From the NCBI GenBank assembly GCA_014192425.1, contig BJHK01000005.1:164753-228752 (forward strand): a DNA stretch of 64,000 bases, read 5' to 3'. Below the pieces are notes generated by a model. That model was not told where the DNA came from and searched no databases. It saw nothing but the letters and a program-made list of their open reading frames with translations. How positions within the stretch are numbered: the stretch's first letter is position 1; each line of letters begins with the position of its first letter. Of the stretch, positions 1-64,000 are shown piece after piece. A program made the translations under genes and the position numbers. Source of the stretch: Planctomycetia bacterium (GTDB lineage: Bacteria > Planctomycetota > Planctomycetia > Pirellulales > UBA1268).

Positions 1-231
1 GTCTCCGCCGCCGCGCTCGACGCCTTGCGACGGCTGGCGGCGGCTGGCTTCAGCCGCGCCGACCACGCCCTGCCCGCGCCGATCGCGGGGGAGGTGCGGG
101 CCATCATGAACACCTATCTCGCCCACCTGCTCGGCCGCCCGCCACGGGTCGCCGGGCGGCTGCAACCCCGACCGGATCGGCGCCGGACGGATCCAGGCCC
201 TCGCGGCGCCGCGGACCAGACGTCTGCATGA
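1..231 (+). CDS. recO: RecO-like DNA repair protein, C-terminal end (5' truncated by window)
   Basis: The frame is open from base 1 and stops at 229-231, giving 76 residues of a C-terminus. The segment EVRAIMNTYLAHLLGRPPR resembles the C-terminal helix of RecO, which acts with RecF/RecR to load RecA on single-stranded DNA. What follows is a low-complexity Arg/Pro-rich tail with no recognisable motif. The stop overlaps the start of the next gene by four bases (ATGA at 228-231), so it is probably co-transcribed with the BamD-like gene. The zinc-binding and OB-fold parts of RecO would lie outside the window, so the assignment rests on one short motif and is moderate. Confidence 0.5.
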   Translation, partial: VSAAALDALRRLAAAGFSRADHALPAPIAGEVRAIMNTYLAHLLGRPPRVAGRLQPRPDRRRTDPGPRGAADQTSA

Positions 232-1493
232 CCACCCAGCACGACCATTTCCCGACGCGTTGCGGCTCCCCCCTTGTGCCGGCCCTCGCCGCCTGGGCCG
301 TCGCCTGCGCTGGCTGCGCCACGATGAAGATGCCGGAGATGCCCTGGCTGGAGAAGCAGGTCAAGGAATCGGCCGACTCCTCGGTGATCTCGTCCGAGCT
401 CGCGCCCGAGGAGCAGGAACTCGGCTGGGACTACTTCAAGGGGGAGAACGTCAAGAAGCGCTTCAAGAAGATGGTCGGCCGCGGCCCGAACGAGCCGGTC
501 GCCCGCACGGCGCTGGCCGAGGCGGACGGACTGTTTCGCGAGGGCCGCTACCGCGACGCGATCCCGAAGTACAAGCAGGCGATCGACCGCTGGCCCGACT
601 CGCTGATCGAGGAGGAGGCGATGTGGCAGCTCGCCGAATGCCTGTTCTTCACCGACCAGTACCCGAAGGCCGAGGACCAGTACGACGAACTGGTCAAGAA
701 GTACGCCAACACCCGGTACCTCGACCGCGTCGCCCAGCGGCAATTCGTCATCGGCCAGTATTGGATCGCCCTCGACCAGAAGCACAACTACCTGACGATC
801 TCCCCCAACCTGTTCGACCGCAGCCGGCCGATCTTCGACACCCGGGGCCGGGCCCTCAAGGCCTTCGACCACGTGCGGATCAACGACCCGCGCGGTCCGC
901 TCGCCGACGACAGCGTGATCGCCCAGGCCAACGTCCACTTCCTCGACCGCCAGTGGCTCGACGCCGACTACCACTACGGGCTGCTGCGGAGCGAGTATCC
1001 CGACAGCGACTTCCTCCTCCAGGCACACCTCTTCGGCCTGCAGGCGAAACTCCAGGCCTACCAGGGGCCGCAGTACGAGGGGAGCATTCTCGAGGAGGCC
1101 GAGATCCTCGCCGACCAGACGCTCGTGCAGTTTCCCGACAAGCTCGGCCGCGAGGACGAGGAACGGGTGCGGACGACGCGGGCGGAGATCGCCGCGCAGC
1201 TCGCCCGCCGCTACTGGGAGCGGGCCGAGTTCTACGCCAAGGGGCGGCACTACACCGCGGCCCGGATCTACTACGCGATGATCGATCGCGACTACCCGAA
1301 GACGCTGCTCGCCCAGGAGGCACGGCGGAAGTACGCGGCGATCCACGACCTCAAGGACGTGTCGGACGACCCCTTCCCGATGCTCACCCGGGTCCTCAAC
1401 CCCGACAAGCTCAAGGACGCGGAACTCGATGCCGCGGCCGAGGCCGCCGTCATGGCCCGCGAACCCGCCGGCGCCGGATCCCAGATCCGCTGA
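228..1493 (+). CDS. BamD-like outer membrane assembly lipoprotein with TPR repeats
   Basis: 421 residues. The N-terminus is a lipoprotein signal: hydrophobic residues 15-29 with candidate lipobox cysteines at 27 and 30 (WAVACAGC). From about residue 85 helical tetratricopeptide-type repeats begin (ALAEADGLFREGRYRDAIPK, then EAMWQLAECLFFTDQYPKAE), the arrangement seen in BamD/YfiO, which helps the BAM complex insert beta-barrel proteins into the outer membrane. BamD is usually near 245 residues, so this one has a long C-terminal TPR extension. It starts inside the stop codon of the RecO-like gene and is followed 31 bases later by an LptE-like lipoprotein, a context that supports an envelope role. 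It could also be a generic TPR lipoprotein; exact orthology to BamD is inferred. Confidence 0.7.
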   Translation: MTTQHDHFPTRCGSPLVPALAAWAVACAGCATMKMPEMPWLEKQVKESADSSVISSELAPEEQELGWDYFKGENVKKRFKKMVGRGPNEPVARTALAEADGLFREGRYRDAIPKYKQAIDRWPDSLIEEEAMWQLAECLFFTDQYPKAEDQYDELVKKYANTRYLDRVAQRQFVIGQYWIALDQKHNYLTISPNLFDRSRPIFDTRGRALKAFDHVRINDPRGPLADDSVIAQANVHFLDRQWLDADYHYGLLRSEYPDSDFLLQAHLFGLQAKLQAYQGPQYEGSILEEAEILADQTLVQFPDKLGREDEERVRTTRAEIAAQLARRYWERAEFYAKGRHYTAARIYYAMIDRDYPKTLLAQEARRKYAAIHDLKDVSDDPFPMLTRVLNPDKLKDAELDAAAEAAVMAREPAGAGSQIR

Positions 1494-1524
1494 CGCCCGC
1501 CCCATCCGCCCCGCAGGCCGCCCC

Positions 1525-2067
1525 ATGGCTCCCCGCTCCACGTCCTGGCTGCCGTGGCTGCTGGCCCTCGCCGCCTGCACCGGCTGCGCCGGCTACCGGT
1601 TCGGCAACAACACGCTCTACGCGCCGAACGTCCGCACGGTCTACGTGCCGGTCTTCCAGTGCGACAGCTTCCGCACCACGCCGGCCATCGACATCGGCGA
1701 GCGGCTCACGGAGGCCGTCTGCAAGGAGATTGAAAAGCGGACCCCCTTCAAGGTCGTCGGCTCCGCGGCGGGCGCCGACAGCACGCTCAGCGGTCGGATC
1801 GTGGCCGACACCAAGCGGATGGTGGTCGAGAGTCCGACCGACCAGTCGCGGATGGTGGAGCTCAACTACCAGGCGCTCGTGGAGTGGGCCGACCGCGGCG
1901 GCACCGTGATCGCCTCCGGCGAGGTGCCGCTGCCGGCGGCACAGGTCGACGTCGGCCAGGCGGCGGCGATCGTTCCCGAGTTCGGCCGGTCGGTGGCGAG
2001 CGCGCAGCAGGAGGCGATCGTCAAGCTCGCCCAGCAGATCGTGGGCCTGATGGAGGAGCCGTGGTGA
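1525..2067 (+). CDS. lptE: LptE-like LPS-assembly lipoprotein
   Basis: 180 residues from the ATG at 1525. An upstream in-frame ATG at 1429 overlaps the previous gene and precedes the signal peptide, so I reject it. Residues 1-21 form a lipoprotein signal (WLLALAACTGC, candidate lipid-modified Cys at 18 or 21), directly followed by YRFGNN. The segment YAPNVRTVYVPVFQCDSF and the later ERLTEAVCKEIEKRTPFKVV match the LptE pattern of a short beta strand plus an amphipathic helix. LptE plugs the LptD barrel that delivers lipopolysaccharide to the outer leaflet. LptD itself is not in the window. Pairing with the BamD-like gene just upstream suggests an outer-membrane biogenesis operon. Confidence 0.75.
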   Translation: MAPRSTSWLPWLLALAACTGCAGYRFGNNTLYAPNVRTVYVPVFQCDSFRTTPAIDIGERLTEAVCKEIEKRTPFKVVGSAAGADSTLSGRIVADTKRMVVESPTDQSRMVELNYQALVEWADRGGTVIASGEVPLPAAQVDVGQAAAIVPEFGRSVASAQQEAIVKLAQQIVGLMEEPW

Positions 2068-2116
2068 TTGGCGGCGGCGACCGGCCCCTTGAGCGAAGGC
2101 CACGACCCGCGTTCCG

Positions 2117-2752
2117 TCAATCCTGCTGCGGCGGTCGGCGAAATCCCTGTTCGGGTCCGCGGTCGCCGCGGTCGGGGCGGTCGGGGCGGCCGGGGCCGGC
2201 AGGGGCCGGGCCATTTCGCTGCATCAACTCCCGCATCCGCTCCCTCCCCTCCGCGAACTCCTCCCGCGACAGGCTGCCGTCGCCGTCGCGGTCGAGACGA
2301 TTGAACGCCTCCTCACCGCCGGGGCCGGCACCCGGCCGCCCCGACCCCCCGGGCCGCTCCCCATCCGGACGCCGCGGCCGGTCGCCGTCGGCCCGCTGCG
2401 GCCGTTCGCCGTCCGGCCCCGTGCCCTCGGCCCGCCGCGGCCGCTCCGCGGGCCGCGGCGGCCCATCGCGCCCCTCGCGGCCGCCCGCCGACCGCATCCG
2501 CTCCGCGGCGGCCGCCATCTCCTTGTCGTCGATCGCGCCGTTGCCATCGGCGTCGAGTCGGGCAAACGCGGCCTCGAGTTCGCTGCTGCGGGCCTTGATG
2601 AACTCGTCGCGGGTCACCCTGCCGTCGCCGTCGGCGTCGGCCCGCCGGAGCCTGTCACCCGGATCGCGGCCCACGGGCGGCTGGGCGGCCGCCCCCTGTA
2701 CGAGCAGGGCGGCGGCGACGGCGAGCAGGGCCGGGCGAAACGTGGTGGTCAT
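2117..2752 (-). CDS. Secreted EF-hand calcium-binding protein
   Basis: 211 residues from the ATG at 2752; a longer frame upstream lacks any signal peptide, so the internal start is preferred. Residues 1-25 are a Sec signal ending near QGAAAQ. Three canonical 12-residue EF-hand loops follow: DADGDGRVTRDE, DADGNGAIDDKE and, after a long Arg/Pro/Gly-rich linker, DRDGDGSLSREE. The tail is again Pro/Arg/Asp-rich. Secreted EF-hand proteins of this kind are common in planctomycetes and usually have no assigned function. It lies 73 bases downstream of the DUF1501 gene on the same strand and may be the last gene of that operon. The low-complexity linker has strongly skewed GC-rich codon use. Confidence 0.75.
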   Translation of the reverse strand: MTTTFRPALLAVAAALLVQGAAAQPPVGRDPGDRLRRADADGDGRVTRDEFIKARSSELEAAFARLDADGNGAIDDKEMAAAAERMRSAGGREGRDGPPRPAERPRRAEGTGPDGERPQRADGDRPRRPDGERPGGSGRPGAGPGGEEAFNRLDRDGDGSLSREEFAEGRERMRELMQRNGPAPAGPGRPDRPDRGDRGPEQGFRRPPQQD

Positions 2753-2825
2753 GGCGTGCCTTTCTGTGATGGGGACGGTGGCGCGGATTTCGTGAACGGG
2801 GTCGTGGTCGATCGGTCGTCGCCAG

Positions 2826-4286
2826 TCAGGCGATGATCTCCCGGGCCACGGTGCCGTGGACGTCGGTGAGGCGGAAGTCGCGGCCGGCATAGGGGAAGGT
2901 GAGCCGCTCGTGGTCGAGCCCGAGGAGGTGGAGCAGCGTGGCGTGCCAGTCGTGGATGTGCATCCGCTTCTCGACGGCCGCGTAGCCGTGCTCGTCGGTC
3001 GCCCCGTGGGCCATGCCTCCCTTCACGCCCCCGCCGGCCATCCAGAGCGTGAAGCCCTTGTTGTTGTGGTCGCGGCCGTCGGCCCGCTGGCCGTGCGGCG
3101 TGCGGCCGAACTCGCCCCCCCAGACGACGATCGTCTCGTCGAGCAGGCCGCGGTCGGCGAGATCGCCGAGCAGGCCGGCGATCGGCCGGTCCACCTGCCG
3201 CGCCGAGGTCTCGAGCGCCGTGCCGAGGTTGAAATGGTGGTCCCAGCCGCCGTGCGTCACCTGCACGAAGCGGACGCCGGCCTCCACCAGCCGCCGCGCC
3301 ATCAGGCACTGCCGGCCGAAGGCGTCGGTGCCGTCGCCCCCCACGCCATAGCGCTCGAGCGTGGCCGGCGTCTCGCCGTCGATGTCCATCACCCGCGGCA
3401 CCTCGTCCTGCATGCGGAAGGCGAGCTCGTACGACTCGATGACGCCCTCCGTGTCTGGGCTCACGCCGCCGTCGAGCTCGAGCCGGGCGGCATTGAGCCG
3501 CTGGACGAGGTCGAGCTGGTCGCGTTGGGCCGCGCGGTCGAGCAGCGGGCTGGTGATGTTGGCGACCGTCGCCGGCCGCCCCGCGCCGGGCCGGGCCGCG
3601 AGCCGGGGCTGCATCCGTGCCGCCACCTGCGTCGCCTGGTAGACGGCCGGCAGGAACGCGCTGCCGAACGTGCGGGCGGCGGCGGCGGGCGGATTGATGA
3701 CGATGAACCCCGGCAGGTTCTGGTTCTCGGTGCCCAGGCCGTAGAGCGTCCAGGCGCCGAGCGAGGGGCGGACGAACTGCGTGGTGCCGGTATGGAGCTG
3801 CGTGAAGGCCTGGGCGTGCGCCGGCAGGTCGGTGGCCATCGAGTTGATGACGCACAGCTTGTCGGCATGTGCGGCGACCTCGTCGAAGAGGGTCGAGATC
3901 CAGAGGCCGCTCGTCCCGCGGCGGCGAAACTTCCAGCGCGGCGCCAGCAGCGTCGCGCGGCCGCCGCGGCCGGCGGCCGCCGGGGCGGGCTTGCCGTCGT
4001 CGGCTGCGAGCCTCGGCTTGTGGTCGAACGTGTCCACGTGCGACGGACCTCCCTGCATGCAGAGGAAGATCACGTGCTTCGCCCGGGCGCGAAAGTGCGG
4101 CGGCCTGGCGGCAAGGGGACCGGCCGCGGCCGGCAGCTCGCCCCCGTCGGCGGCCGCGAGCGCGGAGAAGGCCAGCATGCCGAACCCGTTGGCGGAGTGG
4201 CGGAGGAACGCCCGCCGCGACCCGCAGGCGAGGCGGGCGCAGCCGGGAAGACCTGCGTTGGCGGACGCTCTGGAGTGCCTGGTCAT
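2826..4286 (-). CDS. DUF1501 family protein (Tat-exported, sulfatase-like fold)
   Basis: 486 residues. The N-terminus carries a twin-arginine-type export motif (SRRAFLRHSANG, about residues 23-34). The mature part has the DUF1501 hallmarks AKHVIFLCMQGGPSHVDTFD near residue 68, the histidine-rich VTHGGWDHHFN in the middle, and VVWGGEFGRTPHGQ with the later DHNNKGFTLWMAGGG. DUF1501 proteins share an alkaline-phosphatase/sulfatase-like fold and are found next to planctomycete cytochrome (DUF1549/DUF1553) proteins; their substrate is not established. It begins 15 bases after the stop of the DUF1549/DUF1553 gene, so the two are almost certainly translated from one message and probably act together in the periplasm. 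Confidence 0.88.
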   Translation of the reverse strand: MTRHSRASANAGLPGCARLACGSRRAFLRHSANGFGMLAFSALAAADGGELPAAAGPLAARPPHFRARAKHVIFLCMQGGPSHVDTFDHKPRLAADDGKPAPAAAGRGGRATLLAPRWKFRRRGTSGLWISTLFDEVAAHADKLCVINSMATDLPAHAQAFTQLHTGTTQFVRPSLGAWTLYGLGTENQNLPGFIVINPPAAAARTFGSAFLPAVYQATQVAARMQPRLAARPGAGRPATVANITSPLLDRAAQRDQLDLVQRLNAARLELDGGVSPDTEGVIESYELAFRMQDEVPRVMDIDGETPATLERYGVGGDGTDAFGRQCLMARRLVEAGVRFVQVTHGGWDHHFNLGTALETSARQVDRPIAGLLGDLADRGLLDETIVVWGGEFGRTPHGQRADGRDHNNKGFTLWMAGGGVKGGMAHGATDEHGYAAVEKRMHIHDWHATLLHLLGLDHERLTFPYAGRDFRLTDVHGTVAREIIA

Positions 4287-4301
4287 CGACGAAATCTCCG
4301 G

Positions 4302-6548
4302 TCAGTTGAGGTGGCGGAATTCCGCGGTGGCAAACAGGGCCTGGCAGTAGGCGACCAGCGCCAACCGCTCGCGGTCCGCCCGGGCATCACCCCGGGCATC
4401 ACCCCGGGCATCACCCCGGGGTTCACCCTGGCCCGGGCCGGACGGCGGCCCGCGGCGCCGGCCGCTGAAGTCGGCGCGGAAGGCCGCGATCGCGGCCCGG
4501 TCCGCCGGGCCGGGCCGGCGGCCGAGCCCCATCTCGAAGGCCCGCTCGAACCGTTCGGCTGACGTGCCCGGCAGGCCGGTCACCCGCTCGGCGAACGCCT
4601 CCGCCAGCGACACGACCTCCGGGCTGTTGAGGAGGAACAGGCCCTGGACGGGCACGTTCGTCGCATCGCGGCGGCCGCTCGAGAGCGACGCGTCGGGAAA
4701 GTCGAAGACCGCGAGGAACTCGGGCTCCTGGTCGCGGACGATCGGCAGGTAGATCGAGCGGCAGGTGTCCGGCTTCCGGCGAACCGTGTTCACGACCTCC
4801 ATCAGCCCCCGGCGATCCTCCCGCACCCGGGCCACCGGCGAGCCGGGCGTGGGCTCGAGGTCGAGCCGGCCCGCCACGGCGAGCATGGCGTCGCGGATCG
4901 CTTCCGCATCGAGCCGGCGCTGGTCCATCCGCCAGCGGAGCCGGTTGTCGGGATCGATGGCGAACGCGGCGGCGGCGTGCACGGCGGCAAGCTGGTAGCC
5001 ACGGCTGAGCACGATCCGGCGAATCAGCTTCTTCACCGACCAGCCGTCGTCCATGAACGTCACGGCGAGGTGGTCGAGGAGCGCCGGGTGCGTCGGCTCC
5101 ATCCCCATGACCCCGAAGTTGTCCGGGGTGGCGACGATGCCCGCGCCCATCAGCTTCAGCCAGACACGGTTGGCCATCACCCGGGCGGCGAGCGGGTTGT
5201 CCCGCGCGGCGATCCAGAAGGCGAGGTCGAGCCGGCCGCTTCCCGTGGCGATCTTCCGCGGCTCATCCGGCCCGCAGAGCACCTCGACGAGCCCGCGCGG
5301 AACGACGCCCGCCGGCTGATCGACGTCGCCGCGCTCCAGCAGCGGGCTGTCCACGGGCCGCGACCGGTCGAGGACCCCCATCGCGAGCGTCCGCGGGCTG
5401 CCGTCGGCGCGGAACTGGTCGAGGTCGGCCGCGGCCGCCGCCTGGCGATCCCGGGCCACCCGCGCGCGGAGGAACGGCGCGGCGTTGTTCGCGTCCTTGC
5501 CTTCGCGGCGCGCAGCCCGCGCGTCCCGGGCCAGATCTGCAGCGTTGTCGGCGAGTTCCTGCACCTGGCGCCGGAGCCGCTCGAGCTCGGCCGGCTCCAG
5601 CGGGGCGACCGCGGCCGCCAGCCCGGCATCCGGCGGCAGTTCGATGAGCGTCGCAGGGTGCCGGTTCTGGAGCTGCGATCCGGTGCCGTAGAGCGTCTCG
5701 CTGCTCATGAAGATGCCGGCCAGGGCGTAGTAGTCGCGCTGCGTGACGGGGTCGAACTTGTGGTCGTGGCAGCGGGCGCAGGCCAGCGTCAGCCCGAGCA
5801 TCGCCTGCGAGAAGACGTCGATCTGCTCGTCGACCACGTCCATCTCGAACTGCCTGCGGTCCCGCTCGGCGAGCCCCTTGGGCCCGAGGGCGAGGAACCC
5901 TGTGGCGACGATCTTCCGCGCCTGGTCGGCGGGCCCGTCGGCCTTGAGGAGATCGCCCGCGATCTGCTCGCGGAGAAACTGGTCGTAGGGCTTGTCGGCG
6001 TTGAAGGCGTCGATCACCCAGTCGCGATACCGCCAGGCATGGGGGTAGGGAAGGTTCGACTCCTTGCCGCTGGAGTCGGCATAGCGGGCGACATCGAGCC
6101 AGTGCCGGGCCCAGCGCTCGCCGAACCGTGGCGACGCGAGGAGCCGATCGACCACCCGCTCCACGGCGTCCGCCCCCGTGTCGGCCACGAATGCCCGGAT
6201 CTCGTCCGGGGTCGGGGGCAGTCCGATCAGGTCGAACGACAGCCGGCGGATGAGCGGCTCACGGCCGGCATCGGCCACCGGCGTCACGCCGGCCTTCTCC
6301 ATGGCGGCGAGCAGGAAGCGATCGATCGCACCGCGCGGCCAGGCCGCGTCGCGGACCGCCGGCGGCGCCGGGGCCACCGGTTTCTGGAACGCCCAGTGGC
6401 GGCGGCCCTCGGCGACCTCGTGCTGCCAGGCGTCGGTCGGCGCCGGATCGGCCGCCGCGGTCGGCCGCGCACCGAGCAGCACCGCCGCCAGCACCGGCCC
6501 CAAGACCGCCGTCGCCCGTGTCGGAGCGGACACACGCTGCCGGATCAT
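4302..6548 (-). CDS. DUF1549/DUF1553 planctomycete cytochrome-associated protein
   Basis: 748 residues from the ATG at 6548 (GAGGGT about 6 bases upstream). A longer in-frame reading exists but runs antisense through folP, so the shorter start is chosen. After a signal peptide ending near RPTAAAD, the DUF1549 domain covers roughly residues 70-290: LIRRLSFDLIGLPPTPDE, FGERWARHWLDVARYADSSG and the haem-type CARCHDH. DUF1553 lies in the C-terminal half: NPLAARVMANRVW, NFGVMGMEPTHPALLD, and the final VPVQGLFLLNSPEVVSLAEAF. No N-terminal cytochrome domain with a second CxxCH is visible. It heads an operon with the DUF1501 gene. Near the C-terminus three copies of GDAR interrupt the fold (see the 12-bp repeat). 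Role: predicted extracytoplasmic redox or polysaccharide-related function, not established. Confidence 0.88.
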   Translation of the reverse strand: MIRQRVSAPTRATAVLGPVLAAVLLGARPTAAADPAPTDAWQHEVAEGRRHWAFQKPVAPAPPAVRDAAWPRGAIDRFLLAAMEKAGVTPVADAGREPLIRRLSFDLIGLPPTPDEIRAFVADTGADAVERVVDRLLASPRFGERWARHWLDVARYADSSGKESNLPYPHAWRYRDWVIDAFNADKPYDQFLREQIAGDLLKADGPADQARKIVATGFLALGPKGLAERDRRQFEMDVVDEQIDVFSQAMLGLTLACARCHDHKFDPVTQRDYYALAGIFMSSETLYGTGSQLQNRHPATLIELPPDAGLAAAVAPLEPAELERLRRQVQELADNAADLARDARAARREGKDANNAAPFLRARVARDRQAAAAADLDQFRADGSPRTLAMGVLDRSRPVDSPLLERGDVDQPAGVVPRGLVEVLCGPDEPRKIATGSGRLDLAFWIAARDNPLAARVMANRVWLKLMGAGIVATPDNFGVMGMEPTHPALLDHLAVTFMDDGWSVKKLIRRIVLSRGYQLAAVHAAAAFAIDPDNRLRWRMDQRRLDAEAIRDAMLAVAGRLDLEPTPGSPVARVREDRRGLMEVVNTVRRKPDTCRSIYLPIVRDQEPEFLAVFDFPDASLSSGRRDATNVPVQGLFLLNSPEVVSLAEAFAERVTGLPGTSAERFERAFEMGLGRRPGPADRAAIAAFRADFSGRRRGPPSGPGQGEPRGDARGDARGDARADRERLALVAYCQALFATAEFRHLN
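4379..4426 (+). repeat. 12-bp tandem repeat inside the DUF1549/DUF1553 gene
   Basis: Three exact copies of CCCGGGCATCAC at 4379-4390, 4391-4402 and 4403-4414, then a degenerate fourth at 4415-4426. On the coding strand they encode repeated Gly-Asp-Ala-Arg near the C-terminus. A unit of 12 keeps the frame, so copy number could change without breaking the protein. Confidence 0.85.
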
Positions 6549-6590
6549 CGCAAGACCCTCGGAACACCCACACCTGATCGCCCTGCCAGG

Positions 6591-6596
6591 AGTGTA
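6591..6596 (-). promoter_or_regulatory. Candidate -10 box (TACACT) for the DUF1549/DUF1501 operon
   Basis: On the minus strand TACACT lies 42 bases before the ATG at 6548, in the short divergent region shared with folP. It matches the TANACT hexamer seen upstream of several other genes here. No convincing -35 was identified. Confidence 0.35.
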
Positions 6597-6642
6597 AACG
6601 GCGGTCCGCACAAAAGGTTTCGGGCCGCGGCCGCGGGGGCGA

Positions 6643-6648
6643 TAGACT
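6643..6648 (+). promoter_or_regulatory. Candidate -10 box (TAGACT) for folP
   Basis: TAGACT ends only six bases before the folP ATG at 6655. If this is the -10 hexamer, transcription would start at or next to the A of the ATG, giving a leaderless mRNA; no Shine-Dalgarno sequence is visible in the remaining space. Confidence 0.35.
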
Positions 6649-6654
6649 CGCGAC

Positions 6655-7536
6655 ATGACTCCCTCTTCGCCCCCCGAACACTGGCGGCTGCGGACCCGGT
6701 CACTCGACCTGCCTCGGCCCGGCGGCCGACGGCTGCCGCTGCTGATGGGGATCGTCAACGTCACGCCCGACAGTTTTTCCGACGGCGGCCGGCTGCCGAA
6801 TGTCGATGCGGCGGTCGCCCACGGCCTCGGGCTGGTAGCCGCGGGGGCCGACATCCTCGACGTCGGCGGGGAGAGCACGCGGCCCTTTTCCGCGCCAGTG
6901 GACGTGGAGGAGGAGTGGCGCCGGGTTGGCGACGTGGTCCGCCGGTTGGCTGCCGAATCCGGCGTGCCGGTGTCGATCGACACATCCAAGGCGACGATCG
7001 CCGAGCGGGCCGTGGCGGCCGGGGCCGAGATCATCAACGACGTGACCGGCCTCGTGGGCGACCCCGACATGGTCCGGGTGGCGGTCGCCTCGGGGGCGGC
7101 GGTGTGCGCGATGCACATGCAGGGCACCCCGGCGACGATGCAGGTCGACCCCCGGTACGACGACGTGGTCGCCGACATCCACGCCTACCTGCGCATGCGG
7201 TCCGACGCCCTCGTGGCGGCCGGCATCCCCGTGGAGCGGATCTGCCTCGACCCCGGCATCGGCTTCGGCAAGACGCACGCCCACAACATGGCGCTCCTCG
7301 CGCATGCCGACCGGTTCCTCGACCTCGGCGTGCCGATCCTCGTGGGGCACTCGCGGAAGGGGTTCATCGGCAAGCTGCTCGAGCAGCGGCTCGGACGGCC
7401 GGCGACCGAGGCCGACCGCGACGCGGGCACCGCGGGTGCCGCCTGCCGGCTGGCGGCCCTTGGCGTGCAGGTCATCCGCGTCCACGCCGTGGGCCTCGTC
7501 CGCGCCGCCCTCGAACTGCACGCCGCCAGTGGCTGA
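6655..7536 (+). CDS. folP: Dihydropteroate synthase
   Basis: 293 residues. The enzyme joins p-aminobenzoate and 6-hydroxymethyl-7,8-dihydropterin diphosphate to make dihydropteroate, a step in folate synthesis in the cytosol. Family signatures are all present: GIVNVTPDSFSDGG near residue 30, DILDVGGESTRP, PVSIDTSKATIAERA, GAEIINDVTGL, the MHMQGTPATMQ loop, LDPGIGFGKTHAHN, and the C-terminal VGHSRKGFIGKLL and IRVHAV. Length is normal for the family. It is transcribed away from the DUF1549 operon across a 106-base divergent region; proA follows on the same strand after 169 bases. No other folate genes are nearby. The assignment is firm. Confidence 0.96.
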   Translation: MTPSSPPEHWRLRTRSLDLPRPGGRRLPLLMGIVNVTPDSFSDGGRLPNVDAAVAHGLGLVAAGADILDVGGESTRPFSAPVDVEEEWRRVGDVVRRLAAESGVPVSIDTSKATIAERAVAAGAEIINDVTGLVGDPDMVRVAVASGAAVCAMHMQGTPATMQVDPRYDDVVADIHAYLRMRSDALVAAGIPVERICLDPGIGFGKTHAHNMALLAHADRFLDLGVPILVGHSRKGFIGKLLEQRLGRPATEADRDAGTAGAACRLAALGVQVIRVHAVGLVRAALELHAASG

Positions 7537-7629
7537 CGCGGGCCCGGCGACCTGACTCGACCGCCGCGGCACGAACGGCGCCGACCCCGTTGTCTGCCGC
7601 ACTACCGGTTGAAGGGACACCGTTTGCGG

Positions 7630-7635
7630 TACACT
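7630..7635 (+). promoter_or_regulatory. Candidate -10 box (TACACT) for proA
   Basis: TACACT lies 70 bases before the proA ATG in the 169-base folP-proA gap. A TTGAAG at 7609-7614 could be a -35, but the 15-base spacing is short. It matches the TANACT hexamer found elsewhere in the window. Confidence 0.35.
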
Positions 7636-7705
7636 CGCGGCTCGTGCCCAGCCTTGTCCGGTCGAGATTGAGAGTGGTGTCGTTGCACGACCAACGAGCG
7701 TTTCC

Positions 7706-8992
7706 ATGACCACGATCGCAACCAGCGCCGCGCCGCCGAACCTCGCCGCCCACTGCCGCGACATCGCCGCCCGGGCGCGGCGTGCCGCCATCGACCTGGC
7801 CGGCGTTCCCGGAGACCGCAAGGCGGCCGCGCTGCGGGCGGCGGCCGCCCGGATCCGCGCCGACGCGGCCGCGATCCTCGCCGCCAACCGGCTCGACGTC
7901 GAGGCGGCGCCGGGCTTCGGCCTCGCCCCGGCGGCCATCGACCGGCTGCTCCTCGACGCGAAGCGGATCGAGGGGATCGCCGCGGGCGTCGAGGCGGTGG
8001 CGGCGCTTCCCGATCCGGTGGGCGAACTGCTCGAGGAATCGACCCGCCCCAACGGCCTGCGCGTCCGCAAGGTCCGCGTGCCGCTCGGCGTGGTGTTCTT
8101 CATCTACGAGTCGCGGCCCAACGTCACCGCCGACGCGGCGGCCGTGGCCCTCGCGGCGGGCAACGCCATCATCCTGCGCGGCGGCAAGGAGGCGGCCCAT
8201 TCGAGCCGCCGGATCGTGGACAGCATGCGCGAGGCGATCGCCGGATCCGGCCTGCCGGCCGACGCCGTCCAGCTCGTGGACACGTCCGACCGGGCCGCCG
8301 TCGGCGCCTTCCTCGCCTTCGACGACCTGATCGACATCGCCATCCCGCGCGGCGGCGAGGCCCTCATTCGCCGGGTCTGCGCCGAGGCGCGGATGCCGGT
8401 GCTCAAGCATTTCTCGGGCAACTGCCACGTCTACGTCGATCGGGCGGCCGACCTCGACATGGCCGAGTCGATCACCGTCAACGCCAAGTGCCAGCGGATG
8501 GGGGTCTGCAACGCGGCCGAATCGCTCCTCGTCCACCGCGACGTCGCCGACCGCTTTCTGCCCCGGATCGGCGCGGCGCTCGCCGGCCGCGGGATCGAGA
8601 TCGTGGGGGACGACGCCACGCGGCGGCTCGTGCCCGGCGCGGGCCCGGCCAGCGACGCCGACTTCGCCGCCGAGTTTCTCGGGCCCAAGATCTCAGTGGC
8701 GGTCGTCGATTCGCTCGACGCGGCGATCGACCATGTCAACCGCCACGGCTCGCGGCACACCGACGCGATCGTGACGGCCGACCAGGCCGCCGCCGACCGG
8801 TTCGCCGCCCGGGTGGACACGGCCGTCGTGATGGTCAACGCCAGCACCCGGTTCAACGACGGCGGCGAATTGGGACTCGGCGCGGAGATCGGTATTTCGA
8901 CTGACAAGCTCCACGCCCGCGGCCCCTGCGGCCCGCGCGAACTCACGACCTACAAGTACGTCGTCCGCGGCAGCGGCCAGACCCGCTCCTGA
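7706..8992 (+). CDS. proA: Glutamate-5-semialdehyde dehydrogenase (gamma-glutamyl phosphate reductase)
   Basis: 428 residues, normal length. The enzyme reduces gamma-glutamyl phosphate with NADPH in proline synthesis. Visible signatures: VPLGVVFFIYESRPNVTADA near residue 115, GNAIILRGGKEAAHSS, IDIAIPRGGEALI, VLKHFSGNCHVYVD, and the active-site cysteine region KCQRMGVCNAAESLLVH. The C-terminus ELGLGAEIGISTDKLHARGP is the usual ALDH-superfamily ending of ProA. The partner kinase proB is not in the window. It is convergent with the following minus-strand gene. The assignment is firm. Confidence 0.96.
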   Translation: MTTIATSAAPPNLAAHCRDIAARARRAAIDLAGVPGDRKAAALRAAAARIRADAAAILAANRLDVEAAPGFGLAPAAIDRLLLDAKRIEGIAAGVEAVAALPDPVGELLEESTRPNGLRVRKVRVPLGVVFFIYESRPNVTADAAAVALAAGNAIILRGGKEAAHSSRRIVDSMREAIAGSGLPADAVQLVDTSDRAAVGAFLAFDDLIDIAIPRGGEALIRRVCAEARMPVLKHFSGNCHVYVDRAADLDMAESITVNAKCQRMGVCNAAESLLVHRDVADRFLPRIGAALAGRGIEIVGDDATRRLVPGAGPASDADFAAEFLGPKISVAVVDSLDAAIDHVNRHGSRHTDAIVTADQAAADRFAARVDTAVVMVNASTRFNDGGELGLGAEIGISTDKLHARGPCGPRELTTYKYVVRGSGQTRS

Positions 8993-9259
8993 CGCAACAC
9001 CGCTGGAGACTTATACGGCGCCCACTTGATCCTCGCGCCCCAAGCGATCCTGCTGAACCATCGGATCGGGCGGGGTTGCCCATGGCCCAGGAGCCGGCTT
9101 GAGCGCGGGCACCGATCCGCCGCAGGCGGATCGGTCGGCGAAGGCAGGATGCCGAAGCGCGGGCCGGTCTGAGTGAGCGGATGCCACGATGGCATCCCCG
9201 AACGTCCGACGATGGGGCATGGGTTGCGGGTGACCTGTGGCTGCGCTGGCCTTCCAGGC
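8993..9259. other. Convergent intergenic region with two hairpins
   Basis: A 267-base non-coding stretch between convergent genes. It holds a perfect 11-bp stem with a GCA loop (9111-9121 with 9125-9135) and an 8-bp stem with a CGA loop (9179-9186 with 9190-9197). Neither is followed by a clear T run, so they are candidate terminators or small palindromic repeats rather than proven ones. No open frame here looks genuine. Confidence 0.5.
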
Positions 9260-10612
9260 CTACGGCTTGCCGTCGTCGACGCGTTCGATCCGGCGCAACT
9301 TGTCGATCGGCACGCGGAGCGTCCCATACTCCGTCTTGATGACCAGTTCGCCCTGGTCGAGCTGGCCCGTCACGGTCGAGCCGTCGGCCAGTTGCACGCG
9401 CATTCTGGCCGTGGAGCCAGGGCCCGATGCCGGGTCCGGCTCAGGGTCAGGCCCGGGGGACGGCGTGGCGGCGACCCACGGCTTGGTCTCGATGGTGGCG
9501 AGGCCCCCGTCCACGATCGCCCGGTACACCTGCGACGCTTCCTTGCCTTTCGGTTGGGCGGCGACAAACAACGCGTCGCCATGCGCGTGCAAGGCCGTGA
9601 TGCCCTGCACCACCTCCACCTGCTTCCAGCCGCGGCCGAGGTTGTTGGAGACATACAGCCCTTCGGCATCGTCGTCGGGCAGCTTCCCGTGGTTGACGAT
9701 GGTGCCTCGGCCGACCACGACGGCATGCCGGTTCATGGCGATTCCGGGAGCCAGAACGCCGAGTTTCTCCCAGCGTTTCTCGTTCCAGGCGAAGACCTGA
9801 TCGTCGGCCCATGCCAGGAGCCGATCATTGGCGACGAGCAGTTGCGAGACGGTGCAGCCGGGGGGTATTCCCTCGGTCGGCTTGAACTGCTCGCCGTCCG
9901 CGGAGACGTAGACCGGCACCGAGGCCTCGCGGCCCTTGCCGCCCCAGCCGTAGATGACCGACCCGACGAACAGGCGCTCCTGAAACACCACCAGATTGTT
10001 GACGATCGATCGCGGCGGCGGAATGTCGAGCACGCGTTTCCAGTTGCCCTGCCCCAGCCATCGATAGACCTCGCCATTGTGCGGCTCGTAGCCCGTGCCG
10101 GCGTAGATCGCCCCGCGGAACTCCACGAACGAGAACGTGGAGTTCGGCGGGTGGACCGGTCCCGCGTCGGCCGGCTGCCATGTCTCGCCGCCGTCTGTGG
10201 AAAAGTATGGCGGCTTGTATCCGCACCACCCACCGCCGGCAAACAGCGTTCCGTTCGCTGCTTGAAACAGCGTGTCGCGGACGTTCTGAATGTTGGATAA
10301 ATCCTGCTTCTTCTCCAGTCGCAGCACGTTGTGCGTCGTCGGGTCGAGGACGGCTTTCCAGATGCTCGCGGCCGTGCCATGCCCGCAATCGGCACCGGGG
10401 TTCTGCGTCGCCAGCAGGACCTCGTTGGCGTTCTTGGCGCGCACGAGCATCGCCTGCACCGTGCCGGGAACTTCGGCGATCGCCTCCAGGCGAATCGGAT
10501 CGGCGCAGTAGGAACTGGACCACGCCGGCCAGATGCAGGCAGCGAGAACCACGAGAGACTTGGTCGACTGATGCACGACACCCCTCCTGCGGAGACACAC
10601 GGTTCGGAACAA
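9260..10612 (-). CDS. Secreted beta-propeller-like protein with a C-terminal strand-rich domain
   Basis: 450 residues. A signal peptide covers about residues 16-37 (LVVLAACIWPAW, cleavage near SYCA). The body has repeats typical of sialidase/BNR-like propellers, for example YFSTDGGETWQPADAG, and several similar strands of the form LFVGSVIYGWGG and LFVAAQPKGKEAS. From about residue 405 there is a Pro/Asp/Glu-rich linker (PSPGPDPEPDPASGPG) and then a compact domain, MRVQLADGSTVTGQLDQGEL followed by YGTLRVPIDKLRRIE, which resembles a short Sm/SH3-like barrel motif repeated in planctomycete secreted proteins. No catalytic residues of sialidases are apparent. The function is unknown; extracytoplasmic location is likely. 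Confidence 0.6.
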   Translation of the reverse strand: MFRTVCLRRRGVVHQSTKSLVVLAACIWPAWSSSYCADPIRLEAIAEVPGTVQAMLVRAKNANEVLLATQNPGADCGHGTAASIWKAVLDPTTHNVLRLEKKQDLSNIQNVRDTLFQAANGTLFAGGGWCGYKPPYFSTDGGETWQPADAGPVHPPNSTFSFVEFRGAIYAGTGYEPHNGEVYRWLGQGNWKRVLDIPPPRSIVNNLVVFQERLFVGSVIYGWGGKGREASVPVYVSADGEQFKPTEGIPPGCTVSQLLVANDRLLAWADDQVFAWNEKRWEKLGVLAPGIAMNRHAVVVGRGTIVNHGKLPDDDAEGLYVSNNLGRGWKQVEVVQGITALHAHGDALFVAAQPKGKEASQVYRAIVDGGLATIETKPWVAATPSPGPDPEPDPASGPGSTARMRVQLADGSTVTGQLDQGELVIKTEYGTLRVPIDKLRRIERVDDGKP

Positions 10613-10722
10613 TCAACGGCCGGCAGGTCGCTCGGCCCCGACAAGGATAGAGACGTCTGCCGCCGCGAAAAAGTTCCAATGCGAAACATGGACATGCATC
10701 CGGGTCTCCTCACGAGAGAAGA

Positions 10723-10762
10723 AAAAGCCCCCTTCGTCCAGCGTGGGAAGAAGGGGGCTTTT
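10723..10762 (-). terminator. Rho-independent terminator after the H1-like gene
   Basis: A perfect 13-bp stem (10723-10735 with 10750-10762) with a 14-base loop. On the minus strand the GGGGGC arm is followed by a run of five T, ending 25 bases after the stop of the H1-like gene. Because the stem carries A's and T's at its outer ends it could also act on plus-strand transcripts. Confidence 0.85.
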
Positions 10763-10787
10763 GTCTCGGAACAGGTCGTTTCTCAGC

Positions 10788-11045
10788 CTATTTCGCCGCC
10801 GCCTTCTTGGTAGCGGCTCGCTTCGTCGCCTTCTTCGCGACCGAACCGGTCGCAGCTGCGACGTTCGCAGCTCCCTTAGCGATGACGTTCATGACGGCTG
10901 ACTGGCGAGCCGCCCGGCGGGCTGCCATGTTCTTGCCGATTTTCTTGGCCACGCCGGCGATCTTACCCAAGGCGGTCTTGGCGGGCTTCTTCTTCGCCGC
11001 GGTCTTGGTTGCGGCGGGCTTCTTTGCAGTTTTCTTCTTGGCCAC
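10788..11045 (-). CDS. Histone-H1-like Lys/Ala-rich DNA-binding protein
   Basis: 85 residues from a GTG start at 11045, with GAAGGA seven bases upstream. The composition is dominated by Lys and Ala, with AKK/KKP/ATK repeats at both ends (MAKKKTAKKPAATK and KKATKRAATKK) and a short central segment, GKIAGVAKKIGKNMAARRAA, that could form an amphipathic helix. This is the composition of bacterial H1-like proteins related to the C-terminal tail of eukaryotic H1, which bind and compact DNA. No acidic or aromatic residues are present and no globular domain is visible. It sits alone with its own strong terminator, which suggests independent and probably abundant expression. Nucleoid function is inferred from composition only. 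Confidence 0.75.
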   Translation of the reverse strand: MAKKKTAKKPAATKTAAKKKPAKTALGKIAGVAKKIGKNMAARRAARQSAVMNVIAKGAANVAAATGSVAKKATKRAATKKAAAK

Positions 11046-11421
11046 GTTTTATCCTTCAATGGGACCGGGGTACGGAACTGGCGATAGGTTAGTCCATTTA
11101 CGAATGCGCGGCTACGCGATCTGAGTCAACGAGAGGCGAGACACCGAGAGGTGAGACACCTGCCCTTCCCTTATTCAAGAGGTTCTGCAGCGGAATCTGT
11201 GTGTAAAACAGGGTCCTGGATAGGCTTCGGCACGTCTCCGAGAGGAGCGTACAGCCACGGCGCCATCGCTGACAGGCCGTGGACAAAGTGGGTTTTTGTG
11301 AAGTTCCGAGAACGATCAGACTGCCAGGGTCGACTGGCCGGCGGCGGCGCATGGTGTGTCTCCGGTCGGATGCGGTGCATGTCGCGACGCGGTCGGTCCG
11401 CGGCGCCTCCGCGTGGCCTCG
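11046..11421. other. Intergenic region without a supported gene
   Basis: 376 bases between two minus-strand genes. It must hold the promoter of the H1-like gene. The only structure seen is a 15-bp unit repeated twice in tandem with one mismatch (11130-11144 and 11145-11159). Short open frames exist on both strands but show no motif or family resemblance. Confidence 0.4.
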
Positions 11422-12324
11422 TCACGGGCCGCGAAGCCGCGCGGGCGCGAAGATCGCGTCGTCCAGATCCGCGTTGAGCGTCACGTTCGTGTAGGTGAAC
11501 TCCGACATCAACGGCGGCTGTTGGTCGGGCGTTTCCGGCCAGTCGTACACGTCGAACCGCACGGGCACGTGCAGCGCGGAATCGATGGCCATGCTGGCGC
11601 TGAAGAACTGCAGGCCGTCGCGACGCCGCGGGTGCGTGATCCGCAGCATCTGGCAGGGCCGGCCGTTGATCGTCACGGTGGTGATCTGCTCGACGATCGT
11701 GTTGTCGGCGCGTGGATCGGCTGCGAGATCCTGCTCGAGGGTGCGGATCGTCCGATCGAGCACCTGCGAGAACCCGATCTCCGTGATCGGCATCAGGCTC
11801 TCCTGCTTGACGACGGAACTCTCGGGATCGAGGTCCGTCACGACGTAGCCGAAACGTCGGCCGCCCTTGCGGACCAAGAGCCGGTTGTCATTCTGACCGG
11901 CCACGAACAGCACCTTCCGGCCCTCGATCTCGGCGGGGCCGAGAAACTCGAGCAGCACACTCGGAGGCTGCGTCACCCGCGGGTTGGCGTGGGTTCGCTC
12001 ACGAACCCACATGTCGATGTAGCGGTAAACCTGCAACTCGCCTTCGATACGCTCGCGCTTCGTGACCCGGCAGGTGAAGCCGCGCACGGTCCGCTGCAGG
12101 TAGATCTGCTCTTCGTGGGCGAACTTCAACACCCACTCGAGCGGATGGCGGGCCGGCGGCCGTGGGGCGGCGACGTTCGGCCGCAAGACTGCGGTTGGAG
12201 TGACGGCAGCGAGCGTGGTGGGGGCGGTGCCGGCTTCCTGGGCCTGCACGCCGTGGGGTCGAAAACCGGTCGCGAGCGCAGCGAGCAGAAACGCCACACC
12301 TGGGCCAAGCCAACGTCCGAACAT
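11422..12324 (-). CDS. DUF1571 domain protein, secreted
   Basis: 300 residues; AAGGAG lies six bases before the ATG at 12324. Residues 1-28 are a signal peptide ending near GVQAQ. After a Pro/Ala-rich linker the DUF1571 domain runs from about residue 60: HPLEWVLKFAHEEQ, FTCRVTKRERIEGELQVYRY, then WVRERT, PSVLLEFLGP and FVAGQNDNRLLVRKGG. The C-terminal part (YDWPETPDQQPPLMSEFTYT) reads like the beta-rich half of LolA/outer-membrane-lipoprotein-sorting folds, which DUF1571 resembles. The family is restricted largely to planctomycetes and its function is not known. It is an isolated gene bordering the mobile-element debris at 12.4-13.4 kb. Confidence 0.75.
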   Translation of the reverse strand: MFGRWLGPGVAFLLAALATGFRPHGVQAQEAGTAPTTLAAVTPTAVLRPNVAAPRPPARHPLEWVLKFAHEEQIYLQRTVRGFTCRVTKRERIEGELQVYRYIDMWVRERTHANPRVTQPPSVLLEFLGPAEIEGRKVLFVAGQNDNRLLVRKGGRRFGYVVTDLDPESSVVKQESLMPITEIGFSQVLDRTIRTLEQDLAADPRADNTIVEQITTVTINGRPCQMLRITHPRRRDGLQFFSASMAIDSALHVPVRFDVYDWPETPDQQPPLMSEFTYTNVTLNADLDDAIFAPARLRGP

Positions 12325-12539
12325 GACACGCTCCTTCGATCAGGGCCGGCGACTGAAATCAGCATATCAGCAGGCGGTCGAGGTCCCGGCGGAATCGTCG
12401 GCTCTGAGAGGCAGCCATGCGGCCGCAGAGTCTCCCTAATCAGCACACCCCGACCGGTGGCCGACGCGGCCCAGCCGTGGAATGAACCGCATCAGGCTCT
12501 GGCACGAGCGATCCGCCATCTCGGTCCGTCACTGGCCGA

Positions 12540-12810
12540 CGTCGCCGGCCGCAGCCGTCACCAGGGCCACGATCACCACGGCGGCCCGACGCCGTCCCGT
12601 CGCTGCGAGCGTCGCCGCCCCGAGAAGACGCCGCTCCACAGAGTTTCTGTCCGCGAGACTCGAGAGCTGGCTCCAGTGGCGCGACCGCTCCGAGCGGCCC
12701 GTGCCGGGCTACGTCGAAGAGGAACTCCGCGGCTATCTCGAGTGCGGCATCCTCTGCTTTGGATTCGCCCGCGCTCCCTGCACGGGCTGTGGCCAGGGAT
12801 TTTTGGCGGG
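12540..12810 (+). pseudogene. Remnant of an IS91-like transposase, N-terminal zinc-binding part
   Basis: A frame around 12600-12635 reads RRPEKTPLHRV and a different frame continues from 12644 with LESWLQWRDRS, PVPGYVEEELRGYLECGI and FARAPCTGCGQGF. Together these match the start and the CxxC zinc-binding segment of IS91-family (Y2-type) transposases, so a frameshift near 12640 has split it. After about 12805 the resemblance is lost, so only a small N-terminal piece remains. The matching C-terminal type of fragment is found 8 kb away at 20675-21007. The gene is non-functional. Confidence 0.65.
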
Positions 12811-12901
12811 GATTCCTCACCGACGACCGCAGGCCGTCGCGGCGCTCACGAGGATCTTTCTCACCGAGATCGAGCGACTGCTCTGTGCTTTGGCAGGCCT
12901 G

Positions 12902-12952
12902 CCCCGCGATGCCACCAGGCCGAGCCGCTCTCGGCCTGGTGGCATCGCGGGG
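12902..12952. repeat. 23-bp perfect inverted repeat
   Basis: Arms 12902-12924 and 12930-12952 are exact reverse complements around a five-base loop. The right arm runs into the left end of the 55-bp repeat at 12945. No T run follows, so it is unlikely to be a simple terminator; it may be a relic of the end of a mobile element. Confidence 0.8.
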
Positions 12953-12999
12953 ATTCCCAGGCCCCGGCGCGCTCCGAAATCTTTGGTGTTTCGCGCCGG
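12945..12999 (+). repeat. 55-bp palindromic repeat, copy 1
   Basis: Identical at 54 of 55 positions to 20617-20671. Within it CCGGCG pairs with CGCCGG and CGAAA with TTTCG around a nine-base loop, with a five-base bulge on one arm, so it could fold as a small REP-like hairpin. It lies between the transposase N-terminal remnant and the 59-bp repeat. Confidence 0.85.
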
Positions 13000-13059
13000 G
13001 CGCAGACATACACCCGCATCCGTGCATCAGTCGGTTGGCGACGCCCGCCTCACAGCGAG

Positions 13060-13118
13060 TGGATGTCGATCGCGGGCAGCTCGTCGGGCGAGGGTTGAAA
13101 GACGTCGCGATCGTCGTG
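13060..13118 (+). repeat. 59-bp coding-like repeat, copy 1
   Basis: Matches 21003-21061 (opposite strand) at 46 of 59 positions. In one frame it reads VDVDRGQLVGRGLKDVAIVV, compared with VDVDRGQFVYLSLEDVAVVM in the other copy, so the difference pattern looks like that of protein-coding sequence. The parent gene is not recognised. The flanks 13119-13397 show nothing I can support beyond the start region of the next gene. Confidence 0.6.
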
Positions 13119-13397
13119 GCGCTGCACGAGCGCGCCCCATTCGTCCAGGCAATCCGTGACGTGTCGGGCGAGCGGGGCTTTGGATTCGCGTCACCACAGC
13201 CTCCCGTGGCGTGGTCGTCGCTCGCATGCCCGCCCGTCGCGGTACCGCCCCGCTTGCCGACATTCCCGATGGCCAGTGCCGTGATGGCCGGCGGCGCGTG
13301 ACCGACGGCAGTCGCGAGCACGCTGGCTCCGCGTTGACGTCGATTTCGCCGGCAAATAGCATAAGCCATGTCGACGGTCGACATGGTGGGCGAGGCG

Positions 13398-16300
13398 ATG
13401 GCACGCACCATGAATCAAACGCGAAATCAGACGCCGTGGGTCGTCCTCGCCGCGGTCGCCGCGTGCATTGCGGCCGGGCCGCTTCTTGGGGCGGAGTCGG
13501 CGGCGGTCGACGCTCTGTCGGCCGGGCACAGGCGGGTGGTGCCGCTGGTCAAGCAATACTGCCAGGACTGCCATGCCGGTGATCTGATCGAAGGGGAGGT
13601 CGACCTGTCGGGCGTCGGCTCTCTCGACGCGGTCCGCAGCCAGGTGAAGGTCTGGCAACGGGTGGCCGAAATGGTGTCGAGCCGGCAGATGCCGCCGCCG
13701 GAGGCCGACCAGCCGACCGACAAGGAGCGTGCCGAGATCGGGCAGTGGCTCCACGACTTCCTCAAAGCCGAGGCCCGCGCCCGGGCGGGCGACCCGGGCC
13801 GCGTCGTGCTCCGCCGGCTCAACAACGCCGAGTACACCTACACGATCCGCGACCTCACCGGCGTCGACGCGCTCGATCCGGCGAAGGAGTTTCCGGCCGA
13901 CGGCGGCGCGGGCGAAGGTTTTACGAACACGGGCCAGTCGCTCGTCATGTCGCCGGCGCTCGTGACCAAATACTTCGACGCCGCGAAGGCCGTGGCCGGC
14001 CACGCCGTGCTCTTGCCCGACGGCTTCCGGTTTTCCGCGGGCGACACGCGACGGGACTGGGCCGACGAGGCGCTCGCCCGCATCCGTGGGTTCTACGGCC
14101 GCTTCACGCAGTCGCTCGACGATGCTGCCGCCGCAGCGCAGACGGTCGTGGGGCAGGGGATCCGCCTCGACCTGGGCCACGATGGATTTCTACCGACCGA
14201 GAAATACCTGCTCGCGACGCTCGCCGAGCGGGACCGCCTCGCGACGGGGGACAACGCGATCGCAGAGGTGGCCCGCGAACGGGGTTTGAATGCCAAGTAT
14301 CTGGCCATGCTCTGGAATGCGCTCTCAGCGTCCGACGGATCATCGGCCGGCGGCACAGCGCCGGCACGTGAGCCGTCGTTGATCCTTGACGCGCTGCGAA
14401 CGAGCTGGAAGACCGCGACTCCGGGCGATGCAGCCGCACTCGCCGCGAGTGTTGCCGAATGGCAAAAAGTGGTCTGGAAGTTCAACAACGTCGGTCAGAT
14501 CGCGAGGCGGTTTGGCCGGCAGGATGGACCGCCGTCATGGATGGAGGCAGTGACGCCGCTGGTAGACCGGCAGGAATTCCGCGTGAAACTCGCGGTGCCG
14601 GAGGGAAAAGACTCGATCACGATCCGCCTCGCGGCCGGCGACGCCGGCGACGGTCGCGATCACGATTTTGCCGTGTGGGAGAACCCGCGGCTCGTGGCCC
14701 CCGGTCGGGCCGACCTGCCGCTGCGGCTCGTACGGCACATGGTGGCCACGCTCGCCACGCAACGGGAGCGGCTGGCTGCGACCGCGTCGGAATGTCTTGC
14801 GGCCGTGGCCGAGGCGGCAGCGCTCGAGCCGCCGGTCACCAGCGACACATTCGAGGCCACGGTCGCCGACCTGTCGCGGAAGCATGCCGTCGATTCGCAA
14901 CTGCTGTCGGGCTGGCTTTCGTATCTGGGTATCGGTGCCGCGGAGCCGCAGTTTGCAAAACTCCTCGGCAAGAAGGTCGAACGCATCGAGGGCTGGGCGG
15001 CTGTCAACGGCTGGGGCGGCGACGGGGCGCTGGGCGTGATTGCCAACTCGTCGGACGAGCAGTTCCGCATTCCCGGCACGATGAAGCCCCATGGCGTGGC
15101 CGTGCATCCCGAGGCGAAGCAGCGGGTGATCGTCGGCTGGCGGAGTCCGATCGCGGCTGCGGTGCAGATCACGGGCGGGATCGAGGGCGTGCACGTCGGC
15201 TGCAGCAACGGCACGCTCTGGTCGTTGCAGGTCTGGCGCGGCGCCACCCGGCAGGTGCTCGCGAGTGGCACGAGCAACGCCGGCCAGCCGACGCCGATCG
15301 GCCCCTTCGATTCGATCGAGCTTCGCCGTGGCGACGTGGTGAGCGTTGTCGTTGGAGCCCGTGACGGCAACCACAGCTGCGATCTCACCGCCGTCGATCT
15401 CGTGATCCGTTCCGGCGACCGGGAATGGGATCTGGCCAAGGACGTGTCGGCCGACATCCTCGCCGCCAATCCCCATGCCGACCGCCACGGCCATGAGAAG
15501 GTCTGGCATTTTGCATCGGAACCCGATGCGCCGGACACCGGCTGGACGATTCCTGCCGGATCGCTGCTTGCCCGGTGGATGTCGGCGACCGCTGGAGAAG
15601 AGCGTGGAAAGCTCACCACGGAACTCGAGCGGCTGTTGGCGGATGGCGGCGCCGATGTGGCGAAGGACTCGCCCGATGCGGCGCTGCGACGCATGCTCCG
15701 CTCTGCGACCGGCCCGCTGCTGGCCCGCATCAAGCTCCAAGAGAAACCCGAGGAGAACGCCGATGCGGTCGCTTCAGAGGCTGGTGGCGTGGGCATCGAT
15801 CCGAAGCTCTTCGGCCTTGTGGCACAGGGGCTGCCGGCCGATGCCCCTGTCGATGCCAAGGATCTCTGCGTGCAGGCGCCCTTCTCGATCGATGTCACGA
15901 TCCCGGCGGAGCTTGCCGCGGGCTGCGAGTTTGTCACTGCAGGAAAAGTCCATCCGCAGTCTGGAGCGGACGCGAGCGTGCTGCTGCAGGCCAGTGTTGG
16001 TCCCGGTGCGGATGCCGTGTCATCAGGGGTGTCGCCCTCGGTGCGGGTCGTGGCTCGCAAGGATTCCGCCGCATGGAAACGGTTTGAGACGGCGTTCGCC
16101 GACTTCCGCAGCCTCTTTCCCAAGGCGCTCTGCTACGCACGGATCGTGCCGGTAGACGAGGTGGTTACGTTCAACCTCTTCTATCGGGAGGACGATGAAC
16201 TCAGGCGGCTGATGCTCGACGATGCCCAGGTGAAAGAACTGGATCGGCTGTGGAACGAACTGCTCTACATCAGCCAGGAGCCCGTGGAACTGGTCGACGT

Positions 16301-17681
16301 CTACGAGCAACTCATGGGATACGCTTCGCAGGATCGGTCCGACCTCGTGAAGTCGTTCATGCCGATGCGCGGTCCCATCGAAGCCCGCGCCGCCGCATTC
16401 CGCCGCGAGATAGTCGACGCCGAACCGCTCCAGCTGGCGAAACTGAACTCTTTCGCCGCGCGGGCCTACCGGCGGCCACTCCGCCCGGAGGAGACGCGGG
16501 AACTGAACGAACTCTATGCCGAACTCCGCCGCGACGACCTGCCACACGAGCAGGCCTTTGCCCTCACGCTTGCCCGCGTGCTCGTGGCCCCAGCCTTCCT
16601 TTATAAGGCGGAGTCGCCGGGGCCGGGGGCGGGTCCGCAGCCGGTGAGCGATGCTGAACTGGCCACGCGGCTGAGTTATTTCCTCTGGTCGTCGTTGCCC
16701 GATGCAGCACTCCTCGAGACGGCGGCGGCCGGGAGGCTGCATGAGCCTGACACGCTGCTCGCCCAGACGCGGCGGATGCTTCGCGATGGCAAGGCGCGGC
16801 GGCTCGCGGAGGAATTCGGCACGCAGTGGCTCCACGTGCACGGCTTCGCCGAGCACGATGAGAAGAGCGAGGAGGTGTTTCCGACGTTCGCCGCCCTGCG
16901 CGGGGCGATGGAGGAGGAGACGATCCTGTTCCTCGCCGACTTCCTCCAGAACGACCGCTCGATCCTGTCGTTGCTCGACGCCGACCACACGTTTCTGAAC
17001 GAAGAACTGGCGAAGCACTATTCCATTGCCGGCGTGGTAGGCCCGCAGTGGCGGCGGGTGGAAGGCGTGCGGAAGCAGGGCCGCGGCGGCATCCTCGGTC
17101 TGGCCTCCACGCTCGCCACCCAGGCCGGGGCGTCGCGGACGAGCCCGATCCTGCGGGGCAACTGGCTGAGCGAGGTGATCCTCGGCGAGAAGCTGCCCAA
17201 GCCGCCGAAGAACGTGCCCCTGTTGGCGGAGACGGTGCCCGAGGGGCTTACTGAGCGGCAGCTGATCGCGCGGCATTCGAGCGACGCCGCCTGCGCGAAG
17301 TGTCACATGCGGATCGATCCCTTTGGATTCGCACTTGAAAAATACGACGCCATCGGCAGGTTTCGCACGCAGGATGCAGCCGGTCTTCCGATCGACGCCG
17401 CCACGAAGCTGATGAACGGCACGCCGATCGACGGCCCCGACGGCCTCCGCAGCTACCTGCTCAACGACCGCCGCGACACCTTCGAACGGCAGTTCTGCCG
17501 CAAGCTGCTGGGCTACGCCCTGGGCAGGGCGGTGCAGCTCTCCGATGAGCCGCTGCTCGACGAGATCCAGGCGAAGCTGGCGGCCAACGACCATCGTGTG
17601 CACGTGGCGATCGAGGCGATCGTGTCGAGCCCGCAGTTTCGCGATATTCGCGGAGCCGACGCGGCCGATGACGGGGAGTAG
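13398..17681 (+). CDS. Very large planctomycete cytochrome protein (PSCyt, DUF1587/1592/1588/1585)
   Basis: 1427 residues from the ATG at 13398 (GAGG just upstream); ATGs at 13368 and 13410 are alternatives. After a signal peptide (WVVLAAVAACIAAGPLLGAE) comes a cytochrome-type motif, VKQYCQDCHAGDL, then DUF1587 (RRLNNAEYTYTIRDLTGVD). The middle third is a long insertion with strand-rich segments and a second variable region around residues 500-700. The C-terminal third has DUF1595/DUF1592 (ARAYRRPLRPEE, VAPAFLYKAESPG, LATRLSYFLWSSLPD), DUF1588 (GLASTLATQAGASRTSPILR, CAKCHMRIDPFGFALE) and DUF1585 (FERQFCRKLLGYALGRAVQL). The usual family length is 700-1000 residues, so this is an expanded member. 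The DUF1552 gene begins 27 bases downstream, the standard partner. Predicted periplasmic; the reaction is unknown. Confidence 0.88.
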   Translation: MARTMNQTRNQTPWVVLAAVAACIAAGPLLGAESAAVDALSAGHRRVVPLVKQYCQDCHAGDLIEGEVDLSGVGSLDAVRSQVKVWQRVAEMVSSRQMPPPEADQPTDKERAEIGQWLHDFLKAEARARAGDPGRVVLRRLNNAEYTYTIRDLTGVDALDPAKEFPADGGAGEGFTNTGQSLVMSPALVTKYFDAAKAVAGHAVLLPDGFRFSAGDTRRDWADEALARIRGFYGRFTQSLDDAAAAAQTVVGQGIRLDLGHDGFLPTEKYLLATLAERDRLATGDNAIAEVARERGLNAKYLAMLWNALSASDGSSAGGTAPAREPSLILDALRTSWKTATPGDAAALAASVAEWQKVVWKFNNVGQIARRFGRQDGPPSWMEAVTPLVDRQEFRVKLAVPEGKDSITIRLAAGDAGDGRDHDFAVWENPRLVAPGRADLPLRLVRHMVATLATQRERLAATASECLAAVAEAAALEPPVTSDTFEATVADLSRKHAVDSQLLSGWLSYLGIGAAEPQFAKLLGKKVERIEGWAAVNGWGGDGALGVIANSSDEQFRIPGTMKPHGVAVHPEAKQRVIVGWRSPIAAAVQITGGIEGVHVGCSNGTLWSLQVWRGATRQVLASGTSNAGQPTPIGPFDSIELRRGDVVSVVVGARDGNHSCDLTAVDLVIRSGDREWDLAKDVSADILAANPHADRHGHEKVWHFASEPDAPDTGWTIPAGSLLARWMSATAGEERGKLTTELERLLADGGADVAKDSPDAALRRMLRSATGPLLARIKLQEKPEENADAVASEAGGVGIDPKLFGLVAQGLPADAPVDAKDLCVQAPFSIDVTIPAELAAGCEFVTAGKVHPQSGADASVLLQASVGPGADAVSSGVSPSVRVVARKDSAAWKRFETAFADFRSLFPKALCYARIVPVDEVVTFNLFYREDDELRRLMLDDAQVKELDRLWNELLYISQEPVELVDVYEQLMGYASQDRSDLVKSFMPMRGPIEARAAAFRREIVDAEPLQLAKLNSFAARAYRRPLRPEETRELNELYAELRRDDLPHEQAFALTLARVLVAPAFLYKAESPGPGAGPQPVSDAELATRLSYFLWSSLPDAALLETAAAGRLHEPDTLLAQTRRMLRDGKARRLAEEFGTQWLHVHGFAEHDEKSEEVFPTFAALRGAMEEETILFLADFLQNDRSILSLLDADHTFLNEELAKHYSIAGVVGPQWRRVEGVRKQGRGGILGLASTLATQAGASRTSPILRGNWLSEVILGEKLPKPPKNVPLLAETVPEGLTERQLIARHSSDAACAKCHMRIDPFGFALEKYDAIGRFRTQDAAGLPIDAATKLMNGTPIDGPDGLRSYLLNDRRDTFERQFCRKLLGYALGRAVQLSDEPLLDEIQAKLAANDHRVHVAIEAIVSSPQFRDIRGADAADDGE

Positions 17682-17708
17682 CATGACTCCGGCACAACGG
17701 GAGAATCG

Positions 17709-19043
17709 GTGATGACCAATCGACTCGTTTCGCGGCGGACCATGCTCCGTGGTCTGGGTGTTTCCATGCCGCTGCCGTGGATGGAGTCGCTCTCCGTGTG
17801 GGCCGCCGAGTCGCAGCCTGCCGTGGGCGGGAACGAGCCGCCCGTGCGGCTGGCAGTGCTCTTCGGGGGCAACGGCTTTCATTCGAAGGAGTGGTGGGCC
17901 GAGGGCGCGGGCGCCGACATGAAGCTCGGCAAGGTGCTCGAGCCGATCGGCAGCTTCCGCGAGAAGCTGCTCTTTGTGAAGGGGCTCTACAACGAGCAGG
18001 CCCGCAAAGGCAACATCCACAGCTCGCAGACCGGCAACCTGCTCTCGGGCGCCCCGCTCGCCTCCGGCGGCGACATCCGCTCGGGCACGAGCGTCGATCA
18101 ATTGCTCGCCCAGACCTACGGCCGCGCGACGAAGGTGCCGAGCCTCGTGCTCGGCTGCGAGAAGTCGAACCCGTCGGTGCACAAGAACTATTCGATGCTC
18201 TACAGCTCCCACATCTCGTGGAGTTCGCCGACCACGCCCACGCCGCTGGAGCTCTATCCCGCGCTCGCCTTCGACCGGCTCTTCAAGGAAGGGACGGAAA
18301 AGGGGGACGAGAGCGTGCTCGACGCCGTGATCGAGGAGGCGGGCGACCTGCGGCGGCGGATCAGCACGACCGACCGGCGGAAGCTCGACGAATATCTTGA
18401 CAGTGTCCGCGACGTGGAGCAGCGGATCGCCACCGCCGGAGAGCGCGGGGAACTGCAGGGCTGGAAGCCGACGCTCGACAAGCCCGACATGCCGCGGCCG
18501 CCGGACGGCATCCCGCAGGACATCGCCGAGCACATGCGGCTGATGTGCGACATCCTGGTGCTCGCCTTCCAGACCGACACCACGCGGATCGTCACGCTCA
18601 AGCTCAATAACGACCACTCGGCGCTGCGGTTCCCGAACCTGTCGCGGACCGACAATCCCGCGCAGGGGATCGACTACATGATCCATCACCTGCTCTCCCA
18701 TTCCGACGGGGCCGACTGGCTGAAGGTGAACCAGTTCTTCATGGAGCAGATGGCCCACGTGGCCCGCCGGCTCGATGCGATCGACGAGGGGGGCCGCACG
18801 GCACTCGACAACTCGATGATCATGATGTGTTCGAGCATGATGGCCGGTGCGAAGCACGACAACGATCAGCTGCCGGTGGCGGTGCTCGGCCGGGCCGGCG
18901 GCCGGCTCGAGTCGGGCCGCGTCCTCGACTACTCGAAGGCCGCGAATCGGCAGATGTGCCGTCTCTATCTCTCGATGCTCGATAAGATGGGCGTGCCGCA
19001 GAAGACGTTCGGCGACGCCACCGAGCCACTCGCCGAGGTCTGA
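17709..19043 (+). CDS. DUF1552 family protein (Tat-exported)
   Basis: 444 residues. A twin-arginine-type signal is at the N-terminus (SRRTMLRGLGVSMPLPWMES). The family hallmarks include RLAVLFGGNGFHSKEWWAEG, HSSQTGNLLSGAPL, the central SVDQLLAQTYGRATKVPSL, and SLVLGCEK. DUF1552 resembles DUF1501 in its predicted hydrolase-like fold and usually stands next to DUF1592-type cytochrome genes, exactly as here (27 bases between the two genes). Function unestablished. A copy of the 82-bp repeat begins five bases after its stop. Confidence 0.88.
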   Translation: MMTNRLVSRRTMLRGLGVSMPLPWMESLSVWAAESQPAVGGNEPPVRLAVLFGGNGFHSKEWWAEGAGADMKLGKVLEPIGSFREKLLFVKGLYNEQARKGNIHSSQTGNLLSGAPLASGGDIRSGTSVDQLLAQTYGRATKVPSLVLGCEKSNPSVHKNYSMLYSSHISWSSPTTPTPLELYPALAFDRLFKEGTEKGDESVLDAVIEEAGDLRRRISTTDRRKLDEYLDSVRDVEQRIATAGERGELQGWKPTLDKPDMPRPPDGIPQDIAEHMRLMCDILVLAFQTDTTRIVTLKLNNDHSALRFPNLSRTDNPAQGIDYMIHHLLSHSDGADWLKVNQFFMEQMAHVARRLDAIDEGGRTALDNSMIMMCSSMMAGAKHDNDQLPVAVLGRAGGRLESGRVLDYSKAANRQMCRLYLSMLDKMGVPQKTFGDATEPLAEV

Positions 19044-19047
19044 CTTC

Positions 19048-19129
19048 GGGGATCCCATCGCTCACGCTCCGGGCTTGTATGGGCGTCCCCATAAAAGCTT
19101 GCAAACCGGGGGACTCCGGGTGGGCATCG
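19048..19129 (+). repeat. 82-bp intergenic repeat, copy 1
   Basis: Shares GGGGATCCC, then GCTCACGCTCCGGGCTTGTA and CCCCATAAAA, ending TGGGCATCG, with the copy at 20271-20351. The first 49 bases agree at about 43 positions. The two copies lie directly before and after the SMP-30-like gene. Confidence 0.8.
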
Positions 19130-19230
19130 TCTTGGATCGCCCGGCATTCGATGTTGGCTGTGGGCTGAATCTGCGCACAATACATGACCATCACGCAGAC
19201 CATGCGGCAGCAACACCCAAGGAGCACGCC

Positions 19231-20268
19231 ATGCACCGCCTTCGTTTTTCTGCGATCGCTCTCACTGTCATCTCGATTGTTAGCATCGCCGCGCGGGCGG
19301 AGGAGGGGGCGCCGGCCGACCTGCTCCCCACGCTCGGCTCGATCGAACGGCTCGACCCGCGGTTCGACGCGATCGTGCCGAAGGATGCCGTCATCGAGGT
19401 GCTCGCCAGCGGGTTTCTCTGGGCCGAGGGGCCGGTGTGGCAGAAGCAGGAGAAGGCGGTTCTCTTCAGCGACATTCCGCGAAACCGCGTGATGCGATTC
19501 AAGGACGGCGAAGGCTTGAGCATCTTCCTCGAGCCGGCCGGGTTCACCGGGCCGGGTGCCTGCGGCAGTGAGCTGGGCAGCAACGGTCTCACGCTCGACA
19601 GGCAGGGCTGCCTGATCTCCTGCGAGCATGGCGACCGGCGTGTGAGCCGGCTCACGCCGGGCGGCGGCAAGCGGACGGTGGCCGACAACTACCGTGGCAA
19701 GCGGTTCAATAGCCCCAACGACTGCGCGGTGCATTCCTCGGGCGCGGTCTACTTTACCGATCCGCCCTACGGCCTCCCCAAGGGCTGGGACGACGATCAC
19801 CGCGAACTCGATTGCTGCGGCATCTACCGGGTGACGCCCGATGGCATGGTGACGCTCGTGTGCGACACGATGACCCGGCCCAACGGCATCTGCCTCTCAC
19901 CCGACGAGAAACTGCTCTACGTCGCGCAGTCCGATCCGCAGGCGCCGCTCTGGAAGGTGTTCAACGTCAAGCCCGACGGCACGCTCGACGAGGGGCGGAC
20001 ATTCTTCGACGGGACGAAACTCTTCAAGGAGCGAAAGAAGGGGTTGCCCGACGGGCTCAAGGTCGACCTCGCGGGCAACGTGTTTGCGACCGGCCCGGGC
20101 GGCGTGCTCGTGTTTGCGGCTGACGGCACGCACCTCGGAACGTTGCTCACCGGGCAGGCAACGGCCAACTGTGCCTTCGGCGACGACGGCAAAAAACTTT
20201 ACATGACCGCCGACTCGCATCTCTGCCGCACGAGGCTCTCCACGGCCGGTCCGCTTCCGGGACCGTGA
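19231..20268 (+). CDS. Secreted SMP-30/gluconolactonase-like protein
   Basis: 345 residues from the ATG at 19231, with AAGGAG 7 bases upstream; a longer reading upstream runs through the DUF1552 gene and is rejected. Residues 1-22 are a signal peptide (AIALTVISIVSIAARAEE). The six-bladed SMP-30 propeller motifs are clear: FLWAEGPVWQ carries the conserved metal-binding Glu, KRFNSPNDCAVHSSGAVYFT the conserved Asn/Asp pair, and MTRPNGICLSPDEKLLYV the following Asn. YFTDPPYGLPKGW is a family hallmark. Such enzymes hydrolyse sugar lactones using a divalent metal; planctomycetes hold many secreted copies. It could be a distinct lactonase; substrate unknown. It is bracketed by two copies of an 82-bp repeat, which suggests an inserted or rearranged unit. 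Confidence 0.85.
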   Translation: MHRLRFSAIALTVISIVSIAARAEEGAPADLLPTLGSIERLDPRFDAIVPKDAVIEVLASGFLWAEGPVWQKQEKAVLFSDIPRNRVMRFKDGEGLSIFLEPAGFTGPGACGSELGSNGLTLDRQGCLISCEHGDRRVSRLTPGGGKRTVADNYRGKRFNSPNDCAVHSSGAVYFTDPPYGLPKGWDDDHRELDCCGIYRVTPDGMVTLVCDTMTRPNGICLSPDEKLLYVAQSDPQAPLWKVFNVKPDGTLDEGRTFFDGTKLFKERKKGLPDGLKVDLAGNVFATGPGGVLVFAADGTHLGTLLTGQATANCAFGDDGKKLYMTADSHLCRTRLSTAGPLPGP

Positions 20269-20270
20269 AG

Positions 20271-20351
20271 GGGGATCCCGTCGCTCACGCTCCGGGCTTG
20301 TATGCATGGCCCCATAAAAAGCCCCCGGCGTAAGCCGGGGGATGGGCATCG
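20271..20351 (+). repeat. 82-bp intergenic repeat, copy 2
   Basis: Second copy of the element at 19048-19129, here containing an intact GC-rich hairpin in its right half where copy 1 has diverged. Confidence 0.8.
20322..20341 (+). terminator. Hairpin downstream of the SMP-30-like gene
   Basis: A perfect 8-bp stem (CCCCCGGC with GCCGGGGG) around a GTAA tetraloop, preceded by five A's but not followed by a T run. It could end plus-strand transcripts weakly, or read from the other strand (which gives a T run) end minus-strand ones. Confidence 0.5.
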
Positions 20352-20383
20352 GCTGTGGTACCCCTGGAGCAGGAACGCGCGGG

Positions 20384-20572
20384 TCACGCCCGCCAGATCC
20401 GCAGCCGGCAATGCCGGGCGGCGGGGATGAAGTCTTGGGCGGTGGTCAGGAGCGTCAATTGGTGGCGCATGCAGAGCTGGGCGAGCAAGGCATCGATTGA
20501 TCCGATTTGCGCGCCGAGGTAACGTTCGGTCAACGGCACTTTTGCAACCGTTTTCCGCTCGGTGAGTCGCAT
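20384..20572 (-). pseudogene. Truncated VapC-type PIN-domain toxin, C-terminal half
   Basis: The last 62 codons on the minus strand read IGSIDALLAQLCMRHQLTLL followed by TTAQDFIPAARHCRLRIW, the C-terminal half of a PIN ribonuclease with two of the conserved acidic residues. The N-terminal half with the first catalytic Asp is absent, because upstream the frame enters the 55-bp repeat and transposase remnant. No VapB antitoxin is visible. An ATG at 20572 could still start a short peptide, but it would not be an intact toxin. Confidence 0.6.
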
Positions 20573-20616
20573 GCGCGCCCGGGCTGGTCGCTGACTGGTG
20601 CGTGCCGGGCCGGTCG

Positions 20617-20671
20617 TCGCGGGGATTCCCAGGCCCCGGCGCGCTCCGAAATCTTCGGTGTTTCGCGCCGG
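20617..20671 (+). repeat. 55-bp palindromic repeat, copy 2
   Basis: 54 of 55 bases identical to 12945-12999; the single difference (C for T) is in the loop. It separates the truncated PIN gene from the transposase C-terminal remnant. Confidence 0.85.
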
Positions 20672-20674
20672 CAG

Positions 20675-21007
20675 GGGTTTCTCGACGCGCACGCCGCCGC
20701 CGACATGCGCGCCTGGGAGAACAGCGGGTTTTCCATCGACGCGACCGTCCGCATCACGCTCCTCGACCGCGACGTGCCGAGCTACTTTCAGTCGCTCGAG
20801 CATCTCCTGCGCTACTGTGCCCGGCCGCCTTTCGCACGTCATCGACTCTCCGTGATCCGCGACGCCGTTGGCCGCATCGCTCGTATCCGCTACGTGATGC
20901 CCAGGCACAAGGCGGCCACCTGGGTCGGGCCAGGCCGGAAGCGAAAGTCCACGCAGCCGGGGGCCGGCGGCGTCATCGAGCTTTCCCCATTTGAGTTCGG
21001 CGCATGA
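20675..21007 (+). pseudogene. Remnant of an IS91-like transposase, C-terminal part
   Basis: The frame reads SGFSIDATVRITLLDRD, LEHLLRYCARPPFARHRLSV and later GGVIELSPFEF, the order found in the C-terminal half of IS91-family transposases. It lacks the zinc-binding start and the catalytic tyrosine region, and it is cut off abruptly at FEF, where the 59-bp repeat begins on the other strand. It abuts the 55-bp repeat on its left, so both ends look like junctions of rearranged DNA. Non-functional. Confidence 0.7.
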
Positions 21008-21061
21008 CGACCGCGACGTCTTCCAGGGACAGATAGACGAACTGCCCGCGATCGACATCCA
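21003..21061 (-). repeat. 59-bp coding-like repeat, copy 2
   Basis: Minus-strand counterpart of 13060-13118, with 46 of 59 bases identical; it reads VDVDRGQFVYLSLEDVAVVM. It overlaps the 3' end of the transposase remnant. 21062-21357 contain no supported gene, only the leader of the next one. Confidence 0.6.
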
Positions 21062-21312
21062 CAGTCTCTGACCGCCGCCGGACGGAGGGCACCACGAAGC
21101 CGCGAGGCGGCCGGACTCGGAGAGACTCCGCGCCGACACGAGAAACACGCCGCTTCGGGGGGGAGCGGGGCCGATCCCGGGAGCCGCTTTCCGGGCCGGG
21201 GCAGCCTCGGGATGCGGCAGCCACCCGTTCACGAGCCGCTCATCAGTCGGGCAACGCTGCCGGAAGTGCCATTGACCGGGCTATCCTTCGATCCGCGCGG
21301 CCGGTCTTTCGA

Positions 21313-21318
21313 TAGACT
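21313..21318 (+). promoter_or_regulatory. Candidate -10 box (TAGACT) for the prolyl oligopeptidase gene
   Basis: TAGACT, preceded by CGA as at folP, lies 39 bases before the ATG at 21358. No good -35 at normal spacing; it is one of several TANACT matches in the window. Confidence 0.35.
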
Positions 21319-21357
21319 GCGTCCGCTGCCGCGGCCGGCCACCCACAACGCCATGCC

Positions 21358-23466
21358 ATGAAAAAAGTCCTCTTCTCGACGCTGCTCGCCGCAGTTTTTC
21401 TCGCCATGCAGAACTCGCTCCCGGCCGCCCCGCCCCCCGAACCCGCCGACGACTACCTCTGGCTGGAGGACGTCTCCGGCCCGCGGGCCCTCGACTGGGT
21501 GAAGGCACGCAACGCCGACAGCGTGGGCTCCCTCGCCGCCGGCGGCGGCTTCCAGGACCTCGAACGGCGGCTGCTGTCGATCCTCGACTCCAAGGACAGG
21601 ATCCCCGGCGTCTCGCGAATCGGCCGCAGGTTCTACAACTTCTGGCGGGATGCCGCGCATCCGAAGGGGATCTGGCGCCGGACCACGCTCGACGAGTACC
21701 GCAAGGCCGAGCCCGCCTGGGAGACCGTCATCGACCTCGACGCGCTGGCGAAGGCCGAGGGGGAGAACTGGGTCTGGCACGGGGCGACGGTGCTCGAACC
21801 AGAGGATCGCCTGTGCCTCGTGTCGCTGTCGCGCGGCGGTGCCGACGCCGACGTCGTCCGCGAGTTCGACCTGGAGACGAAGGCATTCGTCGCCGGGGGA
21901 TTCCACGTCCCGGAGGCCAAGAGCAGCGTGGCCTGGCGCGGCCCCGACGCCCTGTTCGTGGCCACCGACTTCGGCCCGGGATCCTTGACGACGTCGGGCT
22001 ACCCGCGGACGGTCCGCATCTGGCCCCGCGGCACGCCGCTCGCCGAGGCCCGACCTGTCTTCGAGGGCCGGCCCGAGGACATGTCGGTCGGCGGCTGGCG
22101 GGACCACACCCCCGGCTTCATCCGCGACTTCGTCACGCGGCGGATCGCGTTCTACTCCAGCGAACTGTTCCTGCTTCGCGATGACCGCCCGATCAAGATC
22201 GAAAAGCCCGACGACGCCGAGGCGCGGGTGCACCGCGAGTGGCTCCTCGTCAGGCTGCGGTCGCCATGGACGGTGGGGGGCACGACCTATCCGGCCGGCG
22301 CCCTGTTGGCCGCCGACTTCGCGCGGTTTCTGGCAGGCGAGCGGTCGTTTCACGTGCTCTTCGAGCCCACGGAGCGGATCTCGCTCGCCGGCTTTGCCGG
22401 CACGCGGAACCATCTGCTCGTCTCCACCATCGACAACGTCCGCAGCCGGCTGTTCGTGCTCACGTTCCGCAATGGCGCCTGGCAGCGGCGACCGCTCCCC
22501 GGCGTGCCGGAGATCGGCACGGCGCAGGTGTCGCCCGTCGATGCCCTCGACTCCGACGACTATTTTCTCACCGCCGCCAGCCCGCTCCAGCCGGCGCTGC
22601 TGTCGCTCGGCAGCGCCGCGGCCGACGCGGCGCCCGAGCGGCTCAAGCAGTCGCCGTCGTTCTTCAAGGCCGACGGTCTCACGGTCTCGCAGCACGAGGC
22701 CGTGTCGGCCGACGGCACGCGGATCCCCTACTTCCAGATCGGTCCGGCGCGGCTCCCCGCCGACGGCAGCACGCCGACGCTCCTCTACGGCTACGGCGGC
22801 TTCGAGATCCCGCTCCTTCCTTCCTACGACCCGATCGCCGGCGCCGCCTGGCTGGAACGGGGCCATGTGCTCGTGATCGCCAACATCCGCGGCGGCGGGG
22901 AGTTCGGCCCGCGCTGGCACCAGGCGGCGCTCAAGGACCGCCGGCCGCGGGCCTACGAGGACTTCGCCGCCGTGGCCGAGGACCTGATCGCCCGCCAGGT
23001 GACGTCCCCGCGCCGGCTCGGCTGCCGCGGCGGCAGCAACGGCGGCCTGCTCGTGGGCAACATGTACGCCCGGCGGCCCGACCTGTTCTGCGGCATCGTC
23101 TGCCAGGTGCCGCTCCTCGACATGCGGCGCTTCAACAGGCTTCTCGCCGGGGCGAGTTGGATGGGGGAATATGGCGATCCCGACAAGCCGGAGGAGTGGG
23201 CGTTCATCCGCGGCTTCTCCCCGTACCACATGGTCGATCGCGACCGCACCTATCCGGCACTCCTCCTCACCACGTCCACCCGCGACGACCGCGTCCATCC
23301 CGGCCATGCCCGGAAGATGGCCGCCCGGCTCGCGGAATTCGGCAAGCCGGTGATGTACTACGAGAACATCGAGGGGGGGCACGGCGGCGCCGCCGACAAC
23401 CGGCAGAAGGCGTTCATGGAGGCGCTGGGCTACACGTTCCTCGAGCGCCAGGCAGCGGCGCCGTAA
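21358..23466 (+). CDS. Secreted prolyl oligopeptidase family (S9A) peptidase
   Basis: 702 residues. A signal peptide covers residues 1-22 (KKVLFSTLLAAVFLAMQ). The N-terminal part starts with DDYLWLEDVSGPRALDWV, the usual S9A opening, and continues as a seven-bladed propeller to about residue 430. The C-terminal alpha/beta-hydrolase domain carries the catalytic triad: Ser560 in GGSNGG, the Asp643/Asp644 pair in TRDDRVHP, and His675 in EGGHGG. RGGGEFGPRWHQAALKDRR is the typical segment before the nucleophile. Length matches the family. Enzymes of this type cleave peptides after proline, or act on short peptides in the periplasm. The 3' end overlaps the convergent gluQ gene by 53 bases. Confidence 0.92.
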   Translation: MKKVLFSTLLAAVFLAMQNSLPAAPPPEPADDYLWLEDVSGPRALDWVKARNADSVGSLAAGGGFQDLERRLLSILDSKDRIPGVSRIGRRFYNFWRDAAHPKGIWRRTTLDEYRKAEPAWETVIDLDALAKAEGENWVWHGATVLEPEDRLCLVSLSRGGADADVVREFDLETKAFVAGGFHVPEAKSSVAWRGPDALFVATDFGPGSLTTSGYPRTVRIWPRGTPLAEARPVFEGRPEDMSVGGWRDHTPGFIRDFVTRRIAFYSSELFLLRDDRPIKIEKPDDAEARVHREWLLVRLRSPWTVGGTTYPAGALLAADFARFLAGERSFHVLFEPTERISLAGFAGTRNHLLVSTIDNVRSRLFVLTFRNGAWQRRPLPGVPEIGTAQVSPVDALDSDDYFLTAASPLQPALLSLGSAAADAAPERLKQSPSFFKADGLTVSQHEAVSADGTRIPYFQIGPARLPADGSTPTLLYGYGGFEIPLLPSYDPIAGAAWLERGHVLVIANIRGGGEFGPRWHQAALKDRRPRAYEDFAAVAEDLIARQVTSPRRLGCRGGSNGGLLVGNMYARRPDLFCGIVCQVPLLDMRRFNRLLAGASWMGEYGDPDKPEEWAFIRGFSPYHMVDRDRTYPALLLTTSTRDDRVHPGHARKMAARLAEFGKPVMYYENIEGGHGGAADNRQKAFMEALGYTFLERQAAAP

Positions 23467-24268
23467 GCACCTGCTCCGCCGACCAGCCGGCGGCCCGCAG
23501 GTCGGCTATCGCCAGCCCGCCTGTCCGCTTCGCCAGCCGGTTCCCCTGCGCATCGCACACCAGGGGCATGTGGCAGAACGCCGGCGGCCGCCAGCCGAGG
23601 GCCTCGTAGATCAGCACCTGCCGGGCCGTGCTCGTCAGCAGGTCGGCGCCGCGGACCACCTCCGCGATCTGCATCGCATGATCGTCGGCGACCACGGCCA
23701 GTTCATAGGCCGCCCCGTCATCCCGCCGCCAGACGACGAAGTCGCCGAAATCGACGCCGGCCGTCCGCACGACGCGGCCCTGTATGGCATCGGTGAACTC
23801 GATCACCCGGCCGTCGGGGACGCGGAACCGCCAGGGCACGCCGCCGGGCGTGGCCGCCCGCTCCCATCGCGCGGGCCGCAGGGACGGCGGAAAAATCGGC
23901 TCATCCACGTCGTGCGGCGCGGCCGCGGCCGCCTCCACGTCGCGACGCGAGTGCGGACTCGGGTAGATCGCACCCGCCGCCTCCAGCCGGCGCCAGATCT
24001 CCCGGTACCAATCGGCCCGCCGGCGCTGCTCATAGGGGCCGTGCGGGCCGCCGACGTCCGGCCCCTCCGTCCAGGCGAGCCCGAGCCAACGCAGGTCGGC
24101 GATCGCCGCGCCGACGAACTCGGGCCGGCAACGACTGCCATCGAGATCCTCGATCCGGAGCACGAGCCCCGCGTCACCGGCCCGCTCCGCCGCCCGGGCG
24201 AAGGTCCGGGCATGGCCCACGTGCAAGAGGCCCGTGGGCGTCGGCGCGAGCCGGCCACGGCAGCCCAT
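23414..24268 (-). CDS. gluQ: Glutamyl-Q tRNA(Asp) synthetase
   Basis: 284 residues from the ATG at 24268. The enzyme attaches glutamate to queuosine in the anticodon of tRNA(Asp). The class I motifs are visible: the HIGH box as PTGLLHVGHA at residues 10-19, RIEDLDGSRCRPE, and a KMSKS-like NRLAKRTGG. There is no anticodon-binding domain, which separates it from full GluRS. The Cys cluster that binds zinc in many GluQ proteins (YPCxC) is replaced here by YPSPHSRRD, so this is probably a zinc-free form. The start codon overlaps the stop of the upstream CAAX-protease gene (TGATG), suggesting translational coupling, and the 3' end overlaps the convergent peptidase gene. Confidence 0.88.
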   Translation of the reverse strand: MGCRGRLAPTPTGLLHVGHARTFARAAERAGDAGLVLRIEDLDGSRCRPEFVGAAIADLRWLGLAWTEGPDVGGPHGPYEQRRRADWYREIWRRLEAAGAIYPSPHSRRDVEAAAAAPHDVDEPIFPPSLRPARWERAATPGGVPWRFRVPDGRVIEFTDAIQGRVVRTAGVDFGDFVVWRRDDGAAYELAVVADDHAMQIAEVVRGADLLTSTARQVLIYEALGWRPPAFCHMPLVCDAQGNRLAKRTGGLAIADLRAAGWSAEQVLTAPLPGARGTCSPAPP

Positions 24269-25014
24269 CAGAGGAGCCACCAGGCGTTGCTCGAGAGCAC
24301 GTAGGCGCCAAGTGCCAGATTGGTCGCCGCGTGGCAGAGAATACAGTCGATCGGTCGCCGCGTCGCCGCCGCGATGCCGCTGACCAGCGCGAACCATCCG
24401 ACCGCCGCCACCGCCTCGGCCGGATGCGTGAGGCCGGCGTAGCCGGCGCAGGTCGCCGCCGCCACGGGCGTGACAAGGCCGAACGGCACCTCCCAGAATC
24501 GCTCCCGCTCCACGTAGCGGAGGAGGAACCCGCGCAGAAAGAGTTCCTCGGCAATCGGCACGACGACCACGAGCCCGAGCGCACGCACCAGCAAAAAGGC
24601 CCAGGCCGCGGGGCCGGTCCCGAGCGCCGTGAATGGATCGTAGCCGGCGCGGCCGCCGCTGCCCGCCCAGCCGGCATCCCGCTGCCAGGCGGCGAGAACG
24701 ACCCAGGGAATGACGAGGCCGAGGCCGACGAGCGGCGGCCACCACGAGGGCCGCCCGACCCATGCCCGGATCGCCGGCCAGCACCAGGCCAGCACCAGGC
24801 AGGTGACCACGACCCGCACGCCGTAGGCGACGGGATAGCCCCCCGGCAGACCGAGCGTCTCGAGCGGACCGGTGCCGAGAAACACGACGAGCGGAACCAC
24901 GCACACGAGCCATGGCCGCTCCGGACCATGATTGACCGGACCTCCGCTGGCGGGCGCGGCATCGTGCGGGGGGGCAACGGGCATGCGGGTCTCGACTCGC
25001 GGCTGCCGGCCCAA
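24268..25014 (-). CDS. CAAX prenyl protease-related (CPBP) membrane protease
   Basis: 248 residues with about seven hydrophobic segments. The three CPBP/Abi motifs are intact: EELFLRG with two Glu and the Arg (about residue 155), a His in [11 protein letters not shown], and HAATNLALG with His and Asn. These proteins are intramembrane glutamate-type proteases. The overall order fits the CAAX prenyl protease-related family that is sometimes linked with exosortase systems, but no exosortase or PEP-CTERM gene is present here. A shorter start (ATG at 24984) is possible. It is the first gene of a two-gene operon with gluQ, divergent from the EF-G gene. Confidence 0.8.
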
Positions 25015-25057
25015 AAAAGGCCGCCAAAGGGTCGTCTGTCAGGAAATTCCCCGCCGC

Positions 25058-25065
25058 AGTATATT
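25058..25065. promoter_or_regulatory. Overlapping divergent -10-like boxes between the CAAX protease and EF-G genes
   Basis: On the minus strand TATACT (25063 to 25058) lies 43 bases before the CAAX-protease ATG. On the plus strand TATATT occupies 25060-25065. If both are used, the divergent promoters overlap. No clear -35 partners were assigned. Confidence 0.4.
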
Positions 25066-25120
25066 CGACGGGCTCGCCGTCGCCGCACGACTCGTTTTCG
25101 TCCCGCCAGGCGGCAGGAAT

Positions 25121-25198
25121 GTCTCCGGGGCACGGTCCCGGAGACAGTGCCCGCAGACCACAGCCAGACCCCAAAAGCCAGAACTCAAAAGCCAGAAC
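25121..25198 (+). other. EF-G leader: hairpin and 13-bp direct repeat
   Basis: In the leader upstream of the EF-G gene, GTCTCCGGG (25121-25129) pairs perfectly with 25137-25145 around a seven-base loop. It is followed by CAAAAGCCAGAAC repeated at 25172-25184 and 25186-25198. The Shine-Dalgarno candidate GAGGA is at 25201-25205. Whether this leader is regulatory is unknown. Confidence 0.4.
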
Positions 25199-25216
25199 CC
25201 GAGGATCTTCGTTTCC

Positions 25217-27307
25217 ATGGACCTGACACTGCTTCGCAACATGGGCATCTCCGCCCACATCGACTCCGGCAAGACCACGCTGTCGGAGCGGATCCTGTAC
25301 TACGCCGGCCGCATCCACCGGATCCAGGAGGTCAAGGGAGACGGCGACGGGGCGACCATGGACTACATGGACCTCGAGCGCGAGCGCGGAATCACCATCA
25401 CATCCGCCGCCACCAGCGTCCGCTGGGGCGACTGCGACATCAACCTCATCGACACACCGGGCCATGTCGATTTCACAGTCGAAGTGGAACGCAGCCTGCG
25501 GGTCCTCGACGGCGCCATCCTCGTGCTCTGCAGCGTGGGCGGTGTGCAGAGCCAGTCGATGACCGTCGACCGGCAGATGAAGCGTTACCGCGTGCCGCGG
25601 TTGGCCTTCGTCAACAAGATGGACCGCACCGGCGCCAACTTCGAGCGGGTCGTGCAGCAGCTCAAGGACAAGCTCGGCTGCCATGCCATCCCCTACCAGA
25701 TCCCGATCGGCAAGGAGGACAAGCTCGAGGGCGTGATCGACCTCGTCCGCATGAAGGCCCTGTACTTCGACGGCGACAACGGCGAGAAGGTCCGCGAGGA
25801 GGCGATCCCCGCCGAGCTCGAGGCCAAGGCCACCGAGGCCCGGCACAAGCTGCTCGAGGACCTCGCCATGTATTCCGACTCGCTGATGGAGAAGCTGCTC
25901 TCCGAGGAGGTGCCGACGGAGGACGAGATCCACGCCGTCACCAAGGCGGCCGTCCATTCCCAGAGCATCACGCCGGTGTTCTGCGGCTCGGCCTACAAGA
26001 ACAAGGGGGTGCAGGCCCTGCTCGACGCCGTCGTCCGCTACCTGCCCAACCCGCTGGAGCGGAAAATCGTCGCCAAGAACTGGACCAACGCAGACGAGAA
26101 GTTCGACCTCGAGGCCGACCCGAAGAAGCCGCTCGTTGCCATGGCCTTCAAGATCGTCGACGATCCCTATGGCCAGCTGACCTTCATGCGGATCTACCAG
26201 GGCACGCTCAAGAAGGGGGACACCTACGTCAACCAGCGGACGAGCCAGAAGCAGCGGTTCAGCCGCATCGTCCGCATGCACGCCGACAAGCGCGAGGAGA
26301 TCGACATCGCCGAGGCGGGCGACATCGTCGCGGTGATGGGCGTCGACGCGGCCAGCGGCGACACGTACGCCGCCGACGCCAAGTACTGCACGCTGGAAAG
26401 CATGTTCGTGCCCGAGCCGGTGATCAAGATGGCGATCACCCCGACGCAGCGGGACGGGCTCGACAAGCTGGTCAAGGCGCTGCAGCGGTTCACCCGCGAG
26501 GATCCCACGTTCCGCGTCGCTACGGACGAGGAGACGGGGGAGACGCTGATCGCCGGAATGGGCGAGCTGCACCTCGACATCTACGTCGAGCGGATCAAGC
26601 GCGAGTACAAGGTGGAAGTGACGGTCGGCGCTCCGAAGGTCAGCTACCGCGAGGCGCCGACGCGGAGCACCGCCTACGACTACAAGCACAAGAAGCAGAC
26701 CGGCGGCTCCGGCCAGTACGCCCACATCATCGGCCATCTCGAGCCGCTCCCCGAGGACGCGTCCGAGAACTTCATCTTCGAAGACGCGGTCGTCGGCGGC
26801 CGCGTGCCGCGGGAATACATTCCCTCGGTCGAGAAGGGCTTCCTGTCCGTGCTCAGCAAGGGCCCGATCGCCGGCTTCCCGATCGTGGGCGTCAAGGCCA
26901 CGCTCGAGGACGGCTCGTACCACGACGTCGACTCCAGCGACATGGCGTTCCAGATCTGCGCGCGGGCCGGCTTCCGCGAGGCGTTTCTGGACACGAAGCC
27001 GGTGCTCCTCGAGCCGATCATGAAGATGGAGGTCGAGGTTCCGGCCGATTTCCAGGGGGCCGTGACGGGTGAGCTCAACAAGCGCCGCGGGCTGATCGTC
27101 TCCACGGAGACCGTCGGCAACGCCTCGACGATCATCGCCGAGGTGCCGCTGGCCGAGACCTTCGGCTATTCGACCGATCTGCGGAGCATGACGCAGGGTC
27201 AGGGCGTGTTCACGATGGAGTTTTCCAAGTACCGTCCCACCCCGATGAACATCCAGAGGGAGATCATCGAGGATCGCAAGAAGGCCGACCTCGCCGCCGC
27301 CAAGTAG
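25217..27307 (+). CDS. fusA: Elongation factor G, mitochondrial/spd type
   Basis: 696 residues, standard EF-G length. The GTPase G1 motif reads [13 protein letters not shown], with Ser where bacterial EF-G usually has Ala; this HIDSGKTT form is typical of mitochondrial EFG1 and the related EF-G of spirochetes and planctomycetes. Other G motifs follow: [13 protein letters not shown] (G2), IDTPGHVDF (G3) and [13 protein letters not shown] (G4). Domain IV has [13 protein letters not shown] and the C-terminus has the domain V segment [20 protein letters not shown] in shortened form. It drives tRNA-mRNA translocation on the ribosome with GTP hydrolysis. No ribosomal protein operon surrounds it, which also fits the spd-type lineage rather than the str-operon fusA. 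Confidence 0.92.
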
Positions 27308-27370
27308 CCCGCCGCCACGGACCGCTCGGCGGCCGGTCGCGGTGAGCGGCCGGTCAGTGTCTGATCGTGG

Positions 27371-28162
27371 TCAGCGGGCGACCGCTGCCGTGATCCCGTC
27401 CCAGAGGGTGAGCCGGGCCGCCAGGCACTCCTGCGCGGCCCGCGATGCCTCGGCCCAGAGCCGCGAATCGCGGCCGCAGAGCCGGGCCAGGATCCGCCGG
27501 CAGGCGGGGGCGTGGTGGTCGTCGTCGTGATCGATGTGCCGCTCCAGGTAGAAGCGAAACCGGTTCCATGACTCCGGCTCGTGCGCCGCGAGCCTGACGA
27601 CGACCCGCCGGAACATGTCGGGGATCACGTCCTCGCGGCCGTGGGTGAAGGCGGCCACGATGCCGGCCGTCGAGCCCGATTCGATGACGGCGAACGACCG
27701 ACGCACGAACTCGATCGCCTCCGGGGGACCGCCGCAGCCGGCCAACGCCCGCGGGAGAGGCGTGCCCGCGCCGAGGGCGGCCAGCAGCCGCTCGATCGGA
27801 CCGCTGTCGGCACCGGCCTGCCGCATGGCGTCGAGATAGAGTTCGAAATGGGAGGCCGAGCCCCCCTCGGGCAGCGCGTCCGACTCCTCGTCGAGGACGA
27901 TCTCATTGACCAGCCGCCGGGCTTCCGGGTCGGGCGTCGGCCGCCAGGGGACCGTCGTGCAGGTGAGTCGTTGCTGCATCGCCTTGAGCAGGCTCTGGAA
28001 GTCCCAGACGGCGAAGACGTGGGACTCCATGAACCGGCGCAGCCGGTCGGGACCATCGATGGCGGCGTAAATCGGGTGCCGGAGGAGCCGCTCCCGGAAA
28101 TCCCCGAGATCGATGACCGGCTCGGCGGGAAGCGACGGCGGAGGCATGGTGACGGGGGGCAT
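27371..28162 (-). CDS. DUF3050 family protein (haem-oxygenase-like fold)
   Basis: 263 residues, cytosolic. The sequence matches DUF3050: LRHPIYAAIDGPDRLRRFME, HVFAVWDFQSLLKAMQQRL, then LVNEIVLDEESD and HFELYLDAM, and the C-terminal half IPDMFRRVV, FRFYLERHIDHDDDHHAP. The spaced His and Asp/Glu residues (DEESD, HIDHDDDHH) are placed as in helical haem-oxygenase/TenA-like or ferritin-type folds and could bind metal, but no reaction is known for the family. On the minus strand TATAAA (28198 to 28193) lies about 30 bases before the start and may be its promoter. It is not obviously linked to the pseudopilin genes that follow. Confidence 0.75.
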   Translation of the reverse strand: MPPVTMPPPSLPAEPVIDLGDFRERLLRHPIYAAIDGPDRLRRFMESHVFAVWDFQSLLKAMQQRLTCTTVPWRPTPDPEARRLVNEIVLDEESDALPEGGSASHFELYLDAMRQAGADSGPIERLLAALGAGTPLPRALAGCGGPPEAIEFVRRSFAVIESGSTAGIVAAFTHGREDVIPDMFRRVVVRLAAHEPESWNRFRFYLERHIDHDDDHHAPACRRILARLCGRDSRLWAEASRAAQECLAARLTLWDGITAAVAR

Positions 28163-28249
28163 GGGCGGGCCTGCGGAGGAGTCGAATACCCTTTTATAGC
28201 CCGCCCACCGACGGCGGGGAGGCTGTTCCGCGGCCGCCGGCCGCAGGGC

Positions 28250-29602
28250 TCAGTGGGGCACGAACGTGTGCCGCACGGTGATCTGCCGCACCTGGCGGCT
28301 CGTCGGCTCGTAGCAGCGAATCCGGACCTCGATGCCACGCAGTGGAAAGCCGTAGGGGGGGGCGGTCTCCCTCTCCCCGGCATCGTCGATCACGCCGTTG
28401 CCGTCGTCGTCGAGGCCATTGAGCGACTCGTCCACGAGTGTGTCGCCGTCCTCGTCGCGACCATTGGCCTCGTAGTTGCTGCTCCACGTGTCGTAGGTGC
28501 GGCGGTCCGACGAGCCGGCGGCCTGAAGGCCGCTGCGGGCGTCGCCGAACCCCGCAAAGTGGGCGGGGACGGCGGGAAGCAGGTCGTTGACGGTGACGCC
28601 GTGGCCGAGGTCGACATACGCCCCGCTGGCGACCGCCGCAGGGCCGGGGAACCCGGGATCGCCCGGCACCACCGGCGTGCCGCCGGTCGCCAGGCCCACC
28701 GGCGCAGCCGGGTCGAAGACGCGGACGTCGAAGCCGAGGACGTGGGTGAGCACGACATCCTCGCCACGACGCTGGCTCGTGGCGTCGAACACCAGGCCCT
28801 CGATCGCCGCCGGAAGCAGTTCCGCCGTGCCAGAGGTCGAGGCCGCCTGGTGGGCCACGAATGGAAACGGGAAGCCCGACGTCGTGAGCCCGGCCACATT
28901 GTGCATGAACCGGCATTCACGCCGGCTCAGGTCGGCGAGCGTGTTGGGAAACAGCACGCTCCCCTCGCGCCGCACCGAGACGTCGCAGGGGGAATTGAAA
29001 TAGCCGGCCCACGAGCTCCAGCCGACCGTGTTCTCGCCAACCCGGAACGGGTCCGCCCCAACGTAGCCCATCACGAGCAGCTGCCGCCGGTAGACGGTGT
29101 AGGTGACCGGACCGCTGCTCCCCGGCGTGGGCCGGGCGAACCAGGCGACCTCGGCCACCGTGCTCTCGAACGTGTCCACGAGCGCCGTCGCAGACGCCGA
29201 GACCGTCGGCGCCCGGCCGATGAACGGGGCCTCGGAATTCCGCGTCGTGAACAGCAGGACGTCGTCGTGGTCGCCACTGACGATGCCACCGACGGCGTCG
29301 TTGAGCGTTCCGCTGACGATGCCGGCGAGACTGGTGGCGTCGGTCGCCGGTCCCTCGATGATCTCCAGGTAGCCCTCGGCCGCCGCCTCCGCGGCGGGCA
29401 CCGTCCGCGCCGTGATCCCGGCGAGGTCGGACCGCAGCCGCCAGGCCGCCGTTCGCATCCGGCCGTCGAGGTCGAGGACCGCCCGGCTGCCGGAGATCGC
29501 CCCGCCGAAGACCGCGAACACCTGGGCGACTGCCGCCATGAGCAGCAGCGTCGCCGAGAGGGCGATCATCATCTCGATGAGGGTCATCGCCCGGCGGGTC
29601 AT
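28250..29602 (-). CDS. PilW-like minor pseudopilin, cassette 2
   Basis: 450 residues. The N-terminus is MTRRAMTLIEMMIALS, a class III pilin helix with Glu at +5, but the residue before the cleavage site is Ala, not the usual Gly. The body starts with [15 protein letters not shown], similar to GspJ/PilW. Towards the C-terminus a stretch of Asp/Gly repeats (DGDTLVDESLNGLDDDGNGV) looks like calcium-binding loops, followed by RGIEVRIRCYEPTSRQVRQ, which is shared with the paralogue at 38274-40049. It is the last gene of the second cassette and overlaps the stop of the giant GspK-like gene by four bases. Predicted inner-membrane/pseudopilus subunit. Confidence 0.75.
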   Translation of the reverse strand: MTRRAMTLIEMMIALSATLLLMAAVAQVFAVFGGAISGSRAVLDLDGRMRTAAWRLRSDLAGITARTVPAAEAAAEGYLEIIEGPATDATSLAGIVSGTLNDAVGGIVSGDHDDVLLFTTRNSEAPFIGRAPTVSASATALVDTFESTVAEVAWFARPTPGSSGPVTYTVYRRQLLVMGYVGADPFRVGENTVGWSSWAGYFNSPCDVSVRREGSVLFPNTLADLSRRECRFMHNVAGLTTSGFPFPFVAHQAASTSGTAELLPAAIEGLVFDATSQRRGEDVVLTHVLGFDVRVFDPAAPVGLATGGTPVVPGDPGFPGPAAVASGAYVDLGHGVTVNDLLPAVPAHFAGFGDARSGLQAAGSSDRRTYDTWSSNYEANGRDEDGDTLVDESLNGLDDDGNGVIDDAGERETAPPYGFPLRGIEVRIRCYEPTSRQVRQITVRHTFVPH

Positions 29603-32600
29603 TCGATGATCCTCCGCACCCGCACGCAGTCCCAGACGTTGTGGTCACGCCCCTCCTCGAAGCCGACCGGGATCGAGCGATCCACGATGTAGAACGCCCG
29701 ATGGTCGCGGACCGAGTCGGGATCGCCCGTCACCGACTCGCGCAGCGTGATCCAGACGGCGAACAAATTGGATCGCGGCGTCGCCGTGTTCGCCAGCCGC
29801 GTCGCCGTGTAGATTCCGTGGAGCGGATTCAGGTCGACGGGGAGAACGTTCGCCGCATGGGCGTCGGCCGCGGGCGTCGTGGACGTCCCGGAAAGCGCCA
29901 TGACCGCCGCCAACGACTGGCCGGGCGTGGTCTCCAGGTCGGCCGCGGTCCGGCTCACGACCGGTGCGTTGAGCGGCCCGGCCACGACCGCGTCCCAGAC
30001 GTCGTCGGCCGTCACGGTGTTGAGGTTCACCCGGCCCGGCTCGCGGAACGCCGAGAGTTGGTTGACCGATGTCGTGACCGCGAAGACGCCGGACTCCGCC
30101 GGCAGGCTGCTGCCGCTGGTGACGTGCAGCCCCGCGTATCGCGATGGGACGTGCACCGCGTCGAAGAGCAGGCCGAGCGGCACCGGCGCACCCGCGCTCC
30201 CCTGGTTCGCCGGCGTCGGACGGACGTAGCCCTCCAGGACTCCCGCCGCGTCGCCGTGCGGCACGAGCATCAGTTCGGCGGCGCTGACGAACGGCCGGTT
30301 GGGCCAGGGCATGCAGGCGACGTTGGCGCCGCCCGTGAAGGTCGGAAAGGCGAACGTTCCGAACGCGGGCACGGTGCTTGTGGCCTGTCCGGCCATCCGC
30401 CAGAAGGCGGTCGTGCCGCTCGACACCGACCGCTGGGTGCCGACAAGCGGCTGCGTCGAGAAGATGCTGGTGTTGACCACGCCGATGCTGCCGGAGTCGA
30501 CCACCACATACCGCAGGCTGGACGTGCCGGTGTTCGTCATGTTCCACGTGTCGGCCGTCGGCACCTGGGACGGATCGGACAGCCTTTCAAGGTGGATCGT
30601 GCCCGAGCGGACCGCCGTCGTCGTCGGCGTTCCCGGGACACGCATGCCGGTCAGGGTGCGGCCGCTGCCCGACAGCGTCACCGTGACCGTGCCCGTCTGC
30701 GTCACCAGGGTGCTGCCACTGGCGAGGCAGAGCGTGGAATCGACGGCGAGCTTCGGCTTCGAGTCGCCAGTGGTGATGCCCGACGTGGCGAACTCGTCGG
30801 CGGCCGCCGTAGCGGTGTCGAGCCGCAGGTAACGGGTCGTGTCGTCGGCGACGATCCGCAGCCGCCAGATGGGATAGGCCGTCCCGGAGACATCGTCGTA
30901 GCCGGAGATCGTGCCCGAGGCGAGGACGTCCGTGGCCGGTTTCTTGCCGAGGTCGACCACGTTCGTCGGCTTGCCCGAGGCCCCGCTGGAGAGCGTGTCG
31001 AGCGCCGGATCGCACGTCTCGGCGGCGATACCGCTGGAGCCGCTGGCCCAGGCCCGGGCGTTCCATGGACGATGGAGCGCGACGAACAGCCCGCCGGTCG
31101 TCGCGTTCTCCCAGGCCAGCGTCTCGGTGATGAGGATCTCGGGCCGCTCCACCCCCCAGACCACGGCCCGCTCGGCGCCGTCGTCCGTCGTGGCGTTGCC
31201 GTCCACGCTCCAGCCGTTCTGCGGATTTGTGTCGTACTCGAATGGTGTCATCCGCGAATCGGCGTCGCGAAACTCGACCACGTTGGCGGCCCACTGGGCA
31301 AGCACGGCCCGATCGGCCGCCGGCTCGAGAGCCACCAAGAGCGTGTACAGATCCTTGAAGTAGGCCTGCCGCTGCACGTAGTACTCGACCGTCGGATCGT
31401 AGCCGGCGTTGGCGGGCGCGGCAGCGGCGAGCGGCCGATTGAGGTCGAATCGCTCGCCGCGCGACACCTCGCCGCCGATGATCCCGGAGAGGGGCTCGCT
31501 GCCGTAGAGCGTGCCGCTGGTTGCCAGCGCCAGCCAGGCCTGGATCCGGGCCGCGGCGCCGGTGGTGGGGTCGCCGCCGACGATCGCCGTGGTGTCCCAG
31601 GCATCGGTCGTCACCTTGAGCCTGGCCTCCTCTGCGGCCGACCCAAGCATGGCGGCCAGCCGGGGGGGCAGACGGTTGGCGTCCATGTCGTAGGGCCGCA
31701 GCACCGCCTCCAGTTCGGCCGGCGTGAACGGATTATCCGGGTGGTGCACGGTCGGCGCGGCGGCGAGGCTGGTGCCGTCGGTGGCCGGGTCGTGGAGTTT
31801 TCCGCCCGGGCCGCGTCTGGTGTCGAGGCGGATCTCATAGGGATCGTCGCGGGTCTCGCGGAGCGGGTCGGATGTCGTCGACCACTCCGGTTTGGCGAAG
31901 GCCACCGCCGGCACGACGCCCGAGCCGCTGGCGGCGAGCGTGACGGTCTTCATGCGCCCATGCAGGTCGGGGGGCGAATTGAAGACCCCGCGCGGCAGCG
32001 GGTAGGCACCCGACCCGTCACTGCCCCAGTTGAACGTCGCCGTGCCCGTCCACCACAGCGGCGGCACGCCGTAGTTCACGGTGATCGGCTGGTTCGGTAG
32101 CGCCCGGCGGTCGGTCCTGCGGCTGTCGTCGTCGTCCACGCCGGCGATTCCCGGCCGCGCGAAGCGGAAGTCCGAGTCGGCAAGGGCCACGTCGGCGGCC
32201 AATTGGGTCGCGGAGGGCCAGGAGCTCGGGGCCCTTTCTCCATACCGGCCTTCGAGGGCCTCGAGCCGTGGCGTGTCCTGGTCGACGGTGAACCGACTGT
32301 CCGACGGCCGCTCTCCGACCTGGCGGGTTTTTCGCCCGCCGACGACCGTGAACAAGAGCGGATCTTCGTTCGCTCCGACGTTCAGCGGCGCCGTGGGAAA
32401 CATCTTCGCCCCGTTGATCTCGGCCGGACCGTAGCCGCTCCCCAGCGGCGCCGATCCGGTGGCCACGGCCGTGGTCCAGTTGCTGAAGTTTGAACCCGTG
32501 TAGATGATCCGCGGCAGGGAGTCGTGGGCATTGACGTTGAACCTGCCGTCGAGGTCGATGACGAGGATCGAGGCCCGCAGTTGCACGGTGTTGCCATGGG

Positions 32601-33429
32601 AGTCGATGGCCGCCGGCAGGCCGACGTCGAGAAATCGGCCGTCGAACGTGCCGTCGCCGTCGTTGTCGCAGTCGAGCGGCGCACCCGGCTCGAGATAGGA
32701 GGCCCGGTTGACCGTGGATGAAACGATCGTCGCGCCCGGACCGACGCGGGCGAGGAATGGATTGTTCTCGTCGAAGCCGTCCCAGGACTCGTTGTCGGGG
32801 GCGTTCCCGGCGAACTCCCGGCCGTTGACGATGACCCGACAGGGGGTGGTCGGCGGCGAGAAGACCGTGTTGCCGGATGCCGCGGCGAAGACGAGCGTGA
32901 ACGAATTACCGGCCTGGTTCGTCACCGCCCCCGCGGCCGCGGCGCGGACGATGCGATGGGTCGAAACGGGCCAGCCCGGCTCGCTGATCGTGAGCAACCG
33001 CCCATTCAGGTCCGCGGGCTGCATTGGCGAGCCGGCGAGGACGAGTGTTCCCGTGGCGACGGCACCCGAGAGCGTCACTCCGGAGATGGTTCCCGATGTC
33101 GTCCCGGCGGCGCCGTAGCGGTCGGCGAGCAGCGACTCGAAGGTCACGGTCGGCGGGCTCGTGCCGGTTGCCACCGGCGCCGGGCCGCCGCCGCGGAGCA
33201 CCTTGACCAGCACCGTGTCGAGGAGCCGAGCCCGGGGGATCCGGGCCTCGTCGCCGCCGAAGGTGAGTCTGGAGTGGGCTCTCGCCGCCTCCCGGGCGCG
33301 CGTGGCCGCCACGAGGTAGGCCGCCCCGAGCATGAGAAACAGGGTCAGCATGCTGAGCACGACCAGCAGCAGCACGCCACGTCGTGGCGCCCCTGCATGG
33401 CGGTCGCGTCGCTGGGTGGAGAGAATCAT
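29599..33429 (-). CDS. Giant GspK-like pseudopilin, cassette 2
   Basis: 1276 residues from the ATG at 33429; a longer reading through the previous gene is rejected. The N-terminus RRGVLLLVVLSMLTLFLMLG is a prepilin-like helix without Glu at +5, as in GspK tip pseudopilins. It then has ESLLADRYGA, a calcium-type loop DCDNDGDGTFDG, ILVIDLDGRFNVNAHD, VVWGVERPEILITETLAWEN, PWPNRPFVSAAELMLVP and near the end REPGRVNLNTVTADDV (an NxNT motif as in GspK). Ordinary GspK is near 330 residues. The gene overlaps its PilV-like predecessor by four bases (ATGA), and PilW-like follows with another ATGA. It is paralogous to 40009-43632. The large Thr/Ser/Gly-rich middle may be a surface-exposed domain; function unknown. 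Confidence 0.75.
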   Translation of the reverse strand: MILSTQRRDRHAGAPRRGVLLLVVLSMLTLFLMLGAAYLVAATRAREAARAHSRLTFGGDEARIPRARLLDTVLVKVLRGGGPAPVATGTSPPTVTFESLLADRYGAAGTTSGTISGVTLSGAVATGTLVLAGSPMQPADLNGRLLTISEPGWPVSTHRIVRAAAAGAVTNQAGNSFTLVFAAASGNTVFSPPTTPCRVIVNGREFAGNAPDNESWDGFDENNPFLARVGPGATIVSSTVNRASYLEPGAPLDCDNDGDGTFDGRFLDVGLPAAIDSHGNTVQLRASILVIDLDGRFNVNAHDSLPRIIYTGSNFSNWTTAVATGSAPLGSGYGPAEINGAKMFPTAPLNVGANEDPLLFTVVGGRKTRQVGERPSDSRFTVDQDTPRLEALEGRYGERAPSSWPSATQLAADVALADSDFRFARPGIAGVDDDDSRRTDRRALPNQPITVNYGVPPLWWTGTATFNWGSDGSGAYPLPRGVFNSPPDLHGRMKTVTLAASGSGVVPAVAFAKPEWSTTSDPLRETRDDPYEIRLDTRRGPGGKLHDPATDGTSLAAAPTVHHPDNPFTPAELEAVLRPYDMDANRLPPRLAAMLGSAAEEARLKVTTDAWDTTAIVGGDPTTGAAARIQAWLALATSGTLYGSEPLSGIIGGEVSRGERFDLNRPLAAAAPANAGYDPTVEYYVQRQAYFKDLYTLLVALEPAADRAVLAQWAANVVEFRDADSRMTPFEYDTNPQNGWSVDGNATTDDGAERAVVWGVERPEILITETLAWENATTGGLFVALHRPWNARAWASGSSGIAAETCDPALDTLSSGASGKPTNVVDLGKKPATDVLASGTISGYDDVSGTAYPIWRLRIVADDTTRYLRLDTATAAADEFATSGITTGDSKPKLAVDSTLCLASGSTLVTQTGTVTVTLSGSGRTLTGMRVPGTPTTTAVRSGTIHLERLSDPSQVPTADTWNMTNTGTSSLRYVVVDSGSIGVVNTSIFSTQPLVGTQRSVSSGTTAFWRMAGQATSTVPAFGTFAFPTFTGGANVACMPWPNRPFVSAAELMLVPHGDAAGVLEGYVRPTPANQGSAGAPVPLGLLFDAVHVPSRYAGLHVTSGSSLPAESGVFAVTTSVNQLSAFREPGRVNLNTVTADDVWDAVVAGPLNAPVVSRTAADLETTPGQSLAAVMALSGTSTTPAADAHAANVLPVDLNPLHGIYTATRLANTATPRSNLFAVWITLRESVTGDPDSVRDHRAFYIVDRSIPVGFEEGRDHNVWDCVRVRRIIE

Positions 33430-34283
33430 TGCGTGTAGGGCCCCGTCGTCTCCGGCATGAAGGGCCGCTCCGCCAGCCCGACCGAGTCGGGAAGGAACTG
33501 CACCGGCACCGGCCCGCTGCCGAGTGCATTGCCCGTGGAGAGCGTGAGATAGGCCGTGCTGCCCGAGGCATCGAAGGCGGCCGCCGCGATCCGGTGGAAC
33601 CGCCCGTTGCCGTAGAGCACGCTGCCGACCCGGATGATCTCGCGCAGCGTGCGGTCGCCGATGGCCCCGGAAATCTGCGCGCGGTAGTCGGTGATCGTGC
33701 CAGTCACGACCGGCAGCGTCGCATCCCGGGCGTGGAACACGACGACCGACATGGTGCCGGGCCCTCCCGCGGACCCGCTGCGGAGGCAATACAGGCAACT
33801 GACCCGTCCGGCATGCGAGCGGACGCCGTCGCTGAAGGCGTTGAGCGGCGGCCCGTCGTCGCTGGCCGGCACCCCCACGATCGGATCGTCGGCCGACCGG
33901 GCGAACAGGTCGGCCGCGGCCGCAGCGGTCGTGGACGACGCTGCGGCGAACACGCCCCCCGTCTTCAGCTGGGCGAGGCTCGCCGTGCCGGCCGCTCCGA
34001 AATAGATTCCCGCCCCGCTGACCGCCGGATCGACGATCACCGGAACGGCAGCCGTCGGCGGCACGGTGAGCGCGTCGGCCCGGAGCAGGCCGAACGTCGC
34101 CGCGTCGGCGAGGGCGTTGGCCGCGAGGACGCCGGCATGGTTGAGGACGAAGGCCCGCTCGGCCTGGGATCGCGCCGCCGGCATCAGCGCCACCAGGCTG
34201 CTGAGCCCGATGGCGAGGATGCCGATCGAAATCAGCACCTCGAGCAGTGTAATGCCGGCTCGAGGCCGGGAAGGCGGATGCAT
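33426..34283 (-). CDS. PilV-like minor pseudopilin, cassette 2
   Basis: 285 residues from the ATG at 34283, just upstream of the prepilin motif; longer frames add no signal. The prepilin site is RAGITLLEVLISIGILAIGL, with Glu at +5 and the VLIS core typical of PilV/GspI. A pair of Cys (VSCLYCLR) occurs mid-protein. The remainder is strand-rich with no enzymatic motif. It follows the GspH-like gene after eight bases and overlaps the next gene by four. Paralogue: 43643-44467. Confidence 0.78.
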   Translation of the reverse strand: MHPPSRPRAGITLLEVLISIGILAIGLSSLVALMPAARSQAERAFVLNHAGVLAANALADAATFGLLRADALTVPPTAAVPVIVDPAVSGAGIYFGAAGTASLAQLKTGGVFAAASSTTAAAAADLFARSADDPIVGVPASDDGPPLNAFSDGVRSHAGRVSCLYCLRSGSAGGPGTMSVVVFHARDATLPVVTGTITDYRAQISGAIGDRTLREIIRVGSVLYGNGRFHRIAAAAFDASGSTAYLTLSTGNALGSGPVPVQFLPDSVGLAERPFMPETTGPYTQ

Positions 34284-34291
34284 GGCACCGT

Positions 34292-35347
34292 TCACCCTCC
34301 ATCCGCCAGGAGTTGCTGGCGGATCAATGTCTGGGACTCGATCACGTCGGTGACCAGCGTGCCATCCGACCGCCGTGCCATGCACTCAGCCGATTTCACG
34401 ATCCCCGTCTCGGGGTCGATGGCGATCCAAAAAGAGTCGTGGTACTGCCAGTTCGCGCCGCTGGAATCATCGGTGGCGTTGTAGGTCGCCGCGGCAGCGA
34501 CGTTGCCTTCGGCGCGGATCGCCCGCCCGACGAGCAGGAACAGCGGCCCGGTCACCGTCAGCCGCGCGGTGGCGGCGGGCGTCGTCTCGACGATCTGACG
34601 CAGTCGCCCGGTGCCGTCGAAGAGCGCCGCCACCGATGCCCCCGCCGTCGTGAAGCGACGGTAGGTACCGGCCACCGCGCCCACCTGCGGCGGGCCGAAC
34701 CCCGACCAGAACAGATCGATGCACCGGCCGTCGGCCAGCGTCAGCGGTGATCCACTCGGCATCGGCTTGCGCAGGATCTCGAACGTGTGGGTCGCCGGAG
34801 CCGGGGCCGGCCACGGGGTGTTGTGACGTGTCAGGCCGGCATCCTCGGCGGCACCGAAACCATCGGCGCCACGCAGCCGGAAGGCGACCTCCGACGCCGT
34901 CGCCGCCGTGATCTCGAAGAGCGGGCCGCGACCGTCGAAGCGGATCAGGTCGCCGACCGCCACGCCGGCCGTGCCGCTGGCCGTCAACTGCCCGGAACCG
35001 CTCATCGTTCGCGTATGGGTCGTGCTGCCGCTCATCGTGAGGGCCGCATCGACAGTGTCGCCACGGTACGCGATCGGCTGCTCGGCGAGGTGCAGGTCGA
35101 GGGCCGCGTAGGCCGTGGAGCCGGTCGGGGCCACGACGAAACCCGACCATTCCCGGCGGCCGAGGGCGCGGGCATTCGCCTTGCCGACGAACGACACCAC
35201 CGTCCGCGTCGCCTCGCGACTCCGCCGGGCCTCCACGGTGCCGACCACGTTCGGCAGCACGGTGACGGCGACCGTGCCCATGATCGCCACCACCACGAGC
35301 AGTTCGCTCAGCGAGGCACCGCGCCGCAGCATGGAAGGAGGCTTCAT
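34292..35347 (-). CDS. GspH/FimT-like pseudopilin, cassette 2
   Basis: 351 residues. The prepilin helix reads RRGASLSELLVVVAIMGTVA: Gly at -1 and Glu at +5, but Ala at +1 instead of the usual Phe. The next part, RREATRTVVSFVGKANARAL-like and WSGFVVAPTGSTAYAALD, fits the GspH pattern of a helix followed by a strand-rich domain. Spacing is ten bases after the previous stop and eight before the PilV-like start, so it lies in the same operon. It corresponds to 44472-45380 in cassette 1. Confidence 0.75.
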   Translation of the reverse strand: MKPPSMLRRGASLSELLVVVAIMGTVAVTVLPNVVGTVEARRSREATRTVVSFVGKANARALGRREWSGFVVAPTGSTAYAALDLHLAEQPIAYRGDTVDAALTMSGSTTHTRTMSGSGQLTASGTAGVAVGDLIRFDGRGPLFEITAATASEVAFRLRGADGFGAAEDAGLTRHNTPWPAPAPATHTFEILRKPMPSGSPLTLADGRCIDLFWSGFGPPQVGAVAGTYRRFTTAGASVAALFDGTGRLRQIVETTPAATARLTVTGPLFLLVGRAIRAEGNVAAAATYNATDDSSGANWQYHDSFWIAIDPETGIVKSAECMARRSDGTLVTDVIESQTLIRQQLLADGG

Positions 35348-35357
35348 GGCCGGCCGG

Positions 35358-36260
35358 TCACTTCGTGACGAGATCGTGGTTGGTGATGTTGTCTTTCCAG
35401 TCTTCGCTGCTGCTGTCGGCCACCCCGAACGTGTAGAACGGAAGGGGGGTCACGAGGTGGGCCAGGCTTGGGGCCGAGAGCCAGCCGGTCGAGAGGTTGA
35501 TGCCGACCAGGCCGTCCGGACCTGCGGACACGATCAGCGGCACGAGCGCGTAGCCGGGGACGTCGTTCCGCTGCGGATCGAAGGGGTCGTGGAAGTTCAC
35601 GGCGTCGGGCTTTTGCAGCGCCGAGCCCGCGAACCCGGGCGCCCAACGAATGAAGCCGATCGGATTGCCCCAGCCGTCGAGGAACTCCGGCGCCCCGTTG
35701 CCGTTGGTGTCGCCGATCTCGTCGGAGCGAAACTGCTCCATGAGGTCCGGCTCGATGCCGCCCCGGGAGACGATCATATACAGGCATTCGGCGCCCTCGA
35801 GGGCCGGCGTGATCCTTGCCGGCCGCGAGCCTGGATACCCCAGCACCGGACCCGTCTGCAGGTACGGGGCGAGCGAACTCACAGCGGCCGTGCTCGCCGC
35901 GACATCGGCCCAGCAGTCGGGCATCTCGTACACCATCAGCCGACGGACCGCTTCCAACTTCGCAAGGCCGTTGGCCCGGTGGTCGGTCGCCGAGGCGATG
36001 AAGGGAACCCGCCGGCGCAGGTAACTCTCGTGGTGCCCGACGATGATCTCGTGCAACTTGCGGATCGTGTTCCGGGTCTTGTCCGCCCGCACGCGTTGCC
36101 GGGTGGCGGCAAGGCCGGCGGCCGAGAGCGTGGCGAGGATGGCGATCACCGTCGCCACGACCATCAGCTCGACGAGCGTGAACCCACTCCCCCCACGGAG
36201 GCAGGGCGCTCGACCGCTCAGGCGGCTGCGGCAGGCGTGGCTGGTGAAGGGGAGCGACAT
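35358..36260 (-). CDS. GspG-like pseudopilin with calcium-type loop, cassette 2
   Basis: 300 residues from the ATG at 36260; upstream residues in the same frame precede the prepilin site and overlap the preceding gene. The prepilin motif is GGSGFTLVELMVVATVIAIL. A segment ECLYMIVSRGGIEPD is followed by EIGDTNGNGAPEFLDGWGNP, a D-N-N-D-type loop with the GWGNPI motif that marks the C-terminal domain of GspG-type pseudopilins. The same segment occurs in the cassette 1 paralogue at 45377-46189. It is the first gene of cassette 2, 25 bases after the stop of the separate GspG-like gene. Confidence 0.78.
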   Translation of the reverse strand: MSLPFTSHACRSRLSGRAPCLRGGSGFTLVELMVVATVIAILATLSAAGLAATRQRVRADKTRNTIRKLHEIIVGHHESYLRRRVPFIASATDHRANGLAKLEAVRRLMVYEMPDCWADVAASTAAVSSLAPYLQTGPVLGYPGSRPARITPALEGAECLYMIVSRGGIEPDLMEQFRSDEIGDTNGNGAPEFLDGWGNPIGFIRWAPGFAGSALQKPDAVNFHDPFDPQRNDVPGYALVPLIVSAGPDGLVGINLSTGWLSAPSLAHLVTPLPFYTFGVADSSSEDWKDNITNHDLVTK

Positions 36261-36285
36261 AAAGCGTTTGCCCGCAAAGACCGCG

Positions 36286-37017
36286 CTACTGGCCGACCGC
36301 CAGTACGCGGGTGCTCTTCCAAAAGTTCGAAAGGTCGTCATCCGTGCCGAACTGCTCGTCCAGGCCGGCACAGAGGATCTGGAACGTGTCAGGGTTGAAA
36401 TAGGTGCTGCCGGTCCGCATCACGGGCCTGTAGGTCCCGGAACCGAGGATCAGGGGGCTGGCGGCCTGCTGGGCGTATTGGGACGCGTTGATGTAGACGT
36501 AGGGGCTGAGCGGCTTGCCGACCGGTGCGTAGCCCCCACCCGCCACCCGGGTATCGTCGAAATCGAACAGTCGCTTCCGGTCGGCTGCCGGCTTCAAGGG
36601 GTCCGTCGGACTGCCCGTGTAGCCCAGCAGCCAGGAGGCAAGGGCGTTCGCCGGCGTGATCGCAGTGGCGGACTGGAACTGGCCGCCGGTGCCGGAGACG
36701 GTCGTGCAGCGGGGAAAGATCCGCTTCAGGTGGGCCTGGGCGGCGCTCGTGATCGGAGGACCGGCGGCGGTGGGGTTGGCGTCTGCGCAGGGCGGGAACG
36801 TGCCGTACTCGTTGCGGTAGTTCATCAAAGCCATGTGCAGGGAATCGATCTCGGCCTTGATGGCCGCATTGCGAGCGGCCGTCCGCGAGTTGAGCAGGGC
36901 GGGCGTGATCAAGGCGGCGAGCGCGGCGATGATGGCGAGCACCACCATCAGTTCGACGAGAGTGAACCCGCGACGGGACACGACAGGCGAATTCGCGATC
37001 TCGACCGCGCCCTCCAT
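36286..37017 (-). CDS. GspG-like pseudopilin between the two cassettes
   Basis: 243 residues. The prepilin motif SRRGFTLVELMVVLAIIAAL is canonical with Gly -1, Phe +1, Glu +5. The C-terminal part (YVYINASQYAQQAA, then FQILCAGLDEQFGTDDDL) is typical of major-pseudopilin-like proteins. It has no obvious counterpart in cassette 1. Upstream lies a 247-base gap with a candidate promoter, so it may begin a new transcript that continues into cassette 2. Confidence 0.75.
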   Translation of the reverse strand: MEGAVEIANSPVVSRRGFTLVELMVVLAIIAALAALITPALLNSRTAARNAAIKAEIDSLHMALMNYRNEYGTFPPCADANPTAAGPPITSAAQAHLKRIFPRCTTVSGTGGQFQSATAITPANALASWLLGYTGSPTDPLKPAADRKRLFDFDDTRVAGGGYAPVGKPLSPYVYINASQYAQQAASPLILGSGTYRPVMRTGSTYFNPDTFQILCAGLDEQFGTDDDLSNFWKSTRVLAVGQ

Positions 37018-37087
37018 GTCGTCGATCTCCTGCGTCGCCGTCGGCCAGGCACCTCCACAAGCGGGTTGATCCCGCTAAAGCCCCTGG

Positions 37088-37093
37088 AGTGTA
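37088..37093 (-). promoter_or_regulatory. Candidate -10 box (TACACT) before the second pseudopilin transcript
   Basis: On the minus strand TACACT lies 70 bases before the ATG at 37017. Between them a 6-bp hairpin (37060-37065 with 37071-37076) sits in the leader. The rest of the 37018-37264 gap shows nothing else I can support. Confidence 0.38.
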
Positions 37094-37264
37094 TCGTCCG
37101 CCGCCGCCCCCCGCGCCAGCCTCATGAGAAACTAACACCGGATCAGGCGGGCAGAAAACGAACTTTCCGGCCATTCTGTCGAATATCCGCAGGAGGGACC
37201 GGACCCTGACCGCCGTCCCCACGGCGCGGGCGCCCTCGGCACCTGCCACCCCAGACGGGAGGGC

Positions 37265-38218
37265 CTATTTGAAGTCGGCCTCGCTGATCGGAACCCTCGG
37301 TGTCCAGCCGTTCACAGTGCCACCGGACACGGTATGCGATGACGTGATCAACTGGGCGTACACGCCCGGGTCCAGCGTGTCTTTCAGGAACCGCACGTCG
37401 GCCGAGCAGAAGGCGGCCACGACGCCCCCGCTGTGTTGCGAGGAGGGCACCGAGTTCACGAGGTTGGCCGCCCTGTTATTGACCACCTGCACGCCACCCG
37501 GGCCGCCACTCACGAGGCCGAACCCTGGCGGCGTCCGATCCCCCTCGAGTACGAACCCCGGGCTGGAGAGCGGGGCATTGTTCCAGCGGGCCTGCTTGAC
37601 GCCCGAACCGCATTTCTCGACGAGCAGCAAGGTCATGGCGGTGCCGTCGGCGGTGTTGATGTCCTCCAAGCTGAGGCGATTTCCGATCACGGTCGCGTTG
37701 TTCATCACGCCCTGCCATTTCATCCCCGCCTGGCCGACGCCGTAGTTGCCGGCGTAGGAGATCTGGGCCGGGGCGTCGATCAGGTCAGCCGGCCACGCCG
37801 TGGGGCAGAGAAAGGTGCCGACCTCCATTGTCGACAACATCTGGAAGGGGGCACCCGGGTCGACCTGGGCAGGAAAGCCGATGAACGTATCGTAAATGAG
37901 CGTCCTGTCGATGAAGGGCATGAGCGCGAGGCCCCAGCCGACGGGGAGATTCCTCGACGTCGGGTTGCCCCAGCCCGTCACGAAGCCCTGGGACTGGTCG
38001 TACTTCGCGACCCCGGTGGAAATCACGTACAGGTTGTTGAAGCAGGCGGCCCGCCGGGCCATCTCCCGCGCTGCCTGGAGCGCGGGAACGAGCAGCGCCA
38101 TCAGAATCCCGATGATCGCGATGACGACGAGCAGTTCGGCGAGGGTAAAACCCCGACGGCGCCGGTGACCACTGCGTGCCACCTTCGTCGTCCACGGTCC
38201 ACATGCGGTGGTGATCAT
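37265..38218 (-). CDS. DUF1559 pilin-like protein
   Basis: 317 residues from the ATG at 38218, which has AGGAGG eight bases upstream; the in-frame start at 38254 lacks this. The prepilin motif [20 protein letters not shown] is canonical. The family pattern [14 protein letters not shown] and the C-terminal SSQHSGG with [14 protein letters not shown] identifies DUF1559, a pilin-like family expanded to dozens of copies in planctomycetes. It lies 55 bases after the cassette 1 PilW-like gene and before the 247-base gap, so it may belong to the cassette 1 transcript. Function unknown. Confidence 0.88.
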
Positions 38219-38273
38219 GACCTCGTCCTCCTGGCTTCGTGTTCGAACGGACACAATGGGTCTAAGCGTTTGG

Positions 38274-40049
38274 CTAGCGGCTCAAAAAAGAGTGCCGTAG
38301 CGTCGTCTGCCGAATCTGCTGGCTGGCCGGATCGTAGCAGCGGATGCGGACCTCCAGACCCCGGAGACGAACGGGATACGGGGCGAAGGTCTCCGCCTCG
38401 CCCGGGTCGTCAGGCACGCCGTCGTTGTTGTCGTCGAGTCCATTCGTTCCCTGGTCGGAACCGAGGACTTGGTCTTCGTTCTCGCCATTGGATTCGTAGT
38501 GGGTGCTCCAAGTGTCGTACGTCCGGGAATCTCCGCCGTCCAAGGCCGTCGTGCCTGTGGCCAGCGTCCCGCTCCGTACTCGCATACCGCCCGACTGGAA
38601 GGCCGTCCGGCCGGCGGGCGGAAATGTCGCTGCGGCGCTCACGGCTGACGGGGGAATGAACCGCCCCGACAAGGCCCCCTGCCGGGGCAGGTCAAACCGA
38701 CTGTTGCGCAGCAAGCGGCTCGGATAGAGAAATCCATCCGCGGTAAAAACGCCTCCCCAACCGAGATCGACATACCCCCCGGGACCGCCGGTGCCGCTTG
38801 TTGCTCCGAAATACCTGTTGTCCCCCGGGAGACAAGTTCCCCCCGCGAACGTCAGCGTCACCGTGCTCGTAACGGCGGCGTTGCGATCCATTGTCAAGCA
38901 GGGCCAATCGAGCAAGTGAGTCACGGAGCCGTCCGGCTGTTTGGCGATCGTCGCCCCCGCCGGAAACGCTTCGTTCGCCGATACCCTGGCACCGAGGACC
39001 GAATACAAAAACCCTGTGTAATCGTAGGGGTCCAACAGCACGGGATCCATGACGTTCGCGCTGCCAACGTTCAATTTCACACGGCTCTGTCCCTGGTCGG
39101 TTTCGCACCGCACCTGAACGGCGATGGTCAGCGGAGACCGCACCTCCGCATCGTAGGCGAGAACGTCGAATGACAGCACGTTTGACAGCACGACATCCTC
39201 GCCGGCCCGCGAGCCGGAAAGAATCGCCTCTGGCCCGGCGAGCCGGTACGTTCCGGTGAGCGTGCCGCTCACGACAGGCTGGGGAGTGGCCCACACGTAG
39301 GGAAAGACCGTTCCGCTGACGCCCTGACCCCCGCGCAGGAACCGGTTTTCCCGCTTCGTCAGATCACCGAGCGAGTTGGGGACGAATCGCCCCCCCTCCA
39401 GCCGCACCGACAGGTCGCTGAGGTTCGTGTCGAACGTCGTCGCCGAATTCGTTCCCAGGAACGGCGGCCGGCCGACGTAGGGCATGACCAGCTTCTCCCG
39501 CCGGTAGAGCGTGAACAGCGTCATGCCGTCGAGCGGCTGCACGGTCGACGGCCGGCAGAACCATGCCACCTCCGCGACCGGCGACTCGATCGTCCCGTCG
39601 CCGAAGCGGCCCACGAACGGCTGCCCCTCGCTCCGAGTCGTGAACATCAGCACGTCATCCACGTCGGCGACGAGCAGCTGGCCACTTCTGTTGAAAGCCG
39701 CGTGCCCATCCTTCCGCCAGCCCTCGAAATACTCGAAGTAGCCCGACTCGGATTCCGGACGCACCGGCGGCATGAGATCGACCGTCACGCCGGTGAGATC
39801 CTGGCGGAGCCGCCAGGCCGCCGTCCGCAGGCGGGCCGACAGGTCGGCGGCGGCCTGGGCTGCCGTCAGCGACCGGGTGAAGACGCCGAACAGGCTGGCC
39901 ACGGCGGCCATGACGACGAGCGACAGCGTCATCGCCCACATCAGCTCGATGAGCGTGAAGCCGGCGCCGGCAACGCTGCCGGCGCCGATCCCGGCGCGGC
40001 CGGCGGCATCAGTCGAGCTGACGCAGCAGGCGGATCGTGTCCCGCACAT
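38274..40049 (-). CDS. PilW-like minor pseudopilin, cassette 1
   Basis: 591 residues. The prepilin helix [20 protein letters not shown] has Gly -1 and Glu +5. The next segment [18 protein letters not shown] is shared with 28250-29602 ([15 protein letters not shown]). The two proteins also share [27 protein letters not shown]-type segments and the C-terminal [19 protein letters not shown]. Before that, [18 protein letters not shown] looks like a calcium-binding loop. It is 141 residues longer than its cassette 2 counterpart. Its start overlaps the stop of the giant GspK-like gene by 41 bases, more than the usual four. Confidence 0.78.
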
Positions 40050-43000
40050 TGAGGTCCTCTCCTCTCGAATAGCCGACCGGCACCGACCGGTCGATGATCG
40101 CGAACAGCCGGCGCGTCACCGGCGGCGGCGCTCCCGGCGACGAGTCGGTCGTCTCCACGGTGATCCAGACGGCGAAGACGTTGGACCGCACGGTGGCGGT
40201 GTTCGCCAGCCGGTTGGCGCTGGCCAAGGCCAGGAACGGGTTCTTCGCCCGGGGGTGCACCGTGCCGCCGCTCGGTGCCGGAACCGACTCCATGGCCGGC
40301 GGCTGGTCCGCCGTCGTGCCGGAAAGCGACACCATCTGCCCGAGTGAGCGGGCCGGCCTGGGCTGGGCCGTGCCGGTGGCGGTGAACGGATTGGCGGCCA
40401 GCGTGCCCGACGCGAGGACCGTCTGCGTGCCGCCGACGAGCATCTGCCAGAGCAGCCCGTCAGTGGCCGCCGTCGTCCCCGTCGGCATCGTGTTGACGTT
40501 CATTTTTCCCGGTTCTCTTCCGAGGGCGAGTTGGCCCGCCGGCAGCCGGTTGAACCCGAGGGCCTGAAACGCCGTCGCGGTGTCGCCCGCGAGTCTGGCC
40601 GCGTCGAGCGTGACACGGTTGCCGGCGAACCGCGTCGAGACGATCGTGGCGTCGAGGATCAGGTGCCCGAGCGCGGCATTCCCGGCCGCTCCGCAATCCA
40701 CGAGTGCGCTGCTTGCCGCCAGCGACGACGTCGGGAACGAATAGTTCCGCAGCAGGCTGTCGGGGCCGTCGGCGGGCACGAGGGCGAGTTCCGCCTGGCT
40801 GACGAACGGCCGGTTGGGCCAGTGAAACCACGGCACCGGGTCGTTCGATCCAGAGGCGACGATGCCCGCCGACGCATGGTATGTCTGGAAGACCTTGCCG
40901 TCCGCCTGCCACGTGGCTGGCTGTTGCCAGAATGCCGCCAGCGGGTGCTGGCCGGCGCCGGTGTCGCGGGGGCCGGGCCGTCGCAGCCGCTGCGTGATGC
41001 CGTCGTCGGCCGTAGTCCCCGCGGTGCTCACCGTGAACGGTGCCGCATCGACGACGATGTACGGATTGTCGGCGGCGTTCGCCCGGTTCGGGTCGGCGAG
41101 CCGTTCCAGACGAACCGTTCCGCCGGCCGCCGTGGCCGGCGGGGCGAACGTGCCCCCCTGGTTCACGATCGTCGTCGGTGGCCCGGGCGGGGTGCCCGGG
41201 GCGATCGTCGTGGTGCTGACGCCGCCGATCACGACCATCGACTCCCGGCCGGTGCCGGACAGGCCCGCGGTGCCGCTGACGCCCGCGGTGCCGCCCATCA
41301 CGAGCGTGGGCGTTCCTGACACGGTGCCGTTCACGAGGATGAACTGCTGCGGGCTCGAACTGGCGCTCACGGGCCCGAAGGCGACCGCCTGATCGGTTCC
41401 GCTGGTCGTGAGCCGCAGTTGCCAGACGCTCGACGTACCCCCGACCGCGAGCCGGGCGTTCAACCGGTCGGTGCCCGAGACCCGCAGGACCGGATCGGGC
41501 AGTTCGACGGTGGCCGTGGAGCCGCTCACGGTGCGCCGGGCATTGAACGGCGCCCGGATCACGCTCACGAACATCGCCGATCCCGACAAGCCCCGCCAGG
41601 CCGCCGTGTCGGCGATGAGGAGGTCCGGCCGCTCGACGCCCCAGACGACACCGCGATCGGCCTCACCGGTGGTGGCCGGATTCCCGTCGACGCCCCAGCC
41701 GTTGGCGAGGTTCGTGTCGTACTCGAACGCGGTCATCGTCGAGTCCTCGTCGCGGAAATCGAGGACGTTCACCGCCCATTGGGCCGCGCGCTGGGCATTC
41801 GTCTCGCCGAGCGCCATCGCCAGCGCATACAGGCCCTTGCAGTACTCCTGCTGCTCGGAGCGGGCCTGCGGCGTCGTTCCGGCGAGCACGGGCCGATTGA
41901 TGTCGAACCGCAGCCCGGCCGCGATGTCCGGCGACCAGGCGTTGGTATCCGCCCAGGGATAGGAGGGCGGCCGGGAGGTGAGCGCCGACTCGACCCTGGC
42001 GGCCGCGGGGCCGGTGACCGCCGGCGTGTCCCAGCTGTCCGTGGTGATCAGCAGCCGCGAGGCCTGGGCGCTCGTTCCCAGCGCGGCCGCCAGCCGCTGC
42101 GCCAGGAACGACGCGTCCGCATCGTTCGGCCGCAGCACCCGCTCGAGTTCGCCAACCGTGTACGGCAGGTCGTCGTTGCCGCTCGTCCCCGTCGTCCGCT
42201 GATTGCCCCCCAGCAGCGGCGCTCCGGTGCCCAGCCGAATCTCGTACGGGTCGTCGGCCGCGTCGGTCCCGGACACCGGCAGGAACCAGGTCATCGTCGG
42301 CGTCAGCGCGTCGGGGGTGCCGTTGACGGTGGCCGACATGAACAACCGGGCATGCCCCTTCAGGTCGCCGACGGCGTTGGTGCCGCCCACGGTGCTCGAG
42401 TAGGAGCCGGACGACGTGACCTGCAGCGTGTCGGAATCGTCCCCCCTTGCACCCGGCACGCCATTGGGCCCGTAGCGGCCCGAGAACGCGCCGATGCCCG
42501 GTCTGGGCCGCGGCGGCGCGGCCGATGGCGGGCCATTGGTGGCCGACCCTCCCACGAGGACGCCCCACCACGTGCCGCTCGGGCTGGCTCCGGCACCCGT
42601 GAAGGCCGACAGGCCGGTGCTCGCGGGTAGCGTGGCCGGAAAGAGCAGCGATGCGTCGACGTCGGCCGGCCCGTAGCCCATGCCCAACGGCACGTCACGA
42701 GACCCCGCATATGACCCGGCGGCGGGCGCCGCCATCCCGGCGGCATTGACGTTCAGCCGGCCGTCGAGGTCGAGCACGAGGTACGACACCCGCTGCGTGA
42801 TCCGCCCGCCGCGCGGCGAGAGTCGTGGCGCCAGGAAGCCCGACGTGCCGTTGATCCAAACGCCGTCGAGGACGCCGTCGTTGTCGTTGTCGCATTCGAG
42901 GGGAAGCGGGAGCGCCAGGGCCGCATTGTTCGCCGCCTGATACGTGGCCTGGCGAACGGCCGCGACGCCGCCGGATGCGAGTTCCACGCGGGCGAGCCAG

Positions 43001-43632
43001 GGATCGCTCATCGCTCCCCCGCCGACGGCAGACCCGGTGGTGAAACCGTCCCACGGCTCGTTGGCCGGGAACGCGCCGGCGAAGTCGCGGCCGTTGACGA
43101 GCCACCGGCACGTGCCCGTCGGCAGCGTCCGCCCCGGTCGGCCGAAGGCGTTCGCGAGAAGGAGTTGGCCCGTCCCCCCGAGGATTCGAAAGCTCAGCAC
43201 GTCGCCGTCCCCGGACCGGAGCGGCACGAGTGTCAGCACGCGGCCGTTGAGGGACGCGTTGCCGGCGACCGTCGCGGTGAGAATCGGGGCCGCAGGCCAG
43301 CCGGACAGCGTCGGCACCGCCGTGGCGATTGTGTCCACGCTCGCGCCGTAGCGATCGGCCAGGATCGACTCACCGACCTGCGGGGGCAGCGCGGCCTGCG
43401 ATCCGCGCAGCAGCACGAGGAGCGCCTCGTCAAGCGCCGCCCGATCGTTGTAGGCCTCGAGTTCGTCGGTCGCCGTGCCGAATGTCCGGGCCGCCATCCG
43501 CGACCGCGTCGCGTTCACGAGCAGGGCCACGCCGAGGAGAAGAAACAAACTCAGCGAGATGAGCACGAGGAGGAGCAACACCCCCCTCGGGCCCGGCGGG
43601 CTTCCGACGCGGTGGCAGCGATGCCGGTTCAT
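40009..43632 (-). CDS. Giant GspK-like pseudopilin, cassette 1
   Basis: 1207 residues. The N-terminus PRGVLLLLVLISLSLFLLLG is a prepilin-like helix lacking Glu at +5. It shares with 29599-33429 the ordered motifs ESILADRYGAS, ECDNDNDGVLDGVW, YLVLDLDGRLNVNAAG, VVWGVERPDLLIADTAAW, HWPNRPFVSQAELALVPADG and EPGKMNVNTMP. The middle is rich in Gly/Ser/Thr/Ala with repeats such as TAGVSGTAGLSGTG. GspK caps the pseudopilus in type II secretion; the position after PilV-like and before PilW-like fits a minor-pseudopilin tip complex, but the size is unprecedented in that family. Composition and order resemble TIGRFAM Verru_Chthon cassette protein A; this needs an HMM search. Role: inferred pseudopilus tip or surface adhesin. 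Confidence 0.75.
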   Translation of the reverse strand: MNRHRCHRVGSPPGPRGVLLLLVLISLSLFLLLGVALLVNATRSRMAARTFGTATDELEAYNDRAALDEALLVLLRGSQAALPPQVGESILADRYGASVDTIATAVPTLSGWPAAPILTATVAGNASLNGRVLTLVPLRSGDGDVLSFRILGGTGQLLLANAFGRPGRTLPTGTCRWLVNGRDFAGAFPANEPWDGFTTGSAVGGGAMSDPWLARVELASGGVAAVRQATYQAANNAALALPLPLECDNDNDGVLDGVWINGTSGFLAPRLSPRGGRITQRVSYLVLDLDGRLNVNAAGMAAPAAGSYAGSRDVPLGMGYGPADVDASLLFPATLPASTGLSAFTGAGASPSGTWWGVLVGGSATNGPPSAAPPRPRPGIGAFSGRYGPNGVPGARGDDSDTLQVTSSGSYSSTVGGTNAVGDLKGHARLFMSATVNGTPDALTPTMTWFLPVSGTDAADDPYEIRLGTGAPLLGGNQRTTGTSGNDDLPYTVGELERVLRPNDADASFLAQRLAAALGTSAQASRLLITTDSWDTPAVTGPAAARVESALTSRPPSYPWADTNAWSPDIAAGLRFDINRPVLAGTTPQARSEQQEYCKGLYALAMALGETNAQRAAQWAVNVLDFRDEDSTMTAFEYDTNLANGWGVDGNPATTGEADRGVVWGVERPDLLIADTAAWRGLSGSAMFVSVIRAPFNARRTVSGSTATVELPDPVLRVSGTDRLNARLAVGGTSSVWQLRLTTSGTDQAVAFGPVSASSSPQQFILVNGTVSGTPTLVMGGTAGVSGTAGLSGTGRESMVVIGGVSTTTIAPGTPPGPPTTIVNQGGTFAPPATAAGGTVRLERLADPNRANAADNPYIVVDAAPFTVSTAGTTADDGITQRLRRPGPRDTGAGQHPLAAFWQQPATWQADGKVFQTYHASAGIVASGSNDPVPWFHWPNRPFVSQAELALVPADGPDSLLRNYSFPTSSLAASSALVDCGAAGNAALGHLILDATIVSTRFAGNRVTLDAARLAGDTATAFQALGFNRLPAGQLALGREPGKMNVNTMPTGTTAATDGLLWQMLVGGTQTVLASGTLAANPFTATGTAQPRPARSLGQMVSLSGTTADQPPAMESVPAPSGGTVHPRAKNPFLALASANRLANTATVRSNVFAVWITVETTDSSPGAPPPVTRRLFAIIDRSVPVGYSRGEDLNVRDTIRLLRQLD

Positions 43633-43642
43633 GATGCGACCC

Positions 43643-44467
43643 TCACTGCAATGTCACCAGGTGGTGCTCGACGCGGACCACGCCCTCGAAGCCGATCACC
43701 ACGAGCGACTGCCCCTGCCATTCGGGCGCCAGGGCTTCGGTGTCGAGGGCCACGCTCCCCGGCCACGACGCCCGCACCGACACCCAGGCCGGCGGCGGAC
43801 CGTTCACACCCCCGGCCACGACCAGGACAGACGAGCAGCCGTTCAGCCGCTGCAACCGATCCGCCTCGGGGCATTGGTAGGTGCCATCCGCGTTCCGCAC
43901 GAGCGAGATGGACTTCGGCTCCCCGGATCGGCGCAAGACGACGATCGACAGGACGGCAGCCGTTCCCGGCTGGGCGGGCGTGCTGACCGGCACGATCGTC
44001 GCGCCCCAGACGATCGAATCGCGATACTTCCGCGGGCCAAGCCCGTTCTCATCGAAGGCGTTCCGGGGGCCGCCCGGGAGATCATTGAAGACGACGTCGT
44101 CCTCCGCCACGAAGAACCGTCCCGCGTCGATGCCACCGAGGCTCCCGGCCGCCACCACCGTCGGCGCGGCCGAGGCGGCGCCGACGAGCGCCGGCCCGAA
44201 GACGAACGCGCGGGCATTGCCAGGGCAGGCCGCGGCGCTGGCCAGTCCGCGGTTGAGCATCTCGGCGTGGCCGTTGGCGGCGACGAACCGGGCGCGGTCG
44301 GCCACGATGGCCGCGCCGAACCGCTGGCCGGCGGCCGGAAGGAGCGCGGCTACACCCCCGAGCCCCAGGGCGAGGACGCCGCAGGCGATCAGCACCTCCA
44401 GCAGCGAGAGTCCCGCACGGCCGGGCCGTCCGGTCGGCAGATCGAAATGCTTGAATTTCCTGCTCAT
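43643..44467 (-). CDS. PilV-like minor pseudopilin, cassette 1
   Basis: 274 residues from the ATG at 44467. The prepilin site is RAGLSLLEVLIACGVLALGL, Gly -1 and Glu +5. Like the paralogue at 33426-34283 it has a LLPAA segment after the helix (ALLPAAGQRF against ALMPAARSQA). It lies four bases after the GspH-like stop and ten before the giant GspK-like start. The GspH-, PilV- and GspK-like order is that of a minor-pseudopilin operon. Confidence 0.78.
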   Translation of the reverse strand: MSRKFKHFDLPTGRPGRAGLSLLEVLIACGVLALGLGGVAALLPAAGQRFGAAIVADRARFVAANGHAEMLNRGLASAAACPGNARAFVFGPALVGAASAAPTVVAAGSLGGIDAGRFFVAEDDVVFNDLPGGPRNAFDENGLGPRKYRDSIVWGATIVPVSTPAQPGTAAVLSIVVLRRSGEPKSISLVRNADGTYQCPEADRLQRLNGCSSVLVVAGGVNGPPPAWVSVRASWPGSVALDTEALAPEWQGQSLVVIGFEGVVRVEHHLVTLQ

Positions 44468-44471
44468 GCCC

Positions 44472-45380
44472 TCACCTCCCGCTCGACGCGCCCGGCTGGG
44501 CGAACGCCCGCGCATCGCGAATATGTTGCGCCGTCACCGTTGCGGGGGCCGTCAACGGCTGAGCGACGTTCGCCGCCACCGTCACCCGCCCGCTCTGCGG
44601 CGACACAACCACCCAACGCGAGACGCCGCTCGCCAACGGGGCGGCCTGGCTGCGCTCGATGTCCGCCTGGGCCGCCACGAGAAAGTAGACCGGGGCCGGC
44701 GGGACCTCGACGTTATTCACCCACAGGCCGGCGACTCCGCCGAAGCCGTCGAACGCCACCGTGATGTCCCCCTTGCCGGCCAGGCTCGCGTACGTGGCGT
44801 CGTTCTCGATGCCGCTCGACCGCAGGTCGATGGCTGCCATCTTGGGAAGCACGGCGACCCGCTCCGCCTTCACCGGGCGGCAGAGAACGCGGCACTGCAG
44901 ACCGTCGCCGATCGGCCAAATCGTATTGTCGGCCGTCTGGCCGGCGGCGGCGCGGAGCGACAAAACACCGTTGGCATATCCGAACCAGGGGGAGGGCGGC
45001 ACCGCGCCCGACCCGGTGCGGAAGAATTGGATCCGGGAGCCGTTCGCGAGACCGGCGGGATCGGTCGCGTTCAGAACGCTGACGCTTCCGCCCACGGGGC
45101 CGGCGACGGAGCCCTCGATCGGCGGCGGAACCGAGGCGGAGGCCAGCGACACGGACGTGTTTCCGGCCGACTCGATCACCAGGGCGCTGCCCGCCGGATT
45201 CCCCAGGCCGCGCGACCAGGCCTCGTTGAGGGCCGTGGCCAGCGCGTTGGCCGCATCCCGGCACTGCCGTCCCGCGCCCGGCGCGAGTCGGGCGAGCATC
45301 AGGCCGTACAGGACCACCATGATGGCGATGACCACCAGCAACTCGATGAGCGTGAACCCCTGGCGAATGCGGCGTGTCAT
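44472..45380 (-). CDS. GspH/FimT-like pseudopilin, cassette 1
   Basis: 302 residues. The prepilin site [20 protein letters not shown] is canonical. The segment AANALATALNEAWSRGLGNP fits the GspH helix after the conserved N-terminal spine. The start overlaps the stop of the GspG-like gene by four bases (ATGA), and the PilV-like start follows four bases after its stop. No enzymatic motif. Confidence 0.78.
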   Translation of the reverse strand: MTRRIRQGFTLIELLVVIAIMVVLYGLMLARLAPGAGRQCRDAANALATALNEAWSRGLGNPAGSALVIESAGNTSVSLASASVPPPIEGSVAGPVGGSVSVLNATDPAGLANGSRIQFFRTGSGAVPPSPWFGYANGVLSLRAAAGQTADNTIWPIGDGLQCRVLCRPVKAERVAVLPKMAAIDLRSSGIENDATYASLAGKGDITVAFDGFGGVAGLWVNNVEVPPAPVYFLVAAQADIERSQAAPLASGVSRWVVVSPQSGRVTVAANVAQPLTAPATVTAQHIRDARAFAQPGASSGR

Positions 45381-46189
45381 CGCTGCGCCTCCGCGTCGAA
45401 GTTCGTGACGTTGTCCACGCGCCGGTCGGTCCCGGAGCCGTCATGGCCGCCCAACCCCCCGGCGACGCTGGGCAGATTGCCACCGGCGTTGACCTTCGTC
45501 GTCCCCAAGCCGTCCGGGCCGTGGGAGAAGATCAAGGGCCGCGTCCGGGCGCCCCCGGGGAAGAAGGAGGTGCCCGGAGGGAGTTCGAACGCCTGCGGCC
45601 AGAGGACGTAGCGGATCGGATTGCCCCAGGGATCGAGAAACTCCTTCGCCCCGTCGCCGTCGGTGTCACCGGTGCCGATCCCCTCCAGTTCGCTGCAGGC
45701 GAGGCAGTCGGCCAGCCCGCCGCGCGTCACCATCATGTACAGGCACTCGGCATCGGCGACGTCGGCCGACGGCGACGAGGAGTTCGCCGCCCGCAGCGAT
45801 TTCCAGACCCCGACGTACGCCTGCTGCGGACCGGACGTGAACTCCGCCGGCCGACCCGCCATGTAGGCCACGTCGCTCCAATTGTCGGGCATGTCGCCGC
45901 TGATCCGCCGGGCCACGAGGTCCGCCCGGCTGCCCGTTCCCGACAGGCGCAGCGACTGGCACCAGGTGAAGTGCTGCTGGATCACCGCGTCGAGTTTGGC
46001 GATGTCGGCGCTGGCCTTGAACCGCTTCTGCCCACCCCGGGCGGCGGCGGCCCCGCTGGCCGTGACGCCGACAAGCAGCATGACGATCGCCGCCGCCACC
46101 ATCATTTCGATGAGCGTGAAGCCGGCCCCGCCGCCCTGCGCCCGGAGGGCGCCGGCGGTCGATCTCGGCCTGGCGGCGACGGTATTCAT
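45377..46189 (-). CDS. GspG-like pseudopilin with calcium-type loop, cassette 1
   Basis: 270 residues. The prepilin motif [20 protein letters not shown] is canonical. ECLYMMVTRGGLADCLAC is followed by GIGTGDTDGDGAKEFLDPW and GNPIRYVLWP, a calcium-type DxDxDG loop and the GspG C-terminal motif. The paralogue at 35358-36260 shares this block. It lies ten bases after the PilC-like stop, so the cassette 1 pseudopilins are in the same transcriptional unit as the assembly machinery. Confidence 0.8.
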   Translation of the reverse strand: MNTVAARPRSTAGALRAQGGGAGFTLIEMMVAAAIVMLLVGVTASGAAAARGGQKRFKASADIAKLDAVIQQHFTWCQSLRLSGTGSRADLVARRISGDMPDNWSDVAYMAGRPAEFTSGPQQAYVGVWKSLRAANSSSPSADVADAECLYMMVTRGGLADCLACSELEGIGTGDTDGDGAKEFLDPWGNPIRYVLWPQAFELPPGTSFFPGGARTRPLIFSHGPDGLGTTKVNAGGNLPSVAGGLGGHDGSGTDRRVDNVTNFDAEAQR

Positions 46190-46199
46190 GGTGTGCGCC

Positions 46200-47534
46200 T
46201 CACGACAGGGTTTGGATCAGCTTCACCAGCGGCATGAACAGGGCGATGACGATGAATCCCACCGCTCCGCCGAGGAAGATGATGAGCAGCGGCTCCATCA
46301 GGCTCGTCAGGCTCTCCGTCAGCACCGCCACCTCTTCATCGTAGGTGTCGGCGACCTTGAAGAGCATCGTGTCGAGCTCGCCCGACTCCTCACCCACGTC
46401 GACCATGTTGACGGCCAGGTCGTCGACCACCGGCTTCTTCCAACGCATCAGATAAAACAGGGCGCCGGCCAGCGGCACGAACGCCATCCAGAACAGCAGC
46501 GCCACGGCGTTGAACGGGGGCACGGCGTAGGCCTTGAGGGGCTTGGCGATCGCCTCGCCGTCGCGGATCGACTCCGACACCTTGGTGAACAGCCGCTCGA
46601 ACATCATGTTGCCCGACGTGTCCCTGGTGATGTTGAGCGCCTCGAGGATCGGCACGCCGCTGGCGAGCAGCGTGGCGAGCGTGCGGCATGCCCGGGCGAG
46701 GATGTTCTTCTCGACGAGCTGGCCGAAGACGACCACCTTGAGCGCGAACAGGTCCCAGCCGAAACGACCGTAGGGAATGAGCTTGATCAGCCGCACCACG
46801 AGGTTGATGCCGATGGGAATCGCCGGGATCAGGAACCACCACCTCACGACCCAGTTCGACAGGTTGATGAGCAGCAGCGTCATCGTCGGCAGTTCGGTTT
46901 CGAAGTCGTCGAAGATCTTCTTGAACTGCGGCACGATCGAGACCATGATGAACGACAGGATTCCGACCGCCACCATCACGACGACGATCGGGTAGACGAG
47001 CGCGCCCTTCACCTTGCGCTTCAGCGATTCGCTGCGCTCCATGAACTCAGCCAGGCGGCGCAGGATCACCTCCAGCGCACCGCCGGCCTCGCCGGCCCGG
47101 ATCATGTTGCAGTACAGCCGGTTGAAGGCCTTGGGGCTCTTGGCCATCGCCTCCGACAGCGTCGCCCCCCCCTCGATCTCGTCGCAGACATCGAGCAGGC
47201 TGTTCTTCAGCCGCCCCGGCTTCTGCATCTCCGCCAGCAGTTTCAGGCTGCGCAGGATCGGCAGGCCGGCATCCTGGAGAATGGAGAGTTGACGCGTGAA
47301 CATCGTCAGCTCCTTCGTCTTCACGCCGCCGATGGCGAAGCTCCGACCGGGCTTGCGGCCCCCGCCGGCGGCCTTCTTGGCCGCAGCCGCCGCCCGCTGT
47401 GCCTTGAGCTTCGTCACCATCAGGCCCATCGAGCGGATCGTGGCCTGCGCCTCCGCCTCGTTGGCCGCGTCGACGGTGTCGCGAATCTCCTTGCCGGTGG
47501 CCTGGTCGATGGCCTCGAACTGGTACGTGGGCAT
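46200..47534 (-). CDS. pilC: PilC/GspF inner membrane platform protein
   Basis: 444 residues, slightly longer than the usual 400-405. It opens with MPTYQFEAIDQATGKE, the family N-terminus. The two T2SSF domains follow: MFTRQLSILQDAGLPILRSL with GGATLSEAMAKSPKAFN and RAGEAGGALEVILRRLAEFM, then ACRTLATLLASGVPILEALN with VDVGEESGELDTMLFKVADT. Three membrane segments are seen at about residues 200, 250 and 410. The extra length is an Ala/Lys-rich linker (RAAAAAKKAAGGGRK) near residue 50. It is the inner-membrane anchor for the pilus/secretion ATPases and lies 17 bases after the PilB-like gene. Confidence 0.92.
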   Translation of the reverse strand: MPTYQFEAIDQATGKEIRDTVDAANEAEAQATIRSMGLMVTKLKAQRAAAAAKKAAGGGRKPGRSFAIGGVKTKELTMFTRQLSILQDAGLPILRSLKLLAEMQKPGRLKNSLLDVCDEIEGGATLSEAMAKSPKAFNRLYCNMIRAGEAGGALEVILRRLAEFMERSESLKRKVKGALVYPIVVVMVAVGILSFIMVSIVPQFKKIFDDFETELPTMTLLLINLSNWVVRWWFLIPAIPIGINLVVRLIKLIPYGRFGWDLFALKVVVFGQLVEKNILARACRTLATLLASGVPILEALNITRDTSGNMMFERLFTKVSESIRDGEAIAKPLKAYAVPPFNAVALLFWMAFVPLAGALFYLMRWKKPVVDDLAVNMVDVGEESGELDTMLFKVADTYDEEVAVLTESLTSLMEPLLIIFLGGAVGFIVIALFMPLVKLIQTLS

Positions 47535-47551
47535 AGCCGTGTCCTCTCGCT

Positions 47552-49270
47552 TCAGGCTTCCAGGATGGTTTCGCGGATCACTTCCTCGGCGGTCGTGACC
47601 CCGGTGTAGACCTGGGCCAGCCCCGCGTCGCGAAGCGTGACCATGCCGGCCCGCCGGGCCGCCTCACGGATGTCCTCCGTGGAGGCGTTCCGCATCACGA
47701 GATCCCGGATCTCGTCGTTCAATATCATGAATTCGAAGAGGCCGAGCCGGCCCTTGTAGCCGGAGCGGTTGCACTTCTCGCAGCCGCGGCCGCGGTAGAA
47801 CTTCCGCCCCACGGCCTGGTCGCTGGTGAGCTCGAGGTCCGCCAGCACGTCGGCCCCCGGCACCACCTCCTCGCGGCAGTTCATGCAGATCCTCCGGACC
47901 AGGCGCTGCGCCAGGATCGCCTCCAGCGTGGCCGTGATCAGGAACGGCGGCACGCCCATGTCGCGCAGCCGGGTGACCGTGGACGGGGCGTCGTTGGTGT
48001 GCAGCGTCGAGAACACCATGTGCCCGGTGAGCGCCGCCTGGACGGCGATCTCCGCCGTCTCCACGTCGCGGATCTCGCCGACCAGGATCCGGTCCGGATC
48101 CTGGCGCAGGATCGACCGCAGGCAGTTGGCGAACGTGTTGCCGATCTCGGCATCGATCGGCACCTGGATGATCCCGTCGATGTCGTACTCGACCGGGTCC
48201 TCCGTGGTGATCAGCTTGTCATCGATCGTGTTCAGCTCGGAGAGCGCGGAATACAGGGTCGTGGTCTTGCCGGAGCCGGTCGGGCCGGTGACCAGCACGA
48301 TGCCATTGGGCCGCGCGATGACCTCGCGAAACTTCCGCAACGTCGCCTCCGCGAGCCCGACCTTGGCCAGGTCGAGGCTCACGACGCCGCGGTCGAGCAC
48401 CCGCATTACCACGCTCTCGCCGAACAGCGTCGGCAGGACGCTGACCCGCAGGTCCACCGGATGACCGCCGACGGAGAGCTCGATCCGGCCATCCTGCGGC
48501 AAGCGCCGCTCGGCGATGTCGAGGTTCGCCATCACCTTGATCCGCGTCGTGATCGCGAAGGCGAGGTGCTTGGGGGGCGGCACCATCTCCTGGAGCACGC
48601 CATCGGCCTTGAGCCGGATGCGGAACTCCGTCTCGAAGGGCTCGAAATGGATGTCGCTGGCGCCGTCGCGGATCGCCAGCAGGAGCACCATGTTGAGGAG
48701 CTTCCGCACCGGCGCGCTCTCCGCCAGGGCCTCGACGCTCGTCAGGTCGGTGGGCCCGTCGCGGCCGGCCGCGGCGGCCGCCGCGGCGAGCTCGTCGTCC
48801 GCCTCCAGGTCCTGCACCAGCGACTCGACGCTCTCGGTCTCAGAGGAGTAAAAGCGGACGATCGCCTTGTGGATTTCCTGCTCGGTCGCCACGCAGACCG
48901 TGATGTCGTAGCCGAGCAGCGTCCGCAGCTCGTCGGCCACCTGGATCTTCTGCGGCTCGGCGGAGGCGATCGTCAGCCGGCTGCCCGACAGCTCGAGCGG
49001 CACCACACGGTACAGTTGGGCCATCGGCTCGCTGATCAGCCGCAGGACATCCGGGGCAATCTGCCGGTCGTAGAGCGTTACGAACGACGTGCTCCACTGC
49101 TCGGCCAGTGCCTCGCCCAACTGCTCCTCGGAGTAGAACCCGAGGGCCACGCCGACGCGGCCGAGGAGTTCCCCGCCACGGCTCGCCTGCGTCTCCAGCA
49201 TCGTGCGCAGCTGATGCTCGTCGATCAGGCCGAGGTCGATGAGGATCTGTCCGATGCGCTTGATGGCCAT
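47552..49270 (-). CDS. pilB: PilB/GspE-type assembly ATPase (copy A)
   Basis: 572 residues from the ATG at 49270. An N-terminal MshEN-type domain (GQILIDLGLIDEHQLRTMLE) precedes the N2 domain (SDIHFEPFETEFRIRLKADG) and the ATPase core. Walker A is GPTGSGKTT and the Asp box is TTEDPVEY. Walker B (ILVGEIRDVETAE) and His box (STLHTND) follow. A tetracysteine metal-binding site is present: CMNC and GRGCEKCNRSGYKGR. Transcribed after PilT and before PilC. It powers subunit assembly into the pilus or pseudopilus. Confidence 0.93.
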   Translation of the reverse strand: MAIKRIGQILIDLGLIDEHQLRTMLETQASRGGELLGRVGVALGFYSEEQLGEALAEQWSTSFVTLYDRQIAPDVLRLISEPMAQLYRVVPLELSGSRLTIASAEPQKIQVADELRTLLGYDITVCVATEQEIHKAIVRFYSSETESVESLVQDLEADDELAAAAAAAGRDGPTDLTSVEALAESAPVRKLLNMVLLLAIRDGASDIHFEPFETEFRIRLKADGVLQEMVPPPKHLAFAITTRIKVMANLDIAERRLPQDGRIELSVGGHPVDLRVSVLPTLFGESVVMRVLDRGVVSLDLAKVGLAEATLRKFREVIARPNGIVLVTGPTGSGKTTTLYSALSELNTIDDKLITTEDPVEYDIDGIIQVPIDAEIGNTFANCLRSILRQDPDRILVGEIRDVETAEIAVQAALTGHMVFSTLHTNDAPSTVTRLRDMGVPPFLITATLEAILAQRLVRRICMNCREEVVPGADVLADLELTSDQAVGRKFYRGRGCEKCNRSGYKGRLGLFEFMILNDEIRDLVMRNASTEDIREAARRAGMVTLRDAGLAQVYTGVTTAEEVIRETILEA

Positions 49271-49281
49271 GGGGCGGGTGC

Positions 49282-50790
49282 CTAGCGTTCCGTGTCCTTG
49301 GCGGCCTTGCGGGCCACCGTCTCGTCGTCGTCGAAGATGCCCTGCTTGGCGTTGGCGATCCGCCGGAACAGTTCCTCGAAGTTCTGCGCCTTGGCGAGCA
49401 CGTCCTCCTCCGTCACCTTCTTCTCGCCCCAGAGGCGAAACAGGTGGTCGTCGAGGAGCTGCATGCCCAACTTGGCGCCCGTCTGGATCGCGGAGTTGAT
49501 GCGGAAGGTCTTGTTCTCCCGGATCAGGTTGCCGATGCCGGGCGTCACCACCAGCACCTCGTAAGCCGCGCAGCGGCCGCCACCGATCTTGGGAAGCAGC
49601 GTCTGCGACACGACGCCGAGGATCGCCGTCGAGAGCTGGGTACGGATCTGCTCCTGCTGGTTGGTCGGGAAGGCATCGATGATCCGGTTCACCGTCCCCT
49701 GGGCACCGGTCGTGTGCAGCGTGCCGAACACGACGTGCCCGGTCTCGGCGGCCGAGATCGCCGCCTCGATCGTCTCCAGGTCGCGGAGCTCGCCCACGAG
49801 GATCACGTCGGGATCCTGGCGCAGGGCCCGGCGCAGGGCCTCGGAGAAGGAGGGCACGTCCGTCCCCACCTCGCGCTGGTTGACCGTGCTCTTCTTGGAG
49901 GAGTGGTAGAACTCGATCGGGTCCTCGACCGTGATGATGTGGTGGTCGTAGCTCTGGTTGATGTAGTCGATCAGGGAGGCAAGGGTGGTGCTCTTGCCCG
50001 AACCGGTCGGCCCGGTGACGAGGAACAGGCCGCGCGGCCGGGTCACGAGCCGCTTGCAGACCTCCGGCACGCCGAGCTGTTCGGGCGTCAGGAGCTTGTT
50101 GGGGATCTGCCGCAGCACCATCGCCACGCTGCCGCGCTGCTTGAAGACGCTGACGCGAAACCGGGCGAGATCCTTGAAGGCGAAGCCGAAGTCCGAGCCC
50201 CCATGCTCCGCCAGCTCCGCCTGGCAACGCTCGGGAGTGATGGCCTTCATCAGCCCGTTGGTGTCGTCGGCCGTCAGCACTTTCGTCGGCTGGGGACGCA
50301 TGTGGCCGTCGACCCGGAACACCGGCGGCAGGCCGGCCGTGATATGGATGTCGCTCACGCCCCCCTTGACGGCGGCGGTGAGCAGCTTGTCGATCTGGAT
50401 GGTGCCGCTGGCGGCCTTCGGCATCGCATAGTCGTCGGGACCGGCCGCGGCGTCCGCCTCGACCGGCGCATCCCCCGCCGTGTCCAGTTCCAACGGCGCG
50501 TCGGCGGCCGGCGGGCCGCCGGCCACCGGCCGAAGCAGCAGCACGGCCGCCCCCTGCACGGTGGCGACCTCGCCGGCCCAGCGTCCCCGGGCGCCATCCG
50601 CGAAAGCGGCGGCGATCGCCGACACCTCCGGCGCCGAGAACGTCCGGGTCTTCAGCGGCCGCAGTTGACCGCCGATCCGCAGGATCGGCTGGGCACCGTC
50701 GGACAGTCGGACCTCCGTGGCCCCGTTGTCCGCGGCCAGCTTGAGGATCTTCTCCACCTGCTCGAGCAGGGAATCGCTAGCCGTGCTCAT
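49282..50790 (-). CDS. pilT: PilT-type retraction ATPase with duplicated N-terminal domain
   Basis: 502 residues from the ATG at 50790, against about 345-370 for ordinary PilT. The extra N-terminal 130 residues contain LKLAADNGATEVRLSDGAQP and ILRIGGQLRPLKT, which resemble the genuine PilT N-domain at about 145-200 (TAAVKGGVSDIHITAGLPPV and FRVDGHMRPQPTKV). An Ala/Pro/Asp-rich linker joins the two. The catalytic core is complete: Walker A GPTGSGKSTT, Asp box TVEDPIEF, Walker B ILVGELRDLET, His box GTLHTTGAQ. The C-terminus keeps the family segment RENKTFRINSAIQTG. It lies between two PilB-type ATPases, eleven bases before copy A. Confidence 0.92.
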   Translation of the reverse strand: MSTASDSLLEQVEKILKLAADNGATEVRLSDGAQPILRIGGQLRPLKTRTFSAPEVSAIAAAFADGARGRWAGEVATVQGAAVLLLRPVAGGPPAADAPLELDTAGDAPVEADAAAGPDDYAMPKAASGTIQIDKLLTAAVKGGVSDIHITAGLPPVFRVDGHMRPQPTKVLTADDTNGLMKAITPERCQAELAEHGGSDFGFAFKDLARFRVSVFKQRGSVAMVLRQIPNKLLTPEQLGVPEVCKRLVTRPRGLFLVTGPTGSGKSTTLASLIDYINQSYDHHIITVEDPIEFYHSSKKSTVNQREVGTDVPSFSEALRRALRQDPDVILVGELRDLETIEAAISAAETGHVVFGTLHTTGAQGTVNRIIDAFPTNQQEQIRTQLSTAILGVVSQTLLPKIGGGRCAAYEVLVVTPGIGNLIRENKTFRINSAIQTGAKLGMQLLDDHLFRLWGEKKVTEEDVLAKAQNFEELFRRIANAKQGIFDDDETVARKAAKDTER

Positions 50791-51009
50791 GGCCGCGGCC
50801 CTCCCGCGCGCACCGCGAACCGCCGTTGCCGACCGAGATCGGACAAGCACCGCGGAGGCCGGCTCACGGCGACCATCCTGACGACCCGTCGGACTCGGCC
50901 CCTGACAGCCGCCGACCGGACTTGTTGCATTATGCGCGTCATCGGCCGAAAAGTCTCCTCAGCCCCATAAATTTCGCCTGCCCGGCCGGAAAACCGCCGT
51001 CCGCCGGCC

Positions 51010-52713
51010 CTACTCCACCCGCTTGGCAACCCGGAAAACCTCGTCCAGTGTCGTGATCCCGCGGAGCGCCTTGCCCACGCCGTCGTCGAACATCATGCGC
51101 ATCCCCTGGCCGAGGGCGGCCCGGCGGATCTCCTGGGTGGCGGCCCCCTGGAAGGCGAGTTCCCGCAGCTTGCTGGTCATCACCATCAACTCGAAGATGC
51201 CCTGCCGCCCCTTGTAGCCGGAGTTTTGGCAGTTGGCGCAGCCCCGCCCCTTCATGAAGGCCGCCCCCTTGAGCATCTCCTCGGTGATGCCGGCCGCCTC
51301 GATGTTGGTGTCGAGCGGCTGGTGCGGCTGCTTGCACTTCGGGCAGTTGACGCGCACCAGGCGCTGCGCCATCACGGCGATCACGCTGGAGGCCACGAGA
51401 TAGGCCGGCACGCCCATGTCGATCATGCGAGTGACGGCGCCGGGGGCGTCGTTGGTGTGCAGCGTGCTGAACACGAGATGGCCGGTGAGCGACGCCTGGA
51501 TCGCCATCTGGGCCGTCTCCGTGTCGCGCATCTCGCCGACGAGGATCACGTTGGGCGCCTGCCGGAGCATGGAGCGGATGACGCGGGCGAAATCGAGACC
51601 GATCGAGTGCCGGATCTCAACCTGGTTGATGCCGGCGAGGTAGTACTCGACCGGATCCTCGGCGGTGATGATCTTGGTGTCGGGACGATTGAGCTCGTTG
51701 AGGGCGGCGTACAGCGTCGTGGTCTTGCCCGAGCCGGTCGGACCGGTCACGAGGACGATGCCGTTGGGTCGACGAATCAGGTTCTTGAACTGCCGAAACT
51801 CATTCTCGGCGAGGCCGAGCTGGCGGATGCCGACGCGGATGTTGTCCTTGTCGAGAATGCGCATCACGACCGACTGGCCGTGGCTCGTCGGCAGCACGCT
51901 GACGCGGAGGTCGTAGTCCTTGCCGTCGGCCGTGAGCTTGATCCGGCCGTCCTGCGGCCGGCGGCGCTCGGCGATGTCGAGCTTGGCGAGGATCTTGATT
52001 CGCGACAGGATCGCCCCCAGCAGCCGGCGCGGGGGCGTGTCCCGCTGGATGAGCCGGCCGTCGATGCGGTAGCGGATCCGCACCCGGTCCTCGAACGGCT
52101 CGATGTGGATGTCGCTGGCCCGCAACTGGACCGCCTCGGTGATGATCAGGCTCACCAGTTTGACGACCGGGGCGTCGGACTGGTCGTCCGAATTCTGGGC
52201 CGCCGCCTGCTCGACCGCCGTCTCCGTGAAGTCGATCGCCGTGTCGGTGAACTCCTGGAGCATCGAGTCGGCACTCTCGCCGTCCGACAGCCCGTAGTGC
52301 CGGTTGATGGACTCGACGATCTGCTCGCGGACGGCGATCGCCATCTCGATATCGCGATTGAGGATGAAGCGGAGCTTGTCCTGGGTCTCGATATCGGTCG
52401 GATCGCAGGTCGCGACGCGGAGCGAGTTGCCCGAGGCCGCCACCGGGAAGATGGTGTTCTCGCGGGCGACGCTCTCCGGAAGCAGGTCGATCACGTCCTG
52501 CGGAACGGCGGTGGCCGCCAGATCCACAAACCGCATCCGGTTCGCCTTGGCGAGCGCCTTCATGATCCGCACGGCGGGGGCGTAGCCGAGTCGCACCAGC
52601 TCCTCGTGCAGCGCACGCTTCGCCGACCGGGAGACCCGCATGGCCTCGGCGAGCTGTTCGGTCGAGATGATCCCCTCGGTCAGGAGGAGGGTGGAAAATG
52701 CGTCGGGAGGCAT
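51010..52713 (-). CDS. PilB/GspE-type assembly ATPase (copy B)
   Basis: 567 residues. An N-terminal MshEN-like region (LLLTEGIISTEQLAEAMRVS) and N2 domain (SDIHIEPFEDRVRIRYRIDG) lead to the ATPase core with GPTGSGKTTT, TAEDPVEY, VILVGEMRDTETAQ and STLHTND. The metal site reads CPKC and GRGCANCQNSGYKGR. It is a clear paralogue of 47552-49270 rather than a recent duplicate (many differences throughout). A 219-base gap separates it from PilT, so it may be transcribed separately; that gap (50791-51009) holds no supported gene. It is the first motor gene of the locus in the direction of transcription. Confidence 0.92.
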   Translation of the reverse strand: MPPDAFSTLLLTEGIISTEQLAEAMRVSRSAKRALHEELVRLGYAPAVRIMKALAKANRMRFVDLAATAVPQDVIDLLPESVARENTIFPVAASGNSLRVATCDPTDIETQDKLRFILNRDIEMAIAVREQIVESINRHYGLSDGESADSMLQEFTDTAIDFTETAVEQAAAQNSDDQSDAPVVKLVSLIITEAVQLRASDIHIEPFEDRVRIRYRIDGRLIQRDTPPRRLLGAILSRIKILAKLDIAERRRPQDGRIKLTADGKDYDLRVSVLPTSHGQSVVMRILDKDNIRVGIRQLGLAENEFRQFKNLIRRPNGIVLVTGPTGSGKTTTLYAALNELNRPDTKIITAEDPVEYYLAGINQVEIRHSIGLDFARVIRSMLRQAPNVILVGEMRDTETAQMAIQASLTGHLVFSTLHTNDAPGAVTRMIDMGVPAYLVASSVIAVMAQRLVRVNCPKCKQPHQPLDTNIEAAGITEEMLKGAAFMKGRGCANCQNSGYKGRQGIFELMVMTSKLRELAFQGAATQEIRRAALGQGMRMMFDDGVGKALRGITTLDEVFRVAKRVE

Positions 52714-52736
52714 TGGGGGGGAGGGCGGGGAGATGC

Positions 52737-53105
52737 TCAGCAGGTCGTTTCCAGGAACGTGTCGGCGTGCTCGTAGCCTGGGGCGCAGGTGCAGAGGAAG
52801 ACGAGCTCGGCGGGGCCCGTGTTGCGGATCGTATGCCGGGTGCCGGGGGGAATCGCGATCGCGTCACCGGGGACGACCGGCCGCGTCTCGTCGCCGAGCG
52901 TCATGGCCGCGGTGCCCTCGAGGATGTAGTAGATCTCCTCGGTGGTCGCATGGTGATGCGGCGTCGTCTCGGCCCCCGGCGCCAGCCGGGCCTCAGCCAG
53001 GCTCTGCCGGCGGATCGCGGAATTGCGGTGGGCGAGGAGCTCGCGAATCGTCGAGCCGTCGGCCGTGACGAACGGTTGCGCATCCCGTTGATTGACGATG
53101 TCCAT
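52737..53105 (-). CDS. Small single-domain cupin
   Basis: 122 residues from the ATG at 53105, where MDIVNQRD begins; longer readings have no support. The cupin motifs are TTPHHHATTEEIYYILEGTA (two or three His and Glu as metal ligands) and GDAIAIPPGTRHTIRNTG (the second His). Such proteins bind a metal and may be enzymes, isomerases or sugar/phenol-binding proteins; substrate cannot be read from the sequence. It lies 23 bases upstream of the PilB-like start on the same strand, which may be chance or an operon. Divergent from chrA across a 107-base region. Confidence 0.8.
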   Translation of the reverse strand: MDIVNQRDAQPFVTADGSTIRELLAHRNSAIRRQSLAEARLAPGAETTPHHHATTEEIYYILEGTAAMTLGDETRPVVPGDAIAIPPGTRHTIRNTGPAELVFLCTCAPGYEHADTFLETTC

Positions 53106-53212
53106 CGCCTGCCCCAGACTCGTGCCGCATGTGGCCGCCACGGCGGTTCGCGATCGACCAAGACGACCGTTCCGTCGGCGTCGCGCCACGTCTGGCAAAG
53201 GATACCAAAACC

Positions 53213-54478
53213 GTGGCAAAGCGGAACGCGACGCCCCCGCCGGCGCCAGGCCGCATGCAGCCACCTGCCTGGCGCACGTGGCTGGCGATCGGCGCCACCG
53301 GTTTCGGCGGGCCGGCGGGCCAGCTCGCCATCCTGCACCGGGAGGTAGTCGACCGGCGCCGCTGGATGACCGACGAGGAGTTCGTCGCAGCCGCCCAGTT
53401 CTGCGCGTTGCTGCCCGGCCCGGAGGCCCAGCAACTGGCGACCTACGCCGGCTGGCGGACCGGCGGGCTGCGGGGGGGCCTGCTCGCCGGCACGCTCTTC
53501 GTCCTGCCCGGCGCGGCGATCGTCACGGCGGTCGCCTGGCTGCACGCCGCCGGGGGTGATCTGCCACTCGTGGCCGCCGCTTTCGCCGGAACGCGTCCGG
53601 CGGTCGTGGCGCTGGTCGTCATGGCGGCGTGGCGGCTCGGCAGACGGGCCATCACCAGCGACACGGCGACGCTGATCTGCCTGCTCGCGGCGATCGCTTT
53701 CGCATGCGGCGCCTCGCTGCCGGTCGTGGTGGCCGTGGCGGCCGCCTGGGGCTGGCTCGTGCCCGAATGGCTGACCGACGCCCGGGGGCCGACAGGCACC
53801 GCGGCCCCGGCAGCGCAGGCCGGCGACGTTCACCGGGTCTGGACAGTCGCGGCCGGATTCGTCGCCGTCTGGGTCGGGGCCTACATGGCCGTTGTCGGTC
53901 TCGACCTTGCCGGCGGCCGCGGAGCGAGTCTGGCGACGCTGTTCACGGAGACGACGCTCCTTTCGTTCGGCGGCGCCTATACCGTCGTGCCCTGGGCGCT
54001 CGATGAGGGTGTGGCCCGGGGCTGGCTCGGGGCCGCGGAGCGGGCCGACGCCCTGGCGGCGGGGGAGGCGACGCCCGGCCCGTTGATCCTGGTGGTCACG
54101 TTCATCGGCTTCCTCGCCGGCTGGAAGGCAGGGGGCGCCGATCCGGCGCTGGCCGGCCTGGAAGGGGCCGCGGTGGCGACGCTGTTCGCGTTCATCCCGT
54201 CGTTCGCGATGGTGCTCGCGCTGGCGCCTTTCGTGCGCTCGATCATGGTCGCCCGGCGGCCGGCGGCGGCGCTCGCCGCGATTGGGGCGGTCGTCGTGGC
54301 GGGGATCGCGGTCCTGTCGCTGAAACTCGCCCGCGACGCCTTCCTGCCCGGCGGCCGGCTCGATCCGCTCGCCCTGGCAATCGGCGGCGCTGCCCTGGTG
54401 CTGCTGGCCCGCTACCGGACGCCCGCGCCCGTCGTGGTCGCCGCCGCGGCAGCCGTCGGTTGCCTCGCTGCCGGCTGA
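53213..54478 (+). CDS. chrA: ChrA family chromate transporter
   Basis: 421 residues from a GTG at 53213, with AAAGGA about ten bases upstream; no earlier ATG precedes the homologous region sensibly. Both CHR domains are present: GATGFGGPAGQLAILHREVV and LLPGPEAQQLATYAGWRTGG in the first, and LLSFGGAYTVVPWALDEGV with GEATPGPLILVVTFIGFLAG in the second. About eleven hydrophobic segments are visible. ChrA proteins export chromate, probably by an antiport mechanism, although some members move other anions. Divergent from the cupin gene. No ChrB regulator is seen. Confidence 0.93.
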   Translation: MAKRNATPPPAPGRMQPPAWRTWLAIGATGFGGPAGQLAILHREVVDRRRWMTDEEFVAAAQFCALLPGPEAQQLATYAGWRTGGLRGGLLAGTLFVLPGAAIVTAVAWLHAAGGDLPLVAAAFAGTRPAVVALVVMAAWRLGRRAITSDTATLICLLAAIAFACGASLPVVVAVAAAWGWLVPEWLTDARGPTGTAAPAAQAGDVHRVWTVAAGFVAVWVGAYMAVVGLDLAGGRGASLATLFTETTLLSFGGAYTVVPWALDEGVARGWLGAAERADALAAGEATPGPLILVVTFIGFLAGWKAGGADPALAGLEGAAVATLFAFIPSFAMVLALAPFVRSIMVARRPAAALAAIGAVVVAGIAVLSLKLARDAFLPGGRLDPLALAIGGAALVLLARYRTPAPVVVAAAAAVGCLAAG

Positions 54479-54523
54479 CACGCTCCTGCGGCCAATGCCC
54501 CGCGGCGTGGCCGGCGGCCGTGC

Positions 54524-54529
54524 TATGAT
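54524..54529 (+). promoter_or_regulatory. Candidate -10 box (TATGAT) for the metallopeptidase gene
   Basis: TATGAT lies 68 bases before the ATG at 54598 in the gap after chrA. It is close to the bacterial -10 consensus but no good -35 was found. Confidence 0.3.
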
Positions 54530-54597
54530 CCCGCGCGTCGGCTGTGCACTGGCCCACGGTGGTGGCCGGGACCGCCGCGGTTCCGCCGAGTCAACCC

Positions 54598-55980
54598 ATG
54601 CGTTCACGTTTCCCGCTCCGAACCGGCCCGGCGTGGTTATGCCTCGTCGCTGCGGCCGTGGCCCTGCCCGTCTGCCGTCCCGGTGCCGCGGAAATCATCA
54701 GCGGTTTCGAGACCGGTGCTGACCTGCAACGCTGGTCGCCTGTCGGCCAACTGACGGGCGAACGGGTCGCGGTGCCTGCGCCGCCGGAGGCCGTGGTCGC
54801 CGGTCCGGCCGGCAGCGGGGTCCGGATTGCGACGGCCGGAAAAGCCGGCCTGGTTCTCAAGGCGGGGGAACTGCCCGCAAACCTGCTGCGGTTCGACACG
54901 CTCCGGTTCTGGGTGCATCGCGGGGAGCAGGCGGCGCCGAGCACCATCGAAGTCCGGTTTTACGAGGCCGACGGCAAGGCCTGGTTCTGGCGCAAGATCG
55001 TGCTCGATCATGCCGGCTGGAAATGCATCGACGTTCCGCTCAAGTGGACCCGCTGGAGCACCTCCCGCATCCCGCGCTGGCAAAACGTTGATCGCGCCGG
55101 GATCTTCTTCCGCGATAAGGCCGAACTGATCCTCGATTCGTTCGCCCTCGACGATGACCCGCCCGTCAACCAACCCGATGAACTGCCCCTGCCAACGCCC
55201 GCGGATATCGCCGCTGTGGCGTTCGCCGGCCCGGAATCCGCCCCGCCTCCGGCGGTTCCGCCCGGCGTCCGCGTCGCCCGCCGGGCCGGCAGCGTCGTCG
55301 TCACGGACGTGGCCGAATTGGAGATCGATCGGCTCCTCGAGCACCTCGAGACCGTGGAGGCGGCGGTGCGCCGCGACCTGCCGTTCGCCCGCAAATCCAC
55401 GGCCCCGGTCGTGCTCGTCGTGTTCGCCGACGAAGCCGACTACAAGGCGTTTCCGCCGGCACTGGCGGCTCGGGTCGGAGCCCAGGCCGCACCAGCGCCG
55501 GCGTCGGGATTTACCTTTCTCGGCATCGCCACGTCGTCGTGGCATCCGCGATTCGGCACCCTGCGGCCCGTCTACACCCATGAATTCGTTCATGCCCAGC
55601 TCTCGGCCGCGCTCCACCTCGACAACCGCAATGAATGGTTCCAGGAAGGCATGGCCACGCGGCAGCAACTGACGTTTCACCCCGAGCCCGGATTTGGCGC
55701 CGGGGTGTTGCGGAAACTGGAAGTGGCGGATGCGGACACGCTGCGGACGGTCTGTAACGGTGAAGCGATCCCGCTGGATCGCTACTGGGTGGCGGGCACG
55801 GTGTGCCAGATGCTCGCCGAAGAGCCTGACCTGGCTGCCAAGCTGCCGGAACTCGTGGCCGGGATGCAGGACCGCGGCTTGACCGCCCTGGACCCGCTGC
55901 TTCCGACGCTCGGCCTGACGTGGGAGCAACTCGACGAACGCTGGCGCGGGTTTTGCCGCCGAACATACGCCACGCCGTGA
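54598..55980 (+). CDS. Secreted gluzincin-like metallopeptidase (MA-type)
   Basis: 460 residues from the ATG at 54598; an earlier ATG at 54544 precedes the signal peptide. Residues 1-30 are a signal (WLCLVAAAVALPVCRPGAAE). The first half (FETGADLQRWSPVGQL, RFWVHRG, FWRKIVLDHAGWKCIDVPL) looks like a carbohydrate-binding-type jelly-roll. The second half has HEFVH at residues 328-332 and EWFQEGMA with Glu350 as the likely third zinc ligand, the gluzincin pattern of MA-like peptidases. The segment WFQEGMATRQQL is typical. The combination of an N-terminal binding module with a peptidase suggests a secreted enzyme acting at surfaces or polymers; specificity unknown. Confidence 0.75.
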   Translation: MRSRFPLRTGPAWLCLVAAAVALPVCRPGAAEIISGFETGADLQRWSPVGQLTGERVAVPAPPEAVVAGPAGSGVRIATAGKAGLVLKAGELPANLLRFDTLRFWVHRGEQAAPSTIEVRFYEADGKAWFWRKIVLDHAGWKCIDVPLKWTRWSTSRIPRWQNVDRAGIFFRDKAELILDSFALDDDPPVNQPDELPLPTPADIAAVAFAGPESAPPPAVPPGVRVARRAGSVVVTDVAELEIDRLLEHLETVEAAVRRDLPFARKSTAPVVLVVFADEADYKAFPPALAARVGAQAAPAPASGFTFLGIATSSWHPRFGTLRPVYTHEFVHAQLSAALHLDNRNEWFQEGMATRQQLTFHPEPGFGAGVLRKLEVADADTLRTVCNGEAIPLDRYWVAGTVCQMLAEEPDLAAKLPELVAGMQDRGLTALDPLLPTLGLTWEQLDERWRGFCRRTYATP

Positions 55981-56025
55981 GCCGCCGGCCGCCGGAGAAC
56001 CGACCGCCCGCCCTTGCCGCCCCGG

Positions 56026-58062
<2,037 letters not shown>

Positions 58063-58314
58063 TCACCGTCCGCCGCTGCGGCTGTCATGGGCCACGGAAC
58101 CGACCGTGGCGATGGCGAGCACGACGAGTTCGCCGACGAGCAGCGTGGTGCCGTGCCGGTCGATGAACGTGTCGAGCGCCGAGCGGCTGTGCCGGGAGGT
58201 CTCCGGACGGACGCCGCGAAGCACGGCCATGCAATAGCACATCGCCGTGAGCGTGAACGCCACCCCCACGGCAGCGAGGAGGATCGAGAACGGGTTGCGC
58301 GGAGGACGGGGCAT
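58063..58314 (-). CDS. Small two-segment membrane protein upstream of ligA
   Basis: 83 residues from the ATG at 58314, with GGAGGA about ten bases upstream. Two hydrophobic segments are visible: SILLAAVGVAFTLTAMCYCM and LLVGELVVLAIATVGS, with a charged stretch (RPETSRHSRSALDTFIDRHG) between them. No family is recognised. Its stop lies three bases before the ligA GTG, so it probably shares the ligA promoter and may be translationally coupled. Confidence 0.65.
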   Translation of the reverse strand: MPRPPRNPFSILLAAVGVAFTLTAMCYCMAVLRGVRPETSRHSRSALDTFIDRHGTTLLVGELVVLAIATVGSVAHDSRSGGR

Positions 58315-58350
58315 GAGAGCACGGGTTCGAACCGGGAGGATGCTCGCGGA

Positions 58351-58356
58351 AGTATA
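58351..58356 (-). promoter_or_regulatory. Candidate -10 box (TATACT) for the ligA operon
   Basis: On the minus strand TATACT lies 36 bases before the ATG at 58314. It matches the TANACT hexamer used elsewhere. The 58315-58474 gap shows nothing else I can support. Confidence 0.4.
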
Positions 58357-58474
58357 GACCGCGCCCGGCAATCGCGTTCGGCACCGTCGTCACGGACATC
58401 TCGCCGCTGACGGCGATGCTGCGCCGGCCGGCGACACGCTCGGCATCGGCCGCCGGGCCTGGCGGCCGTTCCCG

Positions 58475-58870
58475 TCATCCTGCCTGCGCGACGGTCGCAG
58501 ACGGCACCCGGGTTCGATAGAGGATCACACCGGCGATGACGACGAGGCCGATCGCCGCCGCGTAGCCAGTCGCCGGCATCCCCGTGCCCGGCATCACATG
58601 CATGCGCGACGCCGGGGCGACGGCCAAAGTCACGACGCCGTGCATGAGGATCGGGATGGCGAGCGACCGCGTCGCCAGGTAGGCCATGTGCACCACCACA
58701 CCGACGAGAAAAGCCGGGAGCATGAGCCCGGGATCGAGGCGGACCAGCGCGAACAGGGCCGAGGTCATGAGCACGCCCGGCACCGTCCCGAAACGTTCCA
58801 CGAGGCCTCCGCCGATGTAGGCCCGAAACCACAACTCCCCGGCGACGATGGTCGGAAGGACGACGATCAT
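58475..58870 (-). CDS. Degenerate CPBP-like membrane protein
   Basis: 131 residues from the only ATG in frame (58870); the frame is open further upstream but has no start codon. Hydrophobic segments and the order VAGELWFRAYIGGGL, ALFALVRLDPGLM and IPILMHGVVTLAVA match the three CPBP motif positions. However the first Glu of EExxxR is Gly, the His of the second motif is Arg, and the Asn after the third-motif His is missing. The protein is also short. It therefore looks like an inactive or decaying CPBP relative; the intact family member is at 24268-25014. It may be a pseudogene whose 5' part was lost or shifted. Confidence 0.5.
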   Translation of the reverse strand: MIVVLPTIVAGELWFRAYIGGGLVERFGTVPGVLMTSALFALVRLDPGLMLPAFLVGVVVHMAYLATRSLAIPILMHGVVTLAVAPASRMHVMPGTGMPATGYAAAIGLVVIAGVILYRTRVPSATVAQAG

Positions 58871-58998
58871 CAGGAGCGGCGCGGAGAGCGACCACTGGGA
58901 CCGTGTGAACTCGCGGCCGCGCTTGCATACCCCCCGCTGTGACGGACTGCCCCCATGTCGACCCTGGCAGCCCGCCCGGAAAACGGATGGCCATTTCT

Positions 58999-59481
58999 TC
59001 AGTCGACGACGACGCCCCGCTCGATGAAGTTCGGCACCGACACCATCTCGGCGATGTGCGCAGGCAACACCCGCACGATGGCGACGAGCACGAGGCACCA
59101 CGCCACGGCGGCCCACAGGCCGGGTCGCCGTGCCGCCCCGGCCTGATCGGCACCGGCCACGCTGGCCGGCGGTCGGTCTCGGGCTTCCGTGGGAGGAGGC
59201 AGGGCAGGAGGCAGGGCAGGAGGTGCCGTGAGCAGGCGTCGAACCAGATCGGTCGCGCCGAGAATCATGCCGATGCCGCCCACCAACCGGAGGATGCCGA
59301 ACGGTCCGGCAAGCTCCCTCCACGGGGAGAGTTCGGCGGCGAAGCCGACCAGATACAGCGTCGCCGCCAAGACCAGGACCGCCCCCCTCGGACCAAGGCG
59401 CGACAGCACCCAGTACACGCCGATCGCCGCGAGCACGGCGCCGAAAACGATGGCGAGAAAGATTGGTTGCGGGATATCCAC
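58999..59481 (-). CDS. Small membrane protein of unknown function
   Basis: 160 residues from a GTG at 59481; no ATG precedes the first hydrophobic segment. Four hydrophobic segments are visible: IFLAIVFGAVLAAIGVYWVL, GAVLVLAATLYLVGFAA, PFGILRLVGGIGMILGATDL and AVAWCLVLVAIVRVLPAHIA, with a Pro-rich cytosolic-type loop (PPALPPALPPPTEA) between the third and fourth. No family recognised. It lies 35 bases after the glycosyltransferase gene on the same strand and probably belongs to its operon. Confidence 0.5.
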   Translation of the reverse strand: MDIPQPIFLAIVFGAVLAAIGVYWVLSRLGPRGAVLVLAATLYLVGFAAELSPWRELAGPFGILRLVGGIGMILGATDLVRRLLTAPPALPPALPPPTEARDRPPASVAGADQAGAARRPGLWAAVAWCLVLVAIVRVLPAHIAEMVSVPNFIERGVVVD

Positions 59482-59516
59482 TGCTGTCTTCCCGGGGCGG
59501 CCCCGCGTTCGTCGGC

Positions 59517-60545
59517 TCAGGCCGCCTGCCGGGCCGCGGCGAGCAGCGATTCGGCGGCGGCGAGCACGCTCGGCACCTCGATGCCGGCCATCGAGCGGAG
59601 GTCGGTCTTCCGATCCTCCCAGGCCGGCCGCAGCCCGGCGGGAGGCTCGACGCAGGCGTGGCCGGGACCGTACGGGCCGTTCCGCTCGGCGGGCACCGGA
59701 CCGAAGAGCCCGACGCACGGCGTGCCCACGGCCGCGGCGAGGTGCAGCGGGCCGGTGTCGGACGAGATGAACAGGCCCGCGAGGCGGCACAGTTCGCCGA
59801 GGTCTTGCAGACTCGTCGCCGGCGCCATGATCGCAGCGTCGGCGGCGTCGGCGACGATCCGCTCGGCGGCCGCCCGCTCCGCGTCCCCACCCCAGACGAC
59901 GATCACCGGCTGGCCATGGAGGCGGCGCATGCCGCGCGCCGTGGCGCTGAACCGGTCGAGCGGCCAGAGCTTGGACCGCCAGCCGGCGCCGGGATTGAGG
60001 ATCACCGGCCGCTGCGCGAGCCGCTGCGCGGCGAGCCAGTGCTGCATCCGCAGCCGGCTCACCGGCCAGTGCGGCATGGCGAACTCGGCCGGCCGTGCGG
60101 GGATGCCGAGCGGCGCGAGGAGTTCGCAGTTGCGGTCCACGACGTGCGTCGCCTGAACCGCGACGCGATGCGTCGCCGCCAGCCACGATCCCTCCCGCGC
60201 GTCGGGCCGGGCGGGGCCGATCCGCAGCCGTGCGCCGGACAGCCAGGAGGCGACGCCGCTCTTGAGCAGCCCCTGCAGGTCGAGCGTCACATCGGGGCGG
60301 AAGGCCAACAATTGGCGCCGGAGCCCGTGAACGGCCCGGGGCGATTTGAGCCAGCCGCGCGGCAGGCGAAAGATGTGGTCGATGGCCGGGTGGCCGGCGA
60401 GCACGTCGGCGGTCCGCCCCTCGACGGCCCAGCCGATGCGGGTCTCGGGGAAGGCCCGCTTGATGGCCACGGCCACCGGCACGCCGTGGATCACGTCGCC
60501 GATGGCGGAGAGCTTGACGACGACGATGGAGCGGGGTGCGGGCAT
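59517..60545 (-). CDS. Glycosyltransferase family 9 (heptosyltransferase-like)
   Basis: 342 residues, typical length. GT9 signatures are clear: IVVVKLSAIGDVIHGVPVAV at the N-terminus, VDHIFRLPRGW-type second strand, VTLDLQGLLKSGVASWLSGA, and in the C-terminal nucleotide-binding half VILNPGAGWRSKLWPLDRFS, LFISSDTGPLHLAAAVGTPC and VGLFGPVPAERNGPYGP. Members add heptose or related sugars to the LPS core using ADP-heptose. Together with the LptE-like gene at the start of the window this supports a lipopolysaccharide-type outer membrane. The exact acceptor cannot be told. Confidence 0.9.
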   Translation of the reverse strand: MPAPRSIVVVKLSAIGDVIHGVPVAVAIKRAFPETRIGWAVEGRTADVLAGHPAIDHIFRLPRGWLKSPRAVHGLRRQLLAFRPDVTLDLQGLLKSGVASWLSGARLRIGPARPDAREGSWLAATHRVAVQATHVVDRNCELLAPLGIPARPAEFAMPHWPVSRLRMQHWLAAQRLAQRPVILNPGAGWRSKLWPLDRFSATARGMRRLHGQPVIVVWGGDAERAAAERIVADAADAAIMAPATSLQDLGELCRLAGLFISSDTGPLHLAAAVGTPCVGLFGPVPAERNGPYGPGHACVEPPAGLRPAWEDRKTDLRSMAGIEVPSVLAAAESLLAAARQAA

Positions 60546-60642
60546 CGGCGTGGGAACCGAGGGAGCCGGTGGAGCCGAAAGGATGCTGGAAGGGCCGGTC
60601 CCGGGACAAGGCCAATTTCGCGCTTTTTCGGCCCGATGTCGG

Positions 60643-61707
60643 TCAGGGCAGCCCAGCCAGTTCGCACATCACGGCCGCGGAGACCGCCTCGGGGCAGCTC
60701 CAGACGAGAAAGAAGTGGGCCTCGCGCGCCAGCCGCTCGGCAGGGTGGCCGGTGACGAACCCCGCCCCCTTGGAGGCCGTGAGGGCAGCCTGGGCCGCGC
60801 GGATGACGAGGCTCGTGGCCGTGGCCCGGAGCCGTTCGCGGCGCGGCTGGTCAGCCCCGACCGTCGCGGCGGCGAGCAGGTCGTGATGCACCGCCCCCAG
60901 CTCCGCGTCGAGCCCGATGACGACGGGGGCCAGCGCGGGGCGGGCGGCCGCTTCACGGTGCAGGACCGCCAGGGCGGCGCGGGTGGCACCGATCGCCAGC
61001 GCCGTCGTCGCCAGTCCGCCCGTCCGCGGCGGGTCGCCCGCCAGCGCGAGGACTGCTGCCGGTCTCACGCGCTGAAGCCTCACCGCTGCCGTACGGCTGC
61101 CGGACAGGGCGAGCATCTCGAACGGCAGATCGATCGTCAGGCCGGCGGCCTGCGCGTTGACGAGGAAAAAACCGCGACCACCCTCGGGCAGCGCAGCGCC
61201 GACGACCAGCGTGTCGCAGGCATCGGCGCCGGTCACCCAAGGGCAGGTTCCGTCGAGCTGCCATGCATCTCCGTCGCCGACCGCGGCCAGCGCCGGCCGG
61301 CCGTCGTGCTGACGGCTGGTGGTGAGCTGGGCGATGCCCACCGTGGTCCACTCGGCGCCGGCAGCGAGCCGAGGCAGGATCCGGCCGCGCACCGCCGCAT
61401 CCGCACCGGCGATGACCCGGACCGCCGCCGCCCACTGCGTCAGGGCGAGCGCCGTCGTCAGGCAACGCTCGGCGACCGCCACGAGTGCCGCGTTGATGGC
61501 CGGCTCGGAGGCGGCACTGCCGCCGCAATCGGCCGGCACGAATCCTCCGAGCAGCCCGTGTCGGGCCAGCGCCTCGAAGGCACCGCTCCGCCACGGCCCG
61601 ATGTCGCGCGTGCGGTCGGCAACCGCGTCGAGATCGGCCTGCAGGGCCGCCAACGGTTCCGCGGCGGGCCGGTCCGCGGCGGATGAGAAGATGCTGCACG
61701 TGTTCAT
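60643..61707 (-). CDS. Acyl-CoA dehydrogenase-like flavoprotein
   Basis: 354 residues from the ATG at 61707. The order ARHGLLGGFVPADCGGSAAS, ALALTQWAAAVRVIAG, TVGIAQLTTSR with ACDTLVVGAALPEGG fits the N-terminal and middle domains of the acyl-CoA dehydrogenase family. The C-terminal helical domain is short (AALTASKGAGFVTGHPAERL). No clear catalytic Glu at the usual place was identified, and some segments are Ala-rich. A family member of uncertain substrate, possibly a hydroxylase-like or non-catalytic relative. It stands alone, without CoA-pathway genes around it. Confidence 0.65.
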   Translation of the reverse strand: MNTCSIFSSAADRPAAEPLAALQADLDAVADRTRDIGPWRSGAFEALARHGLLGGFVPADCGGSAASEPAINAALVAVAERCLTTALALTQWAAAVRVIAGADAAVRGRILPRLAAGAEWTTVGIAQLTTSRQHDGRPALAAVGDGDAWQLDGTCPWVTGADACDTLVVGAALPEGGRGFFLVNAQAAGLTIDLPFEMLALSGSRTAAVRLQRVRPAAVLALAGDPPRTGGLATTALAIGATRAALAVLHREAAARPALAPVVIGLDAELGAVHHDLLAAATVGADQPRRERLRATATSLVIRAAQAALTASKGAGFVTGHPAERLAREAHFFLVWSCPEAVSAAVMCELAGLP

Positions 61708-61717
61708 GTTTGTTCGT

Positions 61718-61723
61718 AGTATG
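61718..61723 (-). promoter_or_regulatory. Candidate -10-like box (CATACT) before the acyl-CoA dehydrogenase-like gene
   Basis: On the minus strand CATACT ends ten bases before the ATG at 61707. One mismatch from TANACT. If used it would give a very short or absent leader, as at folP. Confidence 0.25.
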
Positions 61724-61792
61724 CCTGCGCACGCCACCCGGCGACACGGGACCACGGCCGGGAGAGGGGCTCGCCCGCCGCCGGCGGGCGGC

Positions 61793-61798
61793 TATACT
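61793..61798 (+). promoter_or_regulatory. Candidate -10 box (TATACT) for the glucan phosphorylase gene
   Basis: TATACT lies 56 bases before the ATG at 61855. Just upstream, CCCGCCG and CGGCGGG (61774-61780 and 61782-61788) form a tight palindrome that could be an operator or simply GC-rich sequence. Confidence 0.38.
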
Positions 61799-61854
61799 CC
61801 AGGTCCTTCTGGCAGGCGTCGCACGATCTCCACATCACGTTCTGGAGCCTCATC

Positions 61855-64000
61855 ATGAGCCAGGCAGAAGAACTCTCCGCACGGACCGCCCCCTCGAAGG
61901 GCACCGCGGCCCGCGTGAACGGCTCCGTGCTGCCGACGATCCTGCCGCCGCCCCGGCTCGACGAGCTTTCGCCGCAGAACCTGTACGACAAGTGCATGGC
62001 GCTGGCCCGGAACCTGTGGTGGAGTTGGCACCCCGAGGTGACCAACATGTTCCGCGAGCTCGACCCGATCCGCTGGCGGCAACTCGATCACAATCCGATC
62101 GCGCTCCTTGCAGAGTTCACGCCGGAGCGGCTCGAGGCCCGGGCGGCTGAGCTCGTCCTGTACAGCCGGATCAACCAGGCCTACCGCCGGCTCAAGGAAT
62201 ACCTCGCCGCCGAATCGACCTGGAGCACCGTCAACGCCGGCGTGCTCGGGTCGAAGCCAGTCGTCTATTTTTCAGCCGAGTTCGGCATCCACGAATCGGT
62301 GCCGATCTACTCCGGCGGCCTCGGCGTCCTCGCCGGCGACCACATCAAGAGCGCCAGCGGCCTCGGCGTGCCGCTGATCGCCGTCGGCCTGTTCTATGAC
62401 CAGGGCTACTTCCGCCAGCAACTCGACGTCGACGGCTACCAGCACGAGGAATATCTGCAGTCGCGGGTCGAGACGCTGCCGATCGAGCCGGCGGTCGGGC
62501 TCGACGGCCAGCCGATCACCGTGCAAATCGACACCCGCGGCGGGCCGCTGTTCGCCAAGGTCTGGAAGATGGCGGTCGGCCGCGTCAGCCTGTACCTGCT
62601 CGACTCCGACGTCGAGGGCAACTCCCCGGAGGACCGCGAACTGACGAGCCGGCTCTACGGCGGCGACACGCGGGTCCGGATCCGCCAGGAACTGATCCTC
62701 GGCGTGGGGGGCGTGAAGGCGATCCGGGCGATGGGGATCGTGCCCGGCGTCTACCACCTCAACGAGGGCCACTCCGTCTTCGCCACGCTGGAGGCGGTCC
62801 GCGGCCGGATGGAGCGGGACGGCTACCCGTTCGACGACGCCGCCCGCCGTGTCGCCCGGCAGACGGTGTTCACGACGCACACGCCCGTGCCGGCCGGCCA
62901 CGACCGGTTCGACAACCACCAGATCGAGGAGCACCTCGGGCCGACCCGCGACGCCCTCGGCATCTCCCACGACCACCTCATGGGCCTCGGCCGGGTCGAA
63001 CCCCACAACAACACCGAACCGTTTTGCATGACGGTGCTCGGCCTGAAGATGTCGCGCCGCGCCAACGCCGTCAGCGCCCTCCACGGCCACGTCAGCCGGC
63101 GGATGTGGGCGAGCCTCTGGCCTTACCGCGTCGAGGAGGAGGTGCCGATCGGCCACATCACCAACGGCGTCCACGTGCCGAGCTGGCTGTCGTGGCAGAT
63201 GCTCCAGCTCTATGACCGCCTGTTCCCCGCCAACTGGTTCCGCCGCATGGGCGAGCCCGACATCTGGCAGAAGATCCACGAGTGCGATCCCGGCGAACTC
63301 TGGGAGACGCACTACGCCCTCAAGAACCTGCTCCTGCAGTTCGTCCGGCGCCGGCTGGCCCGGCAGTGCCGGCGGCGCGGCGAGTGCGACGAGGCGATCG
63401 AGCAGGCCCGCACGCTCCTCGACCCGAATGTTCTCACGATCGGCTTCGCCCGCCGCTTCGCCACCTACAAGCGGGCCGACCTGCTCCTCGCCGAGGTCGA
63501 CCGGCTGCACGGCCTGGTCACCGACCGCGACCGGCCGATCCAGGTGATCTACGCCGGCAAGGCCCACCCCGCCGATGAGCCGGGCAAGGCCCTGATCCGC
63601 AAGATCGCCAACCTCCGCCACGACGCCCGCTTCGCCGGCCGCGTGGTGTTCGTCGAGGATTACGACATCAACGTCGCCCGGCACCTCGTCCAGGGCGTCG
63701 ATGTCTGGCTCAACAACCCGCGTCGGCCCCTCGAGGCCTCGGGCACGAGCGGCCAGAAGGTCGTGCTCAACGGCGGCCTCAACTGCTCGATCCTCGACGG
63801 CTGGTGGGCGGAGGCCTTCGACGGCCGCAACGGCTTTGCCATCGGCCGCGGCGAGACGCACTTCCGCGACGAGATCACCGACGGTCGCGACGGCGAGGCG
63901 CTGTTCAAGGTCCTCGAGCAGGAGGTGATCCCGCTGTTCTACGACCGCGACGCCGACGGCCTGCCGCGGGCCTGGATCCGGATGATGATGAACTCCATCA
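61855..64000 (+). CDS. glgP: Alpha-glucan (glycogen) phosphorylase, 3' truncated by window
   Basis: 715 residues read before the window ends. The protein starts PRLDELSPQNLYDKCMALAR and NLWWSWHPEVTNMFRELDP, the N-terminal domain of the short TIGR02094-type phosphorylases. Family signatures are VVYFSAEFGIHESVPIYSGG, LGVLAGDHIKSASGLGVPLI, GVYHLNEGHSVF and TTHTPVPAGHDRF. The catalytic half has FARRFATYKRADLLL, QVIYAGKAHPADEPGKALI and EDYDINVARHLVQGVDVWLN; the PLP-binding region reads EASGTSGQKVVLNGGLN. The enzyme releases glucose-1-phosphate from storage glucan with phosphate and PLP. No other glycogen gene is present in the window. GT35 family, firm. Confidence 0.95.
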   Translation, partial: MSQAEELSARTAPSKGTAARVNGSVLPTILPPPRLDELSPQNLYDKCMALARNLWWSWHPEVTNMFRELDPIRWRQLDHNPIALLAEFTPERLEARAAELVLYSRINQAYRRLKEYLAAESTWSTVNAGVLGSKPVVYFSAEFGIHESVPIYSGGLGVLAGDHIKSASGLGVPLIAVGLFYDQGYFRQQLDVDGYQHEEYLQSRVETLPIEPAVGLDGQPITVQIDTRGGPLFAKVWKMAVGRVSLYLLDSDVEGNSPEDRELTSRLYGGDTRVRIRQELILGVGGVKAIRAMGIVPGVYHLNEGHSVFATLEAVRGRMERDGYPFDDAARRVARQTVFTTHTPVPAGHDRFDNHQIEEHLGPTRDALGISHDHLMGLGRVEPHNNTEPFCMTVLGLKMSRRANAVSALHGHVSRRMWASLWPYRVEEEVPIGHITNGVHVPSWLSWQMLQLYDRLFPANWFRRMGEPDIWQKIHECDPGELWETHYALKNLLLQFVRRRLARQCRRRGECDEAIEQARTLLDPNVLTIGFARRFATYKRADLLLAEVDRLHGLVTDRDRPIQVIYAGKAHPADEPGKALIRKIANLRHDARFAGRVVFVEDYDINVARHLVQGVDVWLNNPRRPLEASGTSGQKVVLNGGLNCSILDGWWAEAFDGRNGFAIGRGETHFRDEITDGRDGEALFKVLEQEVIPLFYDRDADGLPRAWIRMMMNSI

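Follow-up and report, generated by a model that had tools for sequence, protein, structure and literature searches.

Acidic loops of the type Dx[DN]xDG-x-x-[D/E] occur in the GspG-, GspK- and PilW-like pseudopilins of both copies of a doubled planctomycete pseudopilin cassette, and their sequences make it quite probable that they are calcium-binding loops with a structural rather than a sensory role. We hold this with somewhat greater confidence for the GspG- and GspK-like subunits, whose loops are likely to bind calcium structurally, and as a modest leaning for the PilW-like subunit. If so, the filament would probably need calcium for firm folding, and a known theme (i.e. calcium-stabilised pseudopilins) would be extended with sites in new places.

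Layout of the operon and its six acidic loops

The window, i.e. the whole 64,000-nucleotide stretch of DNA that we analysed, belongs to a 3.98-Mb, 70-contig assembly. Its minus strand carries, from ∼52.7 to 28.2 kb, an operon in the order GspE-type ATPase, PilT-like ATPase, second GspE-type ATPase, GspF, a G-H-I-K-PilW cassette, pilins and a second G-H-I-K-PilW cassette:

51010-52713, minus strand: GspE/PilB-type ATPase with an MshEN domain (Pfam T2SSE, E 4.4e-134)
49282-50850, minus strand: ATPase that we infer to be PilT-like, start uncertain (Pfam T2SSE, E 6e-51; no MshEN listed)
47552-49240, minus strand: GspE/PilB-type ATPase with an MshEN domain, start at ∼49240 approximate (Pfam T2SSE, E 1e-137; MshEN, E 1.1e-17)
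46200-47534, minus strand: GspF-type membrane platform protein (Pfam T2SSF, E 3.6e-61)
45377-46189, minus strand: cassette-1 GspG-like pseudopilin, 270 aa
44472-45380, minus strand: cassette-1 GspH-like pseudopilin, acidic loop absent
43643-44515, minus strand: cassette-1 GspI-like pseudopilin, acidic loop absent
40009-43632, minus strand: cassette-1 giant GspK-like pseudopilin, 1207 aa
38274-40049, minus strand: cassette-1 PilW/GspJ-like pseudopilin, 591 aa
35358-36260, minus strand: cassette-2 GspG-like pseudopilin, 300 aa
34292-35347, minus strand: cassette-2 GspH-like pseudopilin, acidic loop absent
33426-34301, minus strand: cassette-2 GspI-like pseudopilin, acidic loop absent
29599-33429, minus strand: cassette-2 giant GspK-like pseudopilin, 1276 aa
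28250-29602, minus strand: cassette-2 PilW/GspJ-like pseudopilin, 450 aa (prepilin N-methylation motif at 17.6 bits, below the Pfam cut-off of 21.2)

The cassette-2 GspK-like gene most likely starts at 33429; the 1567-aa ORF listed for it (29599-34302) overlaps the GspI-like gene. The full pseudopilin cassette G-H-I-K-PilW is a tandem duplicate (28250-46189), and a DUF1559 pilin (37265-38215) and another pilin (36286-36981) lie between its copies. Cassettes 1 and 2 are paralogues, with identities of 41% (K), 47% (PilW) and 39% (G). The GspG-, PilW-, H- and I-like proteins match N_methyl or TIGR02532 (the class III signal or N-methylation motif), some of them under the Pfam cut-off, and the GspK-like proteins matched neither model. 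A secretin match of the source genome (G000:C5:90943-91587) is situated ∼73 kb outside the window, away from the pseudopilin operon.

The acidic loops are placed as follows:

45632-45667, minus strand: cassette-1 GspG-like loop DTDGDGAKEFLD, aa 175-186
35676-35711, minus strand: cassette-2 GspG-like loop DTNGNGAPEFLD, aa 184-195, immediately ahead of the W-G-N-P segment (positions 1, 3, 5, 9 and 12 acidic or Asn)
42865-42891, minus strand: cassette-1 GspK-like loop DNDNDGVLD, aa 248-256
32641-32667, minus strand: cassette-2 GspK-like loop DNDGDGTFD, aa 255-263
38409-38435, minus strand: cassette-1 PilW-like loop DDNNDGVPD, aa 539-547
28385-28411, minus strand: cassette-2 PilW-like loop DDDGNGVID, aa 398-406
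28430-28456, minus strand: second cassette-2 PilW-like loop DEDGDTLVD, aa 383-391, 15 residues upstream of the first, position 6 not Gly (similar stretches in several relatives)

The original prediction had put such loops in the GspG-, GspK- and PilW-like proteins of both cassettes, and every string that it quoted was located in the protein named. Its coordinates (28250-29602) fit the cassette-2 PilW-like loop, but the other five loops lie elsewhere, and its quotations do not follow a uniform cassette order. It overlooked the second acidic loop of the cassette-2 PilW-like protein and the C-terminal GspG-type region that these proteins retain.

Within 34 gene models picked by hand from the window (17,651 aa), the pattern D-x-[DN]-x-[DN]-G-x-x-[DE] has six matches, all in the G-, K- and PilW-like proteins of both cassettes and none elsewhere; residue shuffles predict 0.105 matches over all 34 models and 0.025 over the six proteins. 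Because the pattern was written after the six loops had been seen and is fitted to them, this count is descriptive, and conservation in relatives is the independent test. The pattern sites of the GspG-like proteins read DTDGDGAKE (45377-46189) and DTNGNGAPE (35358-36260). The D.[DN].[DN]G spacing is present in 6/6 loops, with Asn at position 5 in DTNGNGAPE and DDDGNGVID, and position 9 is Asp or Glu in all six and is mostly retained in relatives. We rejected the loops as canonical EF-hands: the EF-hand pattern, which we take to be that of Prosite PS00018 (12 residues, hydrophobic position 8, acidic position 12), matched in 0/6 window proteins and 11/72 GspG-like 12-mers.

Conservation of the loops in related cassettes

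A search with the two GspG-like proteins of the window gave matches in 60/60 genomes, including the source genome, many of them to the prepilin N-terminus alone. Iterated profiles, at the thresholds applied, recovered from 52 related loci 54 ORFs for G, 41 for K and 21 for PilW. Searches of the genome contigs returned zero matches for a GspK query and, for a GspG query, at least 65 loci, mostly prepilin N-termini, with cassette parts in 3 among the matches listed at the thresholds used. To look beyond the order, 244 genomes of the phylum were searched with a GspI-like query, which was chosen because the GspI-like subunit is without the loop in the window and in 38/42 relatives, so that relatives are not recruited by the loop. 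Outside the order, most among the matches listed were N-termini alone; one family of another order of the class has full cassettes, and our other-order sample comprises 15 of that family's 20 genomes with a GspI-like match. The cassette order there (L151-L165) is G-H-I-PilW-K with an extra pilin ahead of G, compared to G-H-I-K-PilW in the window. The resulting GspG-like alignment has 72 rows (the window's 2, 53 from the 52 related loci and 17 from the loci gathered with the GspI-like query), 41 rows of the GspK-like alignment span the site (39 from relatives, 2 from the window), and 20 rows of the PilW-like alignment reach the loop site, the window's 2 among them.

The original prediction hinged on conservation of the acidic positions in homologues, which we find for the GspG- and GspK-like loops, whereas that of the PilW-like loop is largely a matter of one family. 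In the GspG-like proteins, positions 1, 3, 5, 9 and 12 are all kept in 66/72 rows (5 of those 66 without Gly at position 6), and positions 2, 4, 7 and 8 are variable. By column, position 12 is Asp in all 72 rows, position 5 is Asp in 62 and Asn in 8, position 3 is Asp in 67 and Asn in 2, position 1 is Asp in 68 and position 9 is Glu in 66. Among the 39 columns in which the window G protein has D, E or N, these five positions rank in the top ten for conservation (tenth place is shared; the median column is at 0.58). The strict loop is found at the same place in 14/15 other-order cassettes, and the acidic set is lost in 6/72 rows although the cassettes persist. The GspG-like ORF of L091 (3265-5115) has an extra DNDGDGYID loop ∼70 residues ahead of the usual one.

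The GspK-like loop is even closer to invariance: D1 is present in all 41 rows, D3 and D5 in 40 each, and position 9 is Asp in 40 and Glu in 1. The acidic set is thereby kept in 40/41 rows and the complete pattern including Gly in 38. Twelve of the 15 other-order cassettes have the strict K loop at the same place; L156 is short of Gly alone, and the loop is lost or disrupted in L159 and L165, and lost in L069 too. Tandem 12-residue repeats of the type GED.NGNGVLD occur in the K-like ORF of L153 (12563-17686) and also in L156, L157, L159, L161 and L165 (GspK-, PilW- or GspI-like ORFs).

The PilW-like acidic set is kept in 15/20 rows, all 15 from the window's own family, and fails in 3/3 rows of the order from other families (L067, L079 and L083). 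Among the PilW-like proteins of the other order, the last 150 aa contain the strict loop in 2/15 and a relaxed form in 1/15, the strict loop being missing in 13/15. This loop is largely confined to the window's family. The pattern is rare in the order's GspH-like (4/47) and GspI-like (4/42) relatives. Strict patterns are present in 5/15 other-order GspI-like ORFs (L151, L154, L156, L159 and L165; at a similar place in L151, L154 and L156), and some other-order GspH-like ORFs have the strict pattern or relaxed forms. Counted at any position over the 52 loci, the pattern has 130 occurrences in the 116 G/K/W ORFs (92,600 aa), against 8 in the 89 H/I ORFs (36,883 aa) and 11 in 489 other ORFs of at least 300 aa (239,768 aa; many of them not real genes).

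We then compared the states of the G and K loops across 59 cassettes, a table that includes the window's two and in which the K states of L151-L167 and both L089 states were entered by hand. Both loops are present in 53 cassettes, neither in 2 and one alone in 4 (Fisher p 0.02, shared ancestry ignored), and loss of the two loops appears only weakly coupled. Shared loss as proof of joint function was rejected, given few losses and uncorrected ancestry. The Gemmataceae locus L089 retains I, PilW and K, and the loop is absent from its K-, PilW- and candidate G-like proteins, the last being recognised solely by a D-P-W-G-T-P segment in a long ORF. As the loop was lost in lineages that keep their cassettes (G, K and L089), it is not indispensable.

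These counts bear on a more demanding model, in which all tip subunits need calcium through their loops and extracellular calcium switches on assembly. Such a checkpoint would be consistent with loops in three of the five cassette subunits of both cassettes, with the joint presence and joint absence of the G and K loops, and with the patterns in other-order GspI-like and some GspH-like ORFs. However, the rarity of the pattern in the order's own GspH- and GspI-like subunits, the family restriction of the PilW loop and the four cassettes with one loop alone, under a p value that ignores ancestry, make it unlikely. The suggestion of the original prediction that assembly of the whole tip complex depends on calcium overreaches, since GspH- and GspI-like subunits are mostly without the loop and the PilW loop is largely restricted to one family. 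GspG in type II systems serves as the main subunit of the shaft and is not part of the tip.

Candidate calcium sites and alternative ligands

The original prediction had tied the loops to the calcium binding of GspG. That binding is indeed established, but the known site is in the C-terminal region (PMC6692295, PMC4376143) and not in the loop. The equivalent regions in the window are:

45401-45526, minus strand: cassette-1 C-terminal SHGPDG...DNVTN region, aa 222-263 (alignment with Escherichia coli K-12 GspG)
35379-35528, minus strand: cassette-2 C-terminal SAGPDG...DNITN region, aa 245-294 (alignment with E. coli K-12 GspG; conservation)

In the multiple alignment, the planctomycete SAGPDG...DNITN stands against SAGPDG...DDITN of E. 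coli K-12 GspG, and the region is retained as a putative calcium site. The window G protein shares with the type II major pseudopilin GspG (PulG) the prepilin N-terminus, the D-x-W-G-N segment and the C-terminal S-A-G-P-D-G...D-[DN]-I-T-N. It differs from E. coli GspG in being ∼2x as long and in having the DxDxDGxxE loop as an insertion ahead of D-x-W-G. We therefore rejected the acidic loop as the known GspG calcium site, because the C-terminal region is retained separately. With that region retained and a separate loop inserted, there may be two calcium sites in the G protein. An hhalign comparison of G with E. coli K-12 GspG found similarity confined to the N-terminal helix, so the C-terminal equivalence rests on the multiple alignment, and the curated GspG model TIGR01710 scored 25.3 and 23.3 bits, under its cut-off of 88.85.

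AlphaFold2 models were poor, with a mean pLDDT of 46.2 for the GspG-like protein (4 sequences) and 39.8 for the PilW-like protein (3 sequences). In the GspG model, poor overall, the blocks around the loop reach pLDDT 74-75, and the loop is flanked by a short helix and a short strand, ahead of WGNP; the loop blocks of the PilW model are at 31-39. Foldseek with the poor GspG model gave a single match at E 9.7 and none at E 0.001.

In the structural calcium reading, pseudopilin heads would fold in the calcium-rich periplasm or outside the cell, where calcium would pin the loop in the head domain. The GspG-like clamp would draw on Asp 1, 3 and 5 and Glu 9, with the Asp of D-x-W-G probably filling position 12, and would be additional to the C-terminal calcium region. 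In the GspK-like subunit, the nine-residue loop ahead of the segment leading to D-x-D-G-R-x-N-V-N would serve, and in the PilW-like subunit, chiefly within the window's own family, one or two loops ahead of a C-terminal hairpin.

The description of the loops as calcium-type in the original prediction is borne out by their spacing, which is that of known Dx[DN]xDG calcium loops, and by acidic positions that are well conserved in G and near-invariant in K. In PilY1 and in the blades of integrins, calcium is bound by a Dx[DN]xDG motif together with an acidic side chain two residues further along; motifs of this kind lie mostly in extracytoplasmic proteins and arose several times by convergence (PMC3123361). 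A possible objection is that the loops bind another divalent cation (e.g. magnesium or manganese), or calcium incidentally and with no effect on folding. The motif alone is no proof of calcium, and for some Dx[DN]xDG sites the ion is given as having no known role (PMC3123361). Yet the fixed spacing with an acidic residue two places past Gly is the calcium-blade arrangement (PMC3123361), and the G and K loops are conserved in two orders, which makes this objection quite improbable. Least likely of all is that the loops form turns or linkers, acidic and rich in Gly, within Asp-rich surface proteins of planctomycetes and have no specific ligand, as the further pattern copies in GspK-like relatives (71 in 41 proteins), the tandem repeats elsewhere in other-order cassettes and the ready convergence of the motif (PMC3123361) could suggest, but the acidic positions are near-invariant at homologous sites while GspG positions 2, 4, 7 and 8 vary.

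Structural calcium binding is hence the reading that we prefer. A bolder extension, which we consider doubtful, is that planctomycete pseudopili are multi-site calcium filaments: GspG would combine two separate sites, the classical one plus an EF-hand-like clamp gained by insertion, and GspK would have another, PilW or GspI loops would have been added in some lineages, and external calcium would license both the folding and the assembly of an envelope machine of possible importance for growth. Among the matches listed in our literature search, whose coverage lay mostly outside subscription journals, no title or abstract dealt with calcium in planctomycete pseudopilins.

Comparison with known systems

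GspG and GspK/XcpX bind calcium (PMC6692295, PMC6211770); E. coli GspK has two sites, and XcpX has a third one (PMC6211770). The window GspK-like proteins are likewise large pseudopilins within a pseudopilin cassette, as in that calcium-binding family (PMC6211770), and are nearly 4x as long as E. coli GspK. They have no Pfam or NCBIfam match, and hhalign found no relation between the K loop region and E. coli GspK (probability 0.2%). The PilW-like protein aligned with E. coli GspJ over 58 N-terminal columns alone, with nothing past the N-terminal helix. Membership of the GspK- and PilW-like proteins in these families is unproven by sequence. Profile searches against solved structures led from G to prepilin N-termini alone, from the PilW-like protein to prepilin N-termini at E 0.4 and from K to EF-hand proteins at E 0.29 or worse.

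The calcium loop of PilY1 has the identical linear motif and spacing and belongs to a type IV filament system in which calcium also matters (PMC3123361). PilY1, however, is a propeller protein and not a pilin, and we claim no homology to the window proteins. The Verru_Chthon cassette follows the same pseudopilin-cassette idea. Its proteins A-D (NCBIfam) gave no match above curated cut-offs; the PilW-like protein of L160 resembles protein C at E 5.3e-07 (29.2 bits versus a cut-off of 256.5) over the N-terminal 69 positions only, and the giant subunits of L160, L066 and L089 matched no Verru_Chthon protein. The literature search described above turned up no paper on this cassette.

The closest counterpart in the literature comes from a transposon study of Planctopirus limnophila, which describes the operon Plim_0410-0401 as comprising four genes for type II secretion and, after them, six genes that are confined to planctomycetes and have no known function (PMC10632474). 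Locus L160 (G299:C1:496900-516800) has two GspE-type ATPases, one PilT-like ATPase and GspF, then a pilin, G, H, I, PilW and K, with the outermost gene cut by the locus end, and this 4 + 6 make-up matches Plim_0410-0401 (PMC10632474). The window operon differs from the Plim_0410-0401/L160 type in its doubled cassette, the added DUF1559 pilin and the order K-PilW rather than PilW-K. The likely P. limnophila counterpart is discussed in the transposon study with no function assigned (PMC10632474). If the loops bind calcium, calcium depletion and point mutants would offer a first handle on the role of this machine, and genetics is practical in P. limnophila. Stabilisation of pseudopilins by calcium is a known feature of proteobacterial type II secretion; what differs here is the type of loop, which is inserted, with one such candidate site each in G and K, strongly conserved over two planctomycete orders.

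Follow-up and report, generated by a model that had tools for sequence, protein, structure and literature searches.

Two giant, divergent GspK-related minor pilins predicted in a planctomycete pilin operon

We identified two giant minor pilins, K1 and K2, encoded in a 64,000-nucleotide stretch of DNA (the window) from a Planctomycetia bacterium of the order Pirellulales. As judged from a predicted structure and from sequence comparison, both hold as giant, divergent GspK-related (K-type) minor pilins. The full explanation, which we consider likely, is that K1 and K2 cap a probably retractile filament, carry their inserted modules in front of it and provide it with two tips.

Genes, N-termini and conservation of the giant K proteins

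K1 (40009-43632; 1207 aa, 1190 aa when mature) was delineated from its open reading frame, an AF2 model, a bridge protein described below and the N-termini of its homologues, and K2 (29599-33429; 1276 aa) from its open reading frame and a phylogenetic tree. Coordinates without a prefix are those of the window, and the features they mark lie on the minus strand unless stated otherwise. The first-pass annotation had reported two frames of these lengths with a prepilin-type start RGVLLLxVL, no Glu at +5 and an NxNT motif near the C-terminus, and each of these features was present. The N-termini read PGPRG^VLLLLVLISL in K1 and APRRG^VLLLVVLSML in K2 (caret, predicted cleavage site), so that +5 is Leu in K1 and Val in K2, and the C-terminal motifs are EPGKMNVNT (NVNT at 40489-40500) and EPGRVNLNT, respectively. 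Each protein also has a second, earlier NxN motif, DLDGRLNVN in K1 (42745-42771) and DLDGRFNVN in K2. Both leaders are short, basic and end in Gly; that of K1 is 17 aa long (43582-43632), with a predicted prepilin-peptidase site, and is followed by the predicted N-terminal pilin helix (mature residues 2-59; 43405-43578). K2 starts at the ATG at 33429, overlapping the stop of the upstream I2 gene by 4 nt; a listed 1567-aa open reading frame (29599-34302) is the K2 frame run upstream through I2.

Giant-K matches were found in 31 of 40 relatives and in 46 of 72 genomes of the family. All named relatives belonged to Planctomycetota, and the Pirellulales names among them included Rhodopirellula baltica, Bythopirellula polymerisocia and Pirellula. 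We examined the N-termini of 63 distinct homologues that had been picked by their middle region only, which keeps this test free of circularity. Gly was present at -1 in 63/63, almost always shortly after Arg, Gln or His, and Glu was present at +5 in 0/63. Motif conservation was counted in a 35-row alignment, in mature K1 numbering: N277 of the first NxN was kept in 33 rows and N279 in all 35, and N1028 and N1030 of the NxNT motif were kept in all 32 rows reaching that point. At the level of sequence, this N-terminal and NxN pattern is far beyond chance.

Complete relatives ranged from 1,018 to 3,007 residues after the leader. Their growth in length was spread over several loops, with most of it at mature K1 positions 720-828 and 841-924. 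The longest giant K lies at L142:1402-10422 (3,007 residues after the leader), and the giant K of Rhodopirellula baltica (L147) is 2,220 residues or longer. In the tree, K1 and K2 fell into separate clades inside the family (support 100/100 and 100/98), both of which contain several members of the same genus. This strongly supported separation suggests that the duplication is old and that both copies have been maintained.

Relationship to GspK and the inserted modules

AF2, given 35 homologues, was used to model mature K1 (pTM 0.85, mean pLDDT 75). Structure prediction had been set beforehand as a check on the pilin assignment, and for K1 as a single chain it came out in favor, with a pilin-like helix at residues 2-59 and a GspK-like fold. 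Using VIA-align, the model matched the E. coli GspK crystal chain 3ci0_K (Z 11.8, rmsd 3.8 Å, 253/280 residues) in an alignment that spans model residues 35 to 1190; the runner-up chain (Z 6.4) was unrelated. Foldseek placed 3ci0_K at rank 9 of 350,542 chains with an E value of 0.64, which is not significant. Since AF2 was trained on the PDB, the match to 3ci0_K is no independent blind test.

HMM searches with K1 and K2 returned no match in Pfam, NCBIfam or PDB sequences, and neither protein matched the GspK HMMs PF03934, PF21687 and NF037980 at any threshold. Comparing the whole giant-K profile with GspK by hhalign gave weak local matches (P about 1e-3). As these direct profile hits were weak, the link between giant K and GspK was made through a bridge protein, L149:889-3456, which at 856 aa is intermediate between ordinary GspK and giant K. 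In a search of 3,890 ORFs, it aligned collinearly with a profile of 13 GspK sequences (5.4e-23) as well as with that of giant K (1.2e-15), and it also matched NCBIfam T2SS_GspK (4.7e-9) and Pfam T2SSK (9e-4). Neither PF03934 nor PF21687 matched in the K1/K2 genome (a 3.98 Mb planctomycete assembly of 70 contigs), while across the phylum PF21687 matched in 56/149 genomes. Because the GspK models miss K1 and K2 and the link runs only through L149, we regard them as a divergent GspK-related family rather than standard GspK. The L149 protein is a good start for tracing the origin of the giants.

The order of motifs common to GspK and giant K begins with D-x-x-x-[KR]-x-N-x-N, continues with D-[WF]-R-D-x-D and N-x-P-F-x-x-x-x-E-L, and ends with G-[KR]-x-N-x-N-T followed by R-S-x-x-F...[AV]-[IV]-[IL]-D-R. 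On motif comparison and alignment, the first NxN motif of K1 is the counterpart of GspK D-E-x-x-K-x-N-x-N. A predicted alpha-domain segment carrying DFRDED (mature 563-622; 41716-41895) corresponds to GspK DWRDxDD, which the L149 bridge also supports; of its acidic positions, compared with the calcium site of the GspK alpha-domain, D611 and D613 were kept in 34/35 rows, D608 was Asp or Glu in 34 and E620 was present in 19. The K1 segment RSNVF...FAIIDRS (40084-40188) is, by motif comparison and the L149 bridge, the counterpart of the GspK C-terminus. With GspK and XcpX (3ci0_K, 5vtm_X), the giants share a leader ending in Gly, a helix without Glu5, a pilin sheet with an inserted alpha-domain, the NxN and NxNT motifs, the C-terminal RSxxF...DR block and I and J partners encoded alongside. 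Unlike these proteins (near 300-350 residues), giant K is about four times larger and carries inserted modules, its gene order is I-K-J rather than I-J-K, and PilT is encoded in its operon.

The extra mass had been described as one very large Gly/Ser/Thr-rich domain. A large addition of about 900 residues is indeed present, but in the predicted model it is split into several modules that interrupt the GspK fold: a small beta-barrel (mature 81-165; 43087-43341), an all-beta region (around mature 340-440) and a beta-sandwich (mature 650-866; 40984-41634). We considered a single extra C-terminal adhesin domain and rejected it, as segments resembling GspK are scattered along the entire protein and include its C-terminus. 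The barrel gave structure matches of Z about 5-6 to ATPase-type barrels. The motif DNDNDGVLD (42865-42891), with D231, D233 and D235 in 35/35 rows, is a putative calcium-binding motif.

The beta-sandwich gave Ig- and archaellin-like structure matches and resembles the lamin tail domain (LTD) by hhalign (P 3.7e-5, score 36); in controls, none of 20 column shuffles scored above 14.4, and other K segments scored 12. It shows the typical V-I-N-E ... F-I-E-L-Y-N ... D-L-x-x-W pattern, and the Pfam LTD model weakly matches L149 (E 0.008) in the same place, right behind the D-x-R-D-x-D motif. The Pfam LTD model PF00932 matched none of 35 giant-K members, and the K genes were also missed when all ORFs were scanned with an LTD profile (hmmsearch). 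With PF00932 silent and the profile-profile comparison at this P value, we call the sandwich LTD-like and do not file it as an LTD. When the order was searched for LTDs, most matches were to other giant proteins, and the assignment in the K genes therefore draws only on L149 and the profile-profile comparison. In some Pirellulales genomes (G031, G242), dozens of LTDs are present in giant proteins whose open frames reach 5,391 residues. LTDs are known from bacterial proteins that are secreted or periplasmic; their role is unsettled, and membrane tethering has been suggested (PMC6085458). A carbohydrate or surface role for the K modules would be a guess, drawn from the lifestyle of these bacteria.

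Pilin cassettes, filament machine and alternative readings

Two H-I-K-J cassettes, one with K1 and one with K2, lie behind a single PilB-PilT-PilB-PilC set. The first cassette comprises GspH-like H1 (44472-45380, by HMM), GspI/PilV-like I1 (43643-44515, by profile matches), K1 and the GspJ-like J1 (38274-40049; 591 aa, from sequence), which overlaps K1 by 41 nt. The second comprises H2 (34292-35347, by HMM), I2 (33426-34385, by profile matches), K2 and J2 (28250-29602; 450 aa), which are H-, I-, K- and J-like in the same way. Further pilins are the GspG/H-like G1 (45377-46189), the GspG-like G2 (36286-37017; TIGR01710, E 5e-13), a pilin-like protein between G2 and H2 (35358-36371) and, between the two cassettes, a DUF1559 protein with a prepilin N-terminus (37265-38254). 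Across Pirellulales, giant K directly follows an I-like pilin (LTLLEVLIS) and, where this could be seen, precedes a J-like one (MTLVEMLVA). J1 and J2 also far exceed the usual length of about 200 aa (591 and 450 aa, respectively) and have D-x-N-x-D-G segments near the C-terminus. The J2 model (pLDDT 62, pTM 0.67) matched a 198-residue Xcp pseudopilus chain, 9a1f_S, at Z 9.7 over 181/198 residues, with the next best at 2.3; we take this chain to be the J subunit because of its length. Foldseek alone gave no significant match for the J2 model, and the E. coli GspJ sequence gave none against the PDB. Elsewhere in the window, a planctomycete cytochrome-type protein with PSD2-5 and PSCyt domains (13368-17681, plus strand) bears no relation to K1 or K2.

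The machine genes upstream of the first cassette encode a PilC/GspF platform protein (46200-47534), a PilB/GspE-type assembly ATPase (ATPase 2; 47552-49285), a PilT-type retraction ATPase (49282-50850; TIGR01420, 455 bits against a cut-off of 319) and a further PilB/GspE-type assembly ATPase (ATPase 1; 51010-52713), with PilT between the two PilB-type ATPases. This order recurs, whole or in part, in five other genomes (L049, L050, L051, L053, L060). The genome has one recognizable prepilin peptidase and one secretin, both outside the operon, and PilM was also found, so that every member of the type IVa set that we tested (PilB, PilT, PilC, PilM, secretin, peptidase) was present. A PilY1 search of the same genome gave no match, and its control was also unmatched. 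Because PilT, which is foreign to type II secretion, lies in the operon, we favor a retractile machine like that of a pilus, probably a type IV filament, over a classical secretion system, even though the tip protein resembles GspK. The earlier assignment of both proteins to GspK stands for homology, the pilin-type helix and the I- and J-type partners, on the strength of structure comparison, the bridging sequence and gene order, and falls short of a clear type II setting, given the PilT gene.

The foremost alternative is a type II pseudopilus with a giant tip, in which the tip would be periplasmic and its modules would recognize secreted enzymes or push them through the secretin. The structural match of K1 is to GspK and not to PilX, the G and H matches lean to Gsp models, searches of this genome found no GspK of ordinary size, and planctomycetes secrete many enzymes. 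On the other side, PilT is no type II component and yet is conserved inside the operon, PilM was found in the genome, and the I proteins match PilV (22/29) over GspI (1/29). We regard this pseudopilus as possible but doubtful.

The lack of Glu at +5 had been taken as unique to GspK. This does not hold, as PilX of type IVa pili also lacks Glu5 (PMC7541494), and since the feature is common to both, it does not decide between them. K1 and K2 might then be PilX-type tips of a type IVa pilus, with their GspK kinship limited to the helix and the remainder a fused PilY1-like adhesin, a reading with which the PilT and PilV-like features of the operon would agree. The GspK match, however, covers nearly the whole of crystallized GspK, C-terminus included, and the L149 protein has GspK motifs at both ends, which makes the PilX reading unlikely. 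It is highly improbable that K1 and K2 are ordinary secreted or surface proteins with a Sec signal peptide and a superficial likeness to pilins: a VxA-like site (VNA) does follow the hydrophobic stretch (GspK itself has a similar ALA) and the Gly+Ser+Thr content is 28%, but Gly at -1 is invariant, the genes hold a fixed place between I- and J-type pilins, and the GspK fold comes with a GspK-type C-terminus.

Known giant and modular pilins and a proposed filament tip

The nearest named giant family is Verru_Chthon cassette protein A (TIGR02600, 1296 positions), which occurs with cassette proteins B, C and D and resembles giant K in being a giant protein of a pilin cassette. The helix of TIGR02600 matches giant ORFs across the phylum and its C-terminus matches the L149 protein, so that it is probably a giant of the same kind; the I and J relatives match cassette proteins B and C weakly. 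K1 and K2 gave no match to TIGR02600 at E values up to 1, and no match anywhere reached its cut-off. Among the papers searched, none described Verru_Chthon cassette protein A. A separate giant family may be formed by ORFs of 1,036-1,735 aa from elsewhere in the phylum (L066, L067, L068, L069, L071, L073, L074); these have a GspK-like helix, and it is mainly there that the models for GspK and Verru_Chthon A match them.

Modular minor pilins are known, GspK among them; examples are PilB of Streptococcus sanguinis, CofB and ComZ, and in ComZ and GspK the module is inserted in the pilin sheet (PMC8179133). Giant K is like these modular type IV pilins in adding a module to a pilin for display on a filament. 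It differs from those of that survey, whose most extreme multi-domain pilin singled out has 860 residues, in its length of 1,018-3,007 residues and in having no domain visible to the survey's method (PMC8179133). Myxococcus has three minor-pilin/PilY1 clusters for one pilus machine (PMC7541494). The FimU/PilV/PilW/PilX and PilY1 proteins of type IVa pili share with our system a tip pilin without Glu5 and, as in Myxococcus, several tip cassettes for a single machine. In type IVa pili, the large tip protein is the separate, non-pilin PilY1 (PMC7541494), whereas here the bulk lies inside the K pilin.

We propose that a prepilin peptidase would remove the short leader of K1 and K2, leaving the helix to anchor the protein in the inner membrane. 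With a residue other than Glu at +5, nothing would need to sit above K, which, by analogy with GspIJK, would act with its I- and J-type partners to start and cap the filament. In the predicted model the GspK core is intact and the roughly 900 extra residues form modules in its loops. PilC would be the platform on which PilB-type ATPases build the filament, and since the operon also encodes PilT, the filament would probably retract. Carried at its front, the modules, including the lamin-tail-like sandwich, could make contact with cargo, a polymer or a surface, either at the secretin or beyond it, and take the part that the separate PilY1 plays on type IVa pili. With its two H-I-K-J cassettes, one machine would have two different tips to choose from. 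A place at the tip, display on the surface and adhesion are plausible; a tip of about 120 kDa might fail to pass the secretin. More tentatively, and for Pirellulales at large, we suggest a retractile type IV filament whose giant K tip of 1,000-3,000 residues merges the cap with an adhesin or cargo device (PilX plus PilY1 elsewhere), with at least two tips swapped on one motor to capture polymers or surfaces.

The giants extend the size range of the GspK family about nine-fold and indicate that large modules can be inserted into the fold of the tip pilin. The family is common in a whole bacterial order, including the culturable Rhodopirellula baltica, and is missed by standard domain models. 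If the tip is displayed, giant K would be a concrete candidate for how planctomycetes touch surfaces and polymers, and a natural test of the tip shape needed to start assembly and pass the secretin.
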